From assembly GCF_001613545.1 (NCBI RefSeq), contig NZ_BDCO01000002.1:1488001-1552000 (forward strand): a DNA stretch of 64,000 nt, given 5' to 3'. Shown in pieces: positions 1 through 64,000 of this stretch; the first letter of the stretch is position 1; every line of letters starts with the position of its first letter. A program made the position numbers and the translations under genes. The notes beneath the pieces were generated by a model. It did not search any database and was not told the origin of the DNA. It worked only from the letters and a program-made list of their open reading frames with translations. The stretch comes from Terrimicrobium sacchariphilum (GTDB taxonomy: Bacteria; Verrucomicrobiota; Verrucomicrobiia; Chthoniobacterales; Terrimicrobiaceae).

Positions 1-257
1 GCGGCGCGTTGCGGGTGGCAGTGATCGGTGGAGGATGCTCGGGATTGCAGTACAAGATGGACCTCGTCGACGGCCCGGCCAATCGCGACATCATGGTCGA
101 GTCCAACGCCGTGCGCGTGGTCGTCGATCCCAAGAGCGCGCTCTTCGTCAGCGGATCGGAGCTCGACTACAGCGACGACCTGCAAAAGGGTGGCTTCAAG
201 GTGACGAATCCCAATGCCGTGGCGCATTGTTCGTGCGGCGAGAGTTTCTCGGCGTGA
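1..257 (+). CDS. iscA: A-type Fe-S carrier (IscA/HesB family), 5' partial
   Basis: This is the C-terminal part of an A-type iron-sulfur carrier, which accepts or delivers Fe-S clusters during cytoplasmic assembly. The three conserved cysteines of the family are visible: one in GGGCSGLQY near the visible N-terminus and two in the terminal CSCGESF motif. The frame is open to the window edge. The TTG at position 9 lies inside the conserved core, so the true start is upstream of the window. The stop overlaps the GTG start of hscB by 3 bases (GTGA), which places it in an isc operon with the two chaperones that follow. Confidence 0.9.
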   Translation, partial: GALRVAVIGGGCSGLQYKMDLVDGPANRDIMVESNAVRVVVDPKSALFVSGSELDYSDDLQKGGFKVTNPNAVAHCSCGESFSA

Positions 258-796
258 CGGACGCCTTTTCCCTGTTCGGAATCGCGGCGCGGCCCATTCC
301 CGACGAGACCGATCTCAAGGAACGTTATCTGCGCGAATCGGCTGCCGCCCATCCAGATTCCGGGCGTGGAGACGCCGGGCGATTTACGGAGCTTCAGGAG
401 GCCTATCGCGTATTGAGCGATCCCGCGGCACGATTGCGTCTGCTGGCGGGCGATGGCGACACAGTGGGCCGGCTGGGATCGCCGGAGATTTTCATGCTGG
501 TGGGCGGAACGATGCAGGCGGCCAATGCGGCATTGCAGACCCGCTCCTCCTCGACCACGGCCCTCTCGCGAGCGGTCAGCACCGCGGAATGTCGCGCGGC
601 AGCGGCAAAGGTGACGCTGGCCCTCGAGGCCATCGCAGACTCCCGCGCCAGGCTCGACGCGCGCCTGCGTGAGTTGGATACGCGCTGGCCTGCGGTGGAG
701 CCGGGTGAACTCGCCGCTCTGGCGGGCGATTATGCCTTTACCGGAAAGTGGGAGGCCCAATTGCGCGAGGCGGAATTTAAGCTCGCGCACGGCTGA
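254..796 (+). CDS. hscB: HscB-like J-domain co-chaperone for Fe-S assembly
   Basis: A 180-residue protein with an N-terminal J-domain carrying the diagnostic HPD tripeptide (AAHPDSG, about residue 33), followed by an alpha-helical C-terminal half. The length matches HscB (about 170-180). HscB-type proteins deliver the scaffold IscU to HscA and stimulate its ATPase. I chose the GTG at 254 because it overlaps the iscA stop and gives the J-domain its normal N-terminus; a longer in-frame ORF from 35 would overlap iscA. The hscA gene follows after 23 bases. Sequence identity to HscB is weak outside the J-domain, so the name also relies on context. Confidence 0.82.
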   Translation: MTDAFSLFGIAARPIPDETDLKERYLRESAAAHPDSGRGDAGRFTELQEAYRVLSDPAARLRLLAGDGDTVGRLGSPEIFMLVGGTMQAANAALQTRSSSTTALSRAVSTAECRAAAAKVTLALEAIADSRARLDARLRELDTRWPAVEPGELAALAGDYAFTGKWEAQLREAEFKLAHG

Positions 797-819
797 ACGG
801 CACGTAGCGTGCGGTGACC

Positions 820-2457
820 ATGATCGTAGGAATCGACCTCGGAACGACAAATTCCCTCATCGGCGCGATGGACGCCGGTTTCCCCGTGCTCTTTGCCGAC
901 GAGAACGGGTGCCGACTCACGCCCTCCGCGCTCTATTTCCCGGAAGATGCGACCGAGCCGGTGGTTGGTTGGGAGGCTCTCGAGCATCGCGAAACCGGGG
1001 TTTTGTCGATCAAGCGCCTGATGGGTTCGCGCGTTGGCGAGGTGGAGACCACCTTGCCGGTGGTGGGCAGGCCGGGCGAACCGGTGCGCTTGCAGGTAGG
1101 TTCCCAGACCCTTAGCCCCGAGGAGATTTCCGCATTCATCCTCCGCAAGCTCAAGGTCCAGGCTGAACGTGTCTTGGGTGGTCCGGTGACGAAGGCCGTC
1201 ATCACGGTCCCGGCCTATTTCAACGACGCCCAGCGCAGCGCCACCAAGCGGGCGGGTGAACTGGCGGGGTTTGAGGTCGAGCGCCTCCTGGCGGAGCCCA
1301 CTGCGGCCGCGCTCGCCTATGGTTTGGACCGGCTGGGGGAAAAATCACACGTGGCCGTTTACGATCTGGGCGGCGGAACGTTTGACATCTCGGTGCTGGA
1401 GCTTTCCGGCGGCGTGTTTCAGGTGCTGGCGACGAACGGCGATACCCGGCTTGGCGGCGATGACTTTGACCGGGCGATCGCGGAGAAATTTGGCATTTCT
1501 CTGGCGGAAGCCGAGGCTCGGAAACGCGAGGGTGGCGAGCAGATTGCAGAAGTCTGCCGCCCGATCCTTGAGAAGACCCGTCTGCATTGCCTGCGTTCGC
1601 TGCACGACGCGAAGGTCGATGTCGGACAGCTTGACGAGGTGATCCTCGTTGGCGGCTCGACTCGCATGCCGCTGGTGCGCGAGTTTGTTCGCGAGGTGTT
1701 CGGAAAGGAACCCAACGTCTCCCAGCATCCGGATGAAGCGGTGGCATTGGGCGCGGCGATCCAGGCGGGTATCCTGTCCGGATCCGTGCAAAACGTCACC
1801 CTCCTCGACGTGACGCCGCTTTCCCTCGGTATAGAGACTTTTGGCGGGTTGATGAATGTCCTCATCCCGCGAAATACGACCATTCCCTGCCGGGCGGGCG
1901 AGATGTTTGCCAATGCCGCCGCCAACCAGACCTCGATGCGCATCACGGTGCTCCAGGGCGAGCGCGAGATGGCTCGGGATAACTGGAAGCTCGGTGAGTT
2001 TGTCGTCTCATTTGCCCCCGCTCCACGCGGTCAGGCCAGGGTGGGAGTACAGTTTGAAATCGACGCGAATGGGCTGCTCCAGGTCCTCGCCCGCGATATC
2101 GCCACCGGAGTCGATACCAAGGTCGCGATCGAGAGCGCGGTCGAGGTGAGCGACGAAGCGGTGGAAAAGATGCTGGAGGATTCCCTCGAGCACGCCTTTG
2201 AGGACATGGATGAGCGGGTCTTTACCGAGGCGACGATCAAGGCCGACGAGATGCTGCCCGCTGTCGACAAGGCTCTGGCGGCGCTCGGTGACAAGGTGCC
2301 GGAAAGCGACCGCGCCGCGATCCTGGCCGCCGCCGGGGCGGTGCGCAGCGCAAAGGCGGAAAAGTCGCTTTCCAAGCTGAAGGCCGCCCTGGCCGATCTC
2401 GACAGGCTGACTGAGCCGCTGGCCGCCCAGTTGATTGAACTGGCGATGGGCAGCTAG
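820..2457 (+). CDS. hscA: Hsp70-family chaperone HscA, short nucleotide-binding domain
   Basis: Hsp70 ATPase of about 545 residues. It has the phosphate-1 motif GIDLGTTNS (residues 4-12), the phosphate-2 motif DLGGGTFD (182-189), the adenosine motif LVGGSTRMP (276-284), and the LLDVTPLSLGIET linker followed by a substrate-binding domain. With iscA and hscB upstream it is the Fe-S assembly chaperone. Oddity: only about 54 residues separate LGGDDFD (211-217) from DEVILVGG, against about 100 in E. coli DnaK, so most of nucleotide-binding subdomain IIB appears to be missing. A GTG at 814 would add two residues; ATG 820 starts directly before the conserved core. The stop overlaps the convergent downstream gene by 4 bases. 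Confidence 0.9.
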   Translation: MIVGIDLGTTNSLIGAMDAGFPVLFADENGCRLTPSALYFPEDATEPVVGWEALEHRETGVLSIKRLMGSRVGEVETTLPVVGRPGEPVRLQVGSQTLSPEEISAFILRKLKVQAERVLGGPVTKAVITVPAYFNDAQRSATKRAGELAGFEVERLLAEPTAAALAYGLDRLGEKSHVAVYDLGGGTFDISVLELSGGVFQVLATNGDTRLGGDDFDRAIAEKFGISLAEAEARKREGGEQIAEVCRPILEKTRLHCLRSLHDAKVDVGQLDEVILVGGSTRMPLVREFVREVFGKEPNVSQHPDEAVALGAAIQAGILSGSVQNVTLLDVTPLSLGIETFGGLMNVLIPRNTTIPCRAGEMFANAAANQTSMRITVLQGEREMARDNWKLGEFVVSFAPAPRGQARVGVQFEIDANGLLQVLARDIATGVDTKVAIESAVEVSDEAVEKMLEDSLEHAFEDMDERVFTEATIKADEMLPAVDKALAALGDKVPESDRAAILAAAGAVRSAKAEKSLSKLKAALADLDRLTEPLAAQLIELAMGS

Positions 2458-3482
2458 TTCTTCGCCGTCTTTCCCGAGGGGCGGAAGTAAGCGGCGAGAA
2501 ACTCTGGATCGCGGAAGCCGGATTCCCGACCCTGACGTACGATGATCAGGCTTTGCGAGGGAACGATGTAGACCCTCTGCCCGTAGGAACCCACCATCGC
2601 GAGGAGGTCTGTCGGAGCCTCCCGGGAAAGACAGGTGCGATTCCATTCCTGACGGCCCAATCCCGCCGAGATGGCCTCCTCCACATCTCGGGAGACGGCA
2701 TCCTTGACGGCTGCCAGCGAGTTGTTCCAAAGACCTCCGCCATAAGCGGGATTGGCGTCGGAACCTTGTACCGCCTCGCGGAAAACCGGAGACGAGAAGA
2801 TCGGGAAAATCCAGCGCCAGCCTTCCTTGCGCACGACCTGTCCGACGGCAAGGAGTTGAGTGGCGCAGGCATGAGCGCCGGCAGAAAAATAAGGAGTTCC
2901 TTCCCTGTCCCGTCGCCATCCCGCGATGGGAATGCCGAGCGGTTGCAGCAGGACGGAGTTGATCCAGGGAAGCGGAGGCTGCTTCAGCTTGCGGGCCAGG
3001 ACAAGCTCTAGAGCTTCGTAGTGAGCAGGGCCATAAGCGAAGGTTGTGCCTGGTTTTGCTACCGAGGATAGCCTGGCGACGGCAGTCTGCTTGTCCTTGA
3101 GGTTCGGGCGGTAGAAGGTTTCATAACCGGGGTTCAGGCCCGAGGTTTGGTCGAGGAGTTGCCGGATCGTGATGTCGCGTTTCCGGGGATCATTTTTCCA
3201 TTCCGTGATGGCATCGCTGGCGCGTTCGTCGAGCTTGAGCCAGCCCTTGGTGATGGCGGCCATCGTCCCCATGGCGCAGAGAGTCTTGGTGATACTGTAG
3301 ACGTTGGGCGGTTGCACGCCGGTCGAGGTCCTTCCCCGGCTTACGAGCGTCCTGCCGTCCTGCCAGACCAAAAGTGCCGTCTCGCCATGTCGGGCGGAGT
3401 AGGCGGCGGCAGAGTGGGGGTCAGCCTGAGCTACCGCTGCTGAAAACAGCGAAATGATGATAAGGACTCCGATCGGCTTCAC
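2454..3482 (-). CDS. Secreted serine hydrolase, beta-lactamase class C-like
   Basis: A 342-residue protein with an N-terminal signal peptide (hydrophobic GVLIIISLFSAAVAQA). It belongs to the beta-lactamase/esterase-like serine hydrolases: the SxxK nucleophile motif is SITK at residues 63-66, followed by the expected helical segment. The usual YxN motif is replaced by YGP (in FAYGPAHYEALE), and I see no clear KTG/HxG triad near the C-terminus, so the substrate is unknown and beta-lactam hydrolysis should not be assumed. It lies downstream of the beta-helix/AAA+ gene on the same strand with a 9-base gap, which suggests co-transcription. Confidence 0.75.
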   Translation of the reverse strand: MKPIGVLIIISLFSAAVAQADPHSAAAYSARHGETALLVWQDGRTLVSRGRTSTGVQPPNVYSITKTLCAMGTMAAITKGWLKLDERASDAITEWKNDPRKRDITIRQLLDQTSGLNPGYETFYRPNLKDKQTAVARLSSVAKPGTTFAYGPAHYEALELVLARKLKQPPLPWINSVLLQPLGIPIAGWRRDREGTPYFSAGAHACATQLLAVGQVVRKEGWRWIFPIFSSPVFREAVQGSDANPAYGGGLWNNSLAAVKDAVSRDVEEAISAGLGRQEWNRTCLSREAPTDLLAMVGSYGQRVYIVPSQSLIIVRQGRESGFRDPEFLAAYFRPSGKTAKN

Positions 3483-3491
3483 CCGAGGAGT

Positions 3492-5672
3492 TTACTTATG
3501 TGAGTGATGTGCGCGACGGGAAATTGCGCCTCCCTCGATGCGCGGGGCGGCTTCCTTGAGCCGACGGTAGGCGAAGGATTCCCGCCAGAGTCCCCATTTG
3601 GTGAGGTAGGGCTTCTCGCAATGCACGCACACCATCGTGCGGTCCAAGCCGTGGACCCACGGATTTTCCTTGGAGCATGAAGGGCAGAAAGAGGAAAACG
3701 CCGGCATGCGGTCGGTTGCATTCCGGAGCAGTTTATCCATGGGCAGGTCCAGGTCCTGCGCTTCCATCTCGCAGTCGAAACGCTCCAGCCGGCCGCAGCG
3801 CTCGAGATAAAGCCGACGTGCACGCTGGTACAGGGACAGGACACCCTCAACCGAGGTGAATCGCCGATCCATACGGTCCGAATAGAAATGAAACGCCAGC
3901 AACAAGGTGAGCGCGGCGTCTGAACTCAGCGTAATCCCGTCGCGAATGCAGGCCTGGGTGAAGAGGTTGGTGAGCTCGACGGGGCCGTAGGAGGCGAAAT
4001 TGATGATATTGGAGAACGCGAGCTGGATAGCCGGACTCAGACGGAGCACACGCCGGATTTCCTCTCGTTCGCCCTCCATGATCACGAGACGCTCCGGGTC
4101 ACGGGTGAGATTCTCGATGAGAGTCCGTACGGCAGCCGTGGTTGCGGTGGTGAAACCGGTTGCTTCGCGGGCGCTAAGAAACAAAGCGCCTTCCTTGGGT
4201 AGTTGATCGATGCCTTCCTCCAGTAGCTGGTCGATCGTGACGCGATGAAGCTCCGGGCTGTGGATGATGCTGAAGACATGCAGCGCCTGGGCCAGCATGG
4301 CTCCGGCGCTCTCCTCACCCACGGACTTCGGGCCGATAAGAGCGGCGTGAAAGCTCTGGGTCGTCATCGGGAAACCTCGCAACCCGCGCCGGTAGGCGGC
4401 ATGAGCCTGGCGAATGATCCTCTCGAGCTCGGCCCGGACGTTCTCGTGGCTCACGGTCTGATTCAGAGCCTCCATGAGCGCGTCCATCGCAGATCCAGCG
4501 CGTTTTTCCACCGTGTCGGGATCGGTTACACTGGAGTCGATGAGTTTGCACTCCTCCAGGATCAGGTCATTCGACCTGAGGATGGCGGTAGGCGGTTGGC
4601 CGGTGAAAGAACTCAGCTTGATGACGCCTCGGCAATCCGAAGCCGAGAGAGCCGCACCGGTGATCGACTGGAGGGAAAGATCCGTCGCCTCGATATGGCT
4701 CATCTGCGCATCCACGGCGATTTCCGAAGCAGACTCCAGGCGGGATCGAAAGAATTCGAGACGAGCTTGATTCGCCGTAAGCGCAATGGTGGCCTCGGGG
4801 CGAACGAGGGAGTGCTCCATGAGAAGCGAGCCACCGGTGATGTTGATCTGTCCGCAACGTGCCGAGGACTGCTTGTCGAAAGAGCAGGAGCGGAGATGCA
4901 ATTTGCTCGATGCGAGGCCTGCGGAGATGATGCTCGCGGCGTGGTGCTCGGAAAAGTGGGTGCTGAGCAGACGCACCTCGGGGCAGTCCTGAAGGTAAAG
5001 CCCGACGCTGTTGCCGCGGAGGGAGAGACCCTCGGCGTAGACCGTCGAGGCTTCTGCGAAGATGCCCGCACCGAGTTCATCTGCACCCGGTTTTGCGGCA
5101 CATTGCTCAATGCGGCTGGCGTAAAGGGCGCAGGTGGAGCCATGGCGTACAGCCACGCCCGCGTGGCAGCCCGAGACCGCAGTGCGGAAGAGCTCAGAGG
5201 TCGAGCGGTCGGTAATGCACAGGCCCTCCTCGGCTTTTCGGATATGGCAGACGGTGAAGTAGGCCTGCCCCCCTTCACAAACGCGGACTCCGCCCTCGAT
5301 CAGGCACTCCTCAAAGATGACAATGCCCTTGCGGATCTCGATGGCCGGGGCGTCGTCGTTACCGCGAATCTTCAAGCCTGTAAAAATGACAAAATCGCCG
5401 GTAATGACCATGGGGCCACGCAGGCTCGCGCCATTTTCGATGGCTTGGAAGCGCAGCGACTTGTCCACCTCGGTCAGCTCATACTCGCCCGCAGGCACGA
5501 GTATCCCGTCATCCGGGGAGCTTTTCTTGATCGCCGCTGGAATGGTCTTGGAATCAAACATCCCACCTGCAGGGTCGACAGAGATGTCGCGAGCGCGCGG
5601 AGAACGCACATGCCGCGAGATGACTCCGGACAAAGCCTGAGGACGAAGTGAGAAGGGGGATGGAGATGGCAT
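3492..5672 (-). CDS. Parallel beta-helix protein fused to degenerate CbxX-like AAA+ domain and zinc ribbon
   Basis: A 726-residue protein without a signal peptide. Residues about 55-380 are a right-handed parallel beta-helix (short repeats such as VIFEECLIEGGVRV). Residues about 395-625 align by eye with the CbbX/CbxX AAA+ family (helix EALNQTVSHENVRAELERI, then sensor-like and lid segments LVIMEGEREEI...LSPAIQLAFSNIINF). The Walker A equivalent is GPKSVGEE (447-454), lacking the catalytic Lys, and the Walker B equivalent is GALFLSAR, lacking the acidic pair, so it is probably not an ATPase. The C-terminus has a CxxC...CxxC zinc ribbon (CPSC 663-666, CVHC 682-685). Function unknown; a scaffold or adaptor role is speculation. 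Confidence 0.8.
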   Translation of the reverse strand: MPSPSPFSLRPQALSGVISRHVRSPRARDISVDPAGGMFDSKTIPAAIKKSSPDDGILVPAGEYELTEVDKSLRFQAIENGASLRGPMVITGDFVIFTGLKIRGNDDAPAIEIRKGIVIFEECLIEGGVRVCEGGQAYFTVCHIRKAEEGLCITDRSTSELFRTAVSGCHAGVAVRHGSTCALYASRIEQCAAKPGADELGAGIFAEASTVYAEGLSLRGNSVGLYLQDCPEVRLLSTHFSEHHAASIISAGLASSKLHLRSCSFDKQSSARCGQINITGGSLLMEHSLVRPEATIALTANQARLEFFRSRLESASEIAVDAQMSHIEATDLSLQSITGAALSASDCRGVIKLSSFTGQPPTAILRSNDLILEECKLIDSSVTDPDTVEKRAGSAMDALMEALNQTVSHENVRAELERIIRQAHAAYRRGLRGFPMTTQSFHAALIGPKSVGEESAGAMLAQALHVFSIIHSPELHRVTIDQLLEEGIDQLPKEGALFLSAREATGFTTATTAAVRTLIENLTRDPERLVIMEGEREEIRRVLRLSPAIQLAFSNIINFASYGPVELTNLFTQACIRDGITLSSDAALTLLLAFHFYSDRMDRRFTSVEGVLSLYQRARRLYLERCGRLERFDCEMEAQDLDLPMDKLLRNATDRMPAFSSFCPSCSKENPWVHGLDRTMVCVHCEKPYLTKWGLWRESFAYRRLKEAAPRIEGGAISRRAHHSHK

Positions 5673-5827
5673 CGGTTCGCTGAGAGTCTACTCGGTATGC
5701 CCCGCGAAAAGAAAACAATCCCTCAAGCCATTCTATCTTTCGAGCAAATTTTTCCCAAAAAAGCGTGGCGATTTCGCAGTTGCTTTTCCCCGGTCAAGGC
5801 GACACCGTGTCAGAACCTTAAATCGTA

Positions 5828-6805
5828 ATGAGCGCCTCTCTCGCCGCCTCCACTCAACTCGACGAACTCAAGAAGTTTACAACAGTTGTCGCCGACACCG
5901 GGGATTTTGAATCCATCAAGAAGTATTCACCCCAGGACGCCACGACGAACCCGACCCTGATTTTCAAGGCGGTGCAGCAGGCCGAGTACAAGCCCCTGCT
6001 CGAAAAGGCCATCGCTGACAACAAGGGTTCCTCGCTCAGCGGTGATGCACTGGCCAAGAAGATCATCGACGATCTGCTCATTGCCTTCGGGACGAAGATC
6101 CTTGAGATCGTGCCGGGCCGCGTGTCGACCGAGGTGGACGCCCGTCTTTCCTTTGATGTCGAAGCGACGGTGGAGAAGGCCCGTTACCTGATCGGACTCT
6201 ATGAAAAAGCCGGTATCGCCCGTGAGCGCATCCTGATCAAGATTGCCTCCACTTGGGAAGGTGCCCGTGCTGCCGAAGTCTGCGAAAAGGAAGGCATCCA
6301 CTGCAATCTGACCCTGCTTTTCTCGCTGCCGCAGGCCATCGCCTGTGCCGAGGCTGGCGTAACGCTGATCTCGCCCTTCGTTGGCCGCATTTACGACTAC
6401 TACAAGGCCCACACCGGCAAGGAATACGTCGGAGCCGAGGACCCCGGCGTGCAGTCCGTCCAGCGCGTCTACAATTACTATAAGAAGTTTGGCTACAAGA
6501 CCCAGGTGATGGGCGCCAGCTTCCGCAATATCGGGGAGATCCTCGAACTCGCGGGCTGCGACCTCCTTACGATCAGCCCCGACCTGCTCGAGAAGCTGCA
6601 GAACTCGACTGATCCGGTGGCGCGCAAGCTCAGCCCGGAGGAAGCCAAGGCATCCGACATCGAAAAGATCGACGTGACGGAAAAAGTCTTCCGCTGGCTC
6701 CTCAACGAGGACCCGATGGCAACCGACAAGCTCTCCGACGGCATTCGCAAGTTTGCCGCTGATATCGTCAAACTCGAGGAAATCATTCTGAAATCGGTGG
6801 TATGA
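5828..6805 (+). CDS. tal: Transaldolase
   Basis: A 325-residue class I transaldolase of the TalB type, which transfers a dihydroxyacetone unit between sugar phosphates in the non-oxidative pentose phosphate pathway. Family motifs are visible: the N-terminal DATTNPTLI, the Schiff-base lysine segment [11 protein letters not shown], then CNLTLLFS and [12 protein letters not shown]. Length and full-length similarity match the family. It is probably cytoplasmic, with no signal peptide. The ATG of the next gene overlaps its stop (ATGA), so the pentose-phosphate enzyme is translationally coupled to a secreted protein of unknown role. Confidence 0.95.
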
Positions 6806-7422
6806 AAATTCGTATCCTGACCCTTCTCGCGGCGCTGGCTCTTGGGCTGATGCCGCAGGCCAAAGCCGTCACGGCGGCGGTGGAACATCCCGGCTCGGTA
6901 CCCATCCTGCTGGGGATCGAGAAGGTGCGTGACGAGTTGAAGCTCAACTCGCTGCAACGGGCTGTCCTCGACTCCCTGCGTGCCGAGTACAAGAATGCCG
7001 CACGTCAGATCGTGGCGGCGAATCCCACGACACCGGAGCAGCGCCTTGAGGCAGAGAAGAAGCTTCTCGCCTTGAATGATCGCTACAACGAGCGGGCGCT
7101 CTCGACCCTGAACACGACCCAGCGGGCGAAGTTCATGAAGATCGAGCGCAAGGTGCTGGGAGCACTTGTTCTCTACACTCCGTCGGTGCAGAAGGAACTC
7201 GCCCTTGCGCCAAAGCAGATTCAAGCCATCGAGAAAATCCGGCAGTCCGGTCTCAAGCAGGTGGGCAAGATCAACCGCAAATTTGAGGCGGGCAAAATCG
7301 GATATCAGGAACGTCTCGATCTTCTTCGCGCTCGCAAGATGGCCTCCTCCGAGGCCTTGCTCAAGGTGCTGACTCCGACTCAAAAGGCGGAGTTTGCGAA
7401 GATCACTTCGCAGCAAAGCTAG
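6802..7422 (+). CDS. Secreted helical protein with LTxxQ-like repeats
   Basis: A 206-residue protein with a clear signal peptide ([22 protein letters not shown]). The mature part is highly helical and charged, with three short segments resembling the LTxxQ signature of Spy/CpxP-type periplasmic proteins: [18 protein letters not shown] and LTPTQKAEF. No cysteines or catalytic motifs are apparent. It overlaps the transaldolase stop by 4 bases. A periplasmic chaperone or stress-sensor role is possible by analogy only; I do not recognise a named family with confidence. Confidence 0.75.
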
Positions 7423-7450
7423 TTTCCCGAAGAAGGCCGTCCCCCCTTTC

Positions 7451-9496
7451 ATGCCGGCCTTCATAGCATTACGCGCCACGGTGAGATTTCTCGCCGTGGC
7501 GCTTTTTGCATGTGCGACCACTGCGTTTTCCGCGGATCTCCCGCCGGCAGAGTCCCTGGATGGGCCGACTCCCGCTTACCGGCGAAGCCTGGAAATCACC
7601 AACGAGACTCGCGAGGAACTGGCGGCCGGGAATATTGATCGGCTGGAGGCTATTGCCGCTCAATTGCGGGCCAGCAAAGAACGCCTCGACGGGGGAGGGT
7701 GGCTGCTTTCCTCCTACTATTGGGTGCTTGCGAAGATGCCCGACGAGGAGCAGGACCAGGCCGGGCGTATCGCCTTCCTGGAGAAATGGGTGGCCGAGCG
7801 CCCGCAGAGCATCACAGCGAGAGTCGCCCTGGCCTGGGCGCTCACGAGGTACGCCTGGAAGGCGCGAGGGAGCGGGACAAATGACACGGTGTCCGATGAA
7901 GGCTGGCGGCTCTTTGGCGAGCGACTCGACCAGGCGCGAGTTGTCCTGGATGAAGCAAAGAAGCTTAAGGAACAATGCCCGGGCTGGTACGAGGCGGCCC
8001 AATCCGTCGCCTTGGGACAAGGTTGGGATCCTGACGAATACTTTGCCTTGGTCGACGAGGCCATCGGTCGGGAGCCGACCTATGGCGCGTACTACTCCAA
8101 TGCCTGCTACTGGATGCTGCCGCGCTGGCATGGAGAAGAAGGTGAGTTTGAAGCCTGGATCACCGGGCTGGCCGACAAATCCCCGGAGGGGGAACGCGAT
8201 CGCCGTTACGCCGCCCTGGTCTGGTCCGCAGACCTCATGGCGAAAAACCGGGATATGGTTTTTGCAGAAGGGCGCCTGGATTGGGAGAGGACGAAGAAAG
8301 GATTTCAGGAGTGGATCGCTCGCGAACCAGACAATCTCATGGTTCGTTTCGTCTTCACGCGTCTCGCCGTGCTGGCCGATGATCGCGAGACGGCGCGGGA
8401 GCAGTTTGATTTCACGGGAGGTCGCTATTTTCCGAGAATCTGGACACCTGCGAGTTTCGAGGCCGCCCGGCGCTACGCCTACGAAGGCGGGCCAAACCCG
8501 CTTATCCCCAAGAAGACGGTCGAACGAAAGGGGCCGCGGTTTGATTTTGAAACGATCCGTAACATCCGGATCGGCGTCCACGTGTTGCTGGCGCTCGCCG
8601 GCGGATTCCTCGCGGGTTTCATCCTGCTGATCATTGCCTGGCAGCGCAAAGAGGTCTGGGCCGGAGTCATTGCGGTTTTTGTCGCGGTCTTTGCCTCGCT
8701 GCCCTTCGGGACGATCGGATCATTGGCGGCAGGGGTTGGTCTTTGGGTTTATCTCCGCTGCCGACCTGCAAGGACTTTGGATGAGGGGGGACGATTTTCT
8801 CCCTGGATGACACTGGCCGGAGTGATCTGTCTCGCGGTTGCTTATCTCGGGATGCAAGTAATGGCGGTTATCCCGGCCATGATTCCGTACCTGTTGGAAA
8901 TGGGGCCGAGTCAGCAGGCGGCCGCAGTGGAACGCCTCATGGCCAATGGTCAGGCGGAGCGCATTGCGATCAGTGCCGCGTGGTTGGTCGTGCTGGGTGC
9001 TGTGGCGGTCTGTGGCTCCCGGGTCCGGATCGCAAAGCGATTGGGGCTGAGTCGTCCCGGTCTCAAGGCCTCCCTGCTCTGGACGCCGGTGTTTCTGATC
9101 GTCATCGCCGCGATGGGATATGCTGTCGACAGGGTGCTGGACGCCCGGTCGATGGAAGCCCTTAAGCTGATGCAGATGGGGCGGCACAGTCCGGCGACTT
9201 TTATTCTGAGCCTGTGCCTTTTTGCTCCGTTGGCCGAGGAGTTGATCTTTCGCGGTTATGCCTACTCAGGGTGGATTCGCTCGATGGGGTGGTGGCTCAC
9301 GGCCCTGGTTTCGTCGCTCATCTTTGCCCTTCTCCATATTCAATATGGGTGGGTGGGGTTGGTTTATGTGTTTGTATTGGGTATGCTGCTCGCCTTGCTC
9401 CGTCGGCTCTCAGGCAGTGTGATTCCCTGCATCGTCCTGCACTCGGCAGCCAATGCCGTGTTTGTCATCAGCAGTTTTGTTTCACCGCTCGGGTGA
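7451..9496 (+). CDS. Multidomain membrane protein with C-terminal CPBP (CAAX-like) protease
   Basis: About 681 residues. An N-terminal signal sequence (FLAVALFACATTAFSA) precedes a roughly 340-residue, TPR-like helical extracytoplasmic region. A multi-helix membrane domain ending in a CPBP/Rce1-type intramembrane protease follows. The protease motifs are present in order: EELIFRG (EExxxR), FALLHIQYG (FxxxH) and HSAANAVF (HxxxN). I chose ATG 7451 because it places the signal sequence at the N-terminus; an in-frame start at 7394 would run through the previous gene's end. The coupling of a long tetratricopeptide-like domain to CPBP is unusual. Substrate unknown. Confidence 0.82.
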   Translation: MPAFIALRATVRFLAVALFACATTAFSADLPPAESLDGPTPAYRRSLEITNETREELAAGNIDRLEAIAAQLRASKERLDGGGWLLSSYYWVLAKMPDEEQDQAGRIAFLEKWVAERPQSITARVALAWALTRYAWKARGSGTNDTVSDEGWRLFGERLDQARVVLDEAKKLKEQCPGWYEAAQSVALGQGWDPDEYFALVDEAIGREPTYGAYYSNACYWMLPRWHGEEGEFEAWITGLADKSPEGERDRRYAALVWSADLMAKNRDMVFAEGRLDWERTKKGFQEWIAREPDNLMVRFVFTRLAVLADDRETAREQFDFTGGRYFPRIWTPASFEAARRYAYEGGPNPLIPKKTVERKGPRFDFETIRNIRIGVHVLLALAGGFLAGFILLIIAWQRKEVWAGVIAVFVAVFASLPFGTIGSLAAGVGLWVYLRCRPARTLDEGGRFSPWMTLAGVICLAVAYLGMQVMAVIPAMIPYLLEMGPSQQAAAVERLMANGQAERIAISAAWLVVLGAVAVCGSRVRIAKRLGLSRPGLKASLLWTPVFLIVIAAMGYAVDRVLDARSMEALKLMQMGRHSPATFILSLCLFAPLAEELIFRGYAYSGWIRSMGWWLTALVSSLIFALLHIQYGWVGLVYVFVLGMLLALLRRLSGSVIPCIVLHSAANAVFVISSFVSPLG

Positions 9497-9586
9497 GGTT
9501 TCGCCGCAAGTTTTGCCGCGATGGCTGTCGATAGTTAGAATGGTATTTCCGTTCCCGGTTCAGCCGGACGATCTTAGGTTGCGCTC

Positions 9587-10126
9587 ATGAAATCCTCTCA
9601 GAAAAGCATCGTCGCAGGCATGATATTGGCAGGAGTGTTCTCCATTCCCGCCTGGGCGGAAGAACTGACCTTTGTAAACCCGGGCTTCGAGCAAGGTGCG
9701 GAGGGCTGGCGCGCATCCAAGGAAGACACGGCAAACAACCTGAGTTCCGTGCAGGCGGATGCGGCGCATAGCGGCCAGTTTGGCCTGCGAGTGGAGCAGG
9801 GAGATGGCGGGCCGGGATCGTGGCTGGAGAGTTCCAAGTTTGAGATGCAGCCCGGGAAGTCCTACAAGCTGACCTTTTGGGCGCGCAGCCTCAACCAGAG
9901 CGGCGCTGGCGTATGGCTGATGTTTAAAGACGCGGAAGGCAAAAAGATCGATGTGCCCGCCGAGATGTCAGCCAAGCAGGTCACCCAGAGCGCTAGTGCG
10001 TGGACCGAGTACACCATGGACTTCACCGCTCCGCAGGGCGCCGAGTCGGTGAGCTTCGCGATACACTGCTATTCCCAACGTCCCTGTCTGGCCGATTTTG
10101 ACGACTTTTCGCTTACGGCGAACTAG
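9587..10126 (+). CDS. Secreted carbohydrate-binding (CBM4/9-like) protein
   Basis: A 179-residue protein with a signal peptide ending in IPAWA. The mature part is a single jelly-roll module of the CBM4/9 type: the typical opening FVNPGFEQGAEGW, then SYKLTFWARS, WTEYTMDF and the closing ADFDDFSLTAN. No catalytic domain is attached. Such modules bind polysaccharide outside the cell. It stands alone on the plus strand, followed by a terminator-like hairpin about 80 bases downstream. Confidence 0.8.
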   Translation: MKSSQKSIVAGMILAGVFSIPAWAEELTFVNPGFEQGAEGWRASKEDTANNLSSVQADAAHSGQFGLRVEQGDGGPGSWLESSKFEMQPGKSYKLTFWARSLNQSGAGVWLMFKDAEGKKIDVPAEMSAKQVTQSASAWTEYTMDFTAPQGAESVSFAIHCYSQRPCLADFDDFSLTAN

Positions 10127-10204
10127 AGTGAATCAAATCGTCTTTGGTTAAAGCGCGCCGAGCGCCTCTGCTGGAGAGCCGTTATTTGACAGGTCGGAAA
10201 AGTG

Positions 10205-10240
10205 AAAAGCCGCCGGACAGCAAAGTCGGCGGCTTTTTTT
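10205..10240 (+). terminator. Rho-independent terminator
   Basis: A GC-rich hairpin with arms GCCGCCG/CGGCGGC and an 11-base loop is followed directly by a run of seven T and preceded by A residues, so it could work on both strands. It separates the plus-strand carbohydrate-binding gene from the minus-strand gene ending at 10347. Confidence 0.8.
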
Positions 10241-10346
10241 ACGCATTGGATTAGGCAGCGTAAATCGGGGCTATGGTACGAAAACTCCGCAGTCTGTGGC
10301 GGTCGCCTTGAGTTCCATCTCCGCGGCGTGGGAGAGGCCGGCTTTC

Positions 10347-11447
10347 CTAGGTTGAGCGATCGTAGGAGGCAAGGGAGACGATGCCGTCGAGAGTTTCACC
10401 GTTCAGGAAGCGGCGGAGGTTTGCCGTGGCAAACGCGCCATAGGTCCATTGGCTGTCGGAAGTCGGCGCTCCGATGTGCGGGGACAGAAGGGCTTTTTCC
10501 TGATGCCAGAGGGGATACTCGGGCGAGATGGGTTCCTGGGTGAACACGTCGAGGGCAGCATGGAGCCGACCAGACTGAACCTCGGCAATGAGGGCAGCCT
10601 CATCGAGGATGATTCCTCGGGCGATATTTACGACTAGCGCCTGATCGGGGAGCCTGGAAAGAAGCTCCCGGGTGACGCTGCGTTCCGAAGAGGGATTCAG
10701 AGCCTCGCACTCAAAGAAGACCTCGCTCTGTGGCACGAGTTCCTCCAACGACTGGCAAGGCTTGACGCCGAGGCTTTCCATCAGGCTCGGCGGGACTCCT
10801 TCCGAATACGCGGAAATCTTCACCTGAAACGGTTTGAGCAATTTCACGAGCGCCTGCGCGATCTGACCGAAGCCATGGATGCCGATCCGGCGGCCAAAGA
10901 GGGTGCGTGTACGGAGGGAGTCAACGAAGTCCCAGTACGGGACATGATGCTTGTCTGCGATCTGCTGGCGCCACTGTCCGATATTGCGCAAAGAGGCGAG
11001 GGCGAGGAGCAGGGCTTGCTCGGCGACCTGACCTCCGGCCAGTGGCCCCCAGTTGGTCACGACTCCGCCCCGCTCGAAAAAAGAGCGCGGGACCATTCGC
11101 CGTACGGTGCCGGTGATGTGGCAGATATACTTGAGAGAAGACTCCGGGTCGCTGGCGATCTCCTCGGGGATGACCGGCGTCGACCAGCAGGTGAGAATAA
11201 CTGTCGGTTGAAAATCCTTCAGGATCTTCAACCACTCACTGGGATCGAGTTTGCAGGCCTCGACCTGCTTCGTGGCTGGATACAGGTCTACGGGCAGGTC
11301 GCCATCCGGAAAGAACTTCTGGATCTCACCGTCGATCAGGCAGATGAGCAACCGCTGCGTCTGAGTCGATCCATTGCGCGAAGGCCATGTTTCAAATTCG
11401 GTTTTTGGCTCCGCGTGCTGAAGGGTGGTTTTGGTGGATGTCGTCAT
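10347..11447 (-). CDS. D-2-hydroxyacid dehydrogenase, NAD(P)-dependent
   Basis: A 366-residue member of the D-isomer-specific 2-hydroxyacid dehydrogenases. A catalytic domain is split around a Rossmann domain with the dinucleotide motif GIHGFGQIAQAL (the third Gly of GxGxxG is Ala). The catalytic Arg lies in VNIARGIILDE, the Glu in DVFTQEPIS and the His in LSPHIGAPT. It would interconvert a 2-keto acid or sugar-derived keto acid and the D-2-hydroxyacid; the substrate is not deducible. It is the last gene of the leftward glycan locus, separated from the LacI gene by 143 bases that hold a TATAAT box and an inverted repeat, so it may have its own regulated promoter. Confidence 0.88.
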   Translation of the reverse strand: MTTSTKTTLQHAEPKTEFETWPSRNGSTQTQRLLICLIDGEIQKFFPDGDLPVDLYPATKQVEACKLDPSEWLKILKDFQPTVILTCWSTPVIPEEIASDPESSLKYICHITGTVRRMVPRSFFERGGVVTNWGPLAGGQVAEQALLLALASLRNIGQWRQQIADKHHVPYWDFVDSLRTRTLFGRRIGIHGFGQIAQALVKLLKPFQVKISAYSEGVPPSLMESLGVKPCQSLEELVPQSEVFFECEALNPSSERSVTRELLSRLPDQALVVNIARGIILDEAALIAEVQSGRLHAALDVFTQEPISPEYPLWHQEKALLSPHIGAPTSDSQWTYGAFATANLRRFLNGETLDGIVSLASYDRST

Positions 11448-11527
11448 GGTTTCCGGAGCCTCGACCGCTTCCGTTGGCGCTCGGTCGATTGCCTTGAATT
11501 TCCCCTAATTTAAAATCACCCGATTCC

Positions 11528-11557
11528 CGAGCAAACGACATCCTTGCTCGTATTATA
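11528..11557 (-). promoter_or_regulatory. Putative promoter -10 box and operator
   Basis: On the minus strand a perfect TATAAT (complement of 11552-11557) lies just upstream of a perfect 7-base inverted repeat, CGAGCAA (11528-11534) and TTGCTCG (11544-11550) with a 9-base spacer. The position over the expected start site fits a repressor operator for the dehydrogenase gene, possibly for the adjacent LacI protein. No convincing -35 box is visible. Confidence 0.45.
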
Positions 11558-11590
11558 GAATGGCTCTGGATGGGCCTCGGTGGATGGGGT

Positions 11591-12616
11591 CTAGCGGCGT
11601 TTGTCGGGCAGGGAGGGGGCATCCCTCCACGTGCTGTCGACCAAAATATAGAGAGGCACCGAGGGGATGCCGCGTTCATTGCGGTGGATCATTCCGACAA
11701 GGAAATCCACTGCCGTACGGCCGATCATGGGACCGTTCTGATAAACCCCGGCGAGGTCTCCCTCGGGGGTCGTCATCAGAGAGGCGTGACCGCAGGTTTC
11801 TGCGGGCAGGTCGAGTGCGGCCAGAACGCGGGACATCTCGCCATCGAGACTCAAAACGGCATCGGGTTTATGTTTTTCGTACCAGCGACCAAACTCCTTG
11901 AGGAACTTGACCCGTTTGATGTCCGCCACATCATCGTAGATGAACATTGGGACGCTATACTTCTCATTGTACCTGCGTTGCTCGGCGAGATAGCCGGAGG
12001 AGAAGTTACGATCCGTGCGGACGTCGGTGGACTGGACCGTGGCAAACCCGATGCGCCGGTATCCGCGTGCCCGCATGGCCCGGATGGCGATATGGACGGA
12101 CCGATATTGCGCATTGGTGACGACATGCAGACGGGGGCGCGCGAGACTGTAGCCGAAGGATATCGCGGAAAAGTTCTCCCAGTCGAAATTGATATGTGCG
12201 AGGCGACCGGGCTGGGGTGGCAGGAAGATGCCGGTGATATTGCGCGCCTTCAGCACGCGGGAGATACGGGGCAGGGGCATATCTGCCACGCGAAACTCCT
12301 CGAGGACGTAGCCCAGCTCGGCGCAGCGGGAAATCGCTCCAGCTTTGTAACCCAGGTTATCCGGCTCCGTCTTGGTTATGGTATTGAGCCAGGCGAGCGT
12401 CCCCTGGTAGCGGGAAACCTTGGCGCTCTTGCGGTAGGCCGTAAGGGCCGAAAGCATGGGATCCGGGGAGTACCCCATCTCCTCGGCCATCTGGCGGATG
12501 CGGATACGCGTCTCCTCGGGCAGTCGCGGGCTGTCTCTGAGGGCCAGCGAGACCGTGGTGATGTGGACGCCCGCCCGGGCGGCGATGTCCTTTTGCGAGA
12601 CGCGTTCGAAGCTCAT
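11591..12616 (-). CDS. LacI-family transcriptional regulator
   Basis: A 341-residue protein with an N-terminal LacI helix-turn-helix (VSQKDIAARAGVHITTVSLALRD, where the HITTVSLAL part is the recognition helix) and a hinge segment MGYSPDPMLSALTAYR. A periplasmic-binding-protein-like effector domain follows to the C-terminus. It is expected to bind palindromic operators and respond to a sugar or derivative. It sits between the beta-helix gene upstream and the dehydrogenase downstream in a leftward run of five genes, so it most likely controls this glycan locus. The effector is unknown. Confidence 0.9.
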   Translation of the reverse strand: MSFERVSQKDIAARAGVHITTVSLALRDSPRLPEETRIRIRQMAEEMGYSPDPMLSALTAYRKSAKVSRYQGTLAWLNTITKTEPDNLGYKAGAISRCAELGYVLEEFRVADMPLPRISRVLKARNITGIFLPPQPGRLAHINFDWENFSAISFGYSLARPRLHVVTNAQYRSVHIAIRAMRARGYRRIGFATVQSTDVRTDRNFSSGYLAEQRRYNEKYSVPMFIYDDVADIKRVKFLKEFGRWYEKHKPDAVLSLDGEMSRVLAALDLPAETCGHASLMTTPEGDLAGVYQNGPMIGRTAVDFLVGMIHRNERGIPSVPLYILVDSTWRDAPSLPDKRR

Positions 12617-12671
12617 GCCGGGTGTCGTGAAAGGTGACTCTCGGAATCTTCTACATCCAGGAGCGCCCCCG

Positions 12672-12691
12672 CGCTAAACATAAAGTTAGCG
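12672..12691. promoter_or_regulatory. Inverted repeat upstream of the LacI-family gene
   Basis: Perfect 6-base arms CGCTAA and TTAGCG flank an 8-base AT-rich centre. It lies in the 80-base gap between the beta-helix gene stop and the LacI-family start, about 55 bases before that start. It could be an autoregulatory operator or a weak hairpin. There is no T-run, so I do not call it a terminator. Confidence 0.35.
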
Positions 12692-12696
12692 AGTGG

Positions 12697-14358
12697 TCAC
12701 TGTGGCTTGGTCGTTGCGAGACGGCGCCTGAGTTGATCCTCGTAGAGGGACTGGGGCAGGAGGGCTTCTCCCCGGCCCACACCTTCGCAAAAGTCGTCTG
12801 TCTCGACATCGTGGCACGGTCCCTGAGTGCCGATGACGTAGCCCTGTCCCCACTGATGGGAAATAATGAGAAATTGAGGGTTTTTTGTCGCATGCCCCGC
12901 ATACTCGCCGACCTCCGGCTGGTAGCGGAGGCCCTTGGTATTCCAAAAAACCGACTCCGAGGTGGTCTCGCCGTGGGTCGGAGGAGCGAAGCGCTTGACC
13001 GCAGCAAAGTAGTCTCCATCAGCGACGGCATTGTCGATGAGGTTGACCCGCGAAAGGTACATATGGAAGTCGCTGGGGAGGCGGCCATCAATGGCGTGAA
13101 AATTGAGTAAAACATTACCAGTCGATCCCATCTCGCCAAACGAGAAATTATGCCTCCCGCCCTTGCCGGTGCAGTTCTTCAGGAGGCATTCGTTTCCGTA
13201 CAAGGTGTACATGTAGCCGTTGCCGCCTTCGCCGCGATATTGGGGATAGGCGAAGAAGCAGTCTTCTACTGTGACATTGCGTGTGCGCATGAGCCGTACC
13301 CCATGGGAGAGCAGGTGGATGTTGGCATTGTTGCCCGGCGGACAGTAAGAGCTAATGCCCCGAGCCCAGCAGTTTTCCGCCCCGTCAAAGATCAGCGCCG
13401 CAGCGCGGAAGATCTCATAGGCGGTCGTGCCCTCGGTCATGTTCTTCTTATCATCGTCATCCAGTCCCCCGCCTGGATGCTGTTTCATCCCGATGGAGAG
13501 GTATTCCACGCCGGATTCCTGTACGGGTTTCGCCTTTTTGAGGATGGCTACCCTGGCGTTGTCGGCTGCATAGATAAACCCGCGCAGCGGCACGTCTACC
13601 GTGATCGTCCTGGCGGAGGGATCGATGGCCGTGATGCGACGGGCGTAGGTGGGGGCTGGCAGATAAGAGTCGGTTGGTTTCCACACGCCGGTCATACCGA
13701 GCTGATCGATCATGCGCTGGGTCATGTCGGATCTGATCACGACGTAGTCGCCCACCGCCATGTCGGCGAGGTCCGCCACAGGGATGACCGTCGTAGGTTT
13801 CAACAGGTCCTGGGTGATTGGTACGGTGGGGTACCCCTTGGACCCCCACCAGAGGCCATTCTTGGCACCGATGGTGATGACGCTCTTGTTGCGCATCTGG
13901 ACAGAGTCGTTAAAGAGGAAGGTCTTGTCCTTTCCCTCACCCCGGAGGACCACACTGTCGCCGGAGATCAGCAGTGCATTTTTGCCCTCCGCGGATGGGG
14001 CGACCTTGTAGGTGCCCGCGGGCAGAAAGACCACTCCGCCGCCTGCATCGCCAGCCGCATCGATGGCCGCCTGGATCGCGGCGGTGGCATCGGTCTGGCC
14101 CGTCTTGTCGGCCAAGTACGGTGCTGAGGTAACGTCGATGACATTGTCCTTGCGATCGGGGATGGGCTGTTCTCCGCGTTGATATCCTGCGTAGGAGAAA
14201 TCATGCAGATACCCGCCATCGGGTGCCTCGTAGCCCGGTTTCCAGTCCTCCGGGTAGAGTGCGGAGCGCCAGTTGTCGGCTGCAGACATGAGGGACGGAG
14301 AGAGGGCGACTGCGGCGATGCAGGTGACGGCGAATTTGCCGGGGGAGTACAGTGACAT
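12697..14358 (-). CDS. Secreted right-handed beta-helix protein (pectate lyase 3/GH55-like)
   Basis: A 553-residue protein with an N-terminal signal peptide (KFAVTCIAAVALSPSLMSA). The start of the mature domain has the pectate-lyase-3/GH28/GH55-type opening: DATAAIQAAIDAAGDAGGG followed by VVFLPAGTYKV. Later turns (VRLMRTRNVTVEDCFFAYPQ, NECLLKNCTGKGG) fit a parallel beta-helix. It is probably a periplasmic or secreted polysaccharide hydrolase, lyase or epimerase; I cannot identify the catalytic residues. It follows the GH92 gene by 20 bases on the same strand, which suggests a joint role in degrading a mannose- or uronate-containing glycan. Confidence 0.75.
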   Translation of the reverse strand: MSLYSPGKFAVTCIAAVALSPSLMSAADNWRSALYPEDWKPGYEAPDGGYLHDFSYAGYQRGEQPIPDRKDNVIDVTSAPYLADKTGQTDATAAIQAAIDAAGDAGGGVVFLPAGTYKVAPSAEGKNALLISGDSVVLRGEGKDKTFLFNDSVQMRNKSVITIGAKNGLWWGSKGYPTVPITQDLLKPTTVIPVADLADMAVGDYVVIRSDMTQRMIDQLGMTGVWKPTDSYLPAPTYARRITAIDPSARTITVDVPLRGFIYAADNARVAILKKAKPVQESGVEYLSIGMKQHPGGGLDDDDKKNMTEGTTAYEIFRAAALIFDGAENCWARGISSYCPPGNNANIHLLSHGVRLMRTRNVTVEDCFFAYPQYRGEGGNGYMYTLYGNECLLKNCTGKGGRHNFSFGEMGSTGNVLLNFHAIDGRLPSDFHMYLSRVNLIDNAVADGDYFAAVKRFAPPTHGETTSESVFWNTKGLRYQPEVGEYAGHATKNPQFLIISHQWGQGYVIGTQGPCHDVETDDFCEGVGRGEALLPQSLYEDQLRRRLATTKPQ

Positions 14359-14378
14359 ATGCGGTAGAGGGCGGAGGT

Positions 14379-16307
14379 TTAAGGAAGCAGATCGCGGCGC
14401 ACCGAGGCGCGGGTATGTGGCGGCTGAAATGAGACCAGTCCGGGGCGGCCGGGGCAGTGGGGAAACAGGCCGAGATTGGCCCAGATGTACCAGGCGCTCA
14501 TCTCGCCATTATCCTCGTCGCCCGGCAGCTTCTCTGGCCCATATAGTTCGTCGCAGACCTTGCGTACCCAATGCGAGGTCTTTTCGGGCTGCCCGAGCAG
14601 CGCATAAAGAAACAGGTAGCCGTGGACGGGCTGGTTGGAGTGCGCGTATTGACCGAAACCCGCCATCGCCATCTCCGTCATTTCGTGGATTTCAAAGCCG
14701 TAATGGCCGACCTGAAACAGTGGCGGGGTGGAGAGCATCGCGTCGAGCTTGGCTTCCAGGGCGGCTTCTCCGCCAAACAACGAGGCCAGACCGGGGATGT
14801 CGTGTGGGACATGGAAGGAGTGCTGCCACGGGCCGCCCTCGATGAAGCCGCCTCCCCAGCGAAACTCCCCGAAGGGCCTTAACCAGGAGCCGTCGCTGTT
14901 GCGTTCCCGCATGAACCCGACCGAAGGATCGAACACGTTTCGATAATTGCCAATGCGGGTGGACAGAAGCTCGGCCTCGCGGGTTCTGCCGAGGTGCCGA
15001 GCGACCTGCATCACGCAAAAGTCACCATAGGCATAATCCAGCGTCGCGGAAACCGAGTACCGGTGCCTGTCGGCTGGCAGATAACCAAGCTGGATAAAGT
15101 CCTCCAGTCCCTGGCGGCCAAAGCGTCCATCGCTGCTCTGCTCCGTGGCATTGCGCCAGAGAAAAGGGAATACGGCCTCCACGTCCCAGCCTGTGATGCC
15201 GCGGGCTACGGCATCCGCCGCCACGGCGTCGAAGTGCGTCCCGATCATGCAGTCCTTCAGCCCCGGGCTGGGCCACTTGGGCGTCCATCCCGCCTGCTTG
15301 CAGGCGTTGAGCCAGCCTTGAAGGATGGTCGTGAGCTGGTCGGGGAAGGCGTGAGCGAGGAGGGGGTAGACTGTGCGGTAGGTGTCCCAGAACCCATTAT
15401 CCGTGCACAGTGGTCCCGTATGGACTGCGCCATCATACGGGCTGTAGTGGATGTCATTTCCGGACGGGTCCTTCTCCGTGAGCAGGCGCGGAAAGAGAAG
15501 GGTCCGGTAAAGGCAGGAGTAAAAGGTGCGACGGCGGGAGTCCTCCGGATCGGGGAAATCGAGGCGACCCAGCAGGGCATCCCAGGTCTGGGCTGCGGAG
15601 CCTTCAATCTCGGAAAACGAGTGCCCATCGAGCTGGGAGGCGAGAGCGTATCGGGCGATGGTGCCATCGATGAACGACGCGGCCAGGCGAAGTTCCACCC
15701 GGCGAGTTCCCGGGGCGAATTCCCAGCATGTCCCGTTGGGAAGACTGTGGACATGACGTGGACGATCGCTAAAGCGACCGCAGAAGGAGAGTCCGAACCC
15801 CTCGGGTACGCCTCCGCTGTTATCCGTGGTGCGCCCATGCACGAGGGTATCGGAGGTTTCCACCGAAAACTCCTGGCGGAAGGACAACCGGATCTTTAGC
15901 GGAGCCTCCGACCGGGTTTCAAAAACGAGCAACAGTCCTGCGGGGGCAGGTGCGAGAGAGATGTCGATCCCCTGGCCCGGGAGCTGAAGTCGCGTGACAT
16001 GGGGGCGGCACTCCACGATGCGATAGGCGGAGGATTGCAGGGCGGGCGTTTCGGCGATCGGACCATGGAAAGCCGAGACCAACAGCGCCCCATAATCCAG
16101 CATCCATGGGCTGGGCTGATGCGTCAGCCGGATGCCCCAGAGTTTGCGGTCGCCAGGGTGAAAGAACCATGGATCCTCGCGAGTCTGGAGGCTCCAGTGA
16201 TGCAGGCCAAACGGGAGAGACGTGATGGGGAGTGTATTGCCGGTCGAGAAATTCTTGTCCGACGTGGTACCCTGGAGCGGGTTGACGAGATCTACGAGCG
16301 ATGTCAT
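14379..16307 (-). CDS. GH92-like alpha-mannosidase without signal peptide
   Basis: About 642 residues with the glycoside hydrolase family 92 fold: opening VDLVNPLQGTTSDKNFSTGN and the diagnostic C-terminal motif GDEDNGEMSAWYIWANLGLFP (GxEDxGxMSAWY in the family), which contributes catalytic and calcium-binding residues. GH92 enzymes are calcium-dependent exo-alpha-mannosidases, usually secreted and over 700 residues. Here no signal peptide is seen, and the protein is shorter. ATG 16307 overlaps the deacetylase stop by one base (TAATG); a longer ORF start at 16370 would lie inside that gene. The exact linkage specificity is unknown. Confidence 0.82.
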   Translation of the reverse strand: MTSLVDLVNPLQGTTSDKNFSTGNTLPITSLPFGLHHWSLQTREDPWFFHPGDRKLWGIRLTHQPSPWMLDYGALLVSAFHGPIAETPALQSSAYRIVECRPHVTRLQLPGQGIDISLAPAPAGLLLVFETRSEAPLKIRLSFRQEFSVETSDTLVHGRTTDNSGGVPEGFGLSFCGRFSDRPRHVHSLPNGTCWEFAPGTRRVELRLAASFIDGTIARYALASQLDGHSFSEIEGSAAQTWDALLGRLDFPDPEDSRRRTFYSCLYRTLLFPRLLTEKDPSGNDIHYSPYDGAVHTGPLCTDNGFWDTYRTVYPLLAHAFPDQLTTILQGWLNACKQAGWTPKWPSPGLKDCMIGTHFDAVAADAVARGITGWDVEAVFPFLWRNATEQSSDGRFGRQGLEDFIQLGYLPADRHRYSVSATLDYAYGDFCVMQVARHLGRTREAELLSTRIGNYRNVFDPSVGFMRERNSDGSWLRPFGEFRWGGGFIEGGPWQHSFHVPHDIPGLASLFGGEAALEAKLDAMLSTPPLFQVGHYGFEIHEMTEMAMAGFGQYAHSNQPVHGYLFLYALLGQPEKTSHWVRKVCDELYGPEKLPGDEDNGEMSAWYIWANLGLFPHCPGRPGLVSFQPPHTRASVRRDLLP

Positions 16308-17236
16308 TACGGGTGGGCGGGATCGATGGTGACGTCTCCGGCATTGGGGATGGCGTCGTACATTATCCATCCATCGACGATCGGAACGTATTGACTGCGT
16401 GAGGCCTGGGTCACGAGAGCCTGCGTCCAGTCGTGGGGCGCGGCTGTTTCCAGAGTGAGCGGGATATCGTAGAATACGGGATCAGCCTGGCAGGAGAGGG
16501 AAATACGGATCTCGTCCTCGCCATCGGCCTGTACCGTGAATGTCGAAGCGTCGCGTTCCGTCTCATACTGATGCCATGAGACCGGGTCCGTGATCCAGTA
16601 GTCGCCGCGGTGGGCCTCGAGCTTATCGAGCAGGGCGATGAACCATTCCCATGGGGTGGAGTGCCAGTCTCCGCCCACTCCATGAAAGACATAATACTCC
16701 ATGCCTCCGCTCGCGAGCGCTGTGTCCACCAGGGAGAGGATTTCCTCCAGACCTCCTGGAAATTGAAACGGGTATCCTTTGAAGGGTGGGCGGTTGACGA
16801 GGTGATGCTTTGCGAGAGCGCGCTCGACCTCTTCCTCAGTGACTGTCCACGGCACTCCGCCCGGTTTCCCAAAAGACAGGAGACGGGGCCACGGCCGATC
16901 GGGATAACAGCGCGCTATCACCTCGCCGCAACGCGTGAGTTCGTCATCGAGCTGATCAAAGCTCGTCGCGCCGACATGGCTGAAGGTATGGTTGGCATAC
17001 TCGATCCCCGGCGATGGATGCAGCCACATTTCCTCGTGGGTTTTCCAAGGCTCATTTGCGGGATTCACGTAGATCGTGCCTGCCATTCCCCTGCGGCAGA
17101 GTTCCGGGATGGCGCCCAGCAGCTGACTTGCGGCATTGTCGTCAAACTGGAGCTGAAACACGGCTTTCTTTCCATTGGGCCATCGGGAGATACGCGTGTC
17201 GCCGGGCGAGAAGCCGATCGTTGCAGGGAGAGTCAT
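16307..17236 (-). CDS. Polysaccharide deacetylase family protein
   Basis: A 309-residue protein of the NodB-like carbohydrate esterase 4 superfamily. The metal-binding motif 1 appears as FDDN (QLQFDDNAASQL) and motif 2 as HTFSH (YANHTFSHVGA). No signal peptide is apparent, so it is probably cytoplasmic like its partner GH92. A beta-rich C-terminal extension (about residues 230-309) follows the catalytic part. It is the first gene of the leftward locus; its stop and the GH92 start share one base. It probably removes acyl groups from an oligosaccharide before mannosidase attack, an inference from context. Confidence 0.75.
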   Translation of the reverse strand: MTLPATIGFSPGDTRISRWPNGKKAVFQLQFDDNAASQLLGAIPELCRRGMAGTIYVNPANEPWKTHEEMWLHPSPGIEYANHTFSHVGATSFDQLDDELTRCGEVIARCYPDRPWPRLLSFGKPGGVPWTVTEEEVERALAKHHLVNRPPFKGYPFQFPGGLEEILSLVDTALASGGMEYYVFHGVGGDWHSTPWEWFIALLDKLEAHRGDYWITDPVSWHQYETERDASTFTVQADGEDEIRISLSCQADPVFYDIPLTLETAAPHDWTQALVTQASRSQYVPIVDGWIMYDAIPNAGDVTIDPAHP

Positions 17237-17343
17237 ACGAGAGAAAGAGTAGGATGCTTCTTACTCTAGCGCGCCTTTTATTCTCGTGTATCCGGATGTC
17301 ATCCTATAAATAGAATTGGCGGCAGGTTGAGGCCTCGCAAGGT

Positions 17344-18738
17344 ATGACTAATGGTTTCCTCATGCGAATCCTCCCCTTTGGGCGGTCCTTTGGACTGCCG
17401 ATTCTAGCCTTTGCGTCGTTGTGCTTCCTCGGCGTCGATCGTCTCTCCGCCACGTCCTCCTGGGATGGGAAATCTCCCGCTGAATACGTGGTCACAGTCG
17501 AGACAGAAAAGCCGGACGCTCTTTACAAGAAAGGCGAGGACGTGACCTTCAAGATCACCCTGGAGCAAAACAAGCAGCCTGTTCCCGAGGGCAAGGTGTA
17601 TTGGAAGATTTCCAAGGATAATGCCGATCCGGTCCAGAATGGAACGGCGGATATCAAGGACGGCGTGGCCACCGTGAGCGGGAAGCTCGACGAACCCGGA
17701 TTCCTGCGCTGCGATGTCAACTTTGCCTCACCCTCGCAGGGAAATCTCACCGCGGCCGCCGCGGCGGGTATTGATGTGACGGAGATCCGCCCCACGCTGC
17801 CTGTGCCGGATGACTTCGTCGCCTTTTGGGAAGGAAAGAAAAAGGAACTCGCGGCCCTGCCGATGGATCCGAAGATGACCGAGGTGCCTGCCCCGGCGGA
17901 TCGACCGGGCACCCGCGTGTTTGACGTGCAGCTCGCCTGCACCGGGGGCGCTCCGGTTTCCGGATATTATTCCATGCCCACCGATGCCAAGCCGAAGAGC
18001 GCCCCGGCGCTGTTGATCGTGGATGGTGCAGGTGTGCGCAACTCCGATTTCCTCGGCCCCATCCGCTATGCCCAGAAGGGCTTCATCGCCATGACGATCA
18101 ACGCCCATGGCCTTCCCAACGGCAAGCCCAAGGAGTTTTACTCCGCGCTCGATAGCGGTGAGCTGAAGGACTATCGCGTGCGCGGCCGAGATAATCGGGA
18201 TAACTTCTACTTCGTCGGGATGTATCTCCGCGTCCTGCGCGCCTTGCAGTTCCTCCAGGCTCAGCCGGAGTGGGACGGCCACACGCTCATGATCATGGGC
18301 GGCAGCCAGGGTGGAGGGCAGGCGATTGCCGGGGCCGCTCTCGAGCCCAAGGTCACCTACACCTTCACGGCGATTCCCGGCCTGTGCGACTTTGCCGGAG
18401 TGACTGCCGGACGCATCGGGGGCTGGCCCAAGCCCATTCCGAAAGGCCCGGATGGCAAGCCCGACCCGGTCGTGGTCGAGGCGACTCGCTATGCCGATGG
18501 AACCAATATGGCCACGATGATCAAGTCGCCGATCCATTTCTATATCGGCTTCGTTGACCTGATCACTCCGCCCACTTGCGAGTATGCCGCGTACAACGTG
18601 ATTCCCGGCCCGAAGTCCGTGGAAAACCGTCCGTCGAATGGACATGGTCACGATGATCCCAAGTTCTGGAACATGGTGTCCGAGACTCTGATCAACAAGG
18701 CGAAGGAGCAGCAGAATGGCGCTCCCGCCACGCCCTGA
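17344..18738 (+). CDS. Secreted acetylxylan esterase-like (CE7/AXE1) hydrolase
   Basis: A 464-residue alpha/beta hydrolase with an N-terminal signal sequence, an extra N-terminal beta-sandwich (about residues 45-125) and an AXE1-type catalytic domain. The nucleophile elbow is GGSQGGGQA; a candidate acid is the Asp in GFVDLITPP and the His lies in NGHGHDD near the C-terminus. CE7 enzymes remove acetyl groups from xylo-oligosaccharides and related sugars. An alternative ATG at 17362 would shorten the N-terminus by six residues and also keep the signal peptide. It diverges from the deacetylase gene over a 107-base gap and is followed by a strong terminator. A paralogue lies at 25799-27169. Confidence 0.82.
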   Translation: MTNGFLMRILPFGRSFGLPILAFASLCFLGVDRLSATSSWDGKSPAEYVVTVETEKPDALYKKGEDVTFKITLEQNKQPVPEGKVYWKISKDNADPVQNGTADIKDGVATVSGKLDEPGFLRCDVNFASPSQGNLTAAAAAGIDVTEIRPTLPVPDDFVAFWEGKKKELAALPMDPKMTEVPAPADRPGTRVFDVQLACTGGAPVSGYYSMPTDAKPKSAPALLIVDGAGVRNSDFLGPIRYAQKGFIAMTINAHGLPNGKPKEFYSALDSGELKDYRVRGRDNRDNFYFVGMYLRVLRALQFLQAQPEWDGHTLMIMGGSQGGGQAIAGAALEPKVTYTFTAIPGLCDFAGVTAGRIGGWPKPIPKGPDGKPDPVVVEATRYADGTNMATMIKSPIHFYIGFVDLITPPTCEYAAYNVIPGPKSVENRPSNGHGHDDPKFWNMVSETLINKAKEQQNGAPATP

Positions 18739-18768
18739 GAATATTGCGCAATTCCGACATATAAAGCA

Positions 18769-18799
18769 AAAGCCCCGGTTGAAAGACCGGGGCTTTTTG
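18769..18799 (+). terminator. Rho-independent terminator
   Basis: The hairpin AAAGCCCCGGT/ACCGGGGCTTT has a short loop and is followed by a T-run, 30 bases after the esterase stop. Being A/T flanked on both sides it may also end transcription of the leftward gene at 18832. Confidence 0.85.
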
Positions 18800-18831
18800 T
18801 CTGGCAGGACGTTTACTCTTCAGGACAAGAG

Positions 18832-19572
18832 TCAGGGCGTTTTGGTAATGACGACGTCGTCGATGTTGATGCTGTCGGTGCGTCCACCGAGACCGAGAAC
18901 AAAGGCGTTGAAAGTCGTGGCGCTGGAATTCGCATCAACGCCCTGGGCGGATGGAACATTGTCGAGGGACCAGGCGATATGAACCCCGTCCGCCGCCTTT
19001 TCCAACGTGAAAGTGATGATGTGAGCCTCGGTACCAAAGGGTTTGGCGGTCCCGCCGAAGGCGACGATCGGCACCGGATCGGAGCCGCCCAGCATGGTCT
19101 TTTCACTCGTATTGGGGTCAAAGGAAATCGACGGTCCCTTTCCCGTGGCTGGGTCGATTGTCATCATATAACCCGAGCCATTGATCGTCTTTCCCTCATC
19201 CTCCACATTGTAGAGACCGAAGCGGAGGCCGGAGATGGCCGGCCCCTGCTCGGTGGGAAAACGGCAGCGGAACTTGACCTCGATCTTGTCGCCGACGTTC
19301 TCTAGCGAAACGGGTTCAAAGGTCGTGTAAACCGAGGCGTTTGGCGGGAAATGGATCTGCATGCTCTGGCCTGCGCCAAGTGCGGGATCAGCCACCAGAT
19401 CCACGCCGACCGCAGATCGCCCTCCCTGCCAGTTACCTGAGGATTCGACGGTTCCCGCTTTTTCCGATCCGGTGGCGTTGGCCTTGCTAAAGTCGTCTTG
19501 AAATACGGTGTTGGCCTGAAGCGCTGCGGAGCAGGTGAACAGCGCCGTAACACCGAAGAGGGATGGTTTCAT
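18832..19572 (-). CDS. Secreted beta-sandwich protein (LamG/concanavalin-like)
   Basis: A 246-residue protein with a signal peptide (FGVTALFTCSAALQA) and a mature opening VFQDDFSKANATG typical of concanavalin-like jelly-roll domains in Verrucomicrobia. It closes with INIDDVVITKT, the usual last strand of such domains. There is no PEP-CTERM tail or catalytic motif. It is 13 bases downstream of the 19586-20257 gene on the same strand, so it is probably the last gene of the Verru_Chthon operon and might be a cargo or surface component. Confidence 0.65.
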   Translation of the reverse strand: MKPSLFGVTALFTCSAALQANTVFQDDFSKANATGSEKAGTVESSGNWQGGRSAVGVDLVADPALGAGQSMQIHFPPNASVYTTFEPVSLENVGDKIEVKFRCRFPTEQGPAISGLRFGLYNVEDEGKTINGSGYMMTIDPATGKGPSISFDPNTSEKTMLGGSDPVPIVAFGGTAKPFGTEAHIITFTLEKAADGVHIAWSLDNVPSAQGVDANSSATTFNAFVLGLGGRTDSINIDDVVITKTP

Positions 19573-19585
19573 GGAGAGAGGGGTG

Positions 19586-20257
19586 CTATTGGCGCTTCGC
19601 GTCGGCGTCGATGCGATTCACGCGCTGCATGAGGCGGGCGAACCTGTCGTAGCGGCTTTGCATTGCCTCGGGAAGAGCCAGGGGAGCGGTGGGCGGGGCA
19701 GCGAAAGTGTAGCGCGTGTAGCTTGTGCCGTCATTGAGGGCGAAGGGCAGTTTGGACGTGATGTCGATCCACGCTTCTTTGCCGGACTGCGTGAAATAAT
19801 AGTAGGTGCCCTTTTCCACCGTGCGTGTGCCGGCGTAGTTCGACAGGCTCAGCCAGGAAAAGCCGGGAAACGCATTGAGAGACGAGGGTTCAAAACCGAC
19901 GTTGTCCATGAGGTCGCTGATGGCCACACGGCCATTCTCGCCTGTCGTGAAGAACAGGGTTCCCAGCATCCAGAGTTCCAGACTCTCGCCATTGGGGAAG
20001 GTTGACCGCTGGCGGCGGACTTCCTTGGTGCGCGTGGTCTGGATGATCGAGGGCTTGGGTGATTCCCCAGAGGCAGGGGGCCTGGAGTCGGTCTTTCCCT
20101 GGGTTGTGACGACAGTCCAGTCGGCGAACTCCGGGATCGGCGCGATGAATGGACTCGCGGGTGGTGGGACATCGATTCTGGCCTGCGCATGCCCGGGATG
20201 AGCAATAAGGCAGGATGCCAGGCTACAAAGAGTCAGAATACGGAATCCAAAGTTCAT
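19586..20257 (-). CDS. Secreted protein of unknown function after the Verru_Chthon A gene
   Basis: A 223-residue protein with a signal peptide (ILTLCSLASCLIAHPGHAQA) and a Pro-rich start (DVPPPASPFIAPIPEF). I recognise no family. Its ATG overlaps the stop of the cassette A gene by 4 bases, so it is translationally coupled to the pilin cassette. The middle part describes a compact globular domain (SLELWMLGTLFFTTGENGRVAISDL). A role in assembly or export with the cassette is inferred only from coupling. Confidence 0.7.
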   Translation of the reverse strand: MNFGFRILTLCSLASCLIAHPGHAQARIDVPPPASPFIAPIPEFADWTVVTTQGKTDSRPPASGESPKPSIIQTTRTKEVRRQRSTFPNGESLELWMLGTLFFTTGENGRVAISDLMDNVGFEPSSLNAFPGFSWLSLSNYAGTRTVEKGTYYYFTQSGKEAWIDITSKLPFALNDGTSYTRYTFAAPPTAPLALPEAMQSRYDRFARLMQRVNRIDADAKRQ

Positions 20258-23200
20258 TGATTAACCAACTCGAGTTGTTGATCGACGATTTCTCCGGTGA
20301 AGCGATCGATGGCGAGATGAAGCCAGAAGTGACGCTCACCCTCCACCGTAAACTGGTCCAGCGAGGTCGCATTCGGCCCGTAACGACCAGCCTGGGCAAA
20401 GATGTCGATGAGGAGATTCCAGGTGCGGACCTGGGTGACATCGGCCAGAGCCCGGGTGACGCCCTCGCGGCGGGCTTTAACCTTCTGCTCGTCGTTGGTG
20501 GAGAAATTGGCCGCGCCGAGCGACGCCACGATCTGGCTCACGATCTGGTCTTTGCTGTAGATCGCATTTGTCGCGGTCGACGCCACGATGCTGGACGCGA
20601 TGACATCGGCCTTGGCAAATGAAGAGAGGGTATTGATGTCGGGGATGGTGTTTTTCAACAAAGAGGAAAAGACCGCCGGATTGCGCGAGTTGATGCTCAC
20701 CTTTCCGACCGAGTAGGAGTTGGTCGTATTATCCACCGTGAAGAAATCAAGCAGGCTGGCATCCGCGCTCTTGTCGGAGAAGAAGTCGAGAGAGCGCCAG
20801 GCGTAATCCCGCGAGACATATCCCAGCTCCGCGACGCTGTAGTAGGGGCGGTTGAGGATGAATGGGCGGTCGGCCGTGCGGTCGGCCGAGGCGGCCCAGG
20901 GATCGCCCACCCAGCCATTGCCGTAAGCATTTTCGGTGAAGAGACCGCTGTCGGCGAGGCGCTGAACTCCGTCGGGGTCCTTGTAGCTGGCGAGGACCGG
21001 CTCGGTGCTTACCGCGGTGTTGACGTAATTTGTATTGTTGTTCCGGGCAATACCGGAGGGAAGCCACTGCCAGCCTACGGAGAAGATCTCCGGCGACTCC
21101 TGCGCGCCCTTCCAACCGTTGGGCATCCAGTATGGATCTGTCACAGAGGATTGGAGCGATCCCCGCAGATACGCATCCCAGGCCGCCTTGCTGTCTGTCG
21201 ACGTCTGGTGTTGGGTAAAGTTGAAGCGGATGGAGCGAGGGTCCTGAGCGTAATAGGAGTACCTTCGATAGTAGAAGATATTGTTATTCCCGTCGGCGAC
21301 GCCTGTATCCGGAGGGCTGAAGGGGACCGGGTCGGCGGCAGCGGCATTCGTCACTCCACTGACTCGGACGAAGCCGGGCCCCATGTATGCCGCGTATTGC
21401 AGGAAGGCCTTGGAATACTGTGTGGCGGGGTCATTCAGGCCGGCTTGATAGTTGTAGGCCACCCAGGCGCCGTTGGAGTTGAGATATTCGAGCCGGACGT
21501 TGAAAGGATCGGTTTTGTCAAACGACGGGCGAAACTGCAGGTTTTGCCATAAGCCAGCGTTAGGGTCCCCGACCGGCATGGTACGGGTGGGGTCGTAGGT
21601 AAAGTCGCGCAGCTTGAGGCCGCTATAGGTATTCCCGCGGACAGAGGGCATGCTTTGCCAGTCGGAGGCGGTTTTCAAATCCTGAGGATAGGTGACGTGG
21701 GGGTCGCGGAATCCGTATACTCCGTTCGTGCCGGAATCTTCCAGCTCCACAGTCGAGTCAAAGTAATTCGTATAGCCGGGCATGGCGGACCCGGCCGTGG
21801 TGGGCGTGGGATCGATCATGGTCGACATGTTGCCGTATTTGTTGCCGACAAGGGCCGAGCCCTGAACAACGATGCGCACCCGCGGACGGGAGGTTGTGTT
21901 GGTCGTGGCCTGATGAGGATTCCACAAGCTCAGCAGCAGGTAGTTGCCCATTACTCCCTGGGAGGCCTTGCCGCCGTAGATGGTGAAAAGGTTGAGATAG
22001 GGGAGATCATCCACACCGGCTGCCTGCCAGGGCGCTCCCGACTGGGTATACTCGACCACGACAGGGGCCGCGGAGCTTTCGTAGGAGGAAATGATGGATG
22101 CGCCAATACGGAAGATGTTGAAGGTCTTGAATGCCTGGTGCTTCGTGTAGAAGGCACGAGTGACCGTCGGGTTGCTGTCCAGACCGAGGGAACCCGTGAG
22201 GATCGCCGCCTGGAGGAGTTCAAAGAAGTTTGGCTCCCGGGGGGTGCTTTCCGCAGCGATCTGAGCCAGTGTCTTGATGGTGGTTTGTTCGGCAGTTCCG
22301 GTGGGACCCACGTATTTCCAGACCCCGGTGGTCTGGTCCCAGAGAAGGCCAAAGGCTGCTTGGATGCTTTGCGGTGTTCCGCCATTGGCGGGACCGTTGG
22401 GGGTGACCCACCTCAGACGATCCAGTGGGAAGCGGCGGGAGACCACTGGGTCGCCGGGCACGACATTGTAGGTGAACTTTGTTCCGTCCAGCTTGTACGA
22501 GGAGATGGTTCCTGTTTTGTCGAAGCGGACGAGAGGCGCAAAAGTATTGGTGGACGATGCGGTATTGGCCAGCAGCCCGTAGTTGATGGTACTGCCGGTC
22601 GGGGTGGTCGGGCGCCAGGACGGGGCGTTGAGTTCGCGACTGAAGACTGTGAGGTTCGTCAGGGAGTTGGTCGACAGCCCGGCGACATTGGCTTTGGCGG
22701 CGCGGATCAGATCCTGACGGCTGAGAAATGTCGTGTCTCCGGGATAGACGGAACCCGCGGAGTTGGTGCTGCGAAAGTTTGTGATCAGCGAGAGGTAGGT
22801 GCTGCCGCTGAGCGAGGACTCGGCATTTCTCCACTTCACGAGGGCATCGGCGTCGATGCCGAGCGCGCTCAGGTCCACACCCGCCAGAGTACCCTTGATT
22901 TTTTGCACATCGGCAGGGGTGAGCTTTCCACCGGGATATCCGGCAACGGTCACGTCGATCAGACCACCGACATCGTAGATGGCGTAGGCGAACCGACCGA
23001 TGGCGTAGTTGGTATTGGCCTGGCTCGGCGAGTTAAGTGCTGTGGCTCCGCTGAAGGTGCCGGCATTGGTGACTCCGCCGCGCGTGACGATCACCCAGCG
23101 GGGGGTGTCGTTATCCGTGGGGTAGCTCCCGAGGTAAGGGGCCTCCCAGCGGGCGCGTGCGACATAACGGCCATCAGCGGATTTTGTCGTGGAGCTGATG

Positions 23201-23622
23201 GACGAGGCGGTGAGGCCTTTCGCCGCGCCGTTCGTATAGGCCGAGGTGGTCGTGCTGACGCGCACGAGATTGGGCATGCTGGCGTTGGTGCCGACACGGC
23301 GGGGCTCGATGTTGCTCGCCGTGACATTGGTGAAGAGCGGCTTGTTGGTTGTCGAGGGTGGTTGACTGGGAAGGACCAGGCTCGGGGGCGCGTCGGCGGA
23401 CATTTCGTTGATGAGGTCGGCCGTGATGAGGCTCAGAGCACCCCGGGCGATCTCATCGGCATTGATTGACTGGCTGTAACTGGTCGAGGCCGTTCGCTCC
23501 AGGCGCATCGCAGTGACAAACGCGATCAGAATCAATGCGACAACGACGACCATCGACAGGACAACGACAAGGGCGATGCCCCGCTGGCGCAGGCGGGAGG
23601 GGGAACTACCGGAGAGGTACAT
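20254..23622 (-). CDS. Verru_Chthon cassette protein A (large GspK/PilX-like)
   Basis: About 1122 residues. A short basic leader RLRQRG precedes a hydrophobic helix IALVVVLSMVVVVALILIAFV, as in PilX/GspK-type minor pseudopilins, and a large Ser/Thr/Asn-rich extracellular region follows. Size, position and partners match what I recall as the Verru_Chthon cassette A family, seen in Verrucomicrobia and not functionally characterised. ATG 23622 gives a normal short leader; an in-frame start at 23658 would lengthen the overlap with the C gene. It probably forms the tip or a large surface component of a type II/IV-like pilus; this is inference. Confidence 0.82.
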   Translation of the reverse strand: MYLSGSSPSRLRQRGIALVVVLSMVVVVALILIAFVTAMRLERTASTSYSQSINADEIARGALSLITADLINEMSADAPPSLVLPSQPPSTTNKPLFTNVTASNIEPRRVGTNASMPNLVRVSTTTSAYTNGAAKGLTASSISSTTKSADGRYVARARWEAPYLGSYPTDNDTPRWVIVTRGGVTNAGTFSGATALNSPSQANTNYAIGRFAYAIYDVGGLIDVTVAGYPGGKLTPADVQKIKGTLAGVDLSALGIDADALVKWRNAESSLSGSTYLSLITNFRSTNSAGSVYPGDTTFLSRQDLIRAAKANVAGLSTNSLTNLTVFSRELNAPSWRPTTPTGSTINYGLLANTASSTNTFAPLVRFDKTGTISSYKLDGTKFTYNVVPGDPVVSRRFPLDRLRWVTPNGPANGGTPQSIQAAFGLLWDQTTGVWKYVGPTGTAEQTTIKTLAQIAAESTPREPNFFELLQAAILTGSLGLDSNPTVTRAFYTKHQAFKTFNIFRIGASIISSYESSAAPVVVEYTQSGAPWQAAGVDDLPYLNLFTIYGGKASQGVMGNYLLLSLWNPHQATTNTTSRPRVRIVVQGSALVGNKYGNMSTMIDPTPTTAGSAMPGYTNYFDSTVELEDSGTNGVYGFRDPHVTYPQDLKTASDWQSMPSVRGNTYSGLKLRDFTYDPTRTMPVGDPNAGLWQNLQFRPSFDKTDPFNVRLEYLNSNGAWVAYNYQAGLNDPATQYSKAFLQYAAYMGPGFVRVSGVTNAAAADPVPFSPPDTGVADGNNNIFYYRRYSYYAQDPRSIRFNFTQHQTSTDSKAAWDAYLRGSLQSSVTDPYWMPNGWKGAQESPEIFSVGWQWLPSGIARNNNTNYVNTAVSTEPVLASYKDPDGVQRLADSGLFTENAYGNGWVGDPWAASADRTADRPFILNRPYYSVAELGYVSRDYAWRSLDFFSDKSADASLLDFFTVDNTTNSYSVGKVSINSRNPAVFSSLLKNTIPDINTLSSFAKADVIASSIVASTATNAIYSKDQIVSQIVASLGAANFSTNDEQKVKARREGVTRALADVTQVRTWNLLIDIFAQAGRYGPNATSLDQFTVEGERHFWLHLAIDRFTGEIVDQQLELVNQ

Positions 23623-24373
23623 AACGCTCGAAGATTTTGATTCCGCGTCCCAGATCACGGGGATAGCTGTCCCAAGGCAGCTGGGAATCCATGTAGTGCT
23701 GCCAGTCGGCGCGAATGCTGTTCGTTCCGGAGACCTTGTCGTGGAGATCGGACTGGAGCTTCTGAAGCTGGGCGGCGGAGAGCTTTTCGAGGGTTCTCTG
23801 GTCGACCACGGCCAGGCCTACCGCAAAACCACGCAGACCATTGGTGACATTGTAGGTGGAGCTGAGCGACCCGTTGGTCCCGAGGAAGAGGACGCGGAAT
23901 CCCAAGACTCCCGAAACCGTGTCGCGTGCGACCGCATTAGCCGTCTCGGGAAGAGAATTGGTATTGCCGAAGGTAATGCCGGCGGTGTTGGCGAATGTGA
24001 CTGCATAATCCGCCCGCTGCAAGGTCGTGTCGGGCTGGAGACTGTAGGTCACCAGCGAGATGTCGCGCAGATTGGTTGCGCCCTTGGCGAACCCGGCGCG
24101 CTGGGTGTAAAGCGCGATATCGGAGTTGGGAAAGGAGCAGATGTCGCTGCGATAGACCCCCTTGCGGAGATCCTCGGAAAGGAGATCCAGGAGGACGCGC
24201 GACTTGGAGAAATTATCGACTCGCGCCTGGCCGCCGAGCCAGGTCGTATTCACGGTCGAGAACAACTGCCCCAGCATCAATGTCATCAAGGCCAGCACCG
24301 CGACGGCCACCAGCAACTCGATGAGGCTGAATCCTGCTGGACTAGCGGAGCGGCAGGTAGGTGAGCGTTTCAT
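23606..24373 (-). CDS. Verru_Chthon cassette protein C (prepilin-like)
   Basis: A 255-residue protein with a 14-residue leader and the classical prepilin site SPAGFSLIELLVAVAVLALM, cut by prepilin peptidase after Gly. The rest is a PilW/GspJ-like pseudopilin body (RVDNFSKSRVLLDLLSEDLRKG). It overlaps the B gene upstream by 32 bases and the A gene downstream by about 17 bases, so all are translated together. Confidence 0.83.
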   Translation of the reverse strand: MKRSPTCRSASPAGFSLIELLVAVAVLALMTLMLGQLFSTVNTTWLGGQARVDNFSKSRVLLDLLSEDLRKGVYRSDICSFPNSDIALYTQRAGFAKGATNLRDISLVTYSLQPDTTLQRADYAVTFANTAGITFGNTNSLPETANAVARDTVSGVLGFRVLFLGTNGSLSSTYNVTNGLRGFAVGLAVVDQRTLEKLSAAQLQKLQSDLHDKVSGTNSIRADWQHYMDSQLPWDSYPRDLGRGIKIFERYVPLR

Positions 24374-24827
24374 AACTGCCTTGGGAGTTGGCGCGGGCGG
24401 CCTGGGGCGGCCAGCTTAACGATAGGAAGATCTGGGAAGCGTAGGGTCCGGTGGTGGTGTTTGTACCGGCGGAACAGGTGATGCGATAGAGCGCATCTGC
24501 AACGTTGCTGGTGATGCGCCCGTCTTCTCCGACGTAGACATTGGATGAGGCAAAGGCGTTTCCGTAGGATTGTGACAACGCCGAGGCCGGAATGGCAAAA
24601 TTGGTATTGGTCAGGGACGAGGCTCGCTGGGCAATGAGGAGCGACGCCATGTTGGCGGCTTGCAGCCGGGCCTCGGACTCCCGGGCCGAGGTGAGGCCGA
24701 CCTGGAAGAGGCCGATCATCGCGACCAGGACAAAGGCGCAAATCCCGAGCGCGAGGACGACCTCGACAAGGGAAAATGCGGCATCAGTGTCACGGACGAT
24801 AGACGCGTGTTTGTCCGGTGAGGCCAT
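24342..24827 (-). CDS. Verru_Chthon cassette protein B (prepilin-like)
   Basis: About 161 residues. A leader ending in RDTDAA precedes the prepilin helix FSLVEVVLALGICAFVLVAM, with Glu at position +5 as in type IV pilins, so it resembles PilV/GspI minor pseudopilins. I chose ATG 24827 because it gives a leader of normal length; the open frame extends to 24935 but would overlap the D gene by nearly 150 bases. Its end overlaps the C gene. Confidence 0.8.
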   Translation of the reverse strand: MASPDKHASIVRDTDAAFSLVEVVLALGICAFVLVAMIGLFQVGLTSARESEARLQAANMASLLIAQRASSLTNTNFAIPASALSQSYGNAFASSNVYVGEDGRITSNVADALYRITCSAGTNTTTGPYASQIFLSLSWPPQAARANSQGSYETLTYLPLR

Positions 24828-25530
24828 TGATCCGAAGGACGGCAATGTTGTTTTGATCAGCGACTGATCCTCGCATCGAGCGGACTCCCATCTCGATGAT
24901 GTCGATCGGGCTGTCTGCCACCCTGGCTTCCCCATCTGGCAAAAATTGGATGACGCGATCGAAGCTCACATTGCTCGAGGTCCCCGGCAGGCGCACGGAG
25001 AAGGTTACGCTGCCATCGGCCGGGCTGTTGTCCGAGCCGATCAGCGGCTGAGCCGGCAGGTCGGAGATATTCTGGCGCGTGAAAGTGCCCGCCTCCTCGA
25101 GACGCACCTGCTTGAGCGTCTTTGGACGAATGAGGAGAGAAATGGTGTCGCTTGGCACCGTACCCTGAGCCGCCCAGGGAGAGGAGGGTTGCATCCCAGT
25201 CTTCGATGCCAGGAGGGCGACGTCGATGGAGGGTTCCCGGGGATCGTCGTTGTTTTCCCGCATGGCCACCCAGACGTACGTGCGCTGGGCCACGGCATAT
25301 TGGCGTGCCTGGGAGAGCAGTCCGGCGAGTTCGCTCAATGATCCGTTCAGGTTGTTGGAACGACTCAGCGAGGAAATGGCGGGCAGGCTGGCTCCGGCAA
25401 GGATGGCCACGATCGCCATCACGGTGAGCAACTCGATCAGCGTGAATGCCGCGCGTTTGCTTGTGGTCGACGTTGTGGGGAAACGGTTCATCGGTGATTG
25501 ATTTTCAGGGGGTGACATCTGCGGAATCAT
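24790..25530 (-). CDS. Verru_Chthon cassette protein D (prepilin-like)
   Basis: Up to 246 residues with the prepilin signal KRAAFTLIELLTVMAIVAIL, cut between Ala and Phe, and a GspH/FimT-like body (SLSELAGLLSQARQYAVAQRTYV). It is the first gene of the leftward cassette. Three in-frame ATGs (25530, 25518, 25491) are possible; 25491 gives the shortest leader, and no strong ribosome site decides between them. Upstream lies a 268-base AT-richer intergenic region facing the esterase gene at 25799, with no further gene seen in it. Confidence 0.82.
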   Translation of the reverse strand: MIPQMSPPENQSPMNRFPTTSTTSKRAAFTLIELLTVMAIVAILAGASLPAISSLSRSNNLNGSLSELAGLLSQARQYAVAQRTYVWVAMRENNDDPREPSIDVALLASKTGMQPSSPWAAQGTVPSDTISLLIRPKTLKQVRLEEAGTFTRQNISDLPAQPLIGSDNSPADGSVTFSVRLPGTSSNVSFDRVIQFLPDGEARVADSPIDIIEMGVRSMRGSVADQNNIAVLRINGLTGQTRVYRP

Positions 25531-25798
25531 CCGGGTCTGTCGTTTTGCTTTGTATATACACTAGGACCCGACTTTCGCGTTTCCATTCTTCTTAAATTCT
25601 AACGATAGAGCAGAGGGGAGATTCGTTTTTGAATGTACAGCACGGGGGGAGGAGAGGCCTGAGAGATCACGCCTTTGCAGCGGATTCAACTGAGCTTCAT
25701 GGGGGAGGGCTGGGTATACTATAGGGAGAATGTTCTTCCTATGGAAGGGGCTGTTTAAAGATACCTACGATGAAGCGGTTAACAATCTCCCTAATTTC

Positions 25799-27169
25799 AT
25801 GAAATCCCTCCGTTGTTGCGCAACTATTGCGTTGATTCTGATGTCCGGTCTGGCGGCCTCTCCCGAGGCACGAGCGGATGACGCAGTAGCTCTCTCGATC
25901 ATGCCCGACCATAAAGACGGACTGTATTCCTCGGGGGATACCGTCACGTGGACGATCGACCTGGCCGATCCGAAAGCCGACCGGACAAAGGTCGGTTTGC
26001 TCGATTACACGGTTAAAAAAGACGGAGACGGGGTGGTGACAAAGGGACAGATCGACCTGAGTAACGGACCTGCCACGGTCACGGGAAGCAGGACGGAGCC
26101 GGGTGCGTTGGTGCTCAACGTGACGAAACCGGGGGGCAATGGACTGCCGATCGGTGTCGGCGGAGGAATGTTCGATTGGCAAAAGGTGAGGCTTTCCCAG
26201 CCCGCCCCGGCGGATTTTGATCAATTCTGGGGAGACAAACTGAAAGAACTCGCCGCGGTGCCGGTGAATCCGGTGCTGCAAAAAGTGGACGTGCCCAACG
26301 CGGCGGGGACCGACTACTACAAGGTCACACTCGACAACATCCGGGGCACGCACGTCCAAGGGCAACTGGCCCGGCCGACGGCTGGGGAGAAATTTCCCGC
26401 GGTCCTAATCCTGCAATTCGCCGGAGTCTACCCCCTCAAGAAGGACGAGGTGACCAACAGGGCGGCCAAGGGCTGGCTCGCGCTCAACATCAGCGCCCAC
26501 GACCTCCCGATCGACGAGCCCGAGGACTTTTACAAACAGAAGAAGGACGGAGATCTGAAAAACTACGTCTACCTGGGTAGCGAGGATCGCGAGCAGTCCT
26601 ATTTTCTCCGCATGCTGCTTGGCTGTGTCCGTGCGGCGGAGTATCTCGCCTCGCGTCCCGATTGGGATGGAAAGACGCTCATTGTGACGGGAACCTCGCA
26701 GGGTGGGTTACAGGGCTTTGCCACCGCGGCACTGTTCCCCAAAGCCTCCGGGTTGATGGTCAACGTGCCGGCCGGTTGCGACGTCTATGGGCCAAAGGCT
26801 AATCCCGCCCGTGCCTTTGGCTGGCCGTACTGGCTTTCCAACTGGGGGCCGCGCGATCGCGATTTGAACAAGGTGAGCACGACCGCGGGATATTTTGACG
26901 CAGCCTATTTCGCCGAGCGGGTGAAATGCCCTTCTCTTGTCTCGGTGGGACTGATCGACGACACGTCGCGTCCATTTGGTGTCATTGCCGCGTTCAACGC
27001 AATCCAGGCTCCCAAGGAACTCATCCTCATGACGCGATCCAATCACCACGGCACGGGAGGAGCCCAGGGGCTTTACTTTGTGGAGAACGCGAACTGGCTG
27101 GCGGCCCTCCAGCAGGGCAGGCCGCTTCCGATTGCCGCAGAAGGGTTCCTGATCGATCCGTTTAAGTAA
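25799..27169 (+). CDS. Secreted acetylxylan esterase-like (CE7/AXE1) hydrolase, second copy
   Basis: About 456 residues; paralogue of the 17344-18738 protein with the same plan: signal peptide (CCATIALILMSGLAASPEARA), N-terminal beta-sandwich and AXE1-like alpha/beta hydrolase. The nucleophile elbow is GTSQGGLQG; the likely acid is in GLIDDTSRPFG and the His in SNHHGTGG. ATG 25799 places the signal peptide at the N-terminus, whereas the open frame reaches back to 25730. It converges with modB over 7 bases. It shares no operon with the other glycan genes. Confidence 0.8.
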   Translation: MKSLRCCATIALILMSGLAASPEARADDAVALSIMPDHKDGLYSSGDTVTWTIDLADPKADRTKVGLLDYTVKKDGDGVVTKGQIDLSNGPATVTGSRTEPGALVLNVTKPGGNGLPIGVGGGMFDWQKVRLSQPAPADFDQFWGDKLKELAAVPVNPVLQKVDVPNAAGTDYYKVTLDNIRGTHVQGQLARPTAGEKFPAVLILQFAGVYPLKKDEVTNRAAKGWLALNISAHDLPIDEPEDFYKQKKDGDLKNYVYLGSEDREQSYFLRMLLGCVRAAEYLASRPDWDGKTLIVTGTSQGGLQGFATAALFPKASGLMVNVPAGCDVYGPKANPARAFGWPYWLSNWGPRDRDLNKVSTTAGYFDAAYFAERVKCPSLVSVGLIDDTSRPFGVIAAFNAIQAPKELILMTRSNHHGTGGAQGLYFVENANWLAALQQGRPLPIAAEGFLIDPFK

Positions 27170-27176
27170 GGACGGA

Positions 27177-27842
27177 TTACCTGCGTAACGGCACTCTGGC
27201 AGATTGAGGGAGTCGGACAATGAAAAGGACGGCAACCGAGATCATCAGGGTCACGAGGGCGAGAAGGCCTGCCTGATAGATCTCGCCGCTCTCGACGTGA
27301 AAGAAGATCGCGAGCGGAATTGTCTGGGTGCGACCGGGAATGCTGCCTGCGAGCATGAGGGTCGCGCCAAACTCCCCCAGCGCCCGGACGAAGCTCAGGA
27401 TGGTGCCGACCAGAATGCCTGGCCACGCGAGGGCGAGCATCACGCGCCAGAGGAGTTGCCATTCGTTCATGCCATAGAGCCGCCCCACGTCGAGGAGTTC
27501 CGTGTCGATTTGCTGAAAGGCGGCGTAGGCCGACTGGTACATCAGTGGAAAAGACGCCACCACGGCGGTAATGACCGTGGCCTGCCAGGAGAAGATCACG
27601 TCGATGCCGATATCGGACAGCAATGTGCCGACGGGCGAGTTGCGACCGAAGAAGAGAAGCAAGGCGAGGCCGATCACTGTGGGCGGAAGCGCCAGCGGAA
27701 GGAGCAGCATGGCATCCACGAGGCCGACCCAATGACCTCGCGCCCCGAACCTCCAGCGTGCAGCAAGGATGCCGAGTATGAAAGTGATGACCGTCGCGGT
27801 CACAGTCGTCTTCAGGCTCAACCAGATCGGCGTGGTATCCAT
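27177..27842 (-). CDS. modB: Molybdate ABC transporter permease
   Basis: A 221-residue inner-membrane permease with five or six transmembrane segments. It carries the ModB/CysT-type cytoplasmic EAA loop, seen here as DVGRLYGMNEWQLLWRVMLALAWPGI, and the family signature RALGEFGATLMLAGSIPGRTQT. It pairs with ModA, whose stop overlaps its start by one base (TGATG). It is the last gene of the leftward operon: no ModC ATPase follows, and the next gene is convergent, so the ATPase must be encoded elsewhere. Confidence 0.93.
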   Translation of the reverse strand: MDTTPIWLSLKTTVTATVITFILGILAARWRFGARGHWVGLVDAMLLLPLALPPTVIGLALLLFFGRNSPVGTLLSDIGIDVIFSWQATVITAVVASFPLMYQSAYAAFQQIDTELLDVGRLYGMNEWQLLWRVMLALAWPGILVGTILSFVRALGEFGATLMLAGSIPGRTQTIPLAIFFHVESGEIYQAGLLALVTLMISVAVLFIVRLPQSARVPLRR

Positions 27843-28612
27843 CAGGGCTTGGCTAGTACCTCAAAACCTCGCTTGGCAAAAAGCTCGGAAGCTTGAGGGG
27901 ATTTCAGGAAATCGAGATAGGTCCGGGCGGCGGCAGGCTGACGAGCGGCTTTGATGATGGCGGCAGGGTAAACGACTGGATCGTGGGAACCGGCGGGCGC
28001 CTCGGCGAGGATGGCGACCTTGCCGGATTGCTTCGCGTCCGTCATGTAAACCACGCCTGCGTCGACATTCCCCGTTTCTGCATATGTCAGGACCATTCGG
28101 ACATCCTTGGCAAAAATCAGCCTCGGCTTCACAACGTCCGCGATTTTGTAGAAGGCAAATATCTGCTGGGCGTACTGCCCGGCAGGCACGCTGCCGGGTT
28201 CGCCAATGGCGATGCGTTTTACCGAGGCATCGGCCAGCGCGGCAAAGTCAGCGGGGGCTGTGGCCCCTGGAGGACCGACCAGCACGACCTTGTTGCCGAG
28301 GAGATTGAAGACCGACCCCTCCAGGAGCAATCCCTTGGAGGCAAGAGCGTCCATCTGCCGGGTCGCGGCGGAAATGAAGACGTCGACGGGCGCGCCCTGC
28401 TCGATCTGCTGCTGGAGGGCTCCGGAGCCAGCGAGATTCAGGTCGATGGCGATGCCGGGATTTTTTTCGGCGAAGGCGGCGTTCACGTCGGCCAGGGCTT
28501 CTTTCAAACTGGCCGCAGCGGAAACCACAATGGTCTGGCCCGAGACTGGCGTGAGCGCGATGAGCAGGGTGAGGGCGCTGCCGAGGAGCAGCTTGGCGAG
28601 GTGGCGATGCAT
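27842..28612 (-). CDS. modA: Molybdate ABC transporter substrate-binding protein
   Basis: A 256-residue periplasmic binding protein with a signal peptide ending near SGQ. ModA signatures are clear: VSAAASLKEALADVNAAF, NLAGSGALQQQIEQGAPVDVF, IAIGEPGSVPAGQYA and a late DAGVVYMTDA. It binds molybdate or tungstate and delivers it to ModB. ATG 28612 was chosen because the signal peptide begins there; the longer open frame to 28804 lies inside the preceding gene. A 4-base gap separates it from the TupA-like gene. Confidence 0.93.
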   Translation of the reverse strand: MHRHLAKLLLGSALTLLIALTPVSGQTIVVSAAASLKEALADVNAAFAEKNPGIAIDLNLAGSGALQQQIEQGAPVDVFISAATRQMDALASKGLLLEGSVFNLLGNKVVLVGPPGATAPADFAALADASVKRIAIGEPGSVPAGQYAQQIFAFYKIADVVKPRLIFAKDVRMVLTYAETGNVDAGVVYMTDAKQSGKVAILAEAPAGSHDPVVYPAAIIKAARQPAAARTYLDFLKSPQASELFAKRGFEVLAKP

Positions 28613-28616
28613 GGGT

Positions 28617-29495
28617 TTATCCTTTTGGGTGTTCGAAAGATACGGGCTCAATGGGGTAGAAGATGGGCGCGTTGCCGCCTTGGCGTTCTGAGAATCGGCT
28701 GAGTGTGAGTTGACCAGAGGGAGAGGTGAGGAACTCCGAGAGTCTTCTGGCGCCCTCGGGGTTGCGGCCGAGCCTGCGGGCGAGATTTGCCTCGATGACA
28801 ACATACGGTCTCCGCATTTCCGGGTCTCCCTCCACCATGATCTCCATGCCTGCGTTTGGAATTTTTCCGCTGAGCATGGGAATGCGTCCGACGATCACGT
28901 AGGCATGACGCTCCGCCGCAAACTCCACCACGCGTTGCGGTACCGGGCTGTCGTCGCGGATGATCCAGTCGCCCTCAGGGCGAATCTCGGCGAGCTTCCA
29001 CAGGCGGGCGCCTACCGTCTGGCTGCCCACGTTCCGGGCCTCGACAAAGGGAGCCTTGGCCGCAGCGATCCGGGTCACGGCTTCTGCTCCGCTCTTGAGG
29101 CCGCGAATCTTCGCCGGATCATCGGGAGGGCCGACTATGACCAACTCGTTGCGCGCCCAGGGTTTCATGGAAACACCGAGGCCATCAGCGACAAGGTTGG
29201 TGGCCACATCGCTGGAGTGAAGAGTGATGAGGTCGATGCCTCCTTTGCGAAACGCCTTGTCGATAATCTCCTTTGGGCCCGTGCTTACGACTTCCACGGG
29301 GATGCCTGTCTGTCGCGTGAACTCCGCAGTGACTTCCTCCCACATGCCTGTGGTCATGAAGCCGCCGATGATGGCGACTTTTACCGGTGCGTTGGATGCA
29401 GTGGGCGTGCGCTGGCACGAGGCGAAAAGAAGCAGGATCGATGCCGCCAGAAAGACAGCAGACAACGAGCGATATCGACGATGGGAAATGATCAT
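28617..29495 (-). CDS. TupA-like tungstate/molybdate-binding lipoprotein
   Basis: A 292-residue substrate-binding protein with a lipoprotein signal (ILLLFASC, lipid-modified Cys expected). The body resembles the TupA/tungstate-binding family: the TTGMWEEVTAEFTRQTGIPVE opening, GGIDLITLHS, NELVIVGPPDDPAKIRG and the late repeat AYVIVGRIPMLSG. It is distinct from the ModA that follows, so the operon encodes two different oxyanion-binding proteins for one permease. Its ATG overlaps the preceding gene's stop by 4 bases. Whether it favours tungstate is inferred, not shown. Confidence 0.78.
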   Translation of the reverse strand: MIISHRRYRSLSAVFLAASILLLFASCQRTPTASNAPVKVAIIGGFMTTGMWEEVTAEFTRQTGIPVEVVSTGPKEIIDKAFRKGGIDLITLHSSDVATNLVADGLGVSMKPWARNELVIVGPPDDPAKIRGLKSGAEAVTRIAAAKAPFVEARNVGSQTVGARLWKLAEIRPEGDWIIRDDSPVPQRVVEFAAERHAYVIVGRIPMLSGKIPNAGMEIMVEGDPEMRRPYVVIEANLARRLGRNPEGARRLSEFLTSPSGQLTLSRFSERQGGNAPIFYPIEPVSFEHPKG

Positions 29496-31018
29496 AGGTT
29501 GGGCTTCCATGTATCGCCGGGGATTTCGGTCTTCCATCGGACATCGGGCTGGGAAAGATCCCCCGTGCCACAGCCGAGATACGTTCCGGTGAACCGCTGG
29601 ACGTGACCATCGAGGAAGACGACATTCGCGCCACCCGAGTGTCGGGGAACGACCGAATATTCGCTGCGCGAGGGAACCGTGGAGGCATAGCCGCCGGGCG
29701 AATCGGCCAGAAAGGCGAGACTCGACGGGCGGGGCAACTGAACGACACGGCTCGCGTCCCGCTGGTCCCAGCGGGAGAGATACATGTTCATTCCATAGCT
29801 GATGAAGTGCACGCAGTCCTCGGGAATCTTCGCTCCAGGGCAGAGAAATATGCTGCGGAGTCCTGGCCTGGGAGCCTGCCCATGGGCGTAAAGCTCCTTG
29901 TATGGACTCATCTCCAGGTAGGGCGGAAGACAGTTGAACCAATCTTCATCGCGGTCGATTACTGTCACAGGGCGCACTCCCTGGCCCCGCCGGGGTAGGA
30001 AACCGTCGTGGTCCTGGATGTAGAGTTGCAATGCCACGCCCCACTGCTGGAGGTGGCCGACACACTCCGCGCCTCGCGCTTTTTCTATCCCGGTATTGAC
30101 CCAGTTGGTGGTGACACTGGCTGCAATGGCGACGAGGCTGATGGCGACGAGAACCTCAGGCAGAGTGAATGCCGCACGGCGTATCCGCCTTCCGACGATA
30201 ATCAGGCCACCCAGCGCGGCGAAGCCGAGGACCGATGGCTCCGGTATGGCGGTGATGATGATCTTTGGTTCGTTATCATGCCCGTAGCGGCTGGAGCTGA
30301 AGAGGTAGTCAATATTGTCGTCTCCGGCGTACATCAAAAAAGAGATAGCGCCCCCGGCGGTCACGTCGGAGACGAGGTTGTCCGTTAGGGGCAGATTCCA
30401 GGTGAGGCGAATGCCGTTTCCCGGGGGATCGTATGTGTATGAACCCAGCACCTCGTGCTCGCTCGTCAGCAGCGTGGAGAGGGAGTCATAAGTGACACCG
30501 TCCTGCGTCGGACTGCTGGGACTTCCGGAACCTTGCTCCCAGTCGTCATCGGAAAGCCATTCGATGACAAACTTCCCTCCCTGGATCATGCCAAAGATCG
30601 GGTTGTTGGGGATCGACCCGGCTTCGGCCCAGTTGCTGGCAAAGCTCAATGATATGGAAGTAACAAACCAGTGCCCCGCGCCATAGGTGGCATCGAAAAG
30701 CGTGATCGCCCCGGCGGAGCTGAACATGATCACGCTTTGAAACTCGCCCTTTCTGATCGTACGACCGGAGGCAGGATCAACGTAAGAAGAGTTGCCCGAT
30801 GCGATTACGAGCGTTCCGGCATCACCGTAGTTCCAATCGGTCAGGTCGTGATCGACATTGTCTCCTCCAGTATTCGGATTATCCGGCGAGCCAGTGGCAA
30901 GGAAGGCGTCATTACTTGAGATGACCGAGTAGACCGTAGGCTCGACCGCACGTGATAGCACGGTCAGGCCTGCGAAACCGGCCAGCAGGAAAAGCCTGAT
31001 CCAGCCGGCGGCCTTCAT
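29492..31018 (-). CDS. PEP-CTERM protein fused to pseudopilin/H-X9-DG protein
   Basis: A 508-residue single open frame with two normally separate proteins. Residues 1-24 are a signal peptide; about 25-257 a beta-rich domain related to the upstream PEP-CTERM protein (shared pattern YGxGxWxVxxxxLSF). PEP at 259-261, a hydrophobic stretch and the basic cluster RRIRR (277-281) form a PEP-CTERM sorting tail. Immediately after comes a prepilin-type site, AAFTLPEVLVAISLVAIAASV (282 onward, without the usual Gly), a GspG-like helix and an H-X9-DG body (PRHSGGANVVFLDGHV). Overlaps at both ends (ATGA) couple it to the mod operon. A sequencing frameshift joining two genes is possible. Confidence 0.8.
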   Translation of the reverse strand: MKAAGWIRLFLLAGFAGLTVLSRAVEPTVYSVISSNDAFLATGSPDNPNTGGDNVDHDLTDWNYGDAGTLVIASGNSSYVDPASGRTIRKGEFQSVIMFSSAGAITLFDATYGAGHWFVTSISLSFASNWAEAGSIPNNPIFGMIQGGKFVIEWLSDDDWEQGSGSPSSPTQDGVTYDSLSTLLTSEHEVLGSYTYDPPGNGIRLTWNLPLTDNLVSDVTAGGAISFLMYAGDDNIDYLFSSSRYGHDNEPKIIITAIPEPSVLGFAALGGLIIVGRRIRRAAFTLPEVLVAISLVAIAASVTTNWVNTGIEKARGAECVGHLQQWGVALQLYIQDHDGFLPRRGQGVRPVTVIDRDEDWFNCLPPYLEMSPYKELYAHGQAPRPGLRSIFLCPGAKIPEDCVHFISYGMNMYLSRWDQRDASRVVQLPRPSSLAFLADSPGGYASTVPSRSEYSVVPRHSGGANVVFLDGHVQRFTGTYLGCGTGDLSQPDVRWKTEIPGDTWKPNL

Positions 31019-32004
31019 TGGGCGGAGGTGTCTGGGCCGGCGGCGATGCTCCGGCGGCTCCGCCAGAGCAGGACGCCCGATCCTGCACCGAGCAGAATCA
31101 GCGTACTGGCTCCGGGCTCGGGAACCGATACCACATCAAAAGTCAGCGTAGGAAGAGATGTGCCTCCACCGGTAAAAATGGTGATACCCATCGTATCACT
31201 CGTGGACATGAGGTAGAGCGAGATATTGGAATCTCCCGAGGAACTGGCGGTTAGGATGTCGCCGAGGAACGAGGCGTTGCTCCCGAGGTCGTAGCTGAGG
31301 GTAGACTGGCGGGTGCCGCTTGAATCCGTACTCCACTTGCCGGATGTGAGGTCGGCCGCCGTTCCCGTGTACCCCGGAGTCGTCCAATCGTAGTATTCCG
31401 AGGCAAGCAGCGCCTGTCCGCCGGACCAGTTTGAGAGTCCTGCGGCATTCGTCGCATACGCAGGGTTCGTGTTCGGGGTGGTTGAATTGACTTTATCAAG
31501 ATCGATCTGCGCCCAGGAATCATTCGCAACCCAATAGATGTCAAATGTGCCAGCTCCGGAGTTGAACCGGGTATTGTTGGAATAGAGCGTGTATTGGAAA
31601 GACAGCTTCACATTGGAGACCGCCCAGTTTCCCGGGCCGTAGACGCTATTGAGCGAGTCGACAAATGAACCAATGTTGAACTTGAATGCGACATTGGCGG
31701 CGAGCGCAGATCCGCCTCCAGACTTGAGGCTCGCGGAGCCTTGCACTCCCTCGGCTCCACCGGCCCAGGAAGTGCCGTTACTCATGATCATGCAACTTGT
31801 TTCCTTTGCTGCGGGGGAATTTCCCGACCCGCTGACGATGCTGAAGCTTCCCGAGGTGAGAACCGTTGCACCAGCGGCGAGCGGAAGACCGATCGTCGCG
31901 ATGAGAATTGCCATTCGGCGGGCGACGTTCCGTGCAAAAAGAATTGACCGACATCCTCCGGCCGTCTGGCCGGACCCTGCATGTTTTAGGTTGTTTGGCA
32001 GCAT
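31015..32004 (-). CDS. PEP-CTERM sorting-domain protein, first gene of the mod operon
   Basis: Up to 329 residues: a signal peptide (MAILIATIGLPLAAGATV), a beta-rich Ser/Gly-rich exported domain and a C-terminal PEP-CTERM tail, SVPEPGASTLILLGAGSGVLL followed by WRSRR. Exosortase is expected to cut and anchor such proteins at the envelope. The start may be ATG 31914, where the signal peptide begins, rather than 32004. It is paralogous to the N-terminal half of the next gene, whose ATG overlaps its stop. It is the first gene of an operon that continues into molybdate transport; its function is unknown. Confidence 0.8.
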   Translation of the reverse strand: MLPNNLKHAGSGQTAGGCRSILFARNVARRMAILIATIGLPLAAGATVLTSGSFSIVSGSGNSPAAKETSCMIMSNGTSWAGGAEGVQGSASLKSGGGSALAANVAFKFNIGSFVDSLNSVYGPGNWAVSNVKLSFQYTLYSNNTRFNSGAGTFDIYWVANDSWAQIDLDKVNSTTPNTNPAYATNAAGLSNWSGGQALLASEYYDWTTPGYTGTAADLTSGKWSTDSSGTRQSTLSYDLGSNASFLGDILTASSSGDSNISLYLMSTSDTMGITIFTGGGTSLPTLTFDVVSVPEPGASTLILLGAGSGVLLWRSRRSIAAGPDTSAQ

Positions 32005-32008
32005 TTAA

Positions 32009-32113
32009 GCGCTCTGGGAGAAACTGCTGTATTGCAGCGCATTCCAGTGCGCGGAACCTCCGCGCCTACCCAAAACAACCCGGCAGCCCTTCTTGCGCTT
32101 TCCGGAAAAGAAG
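32009..32113 (-). ncRNA. Potentially structured leader of the PEP-CTERM/mod operon
   Basis: Several stems can form in this short stretch upstream of the leftward operon: CTTCTT/AAGAAG (32089-32094 and 32108-32113) around a TTCCGGAA palindrome; a perfect 7-base stem GCGCGGA/TCCGCGC with a 3-base loop (32049-32065); GCTG/CAGC (32026-32038); and GCGCT/AGCGC (32009-32013 and 32036-32040), which competes with the last one. Mutually exclusive stems before a metal-oxyanion operon suggest a riboswitch or attenuator. I cannot match it to the known Moco RNA motif. Confidence 0.35.
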
Positions 32114-32162
32114 AAAATCTAATAGATGAAAATATGTAAACAATTTTTTACAAAAACTACTT

Positions 32163-32194
32163 TTAGTGAATCTATATCAGTCAATATTAGTGAA
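32163..32194. promoter_or_regulatory. Direct repeat in divergent promoter region
   Basis: The 8-mer TTAGTGAA occurs at 32163-32170 and 32187-32194, 24 bases apart, in the AT-rich region (about 32115-32200) between the mod operon and its divergent regulator. Between the copies lies an imperfect palindrome CTATAT...ATATTAG. This is a plausible binding site for the regulator at 32245. No exact ModE-box was seen. Confidence 0.4.
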
Positions 32195-32244
32195 ATGCGT
32201 CAACGGTGCTTGACGCGGTGGACGGCATCCGGGAGCATTTTCTC

Positions 32245-33354
32245 ATGCTAGACGGGCTCGATGGAGCGGGAGAACGCATCGTTCAGTTGCGGGCGAGGCG
32301 AAATCTGACCCAGGCGGGGCTGGCTCGCGCTGCGGGAATCACCCGGCAGTCGCTGAACCAGATCGAGCGCAATCAGGTGATCCCTCGAGTCGACACGGCG
32401 CTGCGTTTGGCGCGTGCTCTCGAGTGCCCGATCGAGAGCCTGTTCGGGCCTCGCGAGGAACCCGCCGTGCTCCCGGTGCATCTGGTAGGCAATACTCCGC
32501 AAGAGGGCATGCGGCTCGATCTCGCTCAACTGGACGGGCGCTGGATCGCCGGGGAGTCCGACCTCCTGGCCAAGATGGGGGCAGGACTGGCGATGGCGGA
32601 TGCCGTGTTCCGTCACACCCCGACCGGACCGTCGGCAGAGACGAGTCTGGACTTGTCCGATCTCGCCGAAAATCTCTTCGTGGCGGGCTGCGATCCCGCA
32701 TTGGCGCTGCTTTGCGAGTCGGCTTCCCGACATTCCATCAAGGGGCGTTGTGTGTGGATTCCCTGCGGTAGCGCCGTGGCTCTGCGCCGCCTGGCGGAGG
32801 GCGAGGTGCATCTGGCCGGAATTCATTTCGGCGAGGACGATGAGGCCAATCTCGAAGGCGTGAAGCGCCTCGGGCTTCTCAAGAGCTGTCTCGTCATGCG
32901 CTTCACACGATGGGAGCAGGGCTGGATGGTCGGACGTGATTTCTCCTTCCAGGGTTTTGCCGATCTGCCGGGGGGACGCATCCGCCTGGCCAATCGGGAG
33001 AAAGGCTCGGGATGCCGGAACCAGTTGGAGGAAATGATGCAACTGAGCGGAGTCGTCGCCAACGAGATTGCGGGATACGATTCCGTGACCGTGAGCCATT
33101 CGGATTGCGCCCGGCGAATCGCGGCGGGCCTCGCCGATGTGGGGCTGGGGTGCGAATCCATTGCGAGGGTCTACGGGCTGCGATTTATCCCGCTCTCGCA
33201 GGTGGCATTTGACCTCGTCATCCGGCGCGATCAACTCGGCAAGCCCCTTCTCGAGGCGCTCATCGATCATCTCGCCATTGGCAAGTTTGTCCGCTCGATC
33301 TCGCAAATCCCTGGCTATGAAACAGGTGAGACCGGGCGCGTGCTTACTCCATGA
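32245..33354 (+). CDS. XRE-type regulator with PBP-like domain, probable molybdate-responsive
   Basis: About 369 residues. The N-terminal Cro/C1-type helix-turn-helix is clear (LRARRNLTQAGLARAAGITRQ, then SLNQIERNQVIPRVDTALRLA). The rest (about residues 90-350) resembles the periplasmic-binding-protein-like domain found in some XRE regulators and at the end of some MoeA proteins (NREKGSGCRNQLEE, DSVTVSHSDCARRIAAGLAD). Such domains are thought to sense molybdate or a cofactor. It is divergent from the mod operon and directly upstream of nifA, so it may link metal supply to both. ATG 32245 was chosen; GTG 32206 would add 13 residues. Confidence 0.82.
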   Translation: MLDGLDGAGERIVQLRARRNLTQAGLARAAGITRQSLNQIERNQVIPRVDTALRLARALECPIESLFGPREEPAVLPVHLVGNTPQEGMRLDLAQLDGRWIAGESDLLAKMGAGLAMADAVFRHTPTGPSAETSLDLSDLAENLFVAGCDPALALLCESASRHSIKGRCVWIPCGSAVALRRLAEGEVHLAGIHFGEDDEANLEGVKRLGLLKSCLVMRFTRWEQGWMVGRDFSFQGFADLPGGRIRLANREKGSGCRNQLEEMMQLSGVVANEIAGYDSVTVSHSDCARRIAAGLADVGLGCESIARVYGLRFIPLSQVAFDLVIRRDQLGKPLLEALIDHLAIGKFVRSISQIPGYETGETGRVLTP

Positions 33355-33460
33355 GTCGCTTTCCTGGCTGGTGAAGTTTTTTCGCGAGAGTTGAATTTAC
33401 TCATCCTTCGGTCGATTTTCAGAAAGTTCCCGAGGAGAGCGGGCGGTGGCGGTTGGCTCA

Positions 33461-33475
33461 TGGCGCGAATCATGC
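33461..33475 (+). promoter_or_regulatory. Putative sigma-54 (-24/-12) promoter of nifA
   Basis: TGGCGCG-N4-ATGC matches the sigma-54 consensus TGGCACG-N4-TTGC, with the required GG and GC dinucleotides separated by 10 bases. The -12 GC at 33474-33475 puts the transcription start at about 33486, only a few bases before the GTG at 33490. The mRNA would thus be almost leaderless, or the real start codon is further downstream. I see no NifA upstream site (TGT-N10-ACA) nearby. Confidence 0.5.
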
Positions 33476-33489
33476 TTAGCTAGTTCACC

Positions 33490-35154
33490 GTGAAGAAGGA
33501 TATCGGGCCGGATCGCCCGATCATTGATTACAACGATATTGCCGACGGCTGTCCGGGCTGCGACTTCGCGCAGATGCCCCCCTCGAATGCCGATCTGGCA
33601 AACCTGCCAGCTCCTTTGTGTCGTGTCATTCAGGAGCTCAAAATCCTTTTCGACATCGCCCGGACGCTGCAGGAGGGCGGGGAGTTGCAGGATGTCATGA
33701 GCGGTTTGCTGCATGAGATTTCCGAGGTGATCGGATTGCACAACGGCACCCTGCGGATTCTAAACCGCGCGATCAACGAGACTCAGGTCGAGGCGGTCCA
33801 GGAGGTTCCGCGAGGCATTGCGACCAATGAGTTCGAGCGGTTTAACCAGATCGCTGCTCGCGTGATTGAAAAGGGCGAGGCCGAGGTCATTCCCGACATC
33901 GGGCGACCGATGCATGTCGTCCACGGCACGGCCATTCAGACGGTGGACTGGCGGGTGCTGGCGGCGGGGAAGGGAGCTTTTCTCTGCGTGCCCGTGGCGA
34001 GGACAAATGAAATCCTCGGCACGCTCAGTGTGATCAGCCACAGCAAGACGGTCGTGTCGCTCCAGGCCGACCTGCGTCTTCTCACCCTGATCGCGCAGAT
34101 GATCGCGCAGGCCGTGAAACAGCGGCAGCGGGCGCACGAGCAGATCGACTATTTCCGGCAGGAGAACGAGCGGCTTCAGGAGCAGCTCAAGCGGCACTTC
34201 CGCCCCGGCAACATGATCGGCAACTCGAGCGTGATGCAGACCGTTTACCACTCGATCGAGCAGGTGGCGGCAAGCAACACGACCGTGCTGATCCGCGGGG
34301 AAAGCGGCGTGGGCAAGGAACTCGTCGCCCATGCCGTGCATGAACGCAGTCCGCGCGCGGGGAAGCCGTTTGTGAAGATCAACTGCGCCGCCCTGCCCGA
34401 GAGCATCGTGGAGAGCGAGCTTTTCGGCCACGAGCGCGGCGCCTTTACCGGAGCGATCGCGATGCGCAAGGGGCGCTTTGAGCTGGCTCACCGGGGCACC
34501 ATCTTTCTCGACGAGGTCGGCGAACTGCCGCTCCAGACCCAGGCCAAGCTGCTGCGCATCCTGCAGGAAAAGGAGTTTGAGCGGGTTGGGGGAACTGAGA
34601 CGCTGCGATGTGATGTGCGCGTGATCGCGGCGACGAATCGCTCGCTGGAGGAGTTTGTTGAACAGGGAAAGTTTCGCGAGGATTTGTATTACCGCCTCAA
34701 CGTCTTTCCGGTTTACGTCCCTGCCCTGCGGGAACGGAAGACGGACATCCTGCAACTCGCGGATTTCTTCGTGGAAAAATACAGCGTCGCCAATGGCAAG
34801 GACATCAAGCGGATCTCCACCGCCGCCATCGACATGCTGATGAGTTATCACTGGCCGGGCAATGTGCGCGAGCTGGAGAACTGCATCGAGCGAGCCACGC
34901 TGCTGGCCACCGAGGATGTCATCCACGGCTGGCACCTGCCGCCGACCTTGCAAATGCCGGAGTCCAGCCAGCCGATCCAGGAGTCGAAGATCAAGGCGGC
35001 GATCCACGGCGTGGAGCGGGAATTTCTGGTCGATGCGCTCAAGACGCACAAGGGGAACATGGCCGCGGTGGCCCGGCATCTCGGCCTGACCGAGCGGGTC
35101 GTCGGATTGCGGGTGAAGAAGTACGGTATCGACGCGCGAAGTTTTCGACCCTGA
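33490..35154 (+). CDS. nifA: Nif-specific sigma-54 activator NifA
   Basis: A 554-residue enhancer-binding protein. A GAF domain (about 50-210) precedes a sigma-54 AAA+ domain with Walker A GESGVGKE (270-277), the sigma-54 contact loop GAFTGA (317-322) and Walker B FLDEVGEL (339-346), followed by a C-terminal Fis-type helix-turn-helix (MAAVARHLGLTERVVGLRVKK). It activates nif promoters. The Cys pair typical of oxygen-sensing rhizobial NifA between AAA+ and DNA-binding domains is absent; instead CPGC occurs at residues 21-24. If translation starts at ATG 33571, that motif would be lost. draT follows after 13 bases. The name rests on domain order and position next to dra and nif. Confidence 0.92.
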   Translation: MKKDIGPDRPIIDYNDIADGCPGCDFAQMPPSNADLANLPAPLCRVIQELKILFDIARTLQEGGELQDVMSGLLHEISEVIGLHNGTLRILNRAINETQVEAVQEVPRGIATNEFERFNQIAARVIEKGEAEVIPDIGRPMHVVHGTAIQTVDWRVLAAGKGAFLCVPVARTNEILGTLSVISHSKTVVSLQADLRLLTLIAQMIAQAVKQRQRAHEQIDYFRQENERLQEQLKRHFRPGNMIGNSSVMQTVYHSIEQVAASNTTVLIRGESGVGKELVAHAVHERSPRAGKPFVKINCAALPESIVESELFGHERGAFTGAIAMRKGRFELAHRGTIFLDEVGELPLQTQAKLLRILQEKEFERVGGTETLRCDVRVIAATNRSLEEFVEQGKFREDLYYRLNVFPVYVPALRERKTDILQLADFFVEKYSVANGKDIKRISTAAIDMLMSYHWPGNVRELENCIERATLLATEDVIHGWHLPPTLQMPESSQPIQESKIKAAIHGVEREFLVDALKTHKGNMAAVARHLGLTERVVGLRVKKYGIDARSFRP

Positions 35155-35167
35155 CCCCCCCCGAGTT

Positions 35168-35965
35168 GTGTCCGTTCCCTCCCACCTCAACGTCTTCTCT
35201 CTCTGCAACCGTCCGCCCTGGGCCATCGCCTCAGTCGACTTTCAGGATGATCCCACCGCCTTGCACATCGGTCGGGTGCGCGAGGACAACAAGCGGCTCT
35301 TTGCCCTCCTCGACGCCGAACCACGCGCGACGCGAAGAGGGGAGATTTTTCACGAGTACATCTCCGTGCAGTTCGCGCTGCACCAGTGGGAACATTACGA
35401 GAAGGCCGCGCGGAGCAGTCTGCGAAACAGCTACGTGCGCTATCTGCGCGGATGGTCGGTGGATTCCAACTCGCTCGAGGGTGCGGTGCTGAAAGGCTGG
35501 GTGCATAGCCGGCTGGGCATCCCGCCGACCTTTCATAACGGCCCGCTGGCCGATGATGCGGAACTGCTGACGGCCTACTCCTATGACCGCATCAAGGGCA
35601 GCGCGCGCACCAATGCCATTGACTCGCAGCTCGATCTGCTCTTTGAGTTCTGCCAATACGAGCTCGCGCGGCGTCACCCCGGTGAGCGCTGGATCACCCT
35701 CTATCGCGGTACCTACGATGCGGCGGGGTACCAGGAAATGCCTGATCCCGTTCCTGGTGAGCCGGTGGTGCGCATGAACAACATCTCGTCGTTCACCTCC
35801 GATCGAGAGTGCGCGTGGGAATTCGGGTCGACCGTCTGGGAGGCGCGTATTCCCATGGCCAAGGTCTTCTTTTTCAGCGACCTGCTGCCCGACAGCATCC
35901 TGCGCGGCGAGCAGGAGTATCTGGTGATCGGAGGCGAGTATCGCGTGCGGAGGCTGCTCTACTGA
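35168..35965 (+). CDS. draT: NAD+-dinitrogenase-reductase ADP-ribosyltransferase DraT
   Basis: A 265-residue enzyme that switches nitrogenase off by transferring ADP-ribose from NAD+ to a conserved arginine of NifH when ammonium appears or energy drops. Full-length resemblance to DraT is clear (LRGWSVDSNSLEGAVLKGWV, GIPPTFHNGPL, WITLYRGTYDA, NNISSFTSDRECAWEFGS, GEQEYLVIGGEYRV). It starts with GTG at 35168, 13 bases after nifA, and its TGA shares one base with the draG ATG (TGATG). Its target site is present in the NifH of this window. Confidence 0.95.
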   Translation: MSVPSHLNVFSLCNRPPWAIASVDFQDDPTALHIGRVREDNKRLFALLDAEPRATRRGEIFHEYISVQFALHQWEHYEKAARSSLRNSYVRYLRGWSVDSNSLEGAVLKGWVHSRLGIPPTFHNGPLADDAELLTAYSYDRIKGSARTNAIDSQLDLLFEFCQYELARRHPGERWITLYRGTYDAAGYQEMPDPVPGEPVVRMNNISSFTSDRECAWEFGSTVWEARIPMAKVFFFSDLLPDSILRGEQEYLVIGGEYRVRRLLY

Positions 35966-36906
35966 TGAAGCGGAAACTGCTGGCCAAGATAGAGGGCGGA
36001 CTGTGGGGGCTGCTGGTGGGCGATGCAGTGGGCGTGCCGTATGAGTTTCACCCGGCGCGGGAACTGCCGCCGCGCGAGCAGATCGATATGTTTCCGCCGC
36101 CGGGGTTTTCACGCAGCTATGCGCATGTGCCGTGCGGCACGTGGTCCGACGATGGCGCCCAGGCGCTTTGCCTCACGGAGTCTCTCATCGAGCGCCGTGA
36201 GTGGGACCCGTACAATTTTTCCCGCAAGCTCCTCGCCTGGGCCAGCCGCGGCTATCTCGCGGCGGACGGGAAGGTTTTCGACATCGGCATCCAGACGGGC
36301 GAGGCGCTCCGTCGCCTCTCCGCGGGCGCGACGCCCTATGAGTCGGGCCTGGCCGGGGAGCGCAATAACGGCAATGGTGGCCTGATGCGGTCGCTCCCGC
36401 TCGCTCTCCTGCTGGAGGGCTCCGACGCGCGGCTCGTGGCCGTGGCGCATGAACAGTGCGCGATCACTCACGCGCATCCGCGTTCGCAGGTTTGCTGCGC
36501 GCTGTATTGCCTCTGGGCGCGGCGGGAGCTCGATGGCGTCGACGGCGCATGGGAGCGGGCGACGGCTGATCTGGAGGCGCTTTACGCAAACAGCCCTGTC
36601 CATCTCCGGGAGCTGCGAGAGGTGGTATTGCCCACTGCGGAGCAAACACCTGGCGGCACGGGCTACGTGGTCGACGCGCTGCACTCCGCTCGCGCGGCTT
36701 GTGCAGAGACTTCCTACCGAAATGTCGTAATCGCCGCCGTAGCCCTCGGCAACGACACCGACACCACCGCCTGCCTCGCCGGAGGCATTGCCGGAATCCG
36801 CTTTGGTAGGACCGGCATCCCGCCGGAATGGCGCGAAAACCTCCGTGGGCGGCATATCCTCGACGAGGTGCTCGTTCGGCTGAGGAAACTTCCTACATTC
36901 GCGTAG
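35965..36906 (+). CDS. draG: ADP-ribosyl-[dinitrogen reductase] hydrolase DraG
   Basis: A 313-residue ADP-ribosylglycohydrolase. Its di-manganese site motifs are visible: LLVGDAVGVPYEF near the N-terminus, GTWSDDGAQALCL, and GNDTDTTACLAGGIAG near the C-terminus. It reverses DraT by removing ADP-ribose from NifH, restoring nitrogenase. ATG 35965 overlaps the draT stop by one base; the open frame extends upstream to 35809 but that part lies inside draT. The last codons overlap the first copy of a repeated TTCCTACATT element. Confidence 0.94.
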   Translation: MKRKLLAKIEGGLWGLLVGDAVGVPYEFHPARELPPREQIDMFPPPGFSRSYAHVPCGTWSDDGAQALCLTESLIERREWDPYNFSRKLLAWASRGYLAADGKVFDIGIQTGEALRRLSAGATPYESGLAGERNNGNGGLMRSLPLALLLEGSDARLVAVAHEQCAITHAHPRSQVCCALYCLWARRELDGVDGAWERATADLEALYANSPVHLRELREVVLPTAEQTPGGTGYVVDALHSARAACAETSYRNVVIAAVALGNDTDTTACLAGGIAGIRFGRTGIPPEWRENLRGRHILDEVLVRLRKLPTFA

Positions 36907-36940
36907 TCCCATAACGGGTGTTCCTACATTTTGGTAGGAA
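36890..36940. repeat. Paired TTCCTACATT elements, possible upstream activator sites of nifH
   Basis: TTCCTACATT occurs at 36890-36899 and again at 36921-36930, exactly 31 bases (about three helical turns) apart. Each is followed by a dyad half: the first gives CTAC-N6-GTAG, the second the perfect 7-base inverted repeat TTCCTAC-N6-GTAGGAA (36921-36940). They lie about 145-175 bases before the inferred nifH start, at enhancer distance. They do not match the NifA TGT-N10-ACA site, and the second could also be a hairpin after draG. Confidence 0.4.
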
Positions 36941-37048
36941 ACGCAAATCACCGTCAGCGAAGCGCAAGCGAGCGATAGTCTCCCTAAGTGATTCATTAGC
37001 AATATCCCCGCGTGCGTGGACGGGCAGCGCTGCGCCGGTCGGAAATCT

Positions 37049-37064
37049 TGGCACAGCGCGTGAT
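37049..37064 (+). promoter_or_regulatory. Candidate sigma-54 promoter of nifH
   Basis: TGGCACAGCGCGTGAT has a perfect TGGCAC -24 element, and the -12 element is TGA where TGC is expected, at the right spacing. It would give a start near 37074 and a 47-base leader. The mismatch in the -12 dinucleotide makes it weak; it is the best candidate in the 215 bases between draG and nifH. No TGT-N10-ACA site was found in that gap. Confidence 0.4.
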
Positions 37065-37067
37065 TAA

Positions 37068-37946
<879 letters not shown>

Positions 37947-37955
37947 TCTCTCATC

Positions 37956-39623
37956 ATGTCGACCGAAGCAACGATCCCGACAGGAACCATCGAAGAAGTC
38001 GAGGGCGTAACGCCTGACGCTCTGCGCGAGCAGATGCTCAAGGGCCTGCCCTCGAAGACCCTGCGCAAACGCGCAAAGCAGATCGTGCCGAACGATCCCG
38101 AGACGCCGCCGGAAATCGGTGCGAACTCCCGCACCATCCCGGGCATCATCACCCAGCGCGGGTGTACGTATGCGGGCTGCCGGGGCGTTGTCATCGGTCC
38201 CATCCACGACATCCTGCACATCACCCACGGCCCCGTGGGCTGCGGGTACTACTCGTGGATGACGCGGCGCAACCTGGCCCGCGTGCCGGAGGGTCAGACG
38301 AACTACATGCAATACTGCATGACCACGGACATGCAGGAGGACCACATCGTCTTCGGCGGCGAGAAGCGCCTGGCCGAGGCGATCCGCGAGGCCTACCGGC
38401 TCTTCAAGCCCAAGGCCATCTCGGTCTACGCCACGTGCCCGGTCGGCCTCATCGGCGATGACATTCACAGTGTCTGCCGCCAGGCCAAGGAAGAGCTCGG
38501 CATCAATGTCTTTGGCTTCTCCTGCGAAGGGTACAAGGGGGTCAGTCAATCCGCCGGCCACCACATCGCGAACAACGGTGTGTTCAAGCACATGATCGGC
38601 CTCGACGACACGCCGAACGACGCCAAGTACAAGATCAACATCCTTGGCGAGTACAACATCGGCGGTGATGCCTGGGCGATCGATGAGCTGCTCAAGAAGT
38701 GCGGCATCACGATCCTCGCCACCCTCAGCGGCGGCGTGTCCTACGACGAAATCATCAACTGCCACCAGGCGGATCTCAACGTGGTCATGTGCCACCGTTC
38801 GATCAACTACATGGCGGAGATGATGGAGACGAAGTTCGGCATCCCGTGGTTCAAGGTGAACTTCATCGGCGCCGACTCGACCGCCAAGTCGCTTCGCAAG
38901 ATCGCGAAGTACTTTGACGACAAGGAACTCATGGACAGGGTCGAGGAGGTCATCGCGGCGGAACTCGCCGTGCTGCGCCCGATCCAGGCCGAGATCAAGG
39001 CCAAGCACCAGGGCAAGAAGGCCGCCATCTTTGTCGGAGGTTCTCGCGCCCACCACTACCAGGATCTCTTTGGCGATATCGGCATCGAGACGGTCTCCGC
39101 GGGTTATGAGTTCGCTCACCGTGATGACTACGAGGGTCGCGACGTGCTGCCCAACATCAAGATCGACGCCGACAGCCGCAACATCGAGGAACTGGACGTC
39201 GAGCCCGATGAAACCCGCTTCCGCCCGCGCATTTCGCCCGAGGCGAAGCAAAAGCTCATCGACGCCGGTTTCGCCTTCTCCGATTACCTCGGAATGATGC
39301 GCGAGATGAAGAAGCGCGCGCTCGTCATCGACGACATCAGCCATCACGAGCTGGAGCACCTGATCAAGACCTGGAAGCCCGACATCATCGGCTCCGGCAT
39401 CAAGGACAAGTTCATCATTGAAAAGATGGGCGTGCCCTGCAAGCAGCTCCACTCCTACGACTACGGTGGACCTTACGCGTCCTTCGCGGGTGCGATCAAC
39501 TTTTACAAGGAGATCGACCGCATGCTCTCGACCAAGGTGTGGAGCTACGTCGTGCCGCCCTGGGTCAAGGATCGCAAGGCCGCAGCCCCGGAGGCTCCGG
39601 CAGAGGAACAAAAGGCCGCCTGA
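37956..39623 (+). CDS. nifD: Nitrogenase molybdenum-iron protein alpha chain
   Basis: A 555-residue alpha subunit of the MoFe protein, the site of N2 reduction. P-cluster cysteines lie in GCTYAGCRGV, GPVGCGYYSW and YATCPVGLIGDD. The FeMo-cofactor ligands are the Cys in VVMCHRS and the His in LHSYDYGGPY, and GVSQSAGHHIANN carries the conserved active-site His. Compared with the short Azotobacter-type subunit it has the roughly 50-residue insertion (around GYEFAHRDDYEGRDVLPNIK) seen in Clostridium/Desulfovibrio-like enzymes. No delta-subunit (vnfG/anfG) gene lies between nifD and nifK, which supports a Mo enzyme. Confidence 0.97.
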   Translation: MSTEATIPTGTIEEVEGVTPDALREQMLKGLPSKTLRKRAKQIVPNDPETPPEIGANSRTIPGIITQRGCTYAGCRGVVIGPIHDILHITHGPVGCGYYSWMTRRNLARVPEGQTNYMQYCMTTDMQEDHIVFGGEKRLAEAIREAYRLFKPKAISVYATCPVGLIGDDIHSVCRQAKEELGINVFGFSCEGYKGVSQSAGHHIANNGVFKHMIGLDDTPNDAKYKINILGEYNIGGDAWAIDELLKKCGITILATLSGGVSYDEIINCHQADLNVVMCHRSINYMAEMMETKFGIPWFKVNFIGADSTAKSLRKIAKYFDDKELMDRVEEVIAAELAVLRPIQAEIKAKHQGKKAAIFVGGSRAHHYQDLFGDIGIETVSAGYEFAHRDDYEGRDVLPNIKIDADSRNIEELDVEPDETRFRPRISPEAKQKLIDAGFAFSDYLGMMREMKKRALVIDDISHHELEHLIKTWKPDIIGSGIKDKFIIEKMGVPCKQLHSYDYGGPYASFAGAINFYKEIDRMLSTKVWSYVVPPWVKDRKAAAPEAPAEEQKAA

Positions 39624-39659
39624 CCGGCATCAGCTCAACACTCAAGGAAACCTAATTCC

Positions 39660-41033
39660 ATGTTAGACTTAGCCACACCCACTATCAGCGAGCGCAGCGC
39701 GCTGAAGATCAACCCGGCCAAGACATGCCAGCCCATCGGCGCCATGTATGCGGCCCTGGGCATTCATAGCTGCATGCCGCACAGCCACGGTTCGCAGGGA
39801 TGCTGCGCCTATCATCGCAGTCATCTCACGCGTCACTTCAAGGAGCCGGTGGCGGCAACCACCAGCTCCTTCACGGAGGGCGCATCCGTCTTTGGCGGCA
39901 TGGCGAACCTCCAGCAGGCCCTCATCAACATCTTCTCGATCTACAATCCGGAAGTCGTGGCGGTGCACACCACCTGCCTCTCCGAGGTCATCGGAGACGA
40001 CATCCCGACCATCATCAAGAAGGCTCGCGAGGAAGGCAAGATCCCCGAGGGCAAGACCGTCATCCACGCCAACACCCCGAGCTTCGTCGGTTCCAACGTG
40101 ACCGGCTACTCGAACATGTGCGTGGGCATCGTGAACTACCTCGCCGAGAAATCCGGCGAGAGCACGGAAGCGATCAACATCTTCCCCGGCTGGCTCGACC
40201 CCAGCGACATGCGCGAGCTGAAGAGGGTCGCCGAGGAGCTCGGGGTGAAGTACACGCTCTGCCCGGATACCTCCGACGTCCTCGATCTGCCCCAGACCGG
40301 CGTCTACGAGATGTATCCGAAAGGCGGCACTCCGGTGGAAGCGATCAAGCGCATGGGCGACGCCATCAAGACGGTGGCGCTCGGCGAGTTCACCGCTCAT
40401 CCTGCCGCGCAGAAGCTCAACGACAAGTGCGGAGTGCCTTTTGAGGCGCTCGACGCCCCGATCGGCCTGACCAATACCGACCTCTACATCGACGCCCTGC
40501 GCCGCATCGCCGAGGTGGACGTGCCGGCCTCGATCGACGCGGAGCGCGGCCGCCTCCTGGATGTGATCCAGGATATCGGTCAATACTTCCACGAGGTGCC
40601 GGTCGCCATCTTCGGCGATCCCGACCACGTGGTGGCCATGACGCGCTTCGCCATCGAGCTCGGGCTCAAGCCGAAGTACGTCTTCTCCGGTGCGACCGGC
40701 CGCGCCTTTGAGAATCGCGTGAATGCGATCCTCGATGGACGTTTCCCCGACGCCATCGTGAAGCAGCAGGGAGACCTCTTTGAGTTGCACGAGCGCATCA
40801 AGGCTGATCCAGTGAAGCTCATCCTGGGCAACACCTACGGCAAGCACATCGGGCGCGCCGAGAATATCCCGCTCGTTCGCTTCGGATTCCCGATCCTGGA
40901 TCGTGTGGGCCACCGGCTCTTCCCGACCGTGGGCTACCGCGGCGCCATGCACCTCGTGGAAAAGATCAGCGACGCACTGCTCGACCAGCGCGACCGCACC
41001 TGTCCCGAGGAGTGGTTCGAACTCGTCCAATAA
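39660..41033 (+). CDS. nifK: Nitrogenase molybdenum-iron protein beta chain
   Basis: A 457-residue beta subunit that shares the P-cluster with NifD. Its P-cluster cysteines occur in the N-terminal CQPIGA segment, HGSQGCCAYHRSH and HTTCLSEVIGDD. It lacks the long N-terminal extension of Azotobacter-type NifK (about 520 residues), as in clostridial-type enzymes, in keeping with the long NifD. It lies 36 bases after nifD and 35 before nifE in the same operon. Confidence 0.97.
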   Translation: MLDLATPTISERSALKINPAKTCQPIGAMYAALGIHSCMPHSHGSQGCCAYHRSHLTRHFKEPVAATTSSFTEGASVFGGMANLQQALINIFSIYNPEVVAVHTTCLSEVIGDDIPTIIKKAREEGKIPEGKTVIHANTPSFVGSNVTGYSNMCVGIVNYLAEKSGESTEAINIFPGWLDPSDMRELKRVAEELGVKYTLCPDTSDVLDLPQTGVYEMYPKGGTPVEAIKRMGDAIKTVALGEFTAHPAAQKLNDKCGVPFEALDAPIGLTNTDLYIDALRRIAEVDVPASIDAERGRLLDVIQDIGQYFHEVPVAIFGDPDHVVAMTRFAIELGLKPKYVFSGATGRAFENRVNAILDGRFPDAIVKQQGDLFELHERIKADPVKLILGNTYGKHIGRAENIPLVRFGFPILDRVGHRLFPTVGYRGAMHLVEKISDALLDQRDRTCPEEWFELVQ

Positions 41034-41068
41034 CAACCATCTGAAGGAGAACCAACCCGCCTGCTGCC

Positions 41069-42445
41069 ATGCCGCACGACGACATCGAGATTCTCGAAGA
41101 ACGCCGCAATCAGGTCTTCCGCAAGGGAGAGGGCACGGCTGAGATCGCCTGTGGCAAGCGCAGCGCGGCGGGTTCGGTGAGCCAGCGCGCCTGCGTCTTC
41201 TGCGGGTCGCGCGTGGTTCTTTATCCCATCGCGGACGCCCTGCATGTCGTTCACGGCCCCATCGGGTGCGCGGCGTACACATGGGACATTCGCGGGGCCC
41301 ACTCCAGCGGGCCCCAGCTTCATCGCAATAGCTTCTCGACCGATCTCCAGGAGAAAGACGTGATCTTCGGAGGGGAAAAGAAGCTCGCAGCCGCTCTCCG
41401 TGAACTGATCGCCGCGTGTTCTCCCAAGGCGGCGTTCGTTTACTCCACGTGCATCACCGGGCTGATCGGTGATGACGTGGACGCGGTGTGCAAAACCATT
41501 TCCAAGGAGACCGGCATTCCGGTCATTCCCGTCGAGAGCCCTGGCTTCAGCGGAACCAAGAAGGACGGTTACCGCGCCGCCTGTGAGGCCATTTACAAAC
41601 TCATCGGCACCGGGGACATCAGCGGCATCTCGCCGCACAGCATCAACCTTCTCGGGGAATTCAACATCGCTGGCGAGACCTGGATCATGAAGGACTACTT
41701 TCGCCGCATCGGCATCCAGGTCGTCTCCTGCATCTCGGGCGACGGGCGGGTCGACGAGATCCGCCGCTGCCATGGCGCGAAGCTCAATCTCGTCCAGTGC
41801 TCCGGCTCGATGACCCACCTGGCCAAGCGGCTCAATGACGAGTACGGCATCCCTTTTCAACGCATCTCATTTTTTGGCATCGAGGACACGGCTGCCGCGA
41901 TCTATGGCGCGGCCGGGGTTTTTGGCGATCCGGAGATCGAAAGCCGCGCCCGCGACCTGGTGAAACAGGAGTTGCTGAAAATCCAGCCCGAGCTGCGGCG
42001 GTATCGCAAGATCCTCAAGGGCAAAAAGGCCGCCATCTATGTCGGCGGCGCCTTCAAGGCGTTTTCTCTCGTCCGTGCCCTCCGCACTCTCGGCATGCGC
42101 ACGGTGCTGGTCGGTTCGCAGACGGGCAACCCGCAGGATTACGAACAGCTCAAGGAGCTTTGCGACCCCGGTACGGTGATCGTGGATGATTCCAATCCGC
42201 TGGAACTGGCCAAGTTTTGCCTGGAGAAAGACGTCGATCTCTTCATCGGCGGTGTGAAGGAGCGCCCGATCGCCTACAAGCTCGGTATCGGCTTCTGCGA
42301 CCACAACCACGAGCGCAAGGAGGCGCTGGCCGGATTTGAAGGTATGCTAAACTTTGCCAAGGAGGTGCACGCCTCCGTCATGAGCCCGGTGTGGAACTAC
42401 GTGCCGCGCCGCGCCAATCGCAAACAGGAAAGGATGGCGGCATGA
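41069..42445 (+). CDS. nifE: FeMo-cofactor scaffold protein NifE
   Basis: A 458-residue NifD paralogue. With NifN it forms the NifEN scaffold on which the NifB-derived precursor receives molybdenum and homocitrate. Conserved cysteines appear in RACVFCGSR, GPIGCAAYTWD and YSTCITGLIGDD. The C-terminal half contains the usual KERPIAYKLGIGFCDHNHERK segment of NifE. The stop overlaps nifN by 4 bases (ATGA), consistent with stoichiometric synthesis. Confidence 0.96.
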   Translation: MPHDDIEILEERRNQVFRKGEGTAEIACGKRSAAGSVSQRACVFCGSRVVLYPIADALHVVHGPIGCAAYTWDIRGAHSSGPQLHRNSFSTDLQEKDVIFGGEKKLAAALRELIAACSPKAAFVYSTCITGLIGDDVDAVCKTISKETGIPVIPVESPGFSGTKKDGYRAACEAIYKLIGTGDISGISPHSINLLGEFNIAGETWIMKDYFRRIGIQVVSCISGDGRVDEIRRCHGAKLNLVQCSGSMTHLAKRLNDEYGIPFQRISFFGIEDTAAAIYGAAGVFGDPEIESRARDLVKQELLKIQPELRRYRKILKGKKAAIYVGGAFKAFSLVRALRTLGMRTVLVGSQTGNPQDYEQLKELCDPGTVIVDDSNPLELAKFCLEKDVDLFIGGVKERPIAYKLGIGFCDHNHERKEALAGFEGMLNFAKEVHASVMSPVWNYVPRRANRKQERMAA

Positions 42446-43830
42446 TCGAGGAATTCTCACTCGCCGAGGAACCGCAGTCCCGCGATCTCTCGCACTGCAC
42501 TGCCGCCACGCGCAATGCCTGCAAACTTTGCACGCCGCTCGGCGCATGCCTGGTCTTTCGCGGTATCCAGGGAGCGATTCCCTTTCTGCATGGATCGCAG
42601 GGCTGCTCGACCTACATCCGGCGCTATCTCATCAGCCATTTCCGTGAGCCGATGGACATCGCGGCGTCGAATTTCAACGAGGACTCGGCGGTTTTCGGCG
42701 GGGCGAAGAATCTGCACGCGGGACTCAAGAACGTGTCGCGTCAATACAAACCCGCCATGATCGGCGTGGCCACGACCTGCCTGAGCGAGACGATCGGAGA
42801 GGACATGGCGGCGCTGCTCCTGGATTGCCGCCGCGCCATTCCGGACCTGCCGCCGGTCGTGCATGTCTCGACCGCCAGCTACCGCGGGTCGCACATTGAT
42901 GGATTTCACGATGCCGTCACGGCATTGATCGACCAGCTCGTATTGCCTCCCGATCCGCATGGGGGTGTGAACCTGCTGCCTGGCATGCTCTCCACCGCGG
43001 ATCTGAGACATCTGCGCGAGCTGGTCGAGGCTTTTGGATTGCCTGTCACGATGCTGCCGGACTACAGCGACACGCTGGACGGCCCGACGTGGATGGATTA
43101 TGAGGCGCTGCCGGAGGGCGGCACAAGCGTCGAGGCGATTCGCCGGATGTCCGGCGCACGCGCAACGCTGGAGTTTGGGGACACGCTTCGTTTTACTCGG
43201 CGCACGGCCGCGACGAATCTGGCGGAGCGATTCGGCGTTGTGCGTGAAAATCTCGGCACGCCCATCGGATTGCGGGCCACGGAGGCGATGATCCAGGCTC
43301 TGGAGCGCATCTCGGGCCGGCCCTGTCCGACCGCCATCACAGCCGAGCGTGGTCGGTTGCTGGATTCCATGGTCGACGCGCACAAGGTAGTCTTTGGCAA
43401 GCGCGCCGTGGTTTACGGCGAGGCGGATCTGGTGATCGGTCTCACGTCCTTTCTTTGCGAAATCGGCGTCGAGCCGGTGCTCTGCGCGAGCGGCGGCAAG
43501 TCGGAACATTTCCCGACCGCTCTCCGTGTCGCGGTGCCGGAACTGCCCTCGACCTGCGTCGTGCGCGACAATATGGATTTCGTCGATATCGATGCGGTGG
43601 GCAAGGAGCTCAAGCCCGACATCCTCATCGGCAACAGCAAGGGATACGGCATGGCGCGTGCCCTTGATATCCCGCTCGTGCGCGCCGGATTTCCCATCCA
43701 CGACCGGCTCGGCGGTCAGCGTGTGCTGCATGTCGGCTATCGCGGTGCCCAGCAATTCTACGACCAGATCGTCAACACATTCCTCGCCCGCAAGCAGGAA
43801 AAATCAACCGTCGGGTACTCCTATCTATGA
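42442..43830 (+). CDS. nifN: FeMo-cofactor scaffold protein NifN
   Basis: A 462-residue NifK paralogue, partner of NifE. Conserved segments include NACKLCTPLGACLVFRGIQ, LHGSQGCSTYIRRY and GVATTCLSETIGEDM, and the C-terminal VRAGFPIHDRLGGQR. The ATG at 42442 overlaps the nifE stop, and the open frame extending back to 42391 lies inside nifE. Its own stop overlaps nifB by 4 bases. It is not fused to NifB. Confidence 0.95.
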   Translation: MIEEFSLAEEPQSRDLSHCTAATRNACKLCTPLGACLVFRGIQGAIPFLHGSQGCSTYIRRYLISHFREPMDIAASNFNEDSAVFGGAKNLHAGLKNVSRQYKPAMIGVATTCLSETIGEDMAALLLDCRRAIPDLPPVVHVSTASYRGSHIDGFHDAVTALIDQLVLPPDPHGGVNLLPGMLSTADLRHLRELVEAFGLPVTMLPDYSDTLDGPTWMDYEALPEGGTSVEAIRRMSGARATLEFGDTLRFTRRTAATNLAERFGVVRENLGTPIGLRATEAMIQALERISGRPCPTAITAERGRLLDSMVDAHKVVFGKRAVVYGEADLVIGLTSFLCEIGVEPVLCASGGKSEHFPTALRVAVPELPSTCVVRDNMDFVDIDAVGKELKPDILIGNSKGYGMARALDIPLVRAGFPIHDRLGGQRVLHVGYRGAQQFYDQIVNTFLARKQEKSTVGYSYL

Positions 43831-45119
43831 GCGCACAAGTCGATACCGCGTGTTTCAACCTCGATCAGCATCCCTGCTACAGCATCGGGGGCAGCCATCA
43901 GTACGCCCGCATTCATCTGCCCATCGCCCCGCGTTGCAACATCCAGTGCAACTACTGCAATCGCAAATACGATTGCGTGAATGAAAGCCGCCCCGGGGTG
44001 ACCAGTCGCGTGCTCTCGCCCGTGCAGGCGCTCGCCTACCTGGAGGAGATGATGGAAAAGATCCCCTCCATCCGCGTGGTGGGTATTGCAGGTCCGGGCG
44101 ACCCGTTTGCGAATCCCTACGAGACGATGGAAACGCTGCGCCTCGTGCGCAATCGCTATCCCGACATGATGCTCTGCCTCGCCAGCAACGGCCTGCACAT
44201 CGGCCCGCATATCGACGAACTCGTCGAGCTTCAGGTCAGCCATGTCACGATCACGATGAACGCGGTCGATCCGGCGGTAGGCGGACTCGTTTACGCCTGG
44301 GCGCGTGACGAGGGAAAGATTCTCAAGAATGCCGATGCCGCAGCCACGCTGATCGAGCGTCAACTCGATGCGGTGAAGCGCCTCGCCGCCGCGGGAATAC
44401 TCGTCAAGGTGAACTCCATCGTCGTTCCCGGCGTGAATGACCGCCACATCCCGGAGATCGCGAAGGTCGTGAAGGGACTCGGCGCCACGGTGATGAATTG
44501 CATCCCGCTCTGTCCCGTGCAGGACACGCCGTACGAGAATCTCTACGAACCCGATGGCATCATGATGGCGCGTGTGCGCCTCCAGTGCTGCGAGCATGTC
44601 TCGCAGATGAGCCACTGCGCCCGCTGCCGCGCCGACGCGGTCGGGCTGCTCGGCGAGGATCAGTCCGTCGAGTTTGCCGGAACCCTGGAAAGCTTCACCG
44701 AGATGAATACACCCATCGACAAAACGCGGCCCTATATCGCCGTCGCGACCCAGGAGGGAATGCTGGTCAATCTCCACCTGGGCGAGGCGAACAATGTGAT
44801 CGTCTACTCGCACGAGCCGGAGACGGATGAATACGAGATCGTCGACGTGCGCGCTCTGCCCGGAACGGGTGGGGGAGACGACCGGTGGAAGGAACTTGCC
44901 AATACCTTGCGCGATTGCCGCGCTCTCCTGGTCAGCGCCTGCGGGCCACGACCCAAGCAGATCATCGAGGGCTTCGGCCTCGTGATCGTGGAAATGGAAG
45001 GCCTGGTCGAGGAGGGGCTGGAGGCACTTTTCCATGACGAGGAAATCCCCGCCTCGCTCCAGCGCCGCTTCACGAGCTGCGGCAATGGCTGCTCGGGCGG
45101 AGGCAACGGCTGTTCCTAA
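43827..45119 (+). CDS. nifB: Radical SAM FeMo-cofactor biosynthesis protein NifB
   Basis: A 430-residue radical SAM enzyme that fuses two 4Fe-4S clusters and inserts a carbide to give the FeMo-cofactor precursor. The radical SAM motif is CNIQCNYC (CxxxCxxC), followed by a further conserved Cys in RKYDC. IAGPGDPFANP and the C-rich patch CCEHVSQMSHCARCRADA are typical. A NifX-like domain (about residues 300-400) is fused at the C-terminus. The final residues are a short Cys/Gly tail (SCGNGCSGGGNGCS), possibly a metal or cluster site. Confidence 0.97.
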   Translation: MSAQVDTACFNLDQHPCYSIGGSHQYARIHLPIAPRCNIQCNYCNRKYDCVNESRPGVTSRVLSPVQALAYLEEMMEKIPSIRVVGIAGPGDPFANPYETMETLRLVRNRYPDMMLCLASNGLHIGPHIDELVELQVSHVTITMNAVDPAVGGLVYAWARDEGKILKNADAAATLIERQLDAVKRLAAAGILVKVNSIVVPGVNDRHIPEIAKVVKGLGATVMNCIPLCPVQDTPYENLYEPDGIMMARVRLQCCEHVSQMSHCARCRADAVGLLGEDQSVEFAGTLESFTEMNTPIDKTRPYIAVATQEGMLVNLHLGEANNVIVYSHEPETDEYEIVDVRALPGTGGGDDRWKELANTLRDCRALLVSACGPRPKQIIEGFGLVIVEMEGLVEEGLEALFHDEEIPASLQRRFTSCGNGCSGGGNGCS

Positions 45120-45134
45120 TCGCAAATTTTACCA

Positions 45135-45440
45135 ATGAATACACCCAATCATCACCTGCTGGTCTGCGGCAGCTTCCGGGCGAATGGAGAACGCCAGGGC
45201 GTCTGCTTCAAGAAGGACTCCATGTCGCTCCTGAGCTATCTCCAGAACGAGATCCAGGATCGCATGATGGACGGCGTCGAGGTCTGCGTGACCGGCTGCC
45301 TGAACATGTGCACGAAGGGTCCCGTGATTATTGACTACCCCTCGGGAAATACCTACACGGGCATCACCGAGGAGGCGATCGACGCCATTCTCGACGCCTT
45401 TGAGGAGGGCAGCGTCGCCACCGACTATCTCGCCTCGTAA
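45135..45440 (+). CDS. Thioredoxin-like 2Fe-2S ferredoxin
   Basis: A 101-residue thioredoxin-fold ferredoxin of the clostridial 2Fe-2S type. Four likely cluster cysteines are present, in LLVCGSFRA, QGVCFKK and the pair in EVCVTGCLNMCTKGP. It lies 15 bases after nifB and 7 before nifV, where such ferredoxins are common in nif clusters. It probably supplies electrons or clusters for nitrogenase assembly; the exact partner is unknown. Confidence 0.9.
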   Translation: MNTPNHHLLVCGSFRANGERQGVCFKKDSMSLLSYLQNEIQDRMMDGVEVCVTGCLNMCTKGPVIIDYPSGNTYTGITEEAIDAILDAFEEGSVATDYLAS

Positions 45441-45447
45441 TCTCATC

Positions 45448-46614
45448 ATGCGCGATCTGACTCTCAGTGAGGAGATCGCTGGCGCGCGCGCCTGGTTCGT
45501 CGATACGACGCTGCGCGACGGCGAGCAATCCGCCGGGCTCACTCTCAGCTCGGCGGAGCGGTGTCAGATCGCGCGCAAGCTCTGGGAAACCGGAGTGCGC
45601 GAGCTTGAGGTGGGTATTCCCGCCTCCGGCGATGAGGCGGTTTCCCGGATCAACCATGTGCGTGATGCCGTGCCTGACGCCTGGCTGCTGGCATGGTGCC
45701 GGGCGCGTCGCGAGGACATCGCCGCCGCCCGGCTGTGTGCGGTCGATGGCGTCAACCTTTCCTTCCCGCTCTCTGATTGCCACTTGCGTATCTGGGGGAA
45801 ATCCCGCGCCTGGGTCTTGCGTACGCTCACCGAGCTCAGCGAGGAGGCGGCATCGCATTTTTCCTATGTCGCCATCGGCGGACAGGACGCATCCCGGGCT
45901 GATCCGGTGTTTTTGTCGGAGTTTTGTCACGCGGTGGCGGAGCTTCCCGTGCTGCGCCTCCGGCTGGCGGATACGGTGGGCATTCTTACCCCGGATCGCA
46001 CCGCCCGCATGGTGCGGCTGGCTGCGGGCGCCCTACGGGGCAAGCCGATCGAGATACACGCTCATAATGACCTGGGCATGGCCACGGCCAACACCATCGC
46101 CGCGTGGCAGGCCGGAGCCAAGTGCCTGAGCACGACTATCAATGGCGTGGGCGAACGTGCCGGCAATGCCGCGTTTGAGGAGGTTGTCATGGGCCTTCAT
46201 GCCGCGCTGGATGTGGAAGCAGGTATTCGACGGTATGAACTCGTCCCCCTTTGCCGCATGCTGGAGACTTTTGCCCGGCGCTACGTTCCACCGACAAAAC
46301 CCGTCAGTGGACGCGAAATCCATGTCCACGAGAGCGGGCTGCACATTCTCGGGCTTCAGCGCGAGACGCTTAGCTATCAGGCCTACTCCGCAGGAGAGAC
46401 AGGATGCGCCGAGATTTTCCTGATCGGCCCGCAAACGGGACCACGCGCCGTCGCGCGCGTTCTCGGCCTGGATGATACGGAGGCCGCACGTGTTTATCCC
46501 ACGCTATGCGCCGCCGCCTCCCTGCTGGGGCGGTCGCTGACGATCGACGAGGCTCTTTCCTTTCTCGCGACTTCCGACAGCGGGCAGGCTGCGGCCCCCG
46601 CGCTGCGCCGATGA
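45448..46614 (+). CDS. nifV: Homocitrate synthase NifV
   Basis: A 388-residue DRE-TIM aldolase that condenses acetyl-CoA with 2-oxoglutarate to homocitrate, the organic ligand of the FeMo-cofactor. The signature VDTTLRDGEQSAGL holds the catalytic Arg and a metal ligand, and HAHNDLGMA provides the HxH metal motif. The nif location distinguishes it from isopropylmalate synthase paralogues. ATG 45448 follows the ferredoxin gene by 7 bases; a longer open frame from 45331 runs through that gene. It is the last clear nif gene of the operon. Confidence 0.93.
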   Translation: MRDLTLSEEIAGARAWFVDTTLRDGEQSAGLTLSSAERCQIARKLWETGVRELEVGIPASGDEAVSRINHVRDAVPDAWLLAWCRARREDIAAARLCAVDGVNLSFPLSDCHLRIWGKSRAWVLRTLTELSEEAASHFSYVAIGGQDASRADPVFLSEFCHAVAELPVLRLRLADTVGILTPDRTARMVRLAAGALRGKPIEIHAHNDLGMATANTIAAWQAGAKCLSTTINGVGERAGNAAFEEVVMGLHAALDVEAGIRRYELVPLCRMLETFARRYVPPTKPVSGREIHVHESGLHILGLQRETLSYQAYSAGETGCAEIFLIGPQTGPRAVARVLGLDDTEAARVYPTLCAAASLLGRSLTIDEALSFLATSDSGQAAAPALRR

Positions 46615-46625
46615 GAGAGGCTTTT

Positions 46626-46853
46626 CTAGTTCGACTGCTGATCGAGGAAAAGCTGCGAGCACAGGCGGGCCTCCTCCTCGGTCACGAGAAATTCCTCGGT
46701 CACGAGGCGGCGGGTACCGTCGATATCGACGTTGACAAAGGTCAGGCTCGCACGCCCTTTCCCTTCATCTTCCTGCGTTCTGTCGTAGGCGGAAAGATTT
46801 CCGACCTCAAAGCCCTCCTCAAAAAGATAGCGCAGGCGAGCCAGCATTTTCAT
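46626..46853 (-). CDS. Small acidic protein of unknown function
   Basis: A 75-residue ORF starting at ATG 46853, opposite in direction to its neighbours, between nifV and the next plus-strand gene. The sequence looks protein-like (RYLFEEGFEVGNLSAYDRTQED, VNVDIDGTRRLVTEEFLVTEEE) with no cysteines besides one near the end. The open frame runs on to 47285, but that part lies antisense to the next gene and is compositionally a shadow. I recognise no family. Its stop faces that of nifV across 11 bases. Confidence 0.5.
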   Translation of the reverse strand: MKMLARLRYLFEEGFEVGNLSAYDRTQEDEGKGRASLTFVNVDIDGTRRLVTEEFLVTEEEARLCSQLFLDQQSN

Positions 46854-46907
46854 CCCCGGACACCTAGCAGAAACCACGCACCTCATAAATAAGAAAGCTC
46901 CCGAACC

Positions 46908-47360
46908 ATGGCGTTCTACCTTGCTCAATCTCAACAAACCCCTGATGGAATCTGGAAGTTCGGCGAAATTACCAAAATTTCGCTGGGCGGAAAAAGCGGC
47001 CCGCTCGCGAAATATATAAGCGCTCTTCCCAAGGAGGATAACCTGCCCTGGCGCGTCGATGCGCCAAATTTTGCCCAGTCCCACCTCGCGGCCGGCGCAG
47101 ACTCTCAGATGCTCTGGATCACGGACCCCACCGAGCCGCCCCTGCGGGTGCTGTGCATCTGCGGTTCCAGCAGTTCCGGAACGACGGATCTCAACTTCAA
47201 TATGGAAGTCCTGAAGGAAAGCGCTGGCGGGTATGCCCGGACCGGAGCCGAGATCAGCGAGGCGCTGCGCCTGAATGGCGGGCACTCCAGCCCCAGCGCC
47301 GTGTGGACCTGGGCGCCGCCGCCGATGGCGATCGGCGCGGCCGTCCTCGGCGGTCGCTGA
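46908..47360 (+). CDS. Unknown protein in the nif locus
   Basis: A 150-residue protein without signal peptide or clear transmembrane segment. Its N-terminal half (YLAQSQQTPDGIWKFGEITK, NLPWRVDAPNF) and Gly/Ser-rich C-terminus match no family I know. It precedes an 8-Cys ferredoxin gene by 35 bases and follows the nif run, so a nitrogen-fixation role is possible but not shown. Confidence 0.65.
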   Translation: MAFYLAQSQQTPDGIWKFGEITKISLGGKSGPLAKYISALPKEDNLPWRVDAPNFAQSHLAAGADSQMLWITDPTEPPLRVLCICGSSSSGTTDLNFNMEVLKESAGGYARTGAEISEALRLNGGHSSPSAVWTWAPPPMAIGAAVLGGR

Positions 47361-47395
47361 TAACCTTCATCCCAACCGATATACCCTAAAAATCC

Positions 47396-47569
47396 ATGGC
47401 CTACCAAATCGACCCTCAAAAATGTGAAACCTGCGGCGCTTGTGTTGAAGCCTGCCCCAACGACGCGATCAAAATCAAAGGCCTCACCGCCGTGATCGAT
47501 GCCAATCTCTGTATCGACTGCGGCAGCTGTGAGACCACCTGCAACTCCGGAGCGATCAGCGCTTCCTAG
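47396..47569 (+). CDS. 2[4Fe-4S] ferredoxin
   Basis: A 57-residue clostridial-type ferredoxin, small enough to be missed by many gene finders. It has two CxxCxxCxxxC motifs: cysteines 10, 13, 16 and 20 (CETCGACVEACP) and 39, 42, 45 and 49 (CIDCGSCETTCN, where Asn replaces the usual Pro). It probably carries low-potential electrons to NifH. The stop TAG overlaps the convergent membrane-protein gene by 4 bases (CTAG). Confidence 0.93.
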   Translation: MAYQIDPQKCETCGACVEACPNDAIKIKGLTAVIDANLCIDCGSCETTCNSGAISAS

Positions 47570-47865
47570 CTGCTCCGCAAGGGCGGGATGTTCCACGCCA
47601 GCCAGAGCATCAGAAAATAACATAGCGTCCACCCTGCGACGTTGAACCAGTAGCCAAATGGCTCGGGCAGACGGTCGCAGGGTGCGATCTTGTAGTTGCC
47701 CGGCGTGGCTCCCGTAGCCAGGGAGCGGGCAATGCAGTAACTGCATCCCGAGCCCGCCACGGCGGCGACGAAGAGAAAGAACGGGTGACGATCCTGTATG
47801 ATGCCGCGCGCGATGACGCCCGCGAGTATGAGGATGGCGGGTACCGTGAGGAGAACGACTCGCAC
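47566..47865 (-). CDS. Small membrane protein of unknown function
   Basis: A 99-residue protein with three hydrophobic segments: an N-terminal VVLLTVPAILILAGVIA, a second around FFLFVAAVAGSG, and a C-terminal one (WTLCYFLMLWLAW). A cysteine pair occurs in GSGCSYCIAR. It ends opposite the ferredoxin stop and lies 10 bases downstream of the ppk2 gene on the same strand, suggesting co-transcription. Family not recognised. Confidence 0.65.
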   Translation of the reverse strand: MRVVLLTVPAILILAGVIARGIIQDRHPFFLFVAAVAGSGCSYCIARSLATGATPGNYKIAPCDRLPEPFGYWFNVAGWTLCYFLMLWLAWNIPPLRSS

Positions 47866-47875
47866 GAATCTTTGT

Positions 47876-48829
47876 TTAGGCCGGGCTCGTCTCTGAAGGA
47901 TGCAGCGCCTCCTCGACGATATCCGCCTGCTTGATCTCCTCCTTGCTGTCCTTGCGCGCGCTCAGTTTCTCCCACGCCGCCTTGCCGATGCGCTCCTCTT
48001 CCTTCTGTTGCGCCTGGTGAAACTTCTCCGTCACCTCGTTGATATCCACGCTCGGAGCAGGAAATTTCATGTTCAGCGACTTGAGCTTCTCGGTGACGAT
48101 CTTTGCCACAGCAAGATTACGGAACCATTTGTTGTTGGCCGGGATGACGTACCATGGAGCGTAGTCGGTGCTCGTCTTGCGCAGCGCCTCCTCATAGGCC
48201 TTGGTGTAGTCGTCCCAGTGCTCGCGCTCGGAATAGTCGCTCTCGCTGATCTTCCAATGACGCGCCGGGTCCTGCAGCCGCTGGCGAAAGCGCAGCAACT
48301 GCTCCTCTGAGCTGATGTGGAGGAAAAACTTCAGGATATGGGTACCGCTCTCGACGAGATTGCGCTCGAAGTTGTTGATGATGTCGTAGCGCTGTTTCCA
48401 GACGGGCTTAGGGACCAGGTTATGCACGCGCACCACGAGCACGTCCTCATAGTGGGATCGGTTGAAGACCACCACCTCGCCCTTGCCGGGGGTCTGCTTT
48501 GCAATGCGCCAGAGAAAGTCGTGGGCGAGCTCTTCTTTCGAGGGGGCCTTGAATCCATGCACGCGCGCGCCCTGGGGATTCATCGAGCCGAGCACGTGAT
48601 TGATCGTGCCGTCCTTGCCCGCCGCGTCGAGCGCTTGCAGGCAGATGAGCAGGGAATGCTTGCCCTCCGCATAGAGGAGGTATTGCAGATCGCGCAATTC
48701 CTTGTTCAGCTTTTCAACCATCTTGACGGCGGATTTCTTGCCCGCGTGCTCAGCGGTGAAGTTGGGGTCGATCTTTTTGAGCCGGACATCGCTGCCCGGT
48801 TTGACGCGGAAAAGTTTGCAGTATTTCAT
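47876..48829 (-). CDS. ppk2: Polyphosphate kinase 2 (PPK2 family)
   Basis: A 317-residue PPK2 enzyme that phosphorylates nucleotides using polyphosphate, or the reverse. The P-loop-type Walker A is ALDAAGKDGTI and Walker B/lid residues lie in VFNRSHYEDVLVVRVH. It is a single-domain enzyme. The C-terminal tail is highly charged. It may buffer ATP or GTP pools; whether it uses ADP, AMP or GDP cannot be told by eye. Confidence 0.93.
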   Translation of the reverse strand: MKYCKLFRVKPGSDVRLKKIDPNFTAEHAGKKSAVKMVEKLNKELRDLQYLLYAEGKHSLLICLQALDAAGKDGTINHVLGSMNPQGARVHGFKAPSKEELAHDFLWRIAKQTPGKGEVVVFNRSHYEDVLVVRVHNLVPKPVWKQRYDIINNFERNLVESGTHILKFFLHISSEEQLLRFRQRLQDPARHWKISESDYSEREHWDDYTKAYEEALRKTSTDYAPWYVIPANNKWFRNLAVAKIVTEKLKSLNMKFPAPSVDINEVTEKFHQAQQKEEERIGKAAWEKLSARKDSKEEIKQADIVEEALHPSETSPA

Positions 48830-49108
48830 GGAGGAGTGGGTGGTTTGCTATGCGCCGCTTTCCGGGCTTTCGCCGACCGGGGACGAGCGCAGGAGAATTT
48901 CGTACGCAGAAGTGACGTAAATCGAATGATCGGGGAGGGGTTTCACGACGGAAACGAGTGCGTTTCTTCATCAAACAGCATTCCGCCCTACGCTCAAGAA
49001 GCAAAGTAACATGCCGCGGATCCGGGAAAGAGCCACTTTTACAAATCTTTTACATCTTCCTTACTCGGTCATGACATCTCGACGGCTGGAAGCGGGCAGA
49101 GTTGCGGG

Positions 49109-50422
49109 GTGAAAACGCTCCTATCCACTATGATGGCCTCGGCGCTTGTGTTCTCAGCGGCCGCCCAGGCGCCTTCCGCCGTAACCTTGACGGTCACCCC
49201 TGAGAAAAAAGTCATTCCCTCGGATGGAAATCGCGACGCCATCGTCGAGATCGCCGTTCAGGCCAGGGAAGCAAACGTAAAACGCACCGCTCCCATCAAC
49301 CTCGCCGTCGTCCTGGATCGATCCGGGTCCATGGCTGGGCCGAAGCTGGAGAAAGCCCGGCAGGCCGCGGCGGTCGCACTCGACCAGCTCGGGCCCGATG
49401 ACTACTTTTCGCTGGTCGTTTACGATGACGCTGCGGAGGTGCTCATCGCCGCGCAGAAAGCGACGGACAAGGACACCCTGAAGGCGCGAATCCAAGGCAT
49501 CAGCGACGGTGGGAGTACGGCGCTCTATGCGGGTGTCGAAACGGGCGCGGCACAGATCCGGAAGTATCTCGACAAGGAAAAGGTCAACCGCGTGATCCTG
49601 CTTTCCGACGGCATGGCCAACGTCGGGCCATCCAGCCCCTCGGCGCTGGCCCGGTTGGGAAAAGAACTGCGCGACGAAGGCATGGGTGTTTCCACCGTCG
49701 GTCTCGGAGAAGACTACAATGAAGACCTCATGACGGCTCTCGCTGAAGCCAGCCATGCCAACTACTACTACGTGCAGAACGTCGAGAAGCTCCCTGGGAT
49801 TTTCTCGGAGGAACTCGGCACGGTCAAAAGCGTCGTAGCCCGCAATGCCCGTATCACCATCACACTGCCCGACGGCGTGAAGCCCAAGGGAATCCTGGGA
49901 GAGGACGCGGTCAAGTTCGAGGGCCAGAGCGTGACCATTCCGCTGTCGGATCTCTATGGATCGCAGACGCGCCGGTTTCTCGTGGTCTGCGAAGCGCCGA
50001 AGGGTGAAGCGGAACTGCCCCTCGCCAGGGTCTTGCTGACTTACGAAGACGTGGCATCGGGACGGGCCTTGTCCGACACCCAGGTCGCCTCCGTCACGCG
50101 CAGTCCGGATGCAAAGGTGGTCGAAGCCTCGATACAGGTCAAGGTCGCCACAGAGGTCGCAGTCACGCAAAATCGCCTGACCAAGGCGGCGGCGGTCAAA
50201 CTGGCCGACGAGGGGCGGGCCAAGGATGCCGCCGACCTGCTGATCAGCCAAGCCAATGCGAATGCGGCGCTGCCCTCGACTGTGCAGAATTCCGTGATCC
50301 AGAGTGAGGATTCCGTGCTGCGCACCAAGGCAAAGGAACTCCTTTCCTCCGGCTGGCTGAGCCGCAGCAGCCGCAAGGAAATCCAGTATCAGAACTACCA
50401 GGACAAGAATCAGAAACGCTAA
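49109..50422 (+). CDS. Secreted von Willebrand factor A domain protein
   Basis: A 437-residue protein with a signal peptide (LLSTMMASALVFSAAAQA) and one VWA domain containing a complete MIDAS metal site: DRSGSM, the Thr in GSTALYAG and the Asp in LLSDGMAN. A C-terminal beta-sandwich and a helical tail follow, as in YfbK/chloride-channel-like secreted VWA proteins. It starts with GTG at 49109. The 279-base gap upstream to ppk2 holds no gene I can see. A two-component system follows after a terminator-like fold. Function unknown. Confidence 0.85.
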   Translation: MKTLLSTMMASALVFSAAAQAPSAVTLTVTPEKKVIPSDGNRDAIVEIAVQAREANVKRTAPINLAVVLDRSGSMAGPKLEKARQAAAVALDQLGPDDYFSLVVYDDAAEVLIAAQKATDKDTLKARIQGISDGGSTALYAGVETGAAQIRKYLDKEKVNRVILLSDGMANVGPSSPSALARLGKELRDEGMGVSTVGLGEDYNEDLMTALAEASHANYYYVQNVEKLPGIFSEELGTVKSVVARNARITITLPDGVKPKGILGEDAVKFEGQSVTIPLSDLYGSQTRRFLVVCEAPKGEAELPLARVLLTYEDVASGRALSDTQVASVTRSPDAKVVEASIQVKVATEVAVTQNRLTKAAAVKLADEGRAKDAADLLISQANANAALPSTVQNSVIQSEDSVLRTKAKELLSSGWLSRSSRKEIQYQNYQDKNQKR

Positions 50423-50493
50423 GGCGGGAGAAATTCCCTCGATGGAGCGGGCTCTCGGAATTCGGGGCCCGCTTCCACTCATGCCCGCCTTTT
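50421..50493 (+). terminator. Forked terminator-like structure
   Basis: Outer arms AAGGCGGG (50421-50428) and CCCGCCTT (50484-50491) enclose an inner hairpin AGCGGGC/GCCCGCT (50446-50473), followed by T-rich sequence. It sits right at the stop of the VWA gene and probably separates it from the kinase gene at 50544. Confidence 0.55.
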
Positions 50494-50543
50494 CCTTGCT
50501 CCCGGCTCTTGAGACTTTTATTGGCTGTTGAAACTGTACGTCG

Positions 50544-52325
50544 GTGTTTCGCTCCGCCCTCATTTTTCTCGTCGCCATCTTCCTGCCGAGCCTCGTGCTG
50601 GGCTGGCTCGCCTTGCGTGCGGCCGGTGAGCAAAACGTCCTGATCGAGCGTCAGGCTGCCGATCTTCACCAGGCCCAGACCGATGCCATCGCTGCGGATT
50701 TGCGACAGGCGGTCGAGCAGCAGCAGGGCGCCTTTGTCGAGCAGGTTCGCCAACTGGTCGCTGCGCATGGGGCGGAGGCTGTTGCGGAAAACTTTGGTTC
50801 GCGGCTGGGAGAGGGAGGGTGGTTCGGCGGGATCCCCTTCGCGATTTCGCCCGGCGGAGCGCTGGCCTATCCCTCAATCAGCCAGGCGCGGCAGGAGGCG
50901 GGCATGGCGGCGTTCCTGGCTGGGAATAGCTCCTTTCTGAGCAACGCTGCTCCGGCCGAAATTTATCAGCTTCCGCAGAGCGCTGCTCCCGCGGCGAAAA
51001 ACGCCCAGTCCAAGTCCCTGCTTTCTTCCGTGGACTGGGTCGCCAGCAGAAGCTCGAAGCCAAAAGAGACCCCCACGCAGCAGGCCGCGACGCGCAACAT
51101 CTCGCCCCAGAAAGGGTATGAATCTTCCGACGCAGCGGCATCCTCCAGGATCGCTCCCGAGCTTTCCAACTTTCAGACCGCCATCGCAGGAGCTCCGCAG
51201 GGCATCATGGCCCGCTTCGTGCAGGACGAATTACAGGTGCTCTTTTGGACCAAGCCTGAGGCCCGGTCCGAATGGGTGTTTGGGGTGATGCTTACGGCCC
51301 GGCAGTTGCAGGAAATGATCGCACCAGCTTTCGATCACCTTGACCCGTCGGGTGAGCATCTCGCCGTTCTCAATGACCGCAGCCGCCCTGTTTTACGACT
51401 GCCCGGAGATTTCTCCGCCGAGTGGAAACATCCCTTTGTCGCCACGGAAATCGGCGAGGTGCTGCCACATTGGGAGGTCGCTTTGTATCTGGCTAATCCC
51501 GGGGCGCTGACAAAGTCTGCCCGGCTGGTCTCCATTACGCTCGTACTCCTTATCATGCTCGCCCTTGGGGCGATCCTGGCCGGAGCCTATTTTGTTTCTG
51601 TCGACATCCGACGTCAGTTGGCGATCGCCCAGAAAAAGACCGACTTTGTTTCCAATGTCTCGCATGAGCTCAAGACGCCCCTGACATCCATCCGGATGTT
51701 TGCCGAGCTTCTGGTTGAGGGCAAGGTCACTGAGCCTGAGAAGCAAAGCCGTTACCTTCGCATCATCGCGACCGAGAGCGAACGGCTGACCCGGCTGGTC
51801 AACAATGTCCTCGACTTTGCCCGCATGGAGCGCAAGCGCAAGGTCTACGCTATGCATGCGGTCGACCTGCACGAGATTATTGCGCGGCTTTGGGAGGTGG
51901 AAAGCACTCGTCTGCGAGAGGCTGGATTCTCCGTGACCTGGGATGCAGCGACCGGTCCGTATCCTGTCGTCTGCGATGCCGATGCCATCACCCAGGTGCT
52001 GGTGAATCTCTTCTCCAATGCAGAAAAGTATGCGGCCGATGGTCGGGAAATCACTCTCGCCACGCGCTTGGAACCCCGGGACTTCATTGCCGAGGTGAAA
52101 GACCGCGGTCCCGGTATCCCACGGGCCGAGGAGGAGAAAATTTTCGAGGCGTTCCATCGAGTGGACGATTCGCTCACCAGCGGCATCCAGGGTTCCGGCC
52201 TCGGGCTGACCCTGGCCCGGCGCATCATTTGTGACCATGGAGGAGATCTGCGTGTCCTGCCCCGCGAGGGTGGAGGGTGTGTCTTCACCGTTCGCCTGCC
52301 TCGCAAACCATTCGATCACTCATGA
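50544..52325 (+). CDS. Sensor histidine kinase
   Basis: A 593-residue membrane kinase. One transmembrane helix at the N-terminus (SALIFLVAIFLPSLVLGWLAL) and another around residue 340 (LVSITLVLLIMLALGAILAGA) flank a large extracytoplasmic sensor region. The HisKA motif is VSHELKTPLTS, with the phosphorylated His, followed by an N box (NLFSNAEKYA), G1 (DRGPGIP) and G2 (GSGLGLTLA). It starts with GTG at 50544, and its stop overlaps the response-regulator ATG by 4 bases. The signal is unknown. Confidence 0.92.
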   Translation: MFRSALIFLVAIFLPSLVLGWLALRAAGEQNVLIERQAADLHQAQTDAIAADLRQAVEQQQGAFVEQVRQLVAAHGAEAVAENFGSRLGEGGWFGGIPFAISPGGALAYPSISQARQEAGMAAFLAGNSSFLSNAAPAEIYQLPQSAAPAAKNAQSKSLLSSVDWVASRSSKPKETPTQQAATRNISPQKGYESSDAAASSRIAPELSNFQTAIAGAPQGIMARFVQDELQVLFWTKPEARSEWVFGVMLTARQLQEMIAPAFDHLDPSGEHLAVLNDRSRPVLRLPGDFSAEWKHPFVATEIGEVLPHWEVALYLANPGALTKSARLVSITLVLLIMLALGAILAGAYFVSVDIRRQLAIAQKKTDFVSNVSHELKTPLTSIRMFAELLVEGKVTEPEKQSRYLRIIATESERLTRLVNNVLDFARMERKRKVYAMHAVDLHEIIARLWEVESTRLREAGFSVTWDAATGPYPVVCDADAITQVLVNLFSNAEKYAADGREITLATRLEPRDFIAEVKDRGPGIPRAEEEKIFEAFHRVDDSLTSGIQGSGLGLTLARRIICDHGGDLRVLPREGGGCVFTVRLPRKPFDHS

Positions 52326-53014
52326 GCCGCAAGATTCTCATCGCTGAAGATGATCCCCATATCCGTATGGGGCTCGTCGAAGCCCTTTCGACAGAAGGAT
52401 ACTCTGTCATCGAGTGCCGCGACGGTGTTGAGGCACTGTCGCAAATCCGAAACGCTCAACCCGATCTCGTTCTCCTCGATATCATGATGCCGCGCAAAAG
52501 CGGTTTTGACGTTTGCCGAGAACTGCGTGCGGCGAAAAACAGGGTGCCCATCCTCATGCTCACGGCCAAGGGGCAGGAGACCGACAAGGTGGTGGGCCTG
52601 GAGCTAGGCGCGGATGATTATGTAACCAAGCCTTTCAGCCTTCGCGAGCTCATCGCCCGTGTTCATGCGCTACTGCGTCGCGCTTGTCAGGACTCGGCCC
52701 AGATATCTCGTCCCAATATGATTCGTTTTGGCAAGGTCGAGATTGATTGTCCGGCCTTGCGTGGTCGTCACGATGGAAAGCCCTTCGAGCTTACGCCGCG
52801 CGAATTAGCCGTCCTCATTTTGCTCGATCGGGAGCGCGGCCATGCCGTGTCTCGGGACACTCTTCTCAATGAAGTCTGGGGCATCGAATACTATGGTACC
52901 ACGCGTTCCCTTGACCAGGTCATCGTCAAGATCCGCCAGAAGATCGAAGACGAACCATCGACTCCGCGCCATCTTCTCACGGTTCATGGCTATGGCTATC
53001 GTCTGGAATCCTGA
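52322..53014 (+). CDS. OmpR/PhoB-family response regulator
   Basis: A 230-residue regulator with a receiver domain (acidic pocket EDD at 9-11, phosphoacceptor Asp in LLDIMMP, conserved Thr in LTAKG and Lys in VTKPF) and a C-terminal winged helix (LTPRELAVLILL, VHGYGYRLES). It is the cognate partner of the overlapping kinase gene. ATG 52322 was chosen over the longer open frame from 52277. Its likely targets are not visible. Confidence 0.94.
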   Translation: MSRKILIAEDDPHIRMGLVEALSTEGYSVIECRDGVEALSQIRNAQPDLVLLDIMMPRKSGFDVCRELRAAKNRVPILMLTAKGQETDKVVGLELGADDYVTKPFSLRELIARVHALLRRACQDSAQISRPNMIRFGKVEIDCPALRGRHDGKPFELTPRELAVLILLDRERGHAVSRDTLLNEVWGIEYYGTTRSLDQVIVKIRQKIEDEPSTPRHLLTVHGYGYRLES

Positions 53015-53096
53015 GCTTGGGCTTGTTACGGAGATTGGATTCGCACCGATACAATAAGGTTGATTTACCAATGATTCTTGTCTTTCCGACGGGAAA

Positions 53097-53750
53097 ATGA
53101 AGCATCGTTCGAACATTATGAAAAACGGGTTCTCCCTCGGGCTCGTGGCGTCGTTGATGATGACTGCCTGCTTGATGACCATTTCACCGTGCTCTGCCAG
53201 GACATGGACCGGGCAGGGCGGTCAGCCAATTGAGGCGGAGTATATGAGTGCCACGGAGGACACGGTGACGATCCGCCGCGCGGATGGTCAGGCATTTCGT
53301 CTCAAGCTCGTCGAGTGCAGCCAGGAAGACCGTGATTTCGTCGCGCAAAAACAGGCCGAGGTGGTCGCAGCCAACACCATCCGCGCCATAGTGCGCGGAG
53401 ACGTGATTTGGAAACTGCCCTCCTGGCGAAGCATGGGATGGCAGACCACGCAAAACTCCGAGCTCTGGACATACGACGACAAGACGGCCAAGCCGGTTGC
53501 AAAGGTCGCAGATCTTCCAGTGACCTATGACTCGAACTTCCGGAAGAATGAGCTGAACGGAAAGTTCAGCACCTCGGCGCCGGTAAGCCTCGTTAAGACG
53601 GACCGCTTTATCATTCGCGGGGTGTTTCGCGGCTCGGTGAATCAGGATGAAAAAAGCGTAGAGCAATACTGCGCTCCCTTCTCGCTCCCACCGGCGGACA
53701 AAAATGGGGTGATCGAATTGCACACAGTACGGTTTACCCGCCTGAAATAG
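53097..53750 (+). CDS. Exported SHD1-domain protein
   Basis: Up to 217 residues with an N-terminal hydrophobic export signal. Next to it is a SHD1-like module (RTWTGQGGQPIEAEYMSATEDTV, then RLKLVECSQEDRDFVAQK), typical of Planctomycetes/Verrucomicrobia exported proteins. A second, DUF-like beta domain fills the C-terminus. ATG 53118 is an alternative start that still keeps the signal sequence. It lies 82 bases after the response-regulator gene, so co-regulation is possible. The molecular function is unknown. Confidence 0.75.
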   Translation: MKHRSNIMKNGFSLGLVASLMMTACLMTISPCSARTWTGQGGQPIEAEYMSATEDTVTIRRADGQAFRLKLVECSQEDRDFVAQKQAEVVAANTIRAIVRGDVIWKLPSWRSMGWQTTQNSELWTYDDKTAKPVAKVADLPVTYDSNFRKNELNGKFSTSAPVSLVKTDRFIIRGVFRGSVNQDEKSVEQYCAPFSLPPADKNGVIELHTVRFTRLK

Positions 53751-53990
53751 CTTTTTGCAGTCGGCCAGATTTTGCAGCCGTCGTGGGCGGCGTTTACGTA
53801 AATGGACGTAAGGTCATTTTCGTATTGTCCGGATACCCAGGCTTGCCAGCGAGGCGGGACGATTGGCCCGGGAAACGCGAGCTGTGATGAAACGGGTGAC
53901 AAGGCGGCTCGCGGAATCCAATGGAGAGTCTCACTGGAACCTCGCCGGGCGCGGCGGATTGAGGTCAAACGGTGAACGGCAGGAAATGAA
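53751..53990. other. Non-coding stretch between SHD1 gene and flotillin operon
   Basis: This is the gene-free part of a 378-base intergenic region, which also holds two hairpins listed separately. I see no convincing coding sequence in it: overlapping short frames have no recognisable domains. A GTTTACGTAAATGGACGTAAGG segment near 53800 has a TTTACGTAAA palindrome. Confidence 0.5.
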
Positions 53991-54023
53991 AAGCGTGGCG
54001 ACGAGTCTCCTCGCGCCACGCTT
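53991..54023 (-). terminator. Strong hairpin, likely terminator of the flotillin operon
   Basis: Perfect 10-base arms AAGCGTGGCG/CGCCACGCTT enclose an inner stem CGAG/CTCG. On the minus strand the hairpin is followed by TTTTCATTT. It lies about 106 bases after the flotillin stop and may act in both directions. Confidence 0.65.
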
Positions 54024-54064
54024 CTCTGCTGCCTAAATAGTTAACGTCCTAAGCTATCTCCCGT

Positions 54065-54106
54065 GTGGGACTTGCAAAGGCGGATGCCTAATGCGAGTGC
54101 TCCCAC
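54065..54106. other. Extended hairpin downstream of flotillin
   Basis: GTGGGA/TCCCAC, CTTGCA/TGCGAG and GGC/GCC can pair in register over 42 bases with small internal loops, just after the flotillin stop. It has no T-run. It might be a 3' stabilising structure or a small structured RNA; nothing shows which. Confidence 0.3.
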
Positions 54107-54128
54107 ATGAGAGGATTCATGGCAATAC

Positions 54129-55883
54129 TTAATTGTTGCCGGTCTGCTGCGGCGCCTCGCCGTTGCCGTGCTCGACGGGGCGGAAGGCGGATTTCACCGC
54201 CTGCGTCAGTCCGTTCACGCTCGCGCCATCGATGCCGACTTCCTTGAGCAGCGTGTCGACGAGCGGAGCCTGGGTGCGGTAGCGCAGGGCGCTCGATACC
54301 ACCTGGTCGGCGAGATTGCCGCCATCGGCGGAAACCGTCGCGCCATTGGCCGGAGCACCTTCGCCATTCAAGCCGCCCACCTGCACGATCTTGATGCCGT
54401 CGATGCGTTCCATCGGCTTCACGCTCTCGCGGATGATCTGCGGGAGGTTGGCCAGGATGGCCTGCTGGATTTTCATTGCGATCACCTCGGCGGAGAGAAC
54501 GTTCTCAGCCTCGTGCAGGGCACGCGTACCGGCGGCGTCCACCGAGTAACGCTTCTCCGCGGCCTCGGCACGGAGCTTCTCGGCTTCCGCCTCGCCTTGC
54601 GCAGCGATGCGGGCGGCCTCGGCGCGATCCTGCGCAGCTTGCTTCTCCGCCTCGGCGGCGACCGTCACGCCGATGGCTTCACGCTCGGCTTGCTTTGCGG
54701 CTTCGACGAGTTCGATCTGCTTTTGGCGCTCGGCGATCTCGCGCTCCTTCACGGTGATGACTTCCTCCGCCGCCTTGACTGAAAGAGCCCGGGCGTGAGA
54801 GGCGATGGTTTCGGCTTCCGACTGCTGCTTGGACTTGGCCGCGACCGCGATGGCGCGATCCTGCTCGGAGAGCTCGACCGCCTTGGTCTTCTCCACCTCT
54901 GCGGTTTCGACGGCTTTGATCTTCTCGATGTCGCGCTGCTTGAGTGTCTGCTCGGTGCGGATGCGCTCCTCGGAGATGGCTCGCTCGGCGAGGATCTGCG
55001 CCTGGTCGACGGCCTGTTTCGCGGTGATCTCGGCCTCCTTGGCCTCGCGTTCCTTGGCGGCACGCTCGGCGGCGATTTCCGCAGATTGGGCTGCGCGGCG
55101 GATCTCGACCTCGCGGGCCTGCTCCAGGCGAGCGTACTCCGCCTCTCGCGTGATCTCGAGGCTCTGGCGCTCGGCCTCCAGGTTCTTCATCTGGATCTGC
55201 ACGGCGGTCTCCTGCTCGATGTCGTTGCGCTGCTTGCGACGCGCCTCGATCTCCTGCGTGAGCTTGGTCAGACCCTGGGCGTCAAAGGCATTCTGCGGGT
55301 TAAAGAACTGCTGGCTCGTCTGGTCGAGCGAGGTGAGGGACACCGACTCGAGCTCCAGACCGTTCTTGCGCAAATCCTCCGATACGGCCTGCTGCACCCG
55401 CTGGACGAAATCCACGCGCTGCTCGTGCAACTCCTCCATGTTCATCGCGGCGGCCACGGCGCGCAGGGCGTCGACGAATTTGCCCTCGACGAGCTCCTTG
55501 AGTAGTTGGGGATTCGTCGTGCGGCGGCCCAGCGTCTGTGCGGCATCAGCCACGGCTTCGGCGGTGGGCTTCACGCGGACGTAAAACTCGGCCTGCACGT
55601 CAACGCGCATGCGGTCCTTGGTGATGAGCGCCTGCTCATTGGCGCGACGCACCTCGAGGCGCAGCGTGTTCATGTTGACGGGAATCGTCTCATGCAGCAC
55701 GGGCACCACGATCGCGCCGCCGCTCATGATGACGCGCTGGCCGCCGAAGCCCGTGCGAACGAAGGACGTCTCCTTCGAGGCGCGATGGTATAGCCGGGCC
55801 ACGATGAGGCCGATGGTAAAGAGCGCCACCAGCACGATGCCGGCGACGACAAGGATGAAAATGATGTTGCTGAACTCGTTCAT
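54129..55883 (-). CDS. floT: Flotillin (YqiK-like membrane-raft protein)
   Basis: A 584-residue flotillin. An N-terminal transmembrane helix (IIFILVVAGIVLVALFTIGLI) is followed by an SPFH/PHB domain (about 45-215), then a long Ala/Glu/Lys coiled coil (about 225-480) and a Gly/Asn-rich tail. It organises membrane microdomains. It is the last gene of a leftward run with ribbon-helix-helix, PspA and YqiJ-like genes, an arrangement similar to E. coli yqiJ-yqiK. Confidence 0.93.
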   Translation of the reverse strand: MNEFSNIIFILVVAGIVLVALFTIGLIVARLYHRASKETSFVRTGFGGQRVIMSGGAIVVPVLHETIPVNMNTLRLEVRRANEQALITKDRMRVDVQAEFYVRVKPTAEAVADAAQTLGRRTTNPQLLKELVEGKFVDALRAVAAAMNMEELHEQRVDFVQRVQQAVSEDLRKNGLELESVSLTSLDQTSQQFFNPQNAFDAQGLTKLTQEIEARRKQRNDIEQETAVQIQMKNLEAERQSLEITREAEYARLEQAREVEIRRAAQSAEIAAERAAKEREAKEAEITAKQAVDQAQILAERAISEERIRTEQTLKQRDIEKIKAVETAEVEKTKAVELSEQDRAIAVAAKSKQQSEAETIASHARALSVKAAEEVITVKEREIAERQKQIELVEAAKQAEREAIGVTVAAEAEKQAAQDRAEAARIAAQGEAEAEKLRAEAAEKRYSVDAAGTRALHEAENVLSAEVIAMKIQQAILANLPQIIRESVKPMERIDGIKIVQVGGLNGEGAPANGATVSADGGNLADQVVSSALRYRTQAPLVDTLLKEVGIDGASVNGLTQAVKSAFRPVEHGNGEAPQQTGNN

Positions 55884-55922
55884 GAACTTGGGGTGGGTGG
55901 TATTGGAGTGTTGGCTGGTTGG

Positions 55923-56603
55923 TTAATCAACGAGGGCCGAGTTGGGATTGTGAATGGCCCGGTAAATGTTGGCGTGCTTTTCGACGATGAGGACGGTGGA
56001 GCCCGATGGGAATTCCTCCCCCTCCACATCGGGCTCCACGAAAATGTAGTGGCTTTGCCTGTGCTGATCCTGGAGGCGTGCTTCCGCCGGGCTTCCCCGG
56101 CGTGCTGTGCCGTTGGTGATGACGGCGATACGGCCCACGAAGCTATCCTCCGAGACCGCCGTCGTTTCATCACGCGGCAGGATCTTCGCGAGAAGACCGC
56201 CGCCCGTCCGCACGCAGGGGATCGCACCGAGAAAGGCGACGATTCCCGCCACGGGAGCGGGCAAGAGGAACTTCGTCAGGCTCGCCAGCGTGAACTGGAG
56301 CGCCAACCCGATCACCCCAAACGCCGTGAGGAAGACGACGAAGAGAATGAGCAGAGGCACCTGTCCGATCCTGAGCCATCCGAGCAGCTTCGAAAGCGGC
56401 GACGGCACATCATCCAGCGCATGCGCGTCATGCGGAGCCATGTCTCCCAACTCGTGATTGAGATCCGGCAGGCCGGTCTCGATCAGGTGGGAAAGCCCGG
56501 GGCCGAAGATGGAAAAAACCAACTCCAGCGCACCGATGGCGACCATGAGAACGAGCGCGATGGTGAAGGGCGTATTTTCGGAGGCCAGGAGGAAATGGAT
56601 CAT
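55923..56603 (-). CDS. yqiJ: YqiJ-like membrane protein with C-terminal OB-fold
   Basis: A 226-residue protein with three or four membrane segments (FTIALVLMVAIGALELVFSIF, VPLLILFVVFLTAFGVIGLAL) and a C-terminal NfeD-like OB-fold (DSFVGRIAVITNGTARRGSPA, GSTVLIVEKHANIYRAI). YqiJ/NfeD proteins partner with flotillins. It lies upstream of floT, and its ATG overlaps the pspA stop by 4 bases. Confidence 0.8.
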   Translation of the reverse strand: MIHFLLASENTPFTIALVLMVAIGALELVFSIFGPGLSHLIETGLPDLNHELGDMAPHDAHALDDVPSPLSKLLGWLRIGQVPLLILFVVFLTAFGVIGLALQFTLASLTKFLLPAPVAGIVAFLGAIPCVRTGGGLLAKILPRDETTAVSEDSFVGRIAVITNGTARRGSPAEARLQDQHRQSHYIFVEPDVEGEEFPSGSTVLIVEKHANIYRAIHNPNSALVD

Positions 56604-57271
56604 GACGGGGATAGTTTCGCTTTTGCGGCGATAAGTCTTTCTTGAATGCGGTTCTTTCGTGCCAGGTCTTCCAACTCCGCGAGCTTCGCCTCGTTGCCGA
56701 GGTTGCCCTTGGGCGGGAGTCCGGTCTGTTTTTCAATGATGCGGTCAAAGGCCGCCTGCGCCTGCTCAGCCCGGCGCTCCCAGCTTCCGCCGGATTCCAG
56801 CGTCGGCGTGCTCGCCTGGGCCTTTGCCTCGGCGGCGACGCGGTATTGACGCAAATCCTCCGCCATCTCGCGCTTGCGCGCCTGCAGGGCGGCGATCATG
56901 CCTTCCAGCTCGCGGGTCTTGTCCTCGGCATCGGCGATGGTGTTTTCCAGCAGCGGAATCTGCGCCTCGATGTCGATCTGCCGGGCCACGGCGGCCTCGG
57001 CCAGATCCTCTCGGTTCTCCTTTAGCGCCAGCTCGATTTTCTCGGCGAGATCCTCGTGCTTGCGGTTTTCCTCCATGAGGCGCTCGCTGGCCAGATGCTT
57101 GCGCGCAGCCACGGTGCCGAGTTCGGCCCGCACCTCATCGACAGCACCGTCGATCTCGCGCAGGGCCTGCTCGAGCACGGTTTCCGGAGCCGCGTTCTCG
57201 ATCGCCTCGACGATCTTGTGCGCTCCGCCGCTAATGATTCGCCCGACTCGGGCAGCGAGGGTTTCTTTCAT
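56600..57271 (-). CDS. pspA: Phage-shock protein A (PspA/IM30 family)
   Basis: A 223-residue coiled-coil protein typical of PspA/Vipp1: an amphipathic N-terminus (LAARVGRIISGGAHKIVEAIEN) followed by the four-helix coil (LEQALREIDGAVDEVRAELG). Such proteins bind and protect a stressed inner membrane as ESCRT-III-like polymers. It lies 5 bases after the ribbon-helix-helix gene and overlaps yqiJ, so membrane-stress control of the flotillin pair is likely. No PspF gene is near. Confidence 0.88.
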   Translation of the reverse strand: MKETLAARVGRIISGGAHKIVEAIENAAPETVLEQALREIDGAVDEVRAELGTVAARKHLASERLMEENRKHEDLAEKIELALKENREDLAEAAVARQIDIEAQIPLLENTIADAEDKTRELEGMIAALQARKREMAEDLRQYRVAAEAKAQASTPTLESGGSWERRAEQAQAAFDRIIEKQTGLPPKGNLGNEAKLAELEDLARKNRIQERLIAAKAKLSPS

Positions 57272-57276
57272 GGTTT

Positions 57277-57777
57277 TCAGGGGTTGGGTTGTTGTTTCTT
57301 GGCGATCTCCGCCAGTTCCAAAATCATTTTGAGCCGCTTCGTTACGAGCGCCTCGTCATAGCAGGGAGCCTGGCTGGTGACTCCCATCCGTAAAAAGCCT
57401 TCCAGGAAGGCCGTGATCCGGTCCGCCAGCCCGGATTCCAACTTGCGCAAGGCATCTTTTCCCACGTTCTCCTCGGGGAGCGTCGTGATGAAGTAGGCCG
57501 CCACCTCCGGCAGCCACTCGAGGAAGCGGTCAAACAGCTCCGACCGCATGTTTGTTGCCTTGTTGGCCTCCCGGATGCGCCTCGCCGTCGGGCTTAGCAT
57601 GTCCCGGAAGAGTTCGGCGCAATCGGAAAAATCCTCCACGCCGTCCATCCGCTTTCGTGTCTCGGAGATGATCGCCCGCAGCTTGTCGCTCGGCGTCGTC
57701 GCCCCCGCGATATCCAGTCTCGCCAAAAAGGCCGCCTCCTCTTCCGACAGCCTTACGCTCATCGGAATGCTTTTCAT
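57277..57777 (-). CDS. Ribbon-helix-helix-like protein heading the pspA-flotillin operon
   Basis: A 166-residue protein whose first 45 residues look like a ribbon-helix-helix DNA-binding fold (strand SIPMSVRLSEEE, helices FLARLDIAGA and TPSDKLRAIISETRKRM). The remaining part is helical and of unknown type. ATG 57777 was chosen; the open frame extends to a TTG at 57825 that lies in the operator. A near-perfect 26-base palindrome begins 31 bases upstream, as expected for an autoregulated repressor. It is likely to control pspA, yqiJ and floT as well. Confidence 0.7.
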   Translation of the reverse strand: MKSIPMSVRLSEEEAAFLARLDIAGATTPSDKLRAIISETRKRMDGVEDFSDCAELFRDMLSPTARRIREANKATNMRSELFDRFLEWLPEVAAYFITTLPEENVGKDALRKLESGLADRITAFLEGFLRMGVTSQAPCYDEALVTKRLKMILELAEIAKKQQPNP

Positions 57778-57793
57778 CTTGGTAAGTGTGTTC

Positions 57794-57833
57794 TTTTCAT
57801 TGCGAATGAAAACATATGTATACAAATGTTTTC
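57794..57833. promoter_or_regulatory. Composite palindromic operator upstream of the pspA operon
   Basis: Two nested dyads: TTTTCATT-GCG-AATGAAAA (57794-57812, perfect 8-base arms), and a 26-base palindrome at 57808-57833 starting GAAAACAT and ending ATGTTTTC around a GTATAC centre, with only one mismatched pair. Such tandem half-sites suit a ribbon-helix-helix repressor encoded by the adjacent gene. Confidence 0.6.
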
Positions 57834-58132
57834 AGGAGTCAACGAAAACTGAACGAGGTGGGCGCGCATTTTTGTACTCGCGCGACGGGAGGAACGAATG
57901 ATGACGGCAAAAACGAACGTGATATCCTTGGGTTGGTGACGTTGGACTTCGTGAGAAATCTTGAGATTTCAAGGCAAAGTCCGGAGCAAAGAAAAGGCTT
58001 CGAAACCCCGCCGCTGGAGAAAAACTTCAGAGCGAGCCGCGAACGTTCGGAATCTGCTTATTGATACGTAAATCTACACCCGAGAGGCGGCCGTCCCCCG
58101 ACTCGATCTCCAGACCGCTGCTGTGTGTGGTC
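57834..58132. other. Intergenic region without recognised features
   Basis: About 300 bases between the operator and the small membrane-protein gene. An 82-residue plus-strand frame (57816-58064) has no domain-like sequence and begins inside the operator, so I do not call it a gene. I see no terminator. Confidence 0.5.
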
Positions 58133-58438
58133 TCAGCTTCTCCGGGCGCTGACGTCCTTGACCTCGGGCGGGGCGGCAGGCGAGATCCGGTTTACGACAT
58201 ATGCTGCCGAAAGAATAACTATGCCCAGGGCGATTGTTACTCCCAGCACGCCACCGATCCAAGGTTCCATCCATTTTTGAATCTCAACGGACCGTTCGGA
58301 GATCCCGGCTGCCAGCCCCGGGAAAAAGAGCAGCAGTGCGAGGATTGTCAGCGAACCGCCCGACATCCACATGCAAATCGTGGTCTGACGCGATAGCCTC
58401 TGGAGTAATTCCTGATTGGGGTCTGGCTGGTTGTTCAC
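58133..58438 (-). CDS. Small two-helix membrane protein
   Basis: A 101-residue protein with two hydrophobic helices (GSLTILALLLFFPGLAAGI and GVLGVTIALGIVILSAAYVV) joined by a short loop, and a charged tail. No family is recognised. It stands alone on the minus strand; the pspA operon downstream has its own operator. Confidence 0.6.
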   Translation of the reverse strand: MNNQPDPNQELLQRLSRQTTICMWMSGGSLTILALLLFFPGLAAGISERSVEIQKWMEPWIGGVLGVTIALGIVILSAAYVVNRISPAAPPEVKDVSARRS

Positions 58439-58531
58439 GGCGAGATGCTTTTGGGAGATAGCTGTTTTGCCGACTCGACGCGAGATTTTAAGTGCGGCAC
58501 AAAGTGCTCAACATCCTACGGGTCGCGAATG

Positions 58532-58792
58532 CTAAGAGACGCCCTGGCGGAACCTGCGAGGCGAGTAACCGGTAATCCGCCGAAATGCTGTCGAGAACGC
58601 AAACGCGTCCGAATAGCCGACAGCACTCGCGATCGCTTCGACGGAATCGGATGTCTGCTGAAGAAGCGCAGAGGCGCGCTTAATTCGCAGCCGCGCCAGC
58701 TGGCGGCTCGGGCTGAGCCCGAGTTCCCGGTGGCACAGTCGCCGCAGGTGCGTGCGCGTCTGGCTGGAATGTCTTGGTCTGACGGCCTGGGA
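58532..58792 (-). pseudogene. AraC-family regulator remnant
   Basis: Read from a TAA at 58793-58795 to a TAG at 58532-58534, the frame encodes about 86 residues ending in an AraC helix-turn-helix: the LGLSPSRQLARLRIKRASALL segment and the second helix-turn-helix VEAIASAVGYSDAFAFSTAF with RRITGYSPRRFRQ. There is no start codon, effector domain or complete first helix-turn-helix. This looks like a decayed 3' end of an AraC gene. A short overlapping ORF in another frame (58516-58857) is its shadow. Confidence 0.7.
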
Positions 58793-58855
58793 TTAAGCTT
58801 TGATTGCAGTGCCAGGGAGGTTATTTGAGTCAGCCTGAGGAAAGCAGTATTCTCC

Positions 58856-59485
58856 ATGGACCGGCGCCCTTATTTGATTCTCCTCGCGGAGTTTTTTGAA
58901 AAATACGGAGTGGCGGGATTCTGGGCTGCCTTGGTTATTGCGATTGCGCTTGCCGCTTTACTCGCATGGGTGGTTGTTGCGGCAGTCCGGGTCCGCTCGA
59001 GGATCTATTTACCGGTCTTCGCGCTCGTCCTGGCAGTAATCGGGGTTTCGACCGCCATGAATTTCTCTGCCTATCGAAACGCTTGGGCGGATCGTAACTT
59101 GAGTTCCATTCGGCTCCTGCCGGGTTACACGATTTCACATTTTAACGGCGATTCCTACTGTGGACGGATTTGCCGGCAGAATGACGAGGAATTTGTCATC
59201 GGAATCGATATCGGAAGCATGGCGGGATGGTATGCTAATCCGGAGAAACCTCAGCGTTACGATTGGATCATCCGTCAGGAGATTGACAATCGAACGGTGT
59301 GGGTCGCTTACAAGAAAAGCCTCGAGAAGGTTGATCCGCTAAGGAATCCTTCGAAAACCGTCGAGAAACAATGGCTCTACGTAACGTTTGTCGATGGACA
59401 GGCGAACTTTTTTGCAGAGGTGTTCTCGGAGCGGGATATCGCGGAGATGCTGCTAATGGTGCTTACCCATGTCCCGCCATCCTGA
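58856..59485 (+). CDS. Membrane protein of unknown function
   Basis: A 209-residue protein with two N-terminal hydrophobic helices (about residues 20-45 and 52-70) and a globular C-terminal domain of about 135 residues (IRLLPGYTISHFNGDSYCGRIC, WIIRQEIDNRTVWVAYKK) likely outside the membrane. Three cysteines or fewer; no known family. It follows the AraC remnant on the opposite strand. Confidence 0.7.
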   Translation: MDRRPYLILLAEFFEKYGVAGFWAALVIAIALAALLAWVVVAAVRVRSRIYLPVFALVLAVIGVSTAMNFSAYRNAWADRNLSSIRLLPGYTISHFNGDSYCGRICRQNDEEFVIGIDIGSMAGWYANPEKPQRYDWIIRQEIDNRTVWVAYKKSLEKVDPLRNPSKTVEKQWLYVTFVDGQANFFAEVFSERDIAEMLLMVLTHVPPS

Positions 59486-59662
59486 TTTTGTCTCCGCTTC
59501 AAAAAGTCGATAATATGGGAGATGTGGTGTTTTCGGATGGATGATCCGGCGAGGGGACAGCGATGAGACTGCTGGTTTGAGGGCCGTTCTCCGATCACTT
59601 GGGGAGCACTGACTTGTGCACGCGAAGAGAAAGCTCGCCTCCTGAAGGCGGAAAGGACAGGC

Positions 59663-59696
59663 AAAAAAAGGGGGGCTACAGTCGGCTCGCGGAGCC
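59663..59696 (-). terminator. Possible terminator of tRNA-Gly
   Basis: On the minus strand a GGCTC/GAGCC hairpin is followed, after about 14 bases, by CCCCCC and seven T. The spacing of hairpin to T-run is not ideal, so this is tentative. Confidence 0.3.
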
Positions 59697-59711
59697 TGAT
59701 AAACAGAGGAG

Positions 59712-59782
59712 AGCGGGTGAGGGGAATCGAACCCCCGTATGCAGCTTGGGAAGCTGCCGTTCTACCATTGAACTACACCCGC
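59712..59782 (-). tRNA. tRNA-Gly (anticodon CCC)
   Basis: A 71-base cloverleaf without encoded CCA. The acceptor stem GCGGGTG pairs with CACCCGC, the D-arm contains AGTTCAATGGTAGAAC, the anticodon stem is GCAGC/GCTGC with loop TTCCCAA (anticodon CCC), and the T-arm is GGGGTTCGATTCCCC. It is closely similar to the bacterial tRNA-Gly that reads GGG. Confidence 0.95.
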
Positions 59783-59794
59783 GAAAAGCGAGAC

Positions 59795-60331
59795 TTACTC
59801 CCAGGAGTTGACGTAACGACGAGTCTTCTGGCCAGCGGACGGATTGTCCTTCTGGGAGGAGGGGTCGTTCCACACAGCGACCTTCTTCCGGACGTTGGTG
59901 TTGTTTGTTCCCACCCCGGTGAGGCTGTTGTCGTAATTGTAATCGAGAGCAACATAGTAGCTGCCGCCCCAGGGATCGAGGAAATCACCGGAAGCGTTTG
60001 TGCCACTTTTGCCCTTCTTCCAGGAGTTGACCTCGATGAAGGTGATCTTGCGCGGATTGTCGTTGGTGCTTTGCGCGGTGAGGGTCTCGACGAGAGTCTT
60101 GGTGACTGTGGCCTCGTTGTCCGAGGAGTTGGTGCCGGGGAGCCGACCGTATTCGGTCTCGTAGGCGGTGATCGCCGTGGCGATCTGCGTCACGTCGTTC
60201 TTGGCCTGGGCGCGGCGGGCGGCGTCGATGGCGGAGCCGACAGCCGGAAAGAGAAGGGCCATCAGGATGCCGATGATGGCAATGACGATCAGAAGCTCAA
60301 TGAGCGTAAAGCCGCGGGAGGAACGAATCAT
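59795..60331 (-). CDS. GspG-type pseudopilin
   Basis: About 178 residues with a short leader MIRSSRG cut before [20 protein letters not shown] and a GspG-like body ending in a C-terminal variable region ([20 protein letters not shown]). ATG 60331 gives the normal leader; the frame extends back to 60370. It forms a tandem pair with the gene at 60392, both ending in SWE. Confidence 0.86.
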
Positions 60332-60391
60332 GCAACAAAAGTGCGGCCACCGGGCATCGCGGGCAAGCATTTTTCTCTCGGAAACCCGAGG

Positions 60392-60958
60392 TTATTCCCA
60401 GGAAGTGACCGCCTGCCGATGCGCCTCGCGGGTGAGGGTGGTGGCCGGGACGTTCCACACAGCGACGGATTTGGGCAGATCGTAGGCGATGCGCCCGGTC
60501 ACGCTGCCCGCCTGGCCGATGGTTCCGCTCTCGCTCGTGGCGACAAAATACGGGCTGCCCCACGGGTCGAGAAAATCCCCTGCCGCATTGGTGCCTCCAC
60601 GTTTGAGTTTCCAGGGATTGATCTCGATAAACACGATTTTACGGGGATTTGCAGCGACGTCTCGACCCGTCAATATATCGACCAAAGCTCGCCTGATCGG
60701 CCCATTGGCTCCGGGAGGCAGGTGGCCGTATTCCGCCTGGAAGGCCGAGATGGCGGTGGCGAGCTGGGCCACATCATTCTTGGCTGCCGCTCTCGGCGCG
60801 CTCCCGCTGCTTGTGACCCTGGGAAAAAGCATGGCCGACGCGATGAAAAGTACAAGGACCACCGCGCAGGCTGAGATCAGGATTTCCGGAAAAGTCAGAC
60901 CGTGGGAGGGGTGCTTCACGTCTGGAGCATCCTGACGGCGGGTGCCCCATCCAAGCAT
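60392..60958 (-). CDS. GspG-like pseudopilin, divergent prepilin signal
   Basis: About 188 residues, paralogous to the adjacent pseudopilin (shared [38 protein letters not shown]). The prepilin region is HGLTFPEILISACAVVLVLFI: Leu replaces the usual Phe after Gly, but the Glu at +5 is kept. The leader is long from ATG 60958 (about 19 residues). A longer start at 61012 would overlap the divergent rnr gene. Confidence 0.75.
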   Translation of the reverse strand: MLGWGTRRQDAPDVKHPSHGLTFPEILISACAVVLVLFIASAMLFPRVTSSGSAPRAAAKNDVAQLATAISAFQAEYGHLPPGANGPIRRALVDILTGRDVAANPRKIVFIEINPWKLKRGGTNAAGDFLDPWGSPYFVATSESGTIGQAGSVTGRIAYDLPKSVAVWNVPATTLTREAHRQAVTSWE

Positions 60959-60998
60959 TTTCTTGCCTTGAAGGCGTTTAGCGGCGATTCCACAGGCG

Positions 60999-63140
60999 AT
61001 GCCAAGGCCCAAAACCCCGAGTAAGGCCCGTCAGCCTGCGATGAACCTCCGCGAGGCCATCCTCAAAGCCATTACCGATCGCCCCTTGGACAAGGTGGAA
61101 ATCTCCAAGGTGCTGCGGCTTCCGCCCCAAAATCGGACCAAGCTGCGCGATCTCCTGCGTCAGATGGAGGTCGATGGCGATGTCGCCCGCATTCGCAAGG
61201 ATCGCTACGTCATTCCGCGCGATGCCGATCTATTCACTGGAACGATCCAGTTTCACGCCAGTGGTGCCGCCCATGTCCTGAATGAAAAGGCGGGCCAGCC
61301 TGATCTTTACGTAAGCGGAGAGAATACCTTCGTCGCCCTACATGGCGACCGGGTGGTCGCCCGGGTGAATCGCCCGAGACCAGGTGCCGCGCGGGGCGAA
61401 ACACCCGGCAGGCTCGAGGGCGTCGTCATTCGCATCCTGGAGCGGGGGAATGCCACCATCGTCGGCACCCTCCAAAGGTCGCGCAACTTCTTCTACGTCG
61501 CCGCCGACGATCCGCGGTTCGTGCATAATCTCTATGTGCCCGCCCCGAAGCCGCCCATCGCGGCCAGGGAGGGAGACAAGGTCGTGGCTCTGCTCGATTC
61601 CTGGCCGTCGCGCCATGTGAATCCCGAGGGGCACATCGTCGAGGTGCTCGGCCGTACGGGCGCTCCCGGCGTGGACATGCTCTCAATCATCCGCAAGCAC
61701 CACCTGCCTGCCGGATTCCCGCCGGAGGTGCAAAAGGAGGCCGAGGCCATCTCGCCAATCATCGACGAGCGTGAGGCCGCGCGGCGCGAGGACTTGCGCG
61801 GACGGTTCATTTTCACGATCGATCCCGACGACGCCCGCGACTTCGACGACGCCATCGACGTCGAGCGCACGGCCAATGGCTGGCGCGTCGGAGTGCATAT
61901 CGCGGACGTTTCGCATTACGTACGACCCCGTAATGCGCTGGATCGGGAGGCATATTCCCGCGGAAATAGTGTTTATCTCGCAGATCGGGTCATTCCCATG
62001 CTGCCCGAAGCCTTGAGCAATGGGATTTGCAGCCTCCGGCCCGATGAGGATCGTCTGACCTTTTCCGTCTTCGCCGAGATCGACCGGCGGGGGAAAATCC
62101 TCTCGGCGCGATTCGCCCGGACGATCATTCGTAGCAAGGTGCGTCTCACCTACCGGCAGGCTTTTGCCCACCTCCAGAAGCCGGCGCACGACGACCTCAC
62201 GCGCAAACTTCACACAGCTTGGGAGCTGTCTTCCCTTCTCCGCAAGAATCGTTTTGCCCATGGCTCGCTCGATCTCGATTTTCCCGAGGTCAAGGTCTGG
62301 CTCGATGACCAGGGCCGTCCCGAGCGTCTCGAGAAGGTGGAGAATGATATCTCCCACCAACTCATCGAGGAGTTGATGCTCCTCGCAAATGAACTCGTCG
62401 CTCGCGAGCTCAAGCGCCATCGGCAGGCCACCGTCTACCGTGTCCACGAGATGCCCGATGAGGACCGGTTGCTGGAATATCGCGAAACCGCCCTGGCCAA
62501 TGGTTTCCGTATCGGAGACCTCTCGAAGCGAGACGAACTCCAGAAGCTCCTCCGGCTTGTCCGTGGGCGGCCGCAGGAGTACGCCATCAAGCTCGGGCTT
62601 CTGAAAAGCCTGAAGCGCGCGCGGTATGCACCTGATCCCCTCGGGCACTATGGTTTGAACAAGGCCGATTACGCTCACTTCACCAGCCCGATCCGGCGCT
62701 ATGCCGACCTTGTGGTACATCGCTCCCTGGAGCGGGTGCTGGGATTGACCAAGAAAGGGCCGGACTCCTCGGTGCTGGCTTCCGTCTCCGAGCATATTTC
62801 CAACACCGAGCGCGTCGCGGCCGAGGCGGAAAAGGAATCCGTCAAGCTCAAGAAACTTGAGTATTTTCAGATGCAGGTCGCCAAGGGAAACGGCGAAGCC
62901 TTCAAGGCTCGGATCATGGAGGTGCGAAACTTTGGAATTTTCGTCGAACTCCCCGACTTTCTCATCTCCGGACTCGTCCATGTTTCCTCGCTGGATGGAG
63001 ATTTTTATATGCTCGATGTCCCGCGGGGGCGTCTAGTTGGCAGAAAAACCAAAAAGGTCTTTCAGGTCGGAGACACGGTCGAGGTGATCGTTGCGCGAGT
63101 GGATACCTACAAACAACAAATCGATTTCAAAATCGTCTGA
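60999..63140 (+). CDS. rnr: Ribonuclease R (RNB-family 3'-5' exoribonuclease)
   Basis: A 713-residue protein with a helix-turn-helix-like N-terminus, cold-shock domains, a central RNB nuclease domain and a C-terminal S1 domain (about 630-712). The catalytic acidic cluster is DPDDARDFDDAID, followed by GVHIADVSHYV. It degrades structured RNA and helps in rRNA quality control. ATG 61041 is an alternative start that removes a 14-residue basic leader. It diverges from the pseudopilin pair. Confidence 0.94.
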   Translation: MPRPKTPSKARQPAMNLREAILKAITDRPLDKVEISKVLRLPPQNRTKLRDLLRQMEVDGDVARIRKDRYVIPRDADLFTGTIQFHASGAAHVLNEKAGQPDLYVSGENTFVALHGDRVVARVNRPRPGAARGETPGRLEGVVIRILERGNATIVGTLQRSRNFFYVAADDPRFVHNLYVPAPKPPIAAREGDKVVALLDSWPSRHVNPEGHIVEVLGRTGAPGVDMLSIIRKHHLPAGFPPEVQKEAEAISPIIDEREAARREDLRGRFIFTIDPDDARDFDDAIDVERTANGWRVGVHIADVSHYVRPRNALDREAYSRGNSVYLADRVIPMLPEALSNGICSLRPDEDRLTFSVFAEIDRRGKILSARFARTIIRSKVRLTYRQAFAHLQKPAHDDLTRKLHTAWELSSLLRKNRFAHGSLDLDFPEVKVWLDDQGRPERLEKVENDISHQLIEELMLLANELVARELKRHRQATVYRVHEMPDEDRLLEYRETALANGFRIGDLSKRDELQKLLRLVRGRPQEYAIKLGLLKSLKRARYAPDPLGHYGLNKADYAHFTSPIRRYADLVVHRSLERVLGLTKKGPDSSVLASVSEHISNTERVAAEAEKESVKLKKLEYFQMQVAKGNGEAFKARIMEVRNFGIFVELPDFLISGLVHVSSLDGDFYMLDVPRGRLVGRKTKKVFQVGDTVEVIVARVDTYKQQIDFKIV

Positions 63141-63243
63141 TATCGCTAGATTTTCCCCCCTGCATGGGGTGCTAAAGGAAAAATAGGGTTGAGACTCGAG
63201 AGATCTTCTAACATAGTTAACGAATCCCCAAACGTGTAACTTA

Positions 63244-63441
63244 ATGGATACGATACTCGAGTCGCGCGAGCTTCAGGTAGAGCGCAAACATTTCTTCATA
63301 GAATTCCGTGAGAACGAACGTGGGCGCTTTCTTCGTATTACCGAAGAGGCCCATGGCCGCAGAAATACGGTGATCATCCCTAGCACAGGATTGGCAGACT
63401 TTGAGCGGCTCTTGAATGAGGTTCTCGCTGTAAACGCCTGA
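63244..63441 (+). CDS. PUR-domain RNA/DNA-binding protein (DUF3276-like)
   Basis: A 65-residue single PUR repeat: ELQVERKHFFIEFRENERGRF followed by LRITEEAHGRRNTVIIP. Bacterial PUR-alpha-like proteins bind single-stranded nucleic acid, often as dimers. It lies 103 bases after rnr; co-operation in RNA handling is possible but inferred. Confidence 0.85.
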   Translation: MDTILESRELQVERKHFFIEFRENERGRFLRITEEAHGRRNTVIIPSTGLADFERLLNEVLAVNA

Positions 63442-63524
63442 TCCTTAGAAAATTGTCTTCATTTGGCGTGGGCCGGTGAGTTCCGGTCACGCGAGGCGAA
63501 TTGCCTTGTTTCGAGGGTTCGTCT

Positions 63525-63552
63525 TTGACACTGCCGCCCGGTTTGTTAAATA
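63525..63552 (+). promoter_or_regulatory. Putative sigma-70 promoter of ppdK
   Basis: A perfect -35 TTGACA (63525-63530) is followed after 16 bases by TAAATA (63547-63552), a moderate -10 box, about 26 bases before the ppdK ATG. Spacing is one base short of ideal. Confidence 0.5.
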
Positions 63553-63577
63553 GGGCGGTTTTCCGCGCTCCCTTTAT

Positions 63578-64000
63578 ATGTCGAAAAAATCCAAGTCCTC
63601 CAAACCCGCAACCGCCCGCAAGGGTAAATACGTCTACTATTTCGGAGACGGCCAGGCCGACGGCGACGGCAAGATGCGTGCGCTTCTCGGCGGCAAGGGT
63701 GCCAACCTTGCAGAAATGACCCGTATCGGTCTGCCGGTTCCTCCCGGATTCACGATCACCACGGAAGTTTGTTCCTACTACTACGACAACAAGCGCACCT
63801 ACCCGCCGCAGCTCGCCAAGCAGGTCGACGAGGCGATTGCCAAGATCGAGAAGTCGGTCGGCAAGGGTTTCGAGGGTGGTGAAAACCCGCTTCTCCTCTC
63901 TGTCCGCTCGGGCGCCCGCGACTCCATGCCCGGCATGATGGACACGATTCTCAACCTCGGCATGAACGACAAGACGGTTGAGATCGTTGCCTCCAAGTCC
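63578..64000 (+). CDS. ppdK: Pyruvate phosphate dikinase, 3' partial
   Basis: The first 141 residues of pyruvate phosphate dikinase, which interconverts pyruvate, ATP and phosphate with phosphoenolpyruvate, AMP and pyrophosphate. The nucleotide-binding domain opening is clear: [41 protein letters not shown] and [21 protein letters not shown]. The frame is open to the window edge. A 15-residue Lys/Ser-rich leader precedes the conserved core. Confidence 0.93.

Follow-up and report, generated by a model that had tools for sequence, protein, structure and literature searches.

A candidate molybdate/tungstate-type acquisition operon with a cell-surface part in Terrimicrobium sacchariphilum and other Verrucomicrobiota

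The window analyzed here, a stretch of 64,000 nucleotides from Terrimicrobium sacchariphilum, carries five leftward genes at positions 27177–32004. The first (31015–32004, minus strand) encodes a PEP-CTERM protein, PEP1, which matches PF07589 with 23.0 bits (cut-off 20.7). Its end overlaps by four bases (ATGA) the second gene (29492–31018, minus strand), which encodes a fusion of a further surface-protein domain, PEP2, with a pseudopilin, and this gene overlaps by another four bases (ATGA) the gene for a TupA-like substrate-binding protein (28617–29495, minus strand). After a gap of four bases follow the genes for ModA (27842–28612, minus strand; TIGR01256, 186.8 bits, cut-off 62.5) and ModB (27177–27842, minus strand; TIGR02141, 222.9 bits, cut-off 182.6), which share one base within the sequence TGATG. 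The packing is as tight as the initial annotation had claimed. The operon has no modC gene, and of 62 matches across the organism's own genome not one passes the ModC cut-off. ModB is represented by a single match above its cut-off among seven in the same genome.

The operon arrangement is not a local accident. Gene order is the same in two congeners, with protein identities of 66–92%, and another genus keeps PEP1, pseudopilin, TupA-like protein, ModA and ModB at 47–60% identity. The five-gene order in which a PEP2/pseudopilin fusion is followed by ModA and ModB was found only in the window and the two congeners. Between positions 26900 and 32400 we found no promoter-like match (1.6 expected) and ten terminator-like matches on the two strands (4.8 +/- 1.9 expected). 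Six of the ten are on the strand of the operon, and since every one lies within coding sequence, the search for internal sites neither demonstrates nor refutes a split of the operon.

PEP1 is a distant relative of PEP2, with approximately 26% identity to the PEP2 family, and is conserved in the two congeners and the additional genus. It has no match in NCBIfam, its Pfam matches consist of the PEP-CTERM tail and one match below cut-off, and no match to it was found in the plasmid records searched. PEP2 corresponds to residues 1–280 of the fusion protein and includes an internal PEP-CTERM-like stretch (residues 257–281 of 508), which at 15.7 bits is below the PF07589 cut-off of 20.7. The structure model of PEP2 is confident (pLDDT 88) and predicts a CBM96-like fold. 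Its best matches are 8wab (Z 19.4, rmsd 2.8 over 170) and 7vbo (Z 16.9, rmsd 3.4 over 171), both of which we take to be CBM96-type modules, and the next match has a Z of 10.1. Searches of PEP1 and PEP2 against Pfam gave no CBM96 match at E 0.1, and two of the six surface proteins scanned from other loci pass the CBM96 Pfam cut-off. An exosortase gene, which the initial annotation had proposed to look for, is present in the genome (PF09721, 153.1 bits; TIGR02602, 128.4 bits, cut-off 105.55), where it adjoins genes that appear glycosyltransferase-like when their translations are read by eye. Exosortase was found in all seven tested genomes that carry the cassette described below.

The pseudopilin occupies approximately residues 278–508 of the fusion protein and passes the cut-offs of both the N_methyl (21.3 bits, cut-off 21.2) and H-X9-DG (27.1 bits, cut-off 19) families. 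The N_methyl motif is internal because PEP2 is fused in front of it. A PRRGQG sequence is invariant in 20 of 20 aligned pseudopilins. The structure model of this part is weak (pLDDT 71), has no PDB match at E <= 0.001 and is unfit for the reading of a pocket. When the phylum was scanned with the pseudopilin profile, matches were found in the organism's own genome and four others (5/387; E 2.9e-38 to 3.9e-31). The four others are pseudopilins that have no TupA-like neighbor and, where the region is visible, no PRRGQG.

The TupA-like protein matches SBP_bac_11 with 50 bits and tung_bind_TupA (NF041772) with 42.9 bits, the cut-off of the latter being 400. Its family profile matches the solved TupA-type structures 3lr1 and 5my5. 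Judged by eye, the window's protein has a lipobox, and no lipobox cysteine is visible in the TupA-like proteins of L073, L079, L080, L083 and L084. Six canonical TupA rows in our alignment contain a LATTTST stretch, of which TTTS is presumably the ligand motif of TupA, whereas all 29 rows of the subfamily have an IGG stretch instead. L086 and L092 (short) were omitted from alignment A10. In the tree, the subfamily forms a clade separate from the six canonical rows (100/100). On these sequence comparisons, the window's protein belongs to a distinct subfamily and is no canonical TupA, and the missing LATTTST stretch suggests that its ligand may be neither tungstate nor molybdate. A scan of the phylum with the TupA-like profile returned the organism's own genome and six others (7/387). 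The matches in those six are canonical TupA proteins, five of them with an adjoining ModB/TupB-like gene. They served as our control loci, one of which (L113) is just 3.9 kb long, and none of the six has a cassette-type pseudopilin or PEP gene.

Using the TupA-like protein as the sole query, we found 28 loci, or 29 with the window, where entries for the same place (L014 and L066, L016 and L067, L018 and L077, L055 and L080, L056 and L069, L064 and L070) were counted once. In all 20 verrucomicrobial loci a PRRGQG pseudopilin gene, read in the same direction, lies immediately upstream of the TupA-like gene, with a spacing of -16 to +25 bases from the start judged most plausible. A surface-protein gene adjoins this pair in every one of the 20, and was recognized through the PEP1 and PEP2 profiles in 19 and through CBM96 in L070 (29.8 bits, cut-off 26). 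By eye, the surface protein carries a PEP-CTERM tail in 17 of these loci and none in L072, L076 and L081. Our alignment of the 29 surface-protein stretches (A7) excludes L073:8443-9327, L078:1186-1647, L083:183-1136 and L093:11510-12502, and some of its rows are truncated or include sequence before the probable start. Both ModA and ModB are encoded in nine of the 20 loci, five of which also have a ModC-like ATPase. The other 11 lack the ModA and ModB pair in the flanking DNA examined, two of them having ModA alone, and no ModB match above cut-off was obtained anywhere in genomes G041, G128 and G139. The constant core of the cassette is thus the surface protein, the pseudopilin and the TupA-like protein, and not ModA/ModB. 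Among other neighbors are MoeA-like and MoaE-like genes in L055, MoaB-like and MoeA-like genes in L093, and a TauE-family permease gene that overlaps the TupA-like gene in L056/L069 and is near it in L078.

The cassette was found in 7 of 197 genomes of the order and in 1 of the 387 sampled across the phylum, and is therefore rare. Its carriers include Chthoniobacter flavus Ellin428 and Spartobacteria strain LR76, both of which are in culture. Scanning the order with the PEP1 profile gave matches in 31 of 197 genomes, many through the tail alone, and we examined three genomes with broader matches beyond the four already known. One genome, G043, has a PEP2-like gene at locus L054 and no pseudopilin or TupA-like gene in the 16 kb examined there, so that presence of the domain family does not by itself mark the cassette.

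The initial annotation did not mention a divergent gene (32206–33354, plus strand) whose product is a regulator with Pfam/NCBIfam matches to HTH_3 and PBP_like (PF12727). Regulators are encoded near 19 of the 20 verrucomicrobial loci, 13 of the HTH/PBP_like type and six ModE-like, and none was found near L077. The five ModE-like proteins scanned score 63–81 bits, under the cut-off of 98.5. The HTH/PBP_like regulator matches the C-terminal region of a MoeA-type model below cut-off, and with this match and the gene context in mind we tentatively take these regulators to be tied to molybdate. A palindrome, TGTAAA-N6-TTTACA (32135–32152), is a candidate operator, as it is the single match in the window (0.00 expected) and its arms are conserved in both congeners around a variable spacer. 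Ten other HTH/PBP_like loci, inspected by eye for simple inverted repeats, revealed no recurring shared operator. The 5' leader of the operon (32005–32125, minus strand; 121 nucleotides) is 97.5% and 95.0% identical in the two congeners, compared with 76–84% for six genes in the same species, and its sequence has one match in the genome. We considered a molybdenum-cofactor riboswitch, for which the leader yielded no Rfam match at gathering score and two at chance level (E 2.1 and 6.6). Its folding z is -1.45, and none of 39 pairs shows covariation among three sequences only. Rfam searches of eight other loci returned one tRNA and nothing else.

Outside the Verrucomicrobiota, a gene for a TonB-dependent receptor lies beside the same TupA-like subfamily in 8/8 loci, on three of which Pfam was run. 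The eight loci occupy two separate clades of the TupA-like tree. In L088 the TupA-like gene is surrounded by genes for TonB and ModD as well as ModE-, ModA-, ModB- and ModC-like proteins. Among seven cassette genomes tested for the Plug domain, five, including the organism's own (G000), have no match, G128 has two and G139 has one.

We consider it reasonably likely that the five genes are a cassette for molybdate/tungstate-type acquisition, one part of which is dedicated to the cell surface, and we infer that the PEP-CTERM proteins and the pseudopilin constitute a TonB-independent surface module for this uptake. In response to a shortage of molybdenum or tungsten, the PEP-CTERM proteins would be exported and sorted by exosortase to the outer surface or a surface polysaccharide, where their CBM96-like domains could hold the assembly in place or bind organic matter that carries molybdenum. 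The pseudopilin may join a type II secretion or pilus-like machine that carries the TupA-like or PEP proteins outward to the surface or the ligand inward. The TupA-like protein would then hand the ion or ion complex to ModA and ModB, with import energized by an ATPase encoded elsewhere. The surface module would thereby stand in for a TonB-dependent receptor, which is the partner of this binding protein in Campylobacterota and Myxococcota. A more specific version, which we put forward tentatively from sequence, is an outer-surface machine of exosortase-sorted CBM96-like proteins and PRRGQG pseudopilin that is exchangeable with a TonB-dependent receptor and has molybdate, tungstate or organic complexes as its ligand. 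In such a machine the CBM96-like proteins would catch or hold the ligand in polysaccharide, the pseudopilin would move either the ligand or the TupA-like protein through the outer membrane, and the binding protein would have changed its partner at least two times in its history, in either direction.

The surface proteins might instead handle no metal. The pseudopilin would then act as an adaptor for the secretion of specific substrates, and the PEP proteins would be biofilm or surface proteins induced by molybdenum shortage, their sole effect being altered surface attachment under scarcity. The CBM96-like fold predicted for PEP2 suggests glycan binding and so agrees with this explanation, as do the CBM96 matches among surface proteins elsewhere, the glycosyltransferase-like neighbors of exosortase, and a link between PEP-CTERM proteins and exopolysaccharide drawn in the cited passages of PMC1569441. 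However, the pairing of pseudopilin and TupA-like protein throughout the verrucomicrobial loci, and of receptor and TupA-like protein elsewhere, suggests a common ligand-capture step, and we regard a role in surface attachment as rather unlikely.

A different ligand, such as a molybdenum chelate, vanadate, another oxyanion or an organic compound, with ModA/ModB as lineage-specific additions, would account for the score of the TupA-like protein far below the TupA cut-off, its lack of LATTTST, the 11 loci without ModA and ModB in the examined flanks, and the TauE-family permeases. It would also fit the association of the subfamily with TonB-dependent receptors, whose usual ligands are large or chelated. 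Against it stand the ModE-like or HTH/PBP_like regulators at all but one of the loci and the molybdenum-cofactor or ModABC-like genes that adjoin several cassettes, and we judge it improbable. That a surface operon landed by chance before mod genes in one genus is barely credible: the exact fusion order is indeed confined to one genus, but the five parts persist in another, the core recurs in 20/20 loci, and the canonical TupA loci have neither pseudopilin nor PEP gene.

The initial annotation had envisaged co-occurrence of PEP-CTERM and modA/modB genes, in an outer-surface capture or retention system that supplies a nearby nitrogenase. Co-occurrence is borne out at nine of the 20 loci and fails at 11 in the flanks examined. 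PEP-CTERM genes without mod genes, which the initial annotation would have counted as a refutation, do exist, clearly at L054 for the broad domain family and to some extent for the cassette, and the core with its regulators withstands this finding. Our results support the existence in Verrucomicrobiota of a conserved unit made up of surface-protein genes and genes for metal-oxyanion uptake, accompanied by HTH/PBP_like or ModE-like regulators. This unit is consistent with capture or retention, which would take place at the cell surface. As for nitrogenase, nif genes are located nearby in the window's organism, where the cassette probably feeds nitrogenase among other molybdenum enzymes. However, queries with NifH, NifD and NifA detected nif genes in the examined flanks of only four of the 20 verrucomicrobial loci, which makes nitrogenase one customer and not the general purpose of the cassette.

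We know of no settled answer to how scarce metals cross the outer membrane in Gram-negative bacteria without TonB-dependent receptors, and the cassette is a concrete and testable candidate for such TonB-independent import. It would offer a possible job for H-X9-DG/DUF1559 pseudopilins and PEP-CTERM proteins, two large families whose function is largely obscure, and may bear on the molybdenum supply of soil nitrogen fixers. In a literature search, no title or abstract opening found describes the cassette, which appears to be a previously undescribed means by which cells collect a scarce metal at their surface.

The operon resembles several known systems in part. As in the ModABC importer, its ModA and ModB score above their family cut-offs; however, it lacks ModC, and its modA and modB are preceded by surface genes and the gene of a second binding protein. 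In common with the TupABC importer it has a binding protein whose family profile matches TupA-type structures, although neither TupB nor TupC was found beside the window's TupA-like gene and the protein belongs to a separate clade. Likened by description, the PEP-CTERM exoprotein ZepA is also tied to a metal, as it mediates zinc uptake, is encoded near genes for metal transporters, TonB-dependent transporters and regulators, and occurs in a small share of genomes from distant phyla including the PVC superphylum (PMC10957091). It differs in its metal and its regulator, Zur, and the cited passages of its description mention neither a pseudopilin nor a TupA-like protein (PMC10957091). Caulobacter ElpS, also likened by description, is a surface lipoprotein produced when nutrients are short, and its gene lies next to genes for a TonB-dependent receptor and type II secretion, but its cluster responds to phosphate starvation and has a full T2SS gene set (PMC2996285). 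The receptor loci of Sulfuricurvum and its relatives (L088 and others) share the same TupA-like subfamily with the cassette, but their outer-membrane step is a TonB-dependent receptor in place of PEP-CTERM protein and pseudopilin.

The genes for PEP-CTERM surface proteins, a pseudopilin and a TupA-like protein form a conserved, tightly spaced unit. Regulators of the HTH/PBP_like or ModE-like kind accompany it, together with surface-sorting tails and an exosortase; elsewhere the TupA-like protein has a different outer-membrane partner. In the window, part of a 4.75-Mb genome (G000:C2:1488001-1552000), five leftward genes are packed as closely as the initial annotation described: neighbours overlap by 4 bases twice and by 1 base once, and one pair lies 4 bases apart. 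They encode PEP1 (32004-31015), PEP2 fused to a pseudopilin (31018-29492), the TupA-like protein (29495-28617), ModA (28612-27842) and ModB (27842-27177). Two congeners keep the whole arrangement, with nif genes adjoining. In G005, a genome of another genus of the same family, PEP1, a separate pseudopilin, TupA-like, ModA and ModB genes follow in this order with 47-60% identity. Close to its N-terminus, PEP1 of G005 (L018 7731-8846, minus strand) carries an additional PEP-CTERM-like stretch that looks like what is left of a second PEP gene.

PEP1 and PEP2 are distantly related, with about 26% identity by tblastn. The structure model of PEP2, for which 27 sequences were used, has high confidence (mean pLDDT 88, pTM 0.82). 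Among solved structures it best fits 8wab, a chondroitin sulfate module (Z 19.4), and 7vbo, an alginate module (Z 16.9), both of which bind glycans; the next-ranked fold is far lower (Z 10.1). PEP2 is predicted to share its fold with these modules, a likeness that alone is no proof of ligand. The other half of the fusion gene encodes a pseudopilin, whose N_methyl, H-X9-DG and DUF1559 matches all exceed their cut-offs. The TupA-like family shows distant homology to TupA (its profile matches 3lr1, E 6e-36); the window's protein, at 42.9 bits, falls far short of the TupA cut-off of 400, and the subfamily forms a clade separate from canonical TupA with support of 100/100. The scores of ModA and ModB mark both as canonical, and this ModB is the only one of seven genome matches over the ModB cut-off. 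The operon has no ModC, and not one of the genome's 62 matches reaches the ModC cut-off; the transporter would be energised by an ATPase encoded elsewhere. The same genome also encodes a small protein resembling the ModC C-terminus (L022 9372-9719, minus strand), which from its sequence reads as Mop/TOBE type.

Of 197 genomes from the order, 7 matched the TupA-like profile. A seven-sequence profile run on 84,980 species, one genome each, yielded 28 named loci, or 29 including the window: 20 in Verrucomicrobiota, one in a Planctomycetaceae MAG, and eight that belong either to Campylobacterota or to MAGs with Deltaproteobacteria in their titles, which the tree labels as Myxococcota. Absences count less than presences because the loci are only 4.4 to 20.9 kb long. 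All 20 verrucomicrobial loci have the pseudopilin gene immediately before the TupA-like gene and in the same orientation, with -16 to +25 bases between the pseudopilin stop and the TupA-like start judged most plausible. Across these 20 pseudopilins PRRGQG, DWFN and YxMNMxL are invariant. A PEP1/PEP2-family gene adjoins this pair, before or after it and on the same strand, in 19 loci; in the twentieth (L070) a CBM96 protein takes that place, with a PEP-CTERM-like tail that at 16.5 bits does not reach the cut-off of 20.7. By eye, a PEP-CTERM tail is present in 17 of the 20 cassettes and absent from L072, L076 and L081. As a control, none of six canonical TupA loci sampled from the phylum has such a pseudopilin or PEP gene adjoining.

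The proposal that surface proteins are joined to metal-oxyanion uptake genes holds for the conserved unit; ModA and ModB together follow the core in only 9 of the 20 loci (five of the nine with a ModC-like ATPase), and ModA occurs without ModB in two more. TauE/SafE-family permeases are encoded in L056 (10867-11256; same place as L069), overlapping the TupA-like gene, and near the cassette in L078 (8-796); no ModB was found in either locus, and these proteins are candidate alternative oxyanion permeases. Molybdenum-cofactor genes are close by in two loci: MoeA-like and MoaE-like genes in L055 of Chthoniobacter flavus, a locus identical with L080, and in L093 a MoeA-like gene and a MoaB-like one, the latter over one cut-off. 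L079 encodes an alginate-export-family outer-membrane protein (11317-13125) between cassette and ModA.

Outside Verrucomicrobiota and Planctomycetota, a TonB-dependent receptor adjoins the TupA-like gene in all eight loci (Pfam scan of L086, L087 and L088). It is directly upstream on the same strand in L087-L092 (in two frames in L087), whereas in L082 and L086 it lies on the other strand, a single open frame away. L088 also has TonB, ModD, OprD-like porin, and ModE-, ModA-, ModB- and ModC-like genes. A search of the 20 verrucomicrobial loci with two of these receptors gave no match. L085, the locus from the Planctomycetaceae MAG, contains a PEP-CTERM protein and a pseudopilin-like gene on the opposite strand. 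On an unrooted tree the eight receptor loci split into two clades (100/100 each). Counted together with the Planctomycetaceae row, they require two changes or more, so the outer partner changed at least twice, in whichever direction. Plug-domain matches are absent from five of seven cassette genomes, including the window's own, and number two in G128 and one in G139; an exosortase gene is present in all seven.

A divergent regulator with HTH and PBP_like domains (32206-33354) lies upstream of the operon. Its kind occurs in the flank of 13 of the 20 loci, counting L069 by its HTH part only and L084 with its frame split by a stop; in L068 it is downstream on the opposite strand. ModE-like regulators occur in six loci, never together with the HTH/PBP_like kind, and neither was found near L077. 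Five of the six match the ModE repressor domain at 63-81 bits, under the cut-off of 98.5, and the sixth (L078) is narrowly over the Pfam HTH_1 cut-off. The HTH/PBP_like regulator may sense molybdate, in view of its context and of one match, below the cut-off, with the C-terminal portion of a MoeA-type model. Between regulator and PEP1 is a single TGTAAA-N6-TTTACA (32135-32152; 0.00 expected in the window), whose arms both congeners retain with a different spacer. The 121-nt leader before PEP1 (32005-32125) has 97.5% and 95.0% identity in the two congeners, whereas six compared genes have 76-84%. It has one match in the genome, no Rfam family at gathering score, unexceptional folding (z -1.45) and no covariation among three sequences. 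The leader may be a regulatory RNA, possibly a new cis-regulatory one, or a DNA-level signal.

Beyond the regulator lie a NifA-like activator gene, a gene that we take to be draT, a DraG-like gene, and nifH, nifD, nifK, nifE, nifN, nifB and nifV; in a profile scan NifA, NifN, NifV and DraG fell under curated cut-offs and the remaining scored nif products over them. The match of the 555-residue NifD (37956-39623) to a 466-position model stretches over residues 24-536 and so points to an insertion some tens of residues long. Supply of a nearby nitrogenase, as the initial annotation envisaged, fits three loci in one genus (the window, L066 and L067) as well as L068, two lineages in all. With nif genes near only these 4 of 20 loci it is not general. 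In L068, NifE is over its cut-off, and NifK/NifN-like and NifV-like products are under theirs; no nif genes were found in the 40 kb fetched around the G005 cassette. Downstream of the operon are a convergent acetyl-xylan-esterase-like gene and then a Verru_Chthon-type cassette of overlapping pseudopilin-like genes (20254-25530, minus strand), types D and C being under cut-offs and the other two genes named by position. Both congeners retain it, and the 40 kb from G005 gave no match.

We infer that the unit would provide a TonB-independent stage, at the cell surface, in the uptake of molybdate, tungstate or their complexes. PEP1 and PEP2 may bind metal or glycan there or may serve as anchors, and the pseudopilin may act as a secretion adaptor or in capture. 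In one planctomycete, 68 DUF1559 paralogues are noted as a group whose function is not known (PMC10632474). The literature searched, at the level of titles and abstract beginnings, held no description of the cassette. A precedent for a PEP-CTERM protein that takes part in metal uptake is ZepA, whose metal is zinc (PMC10957091).
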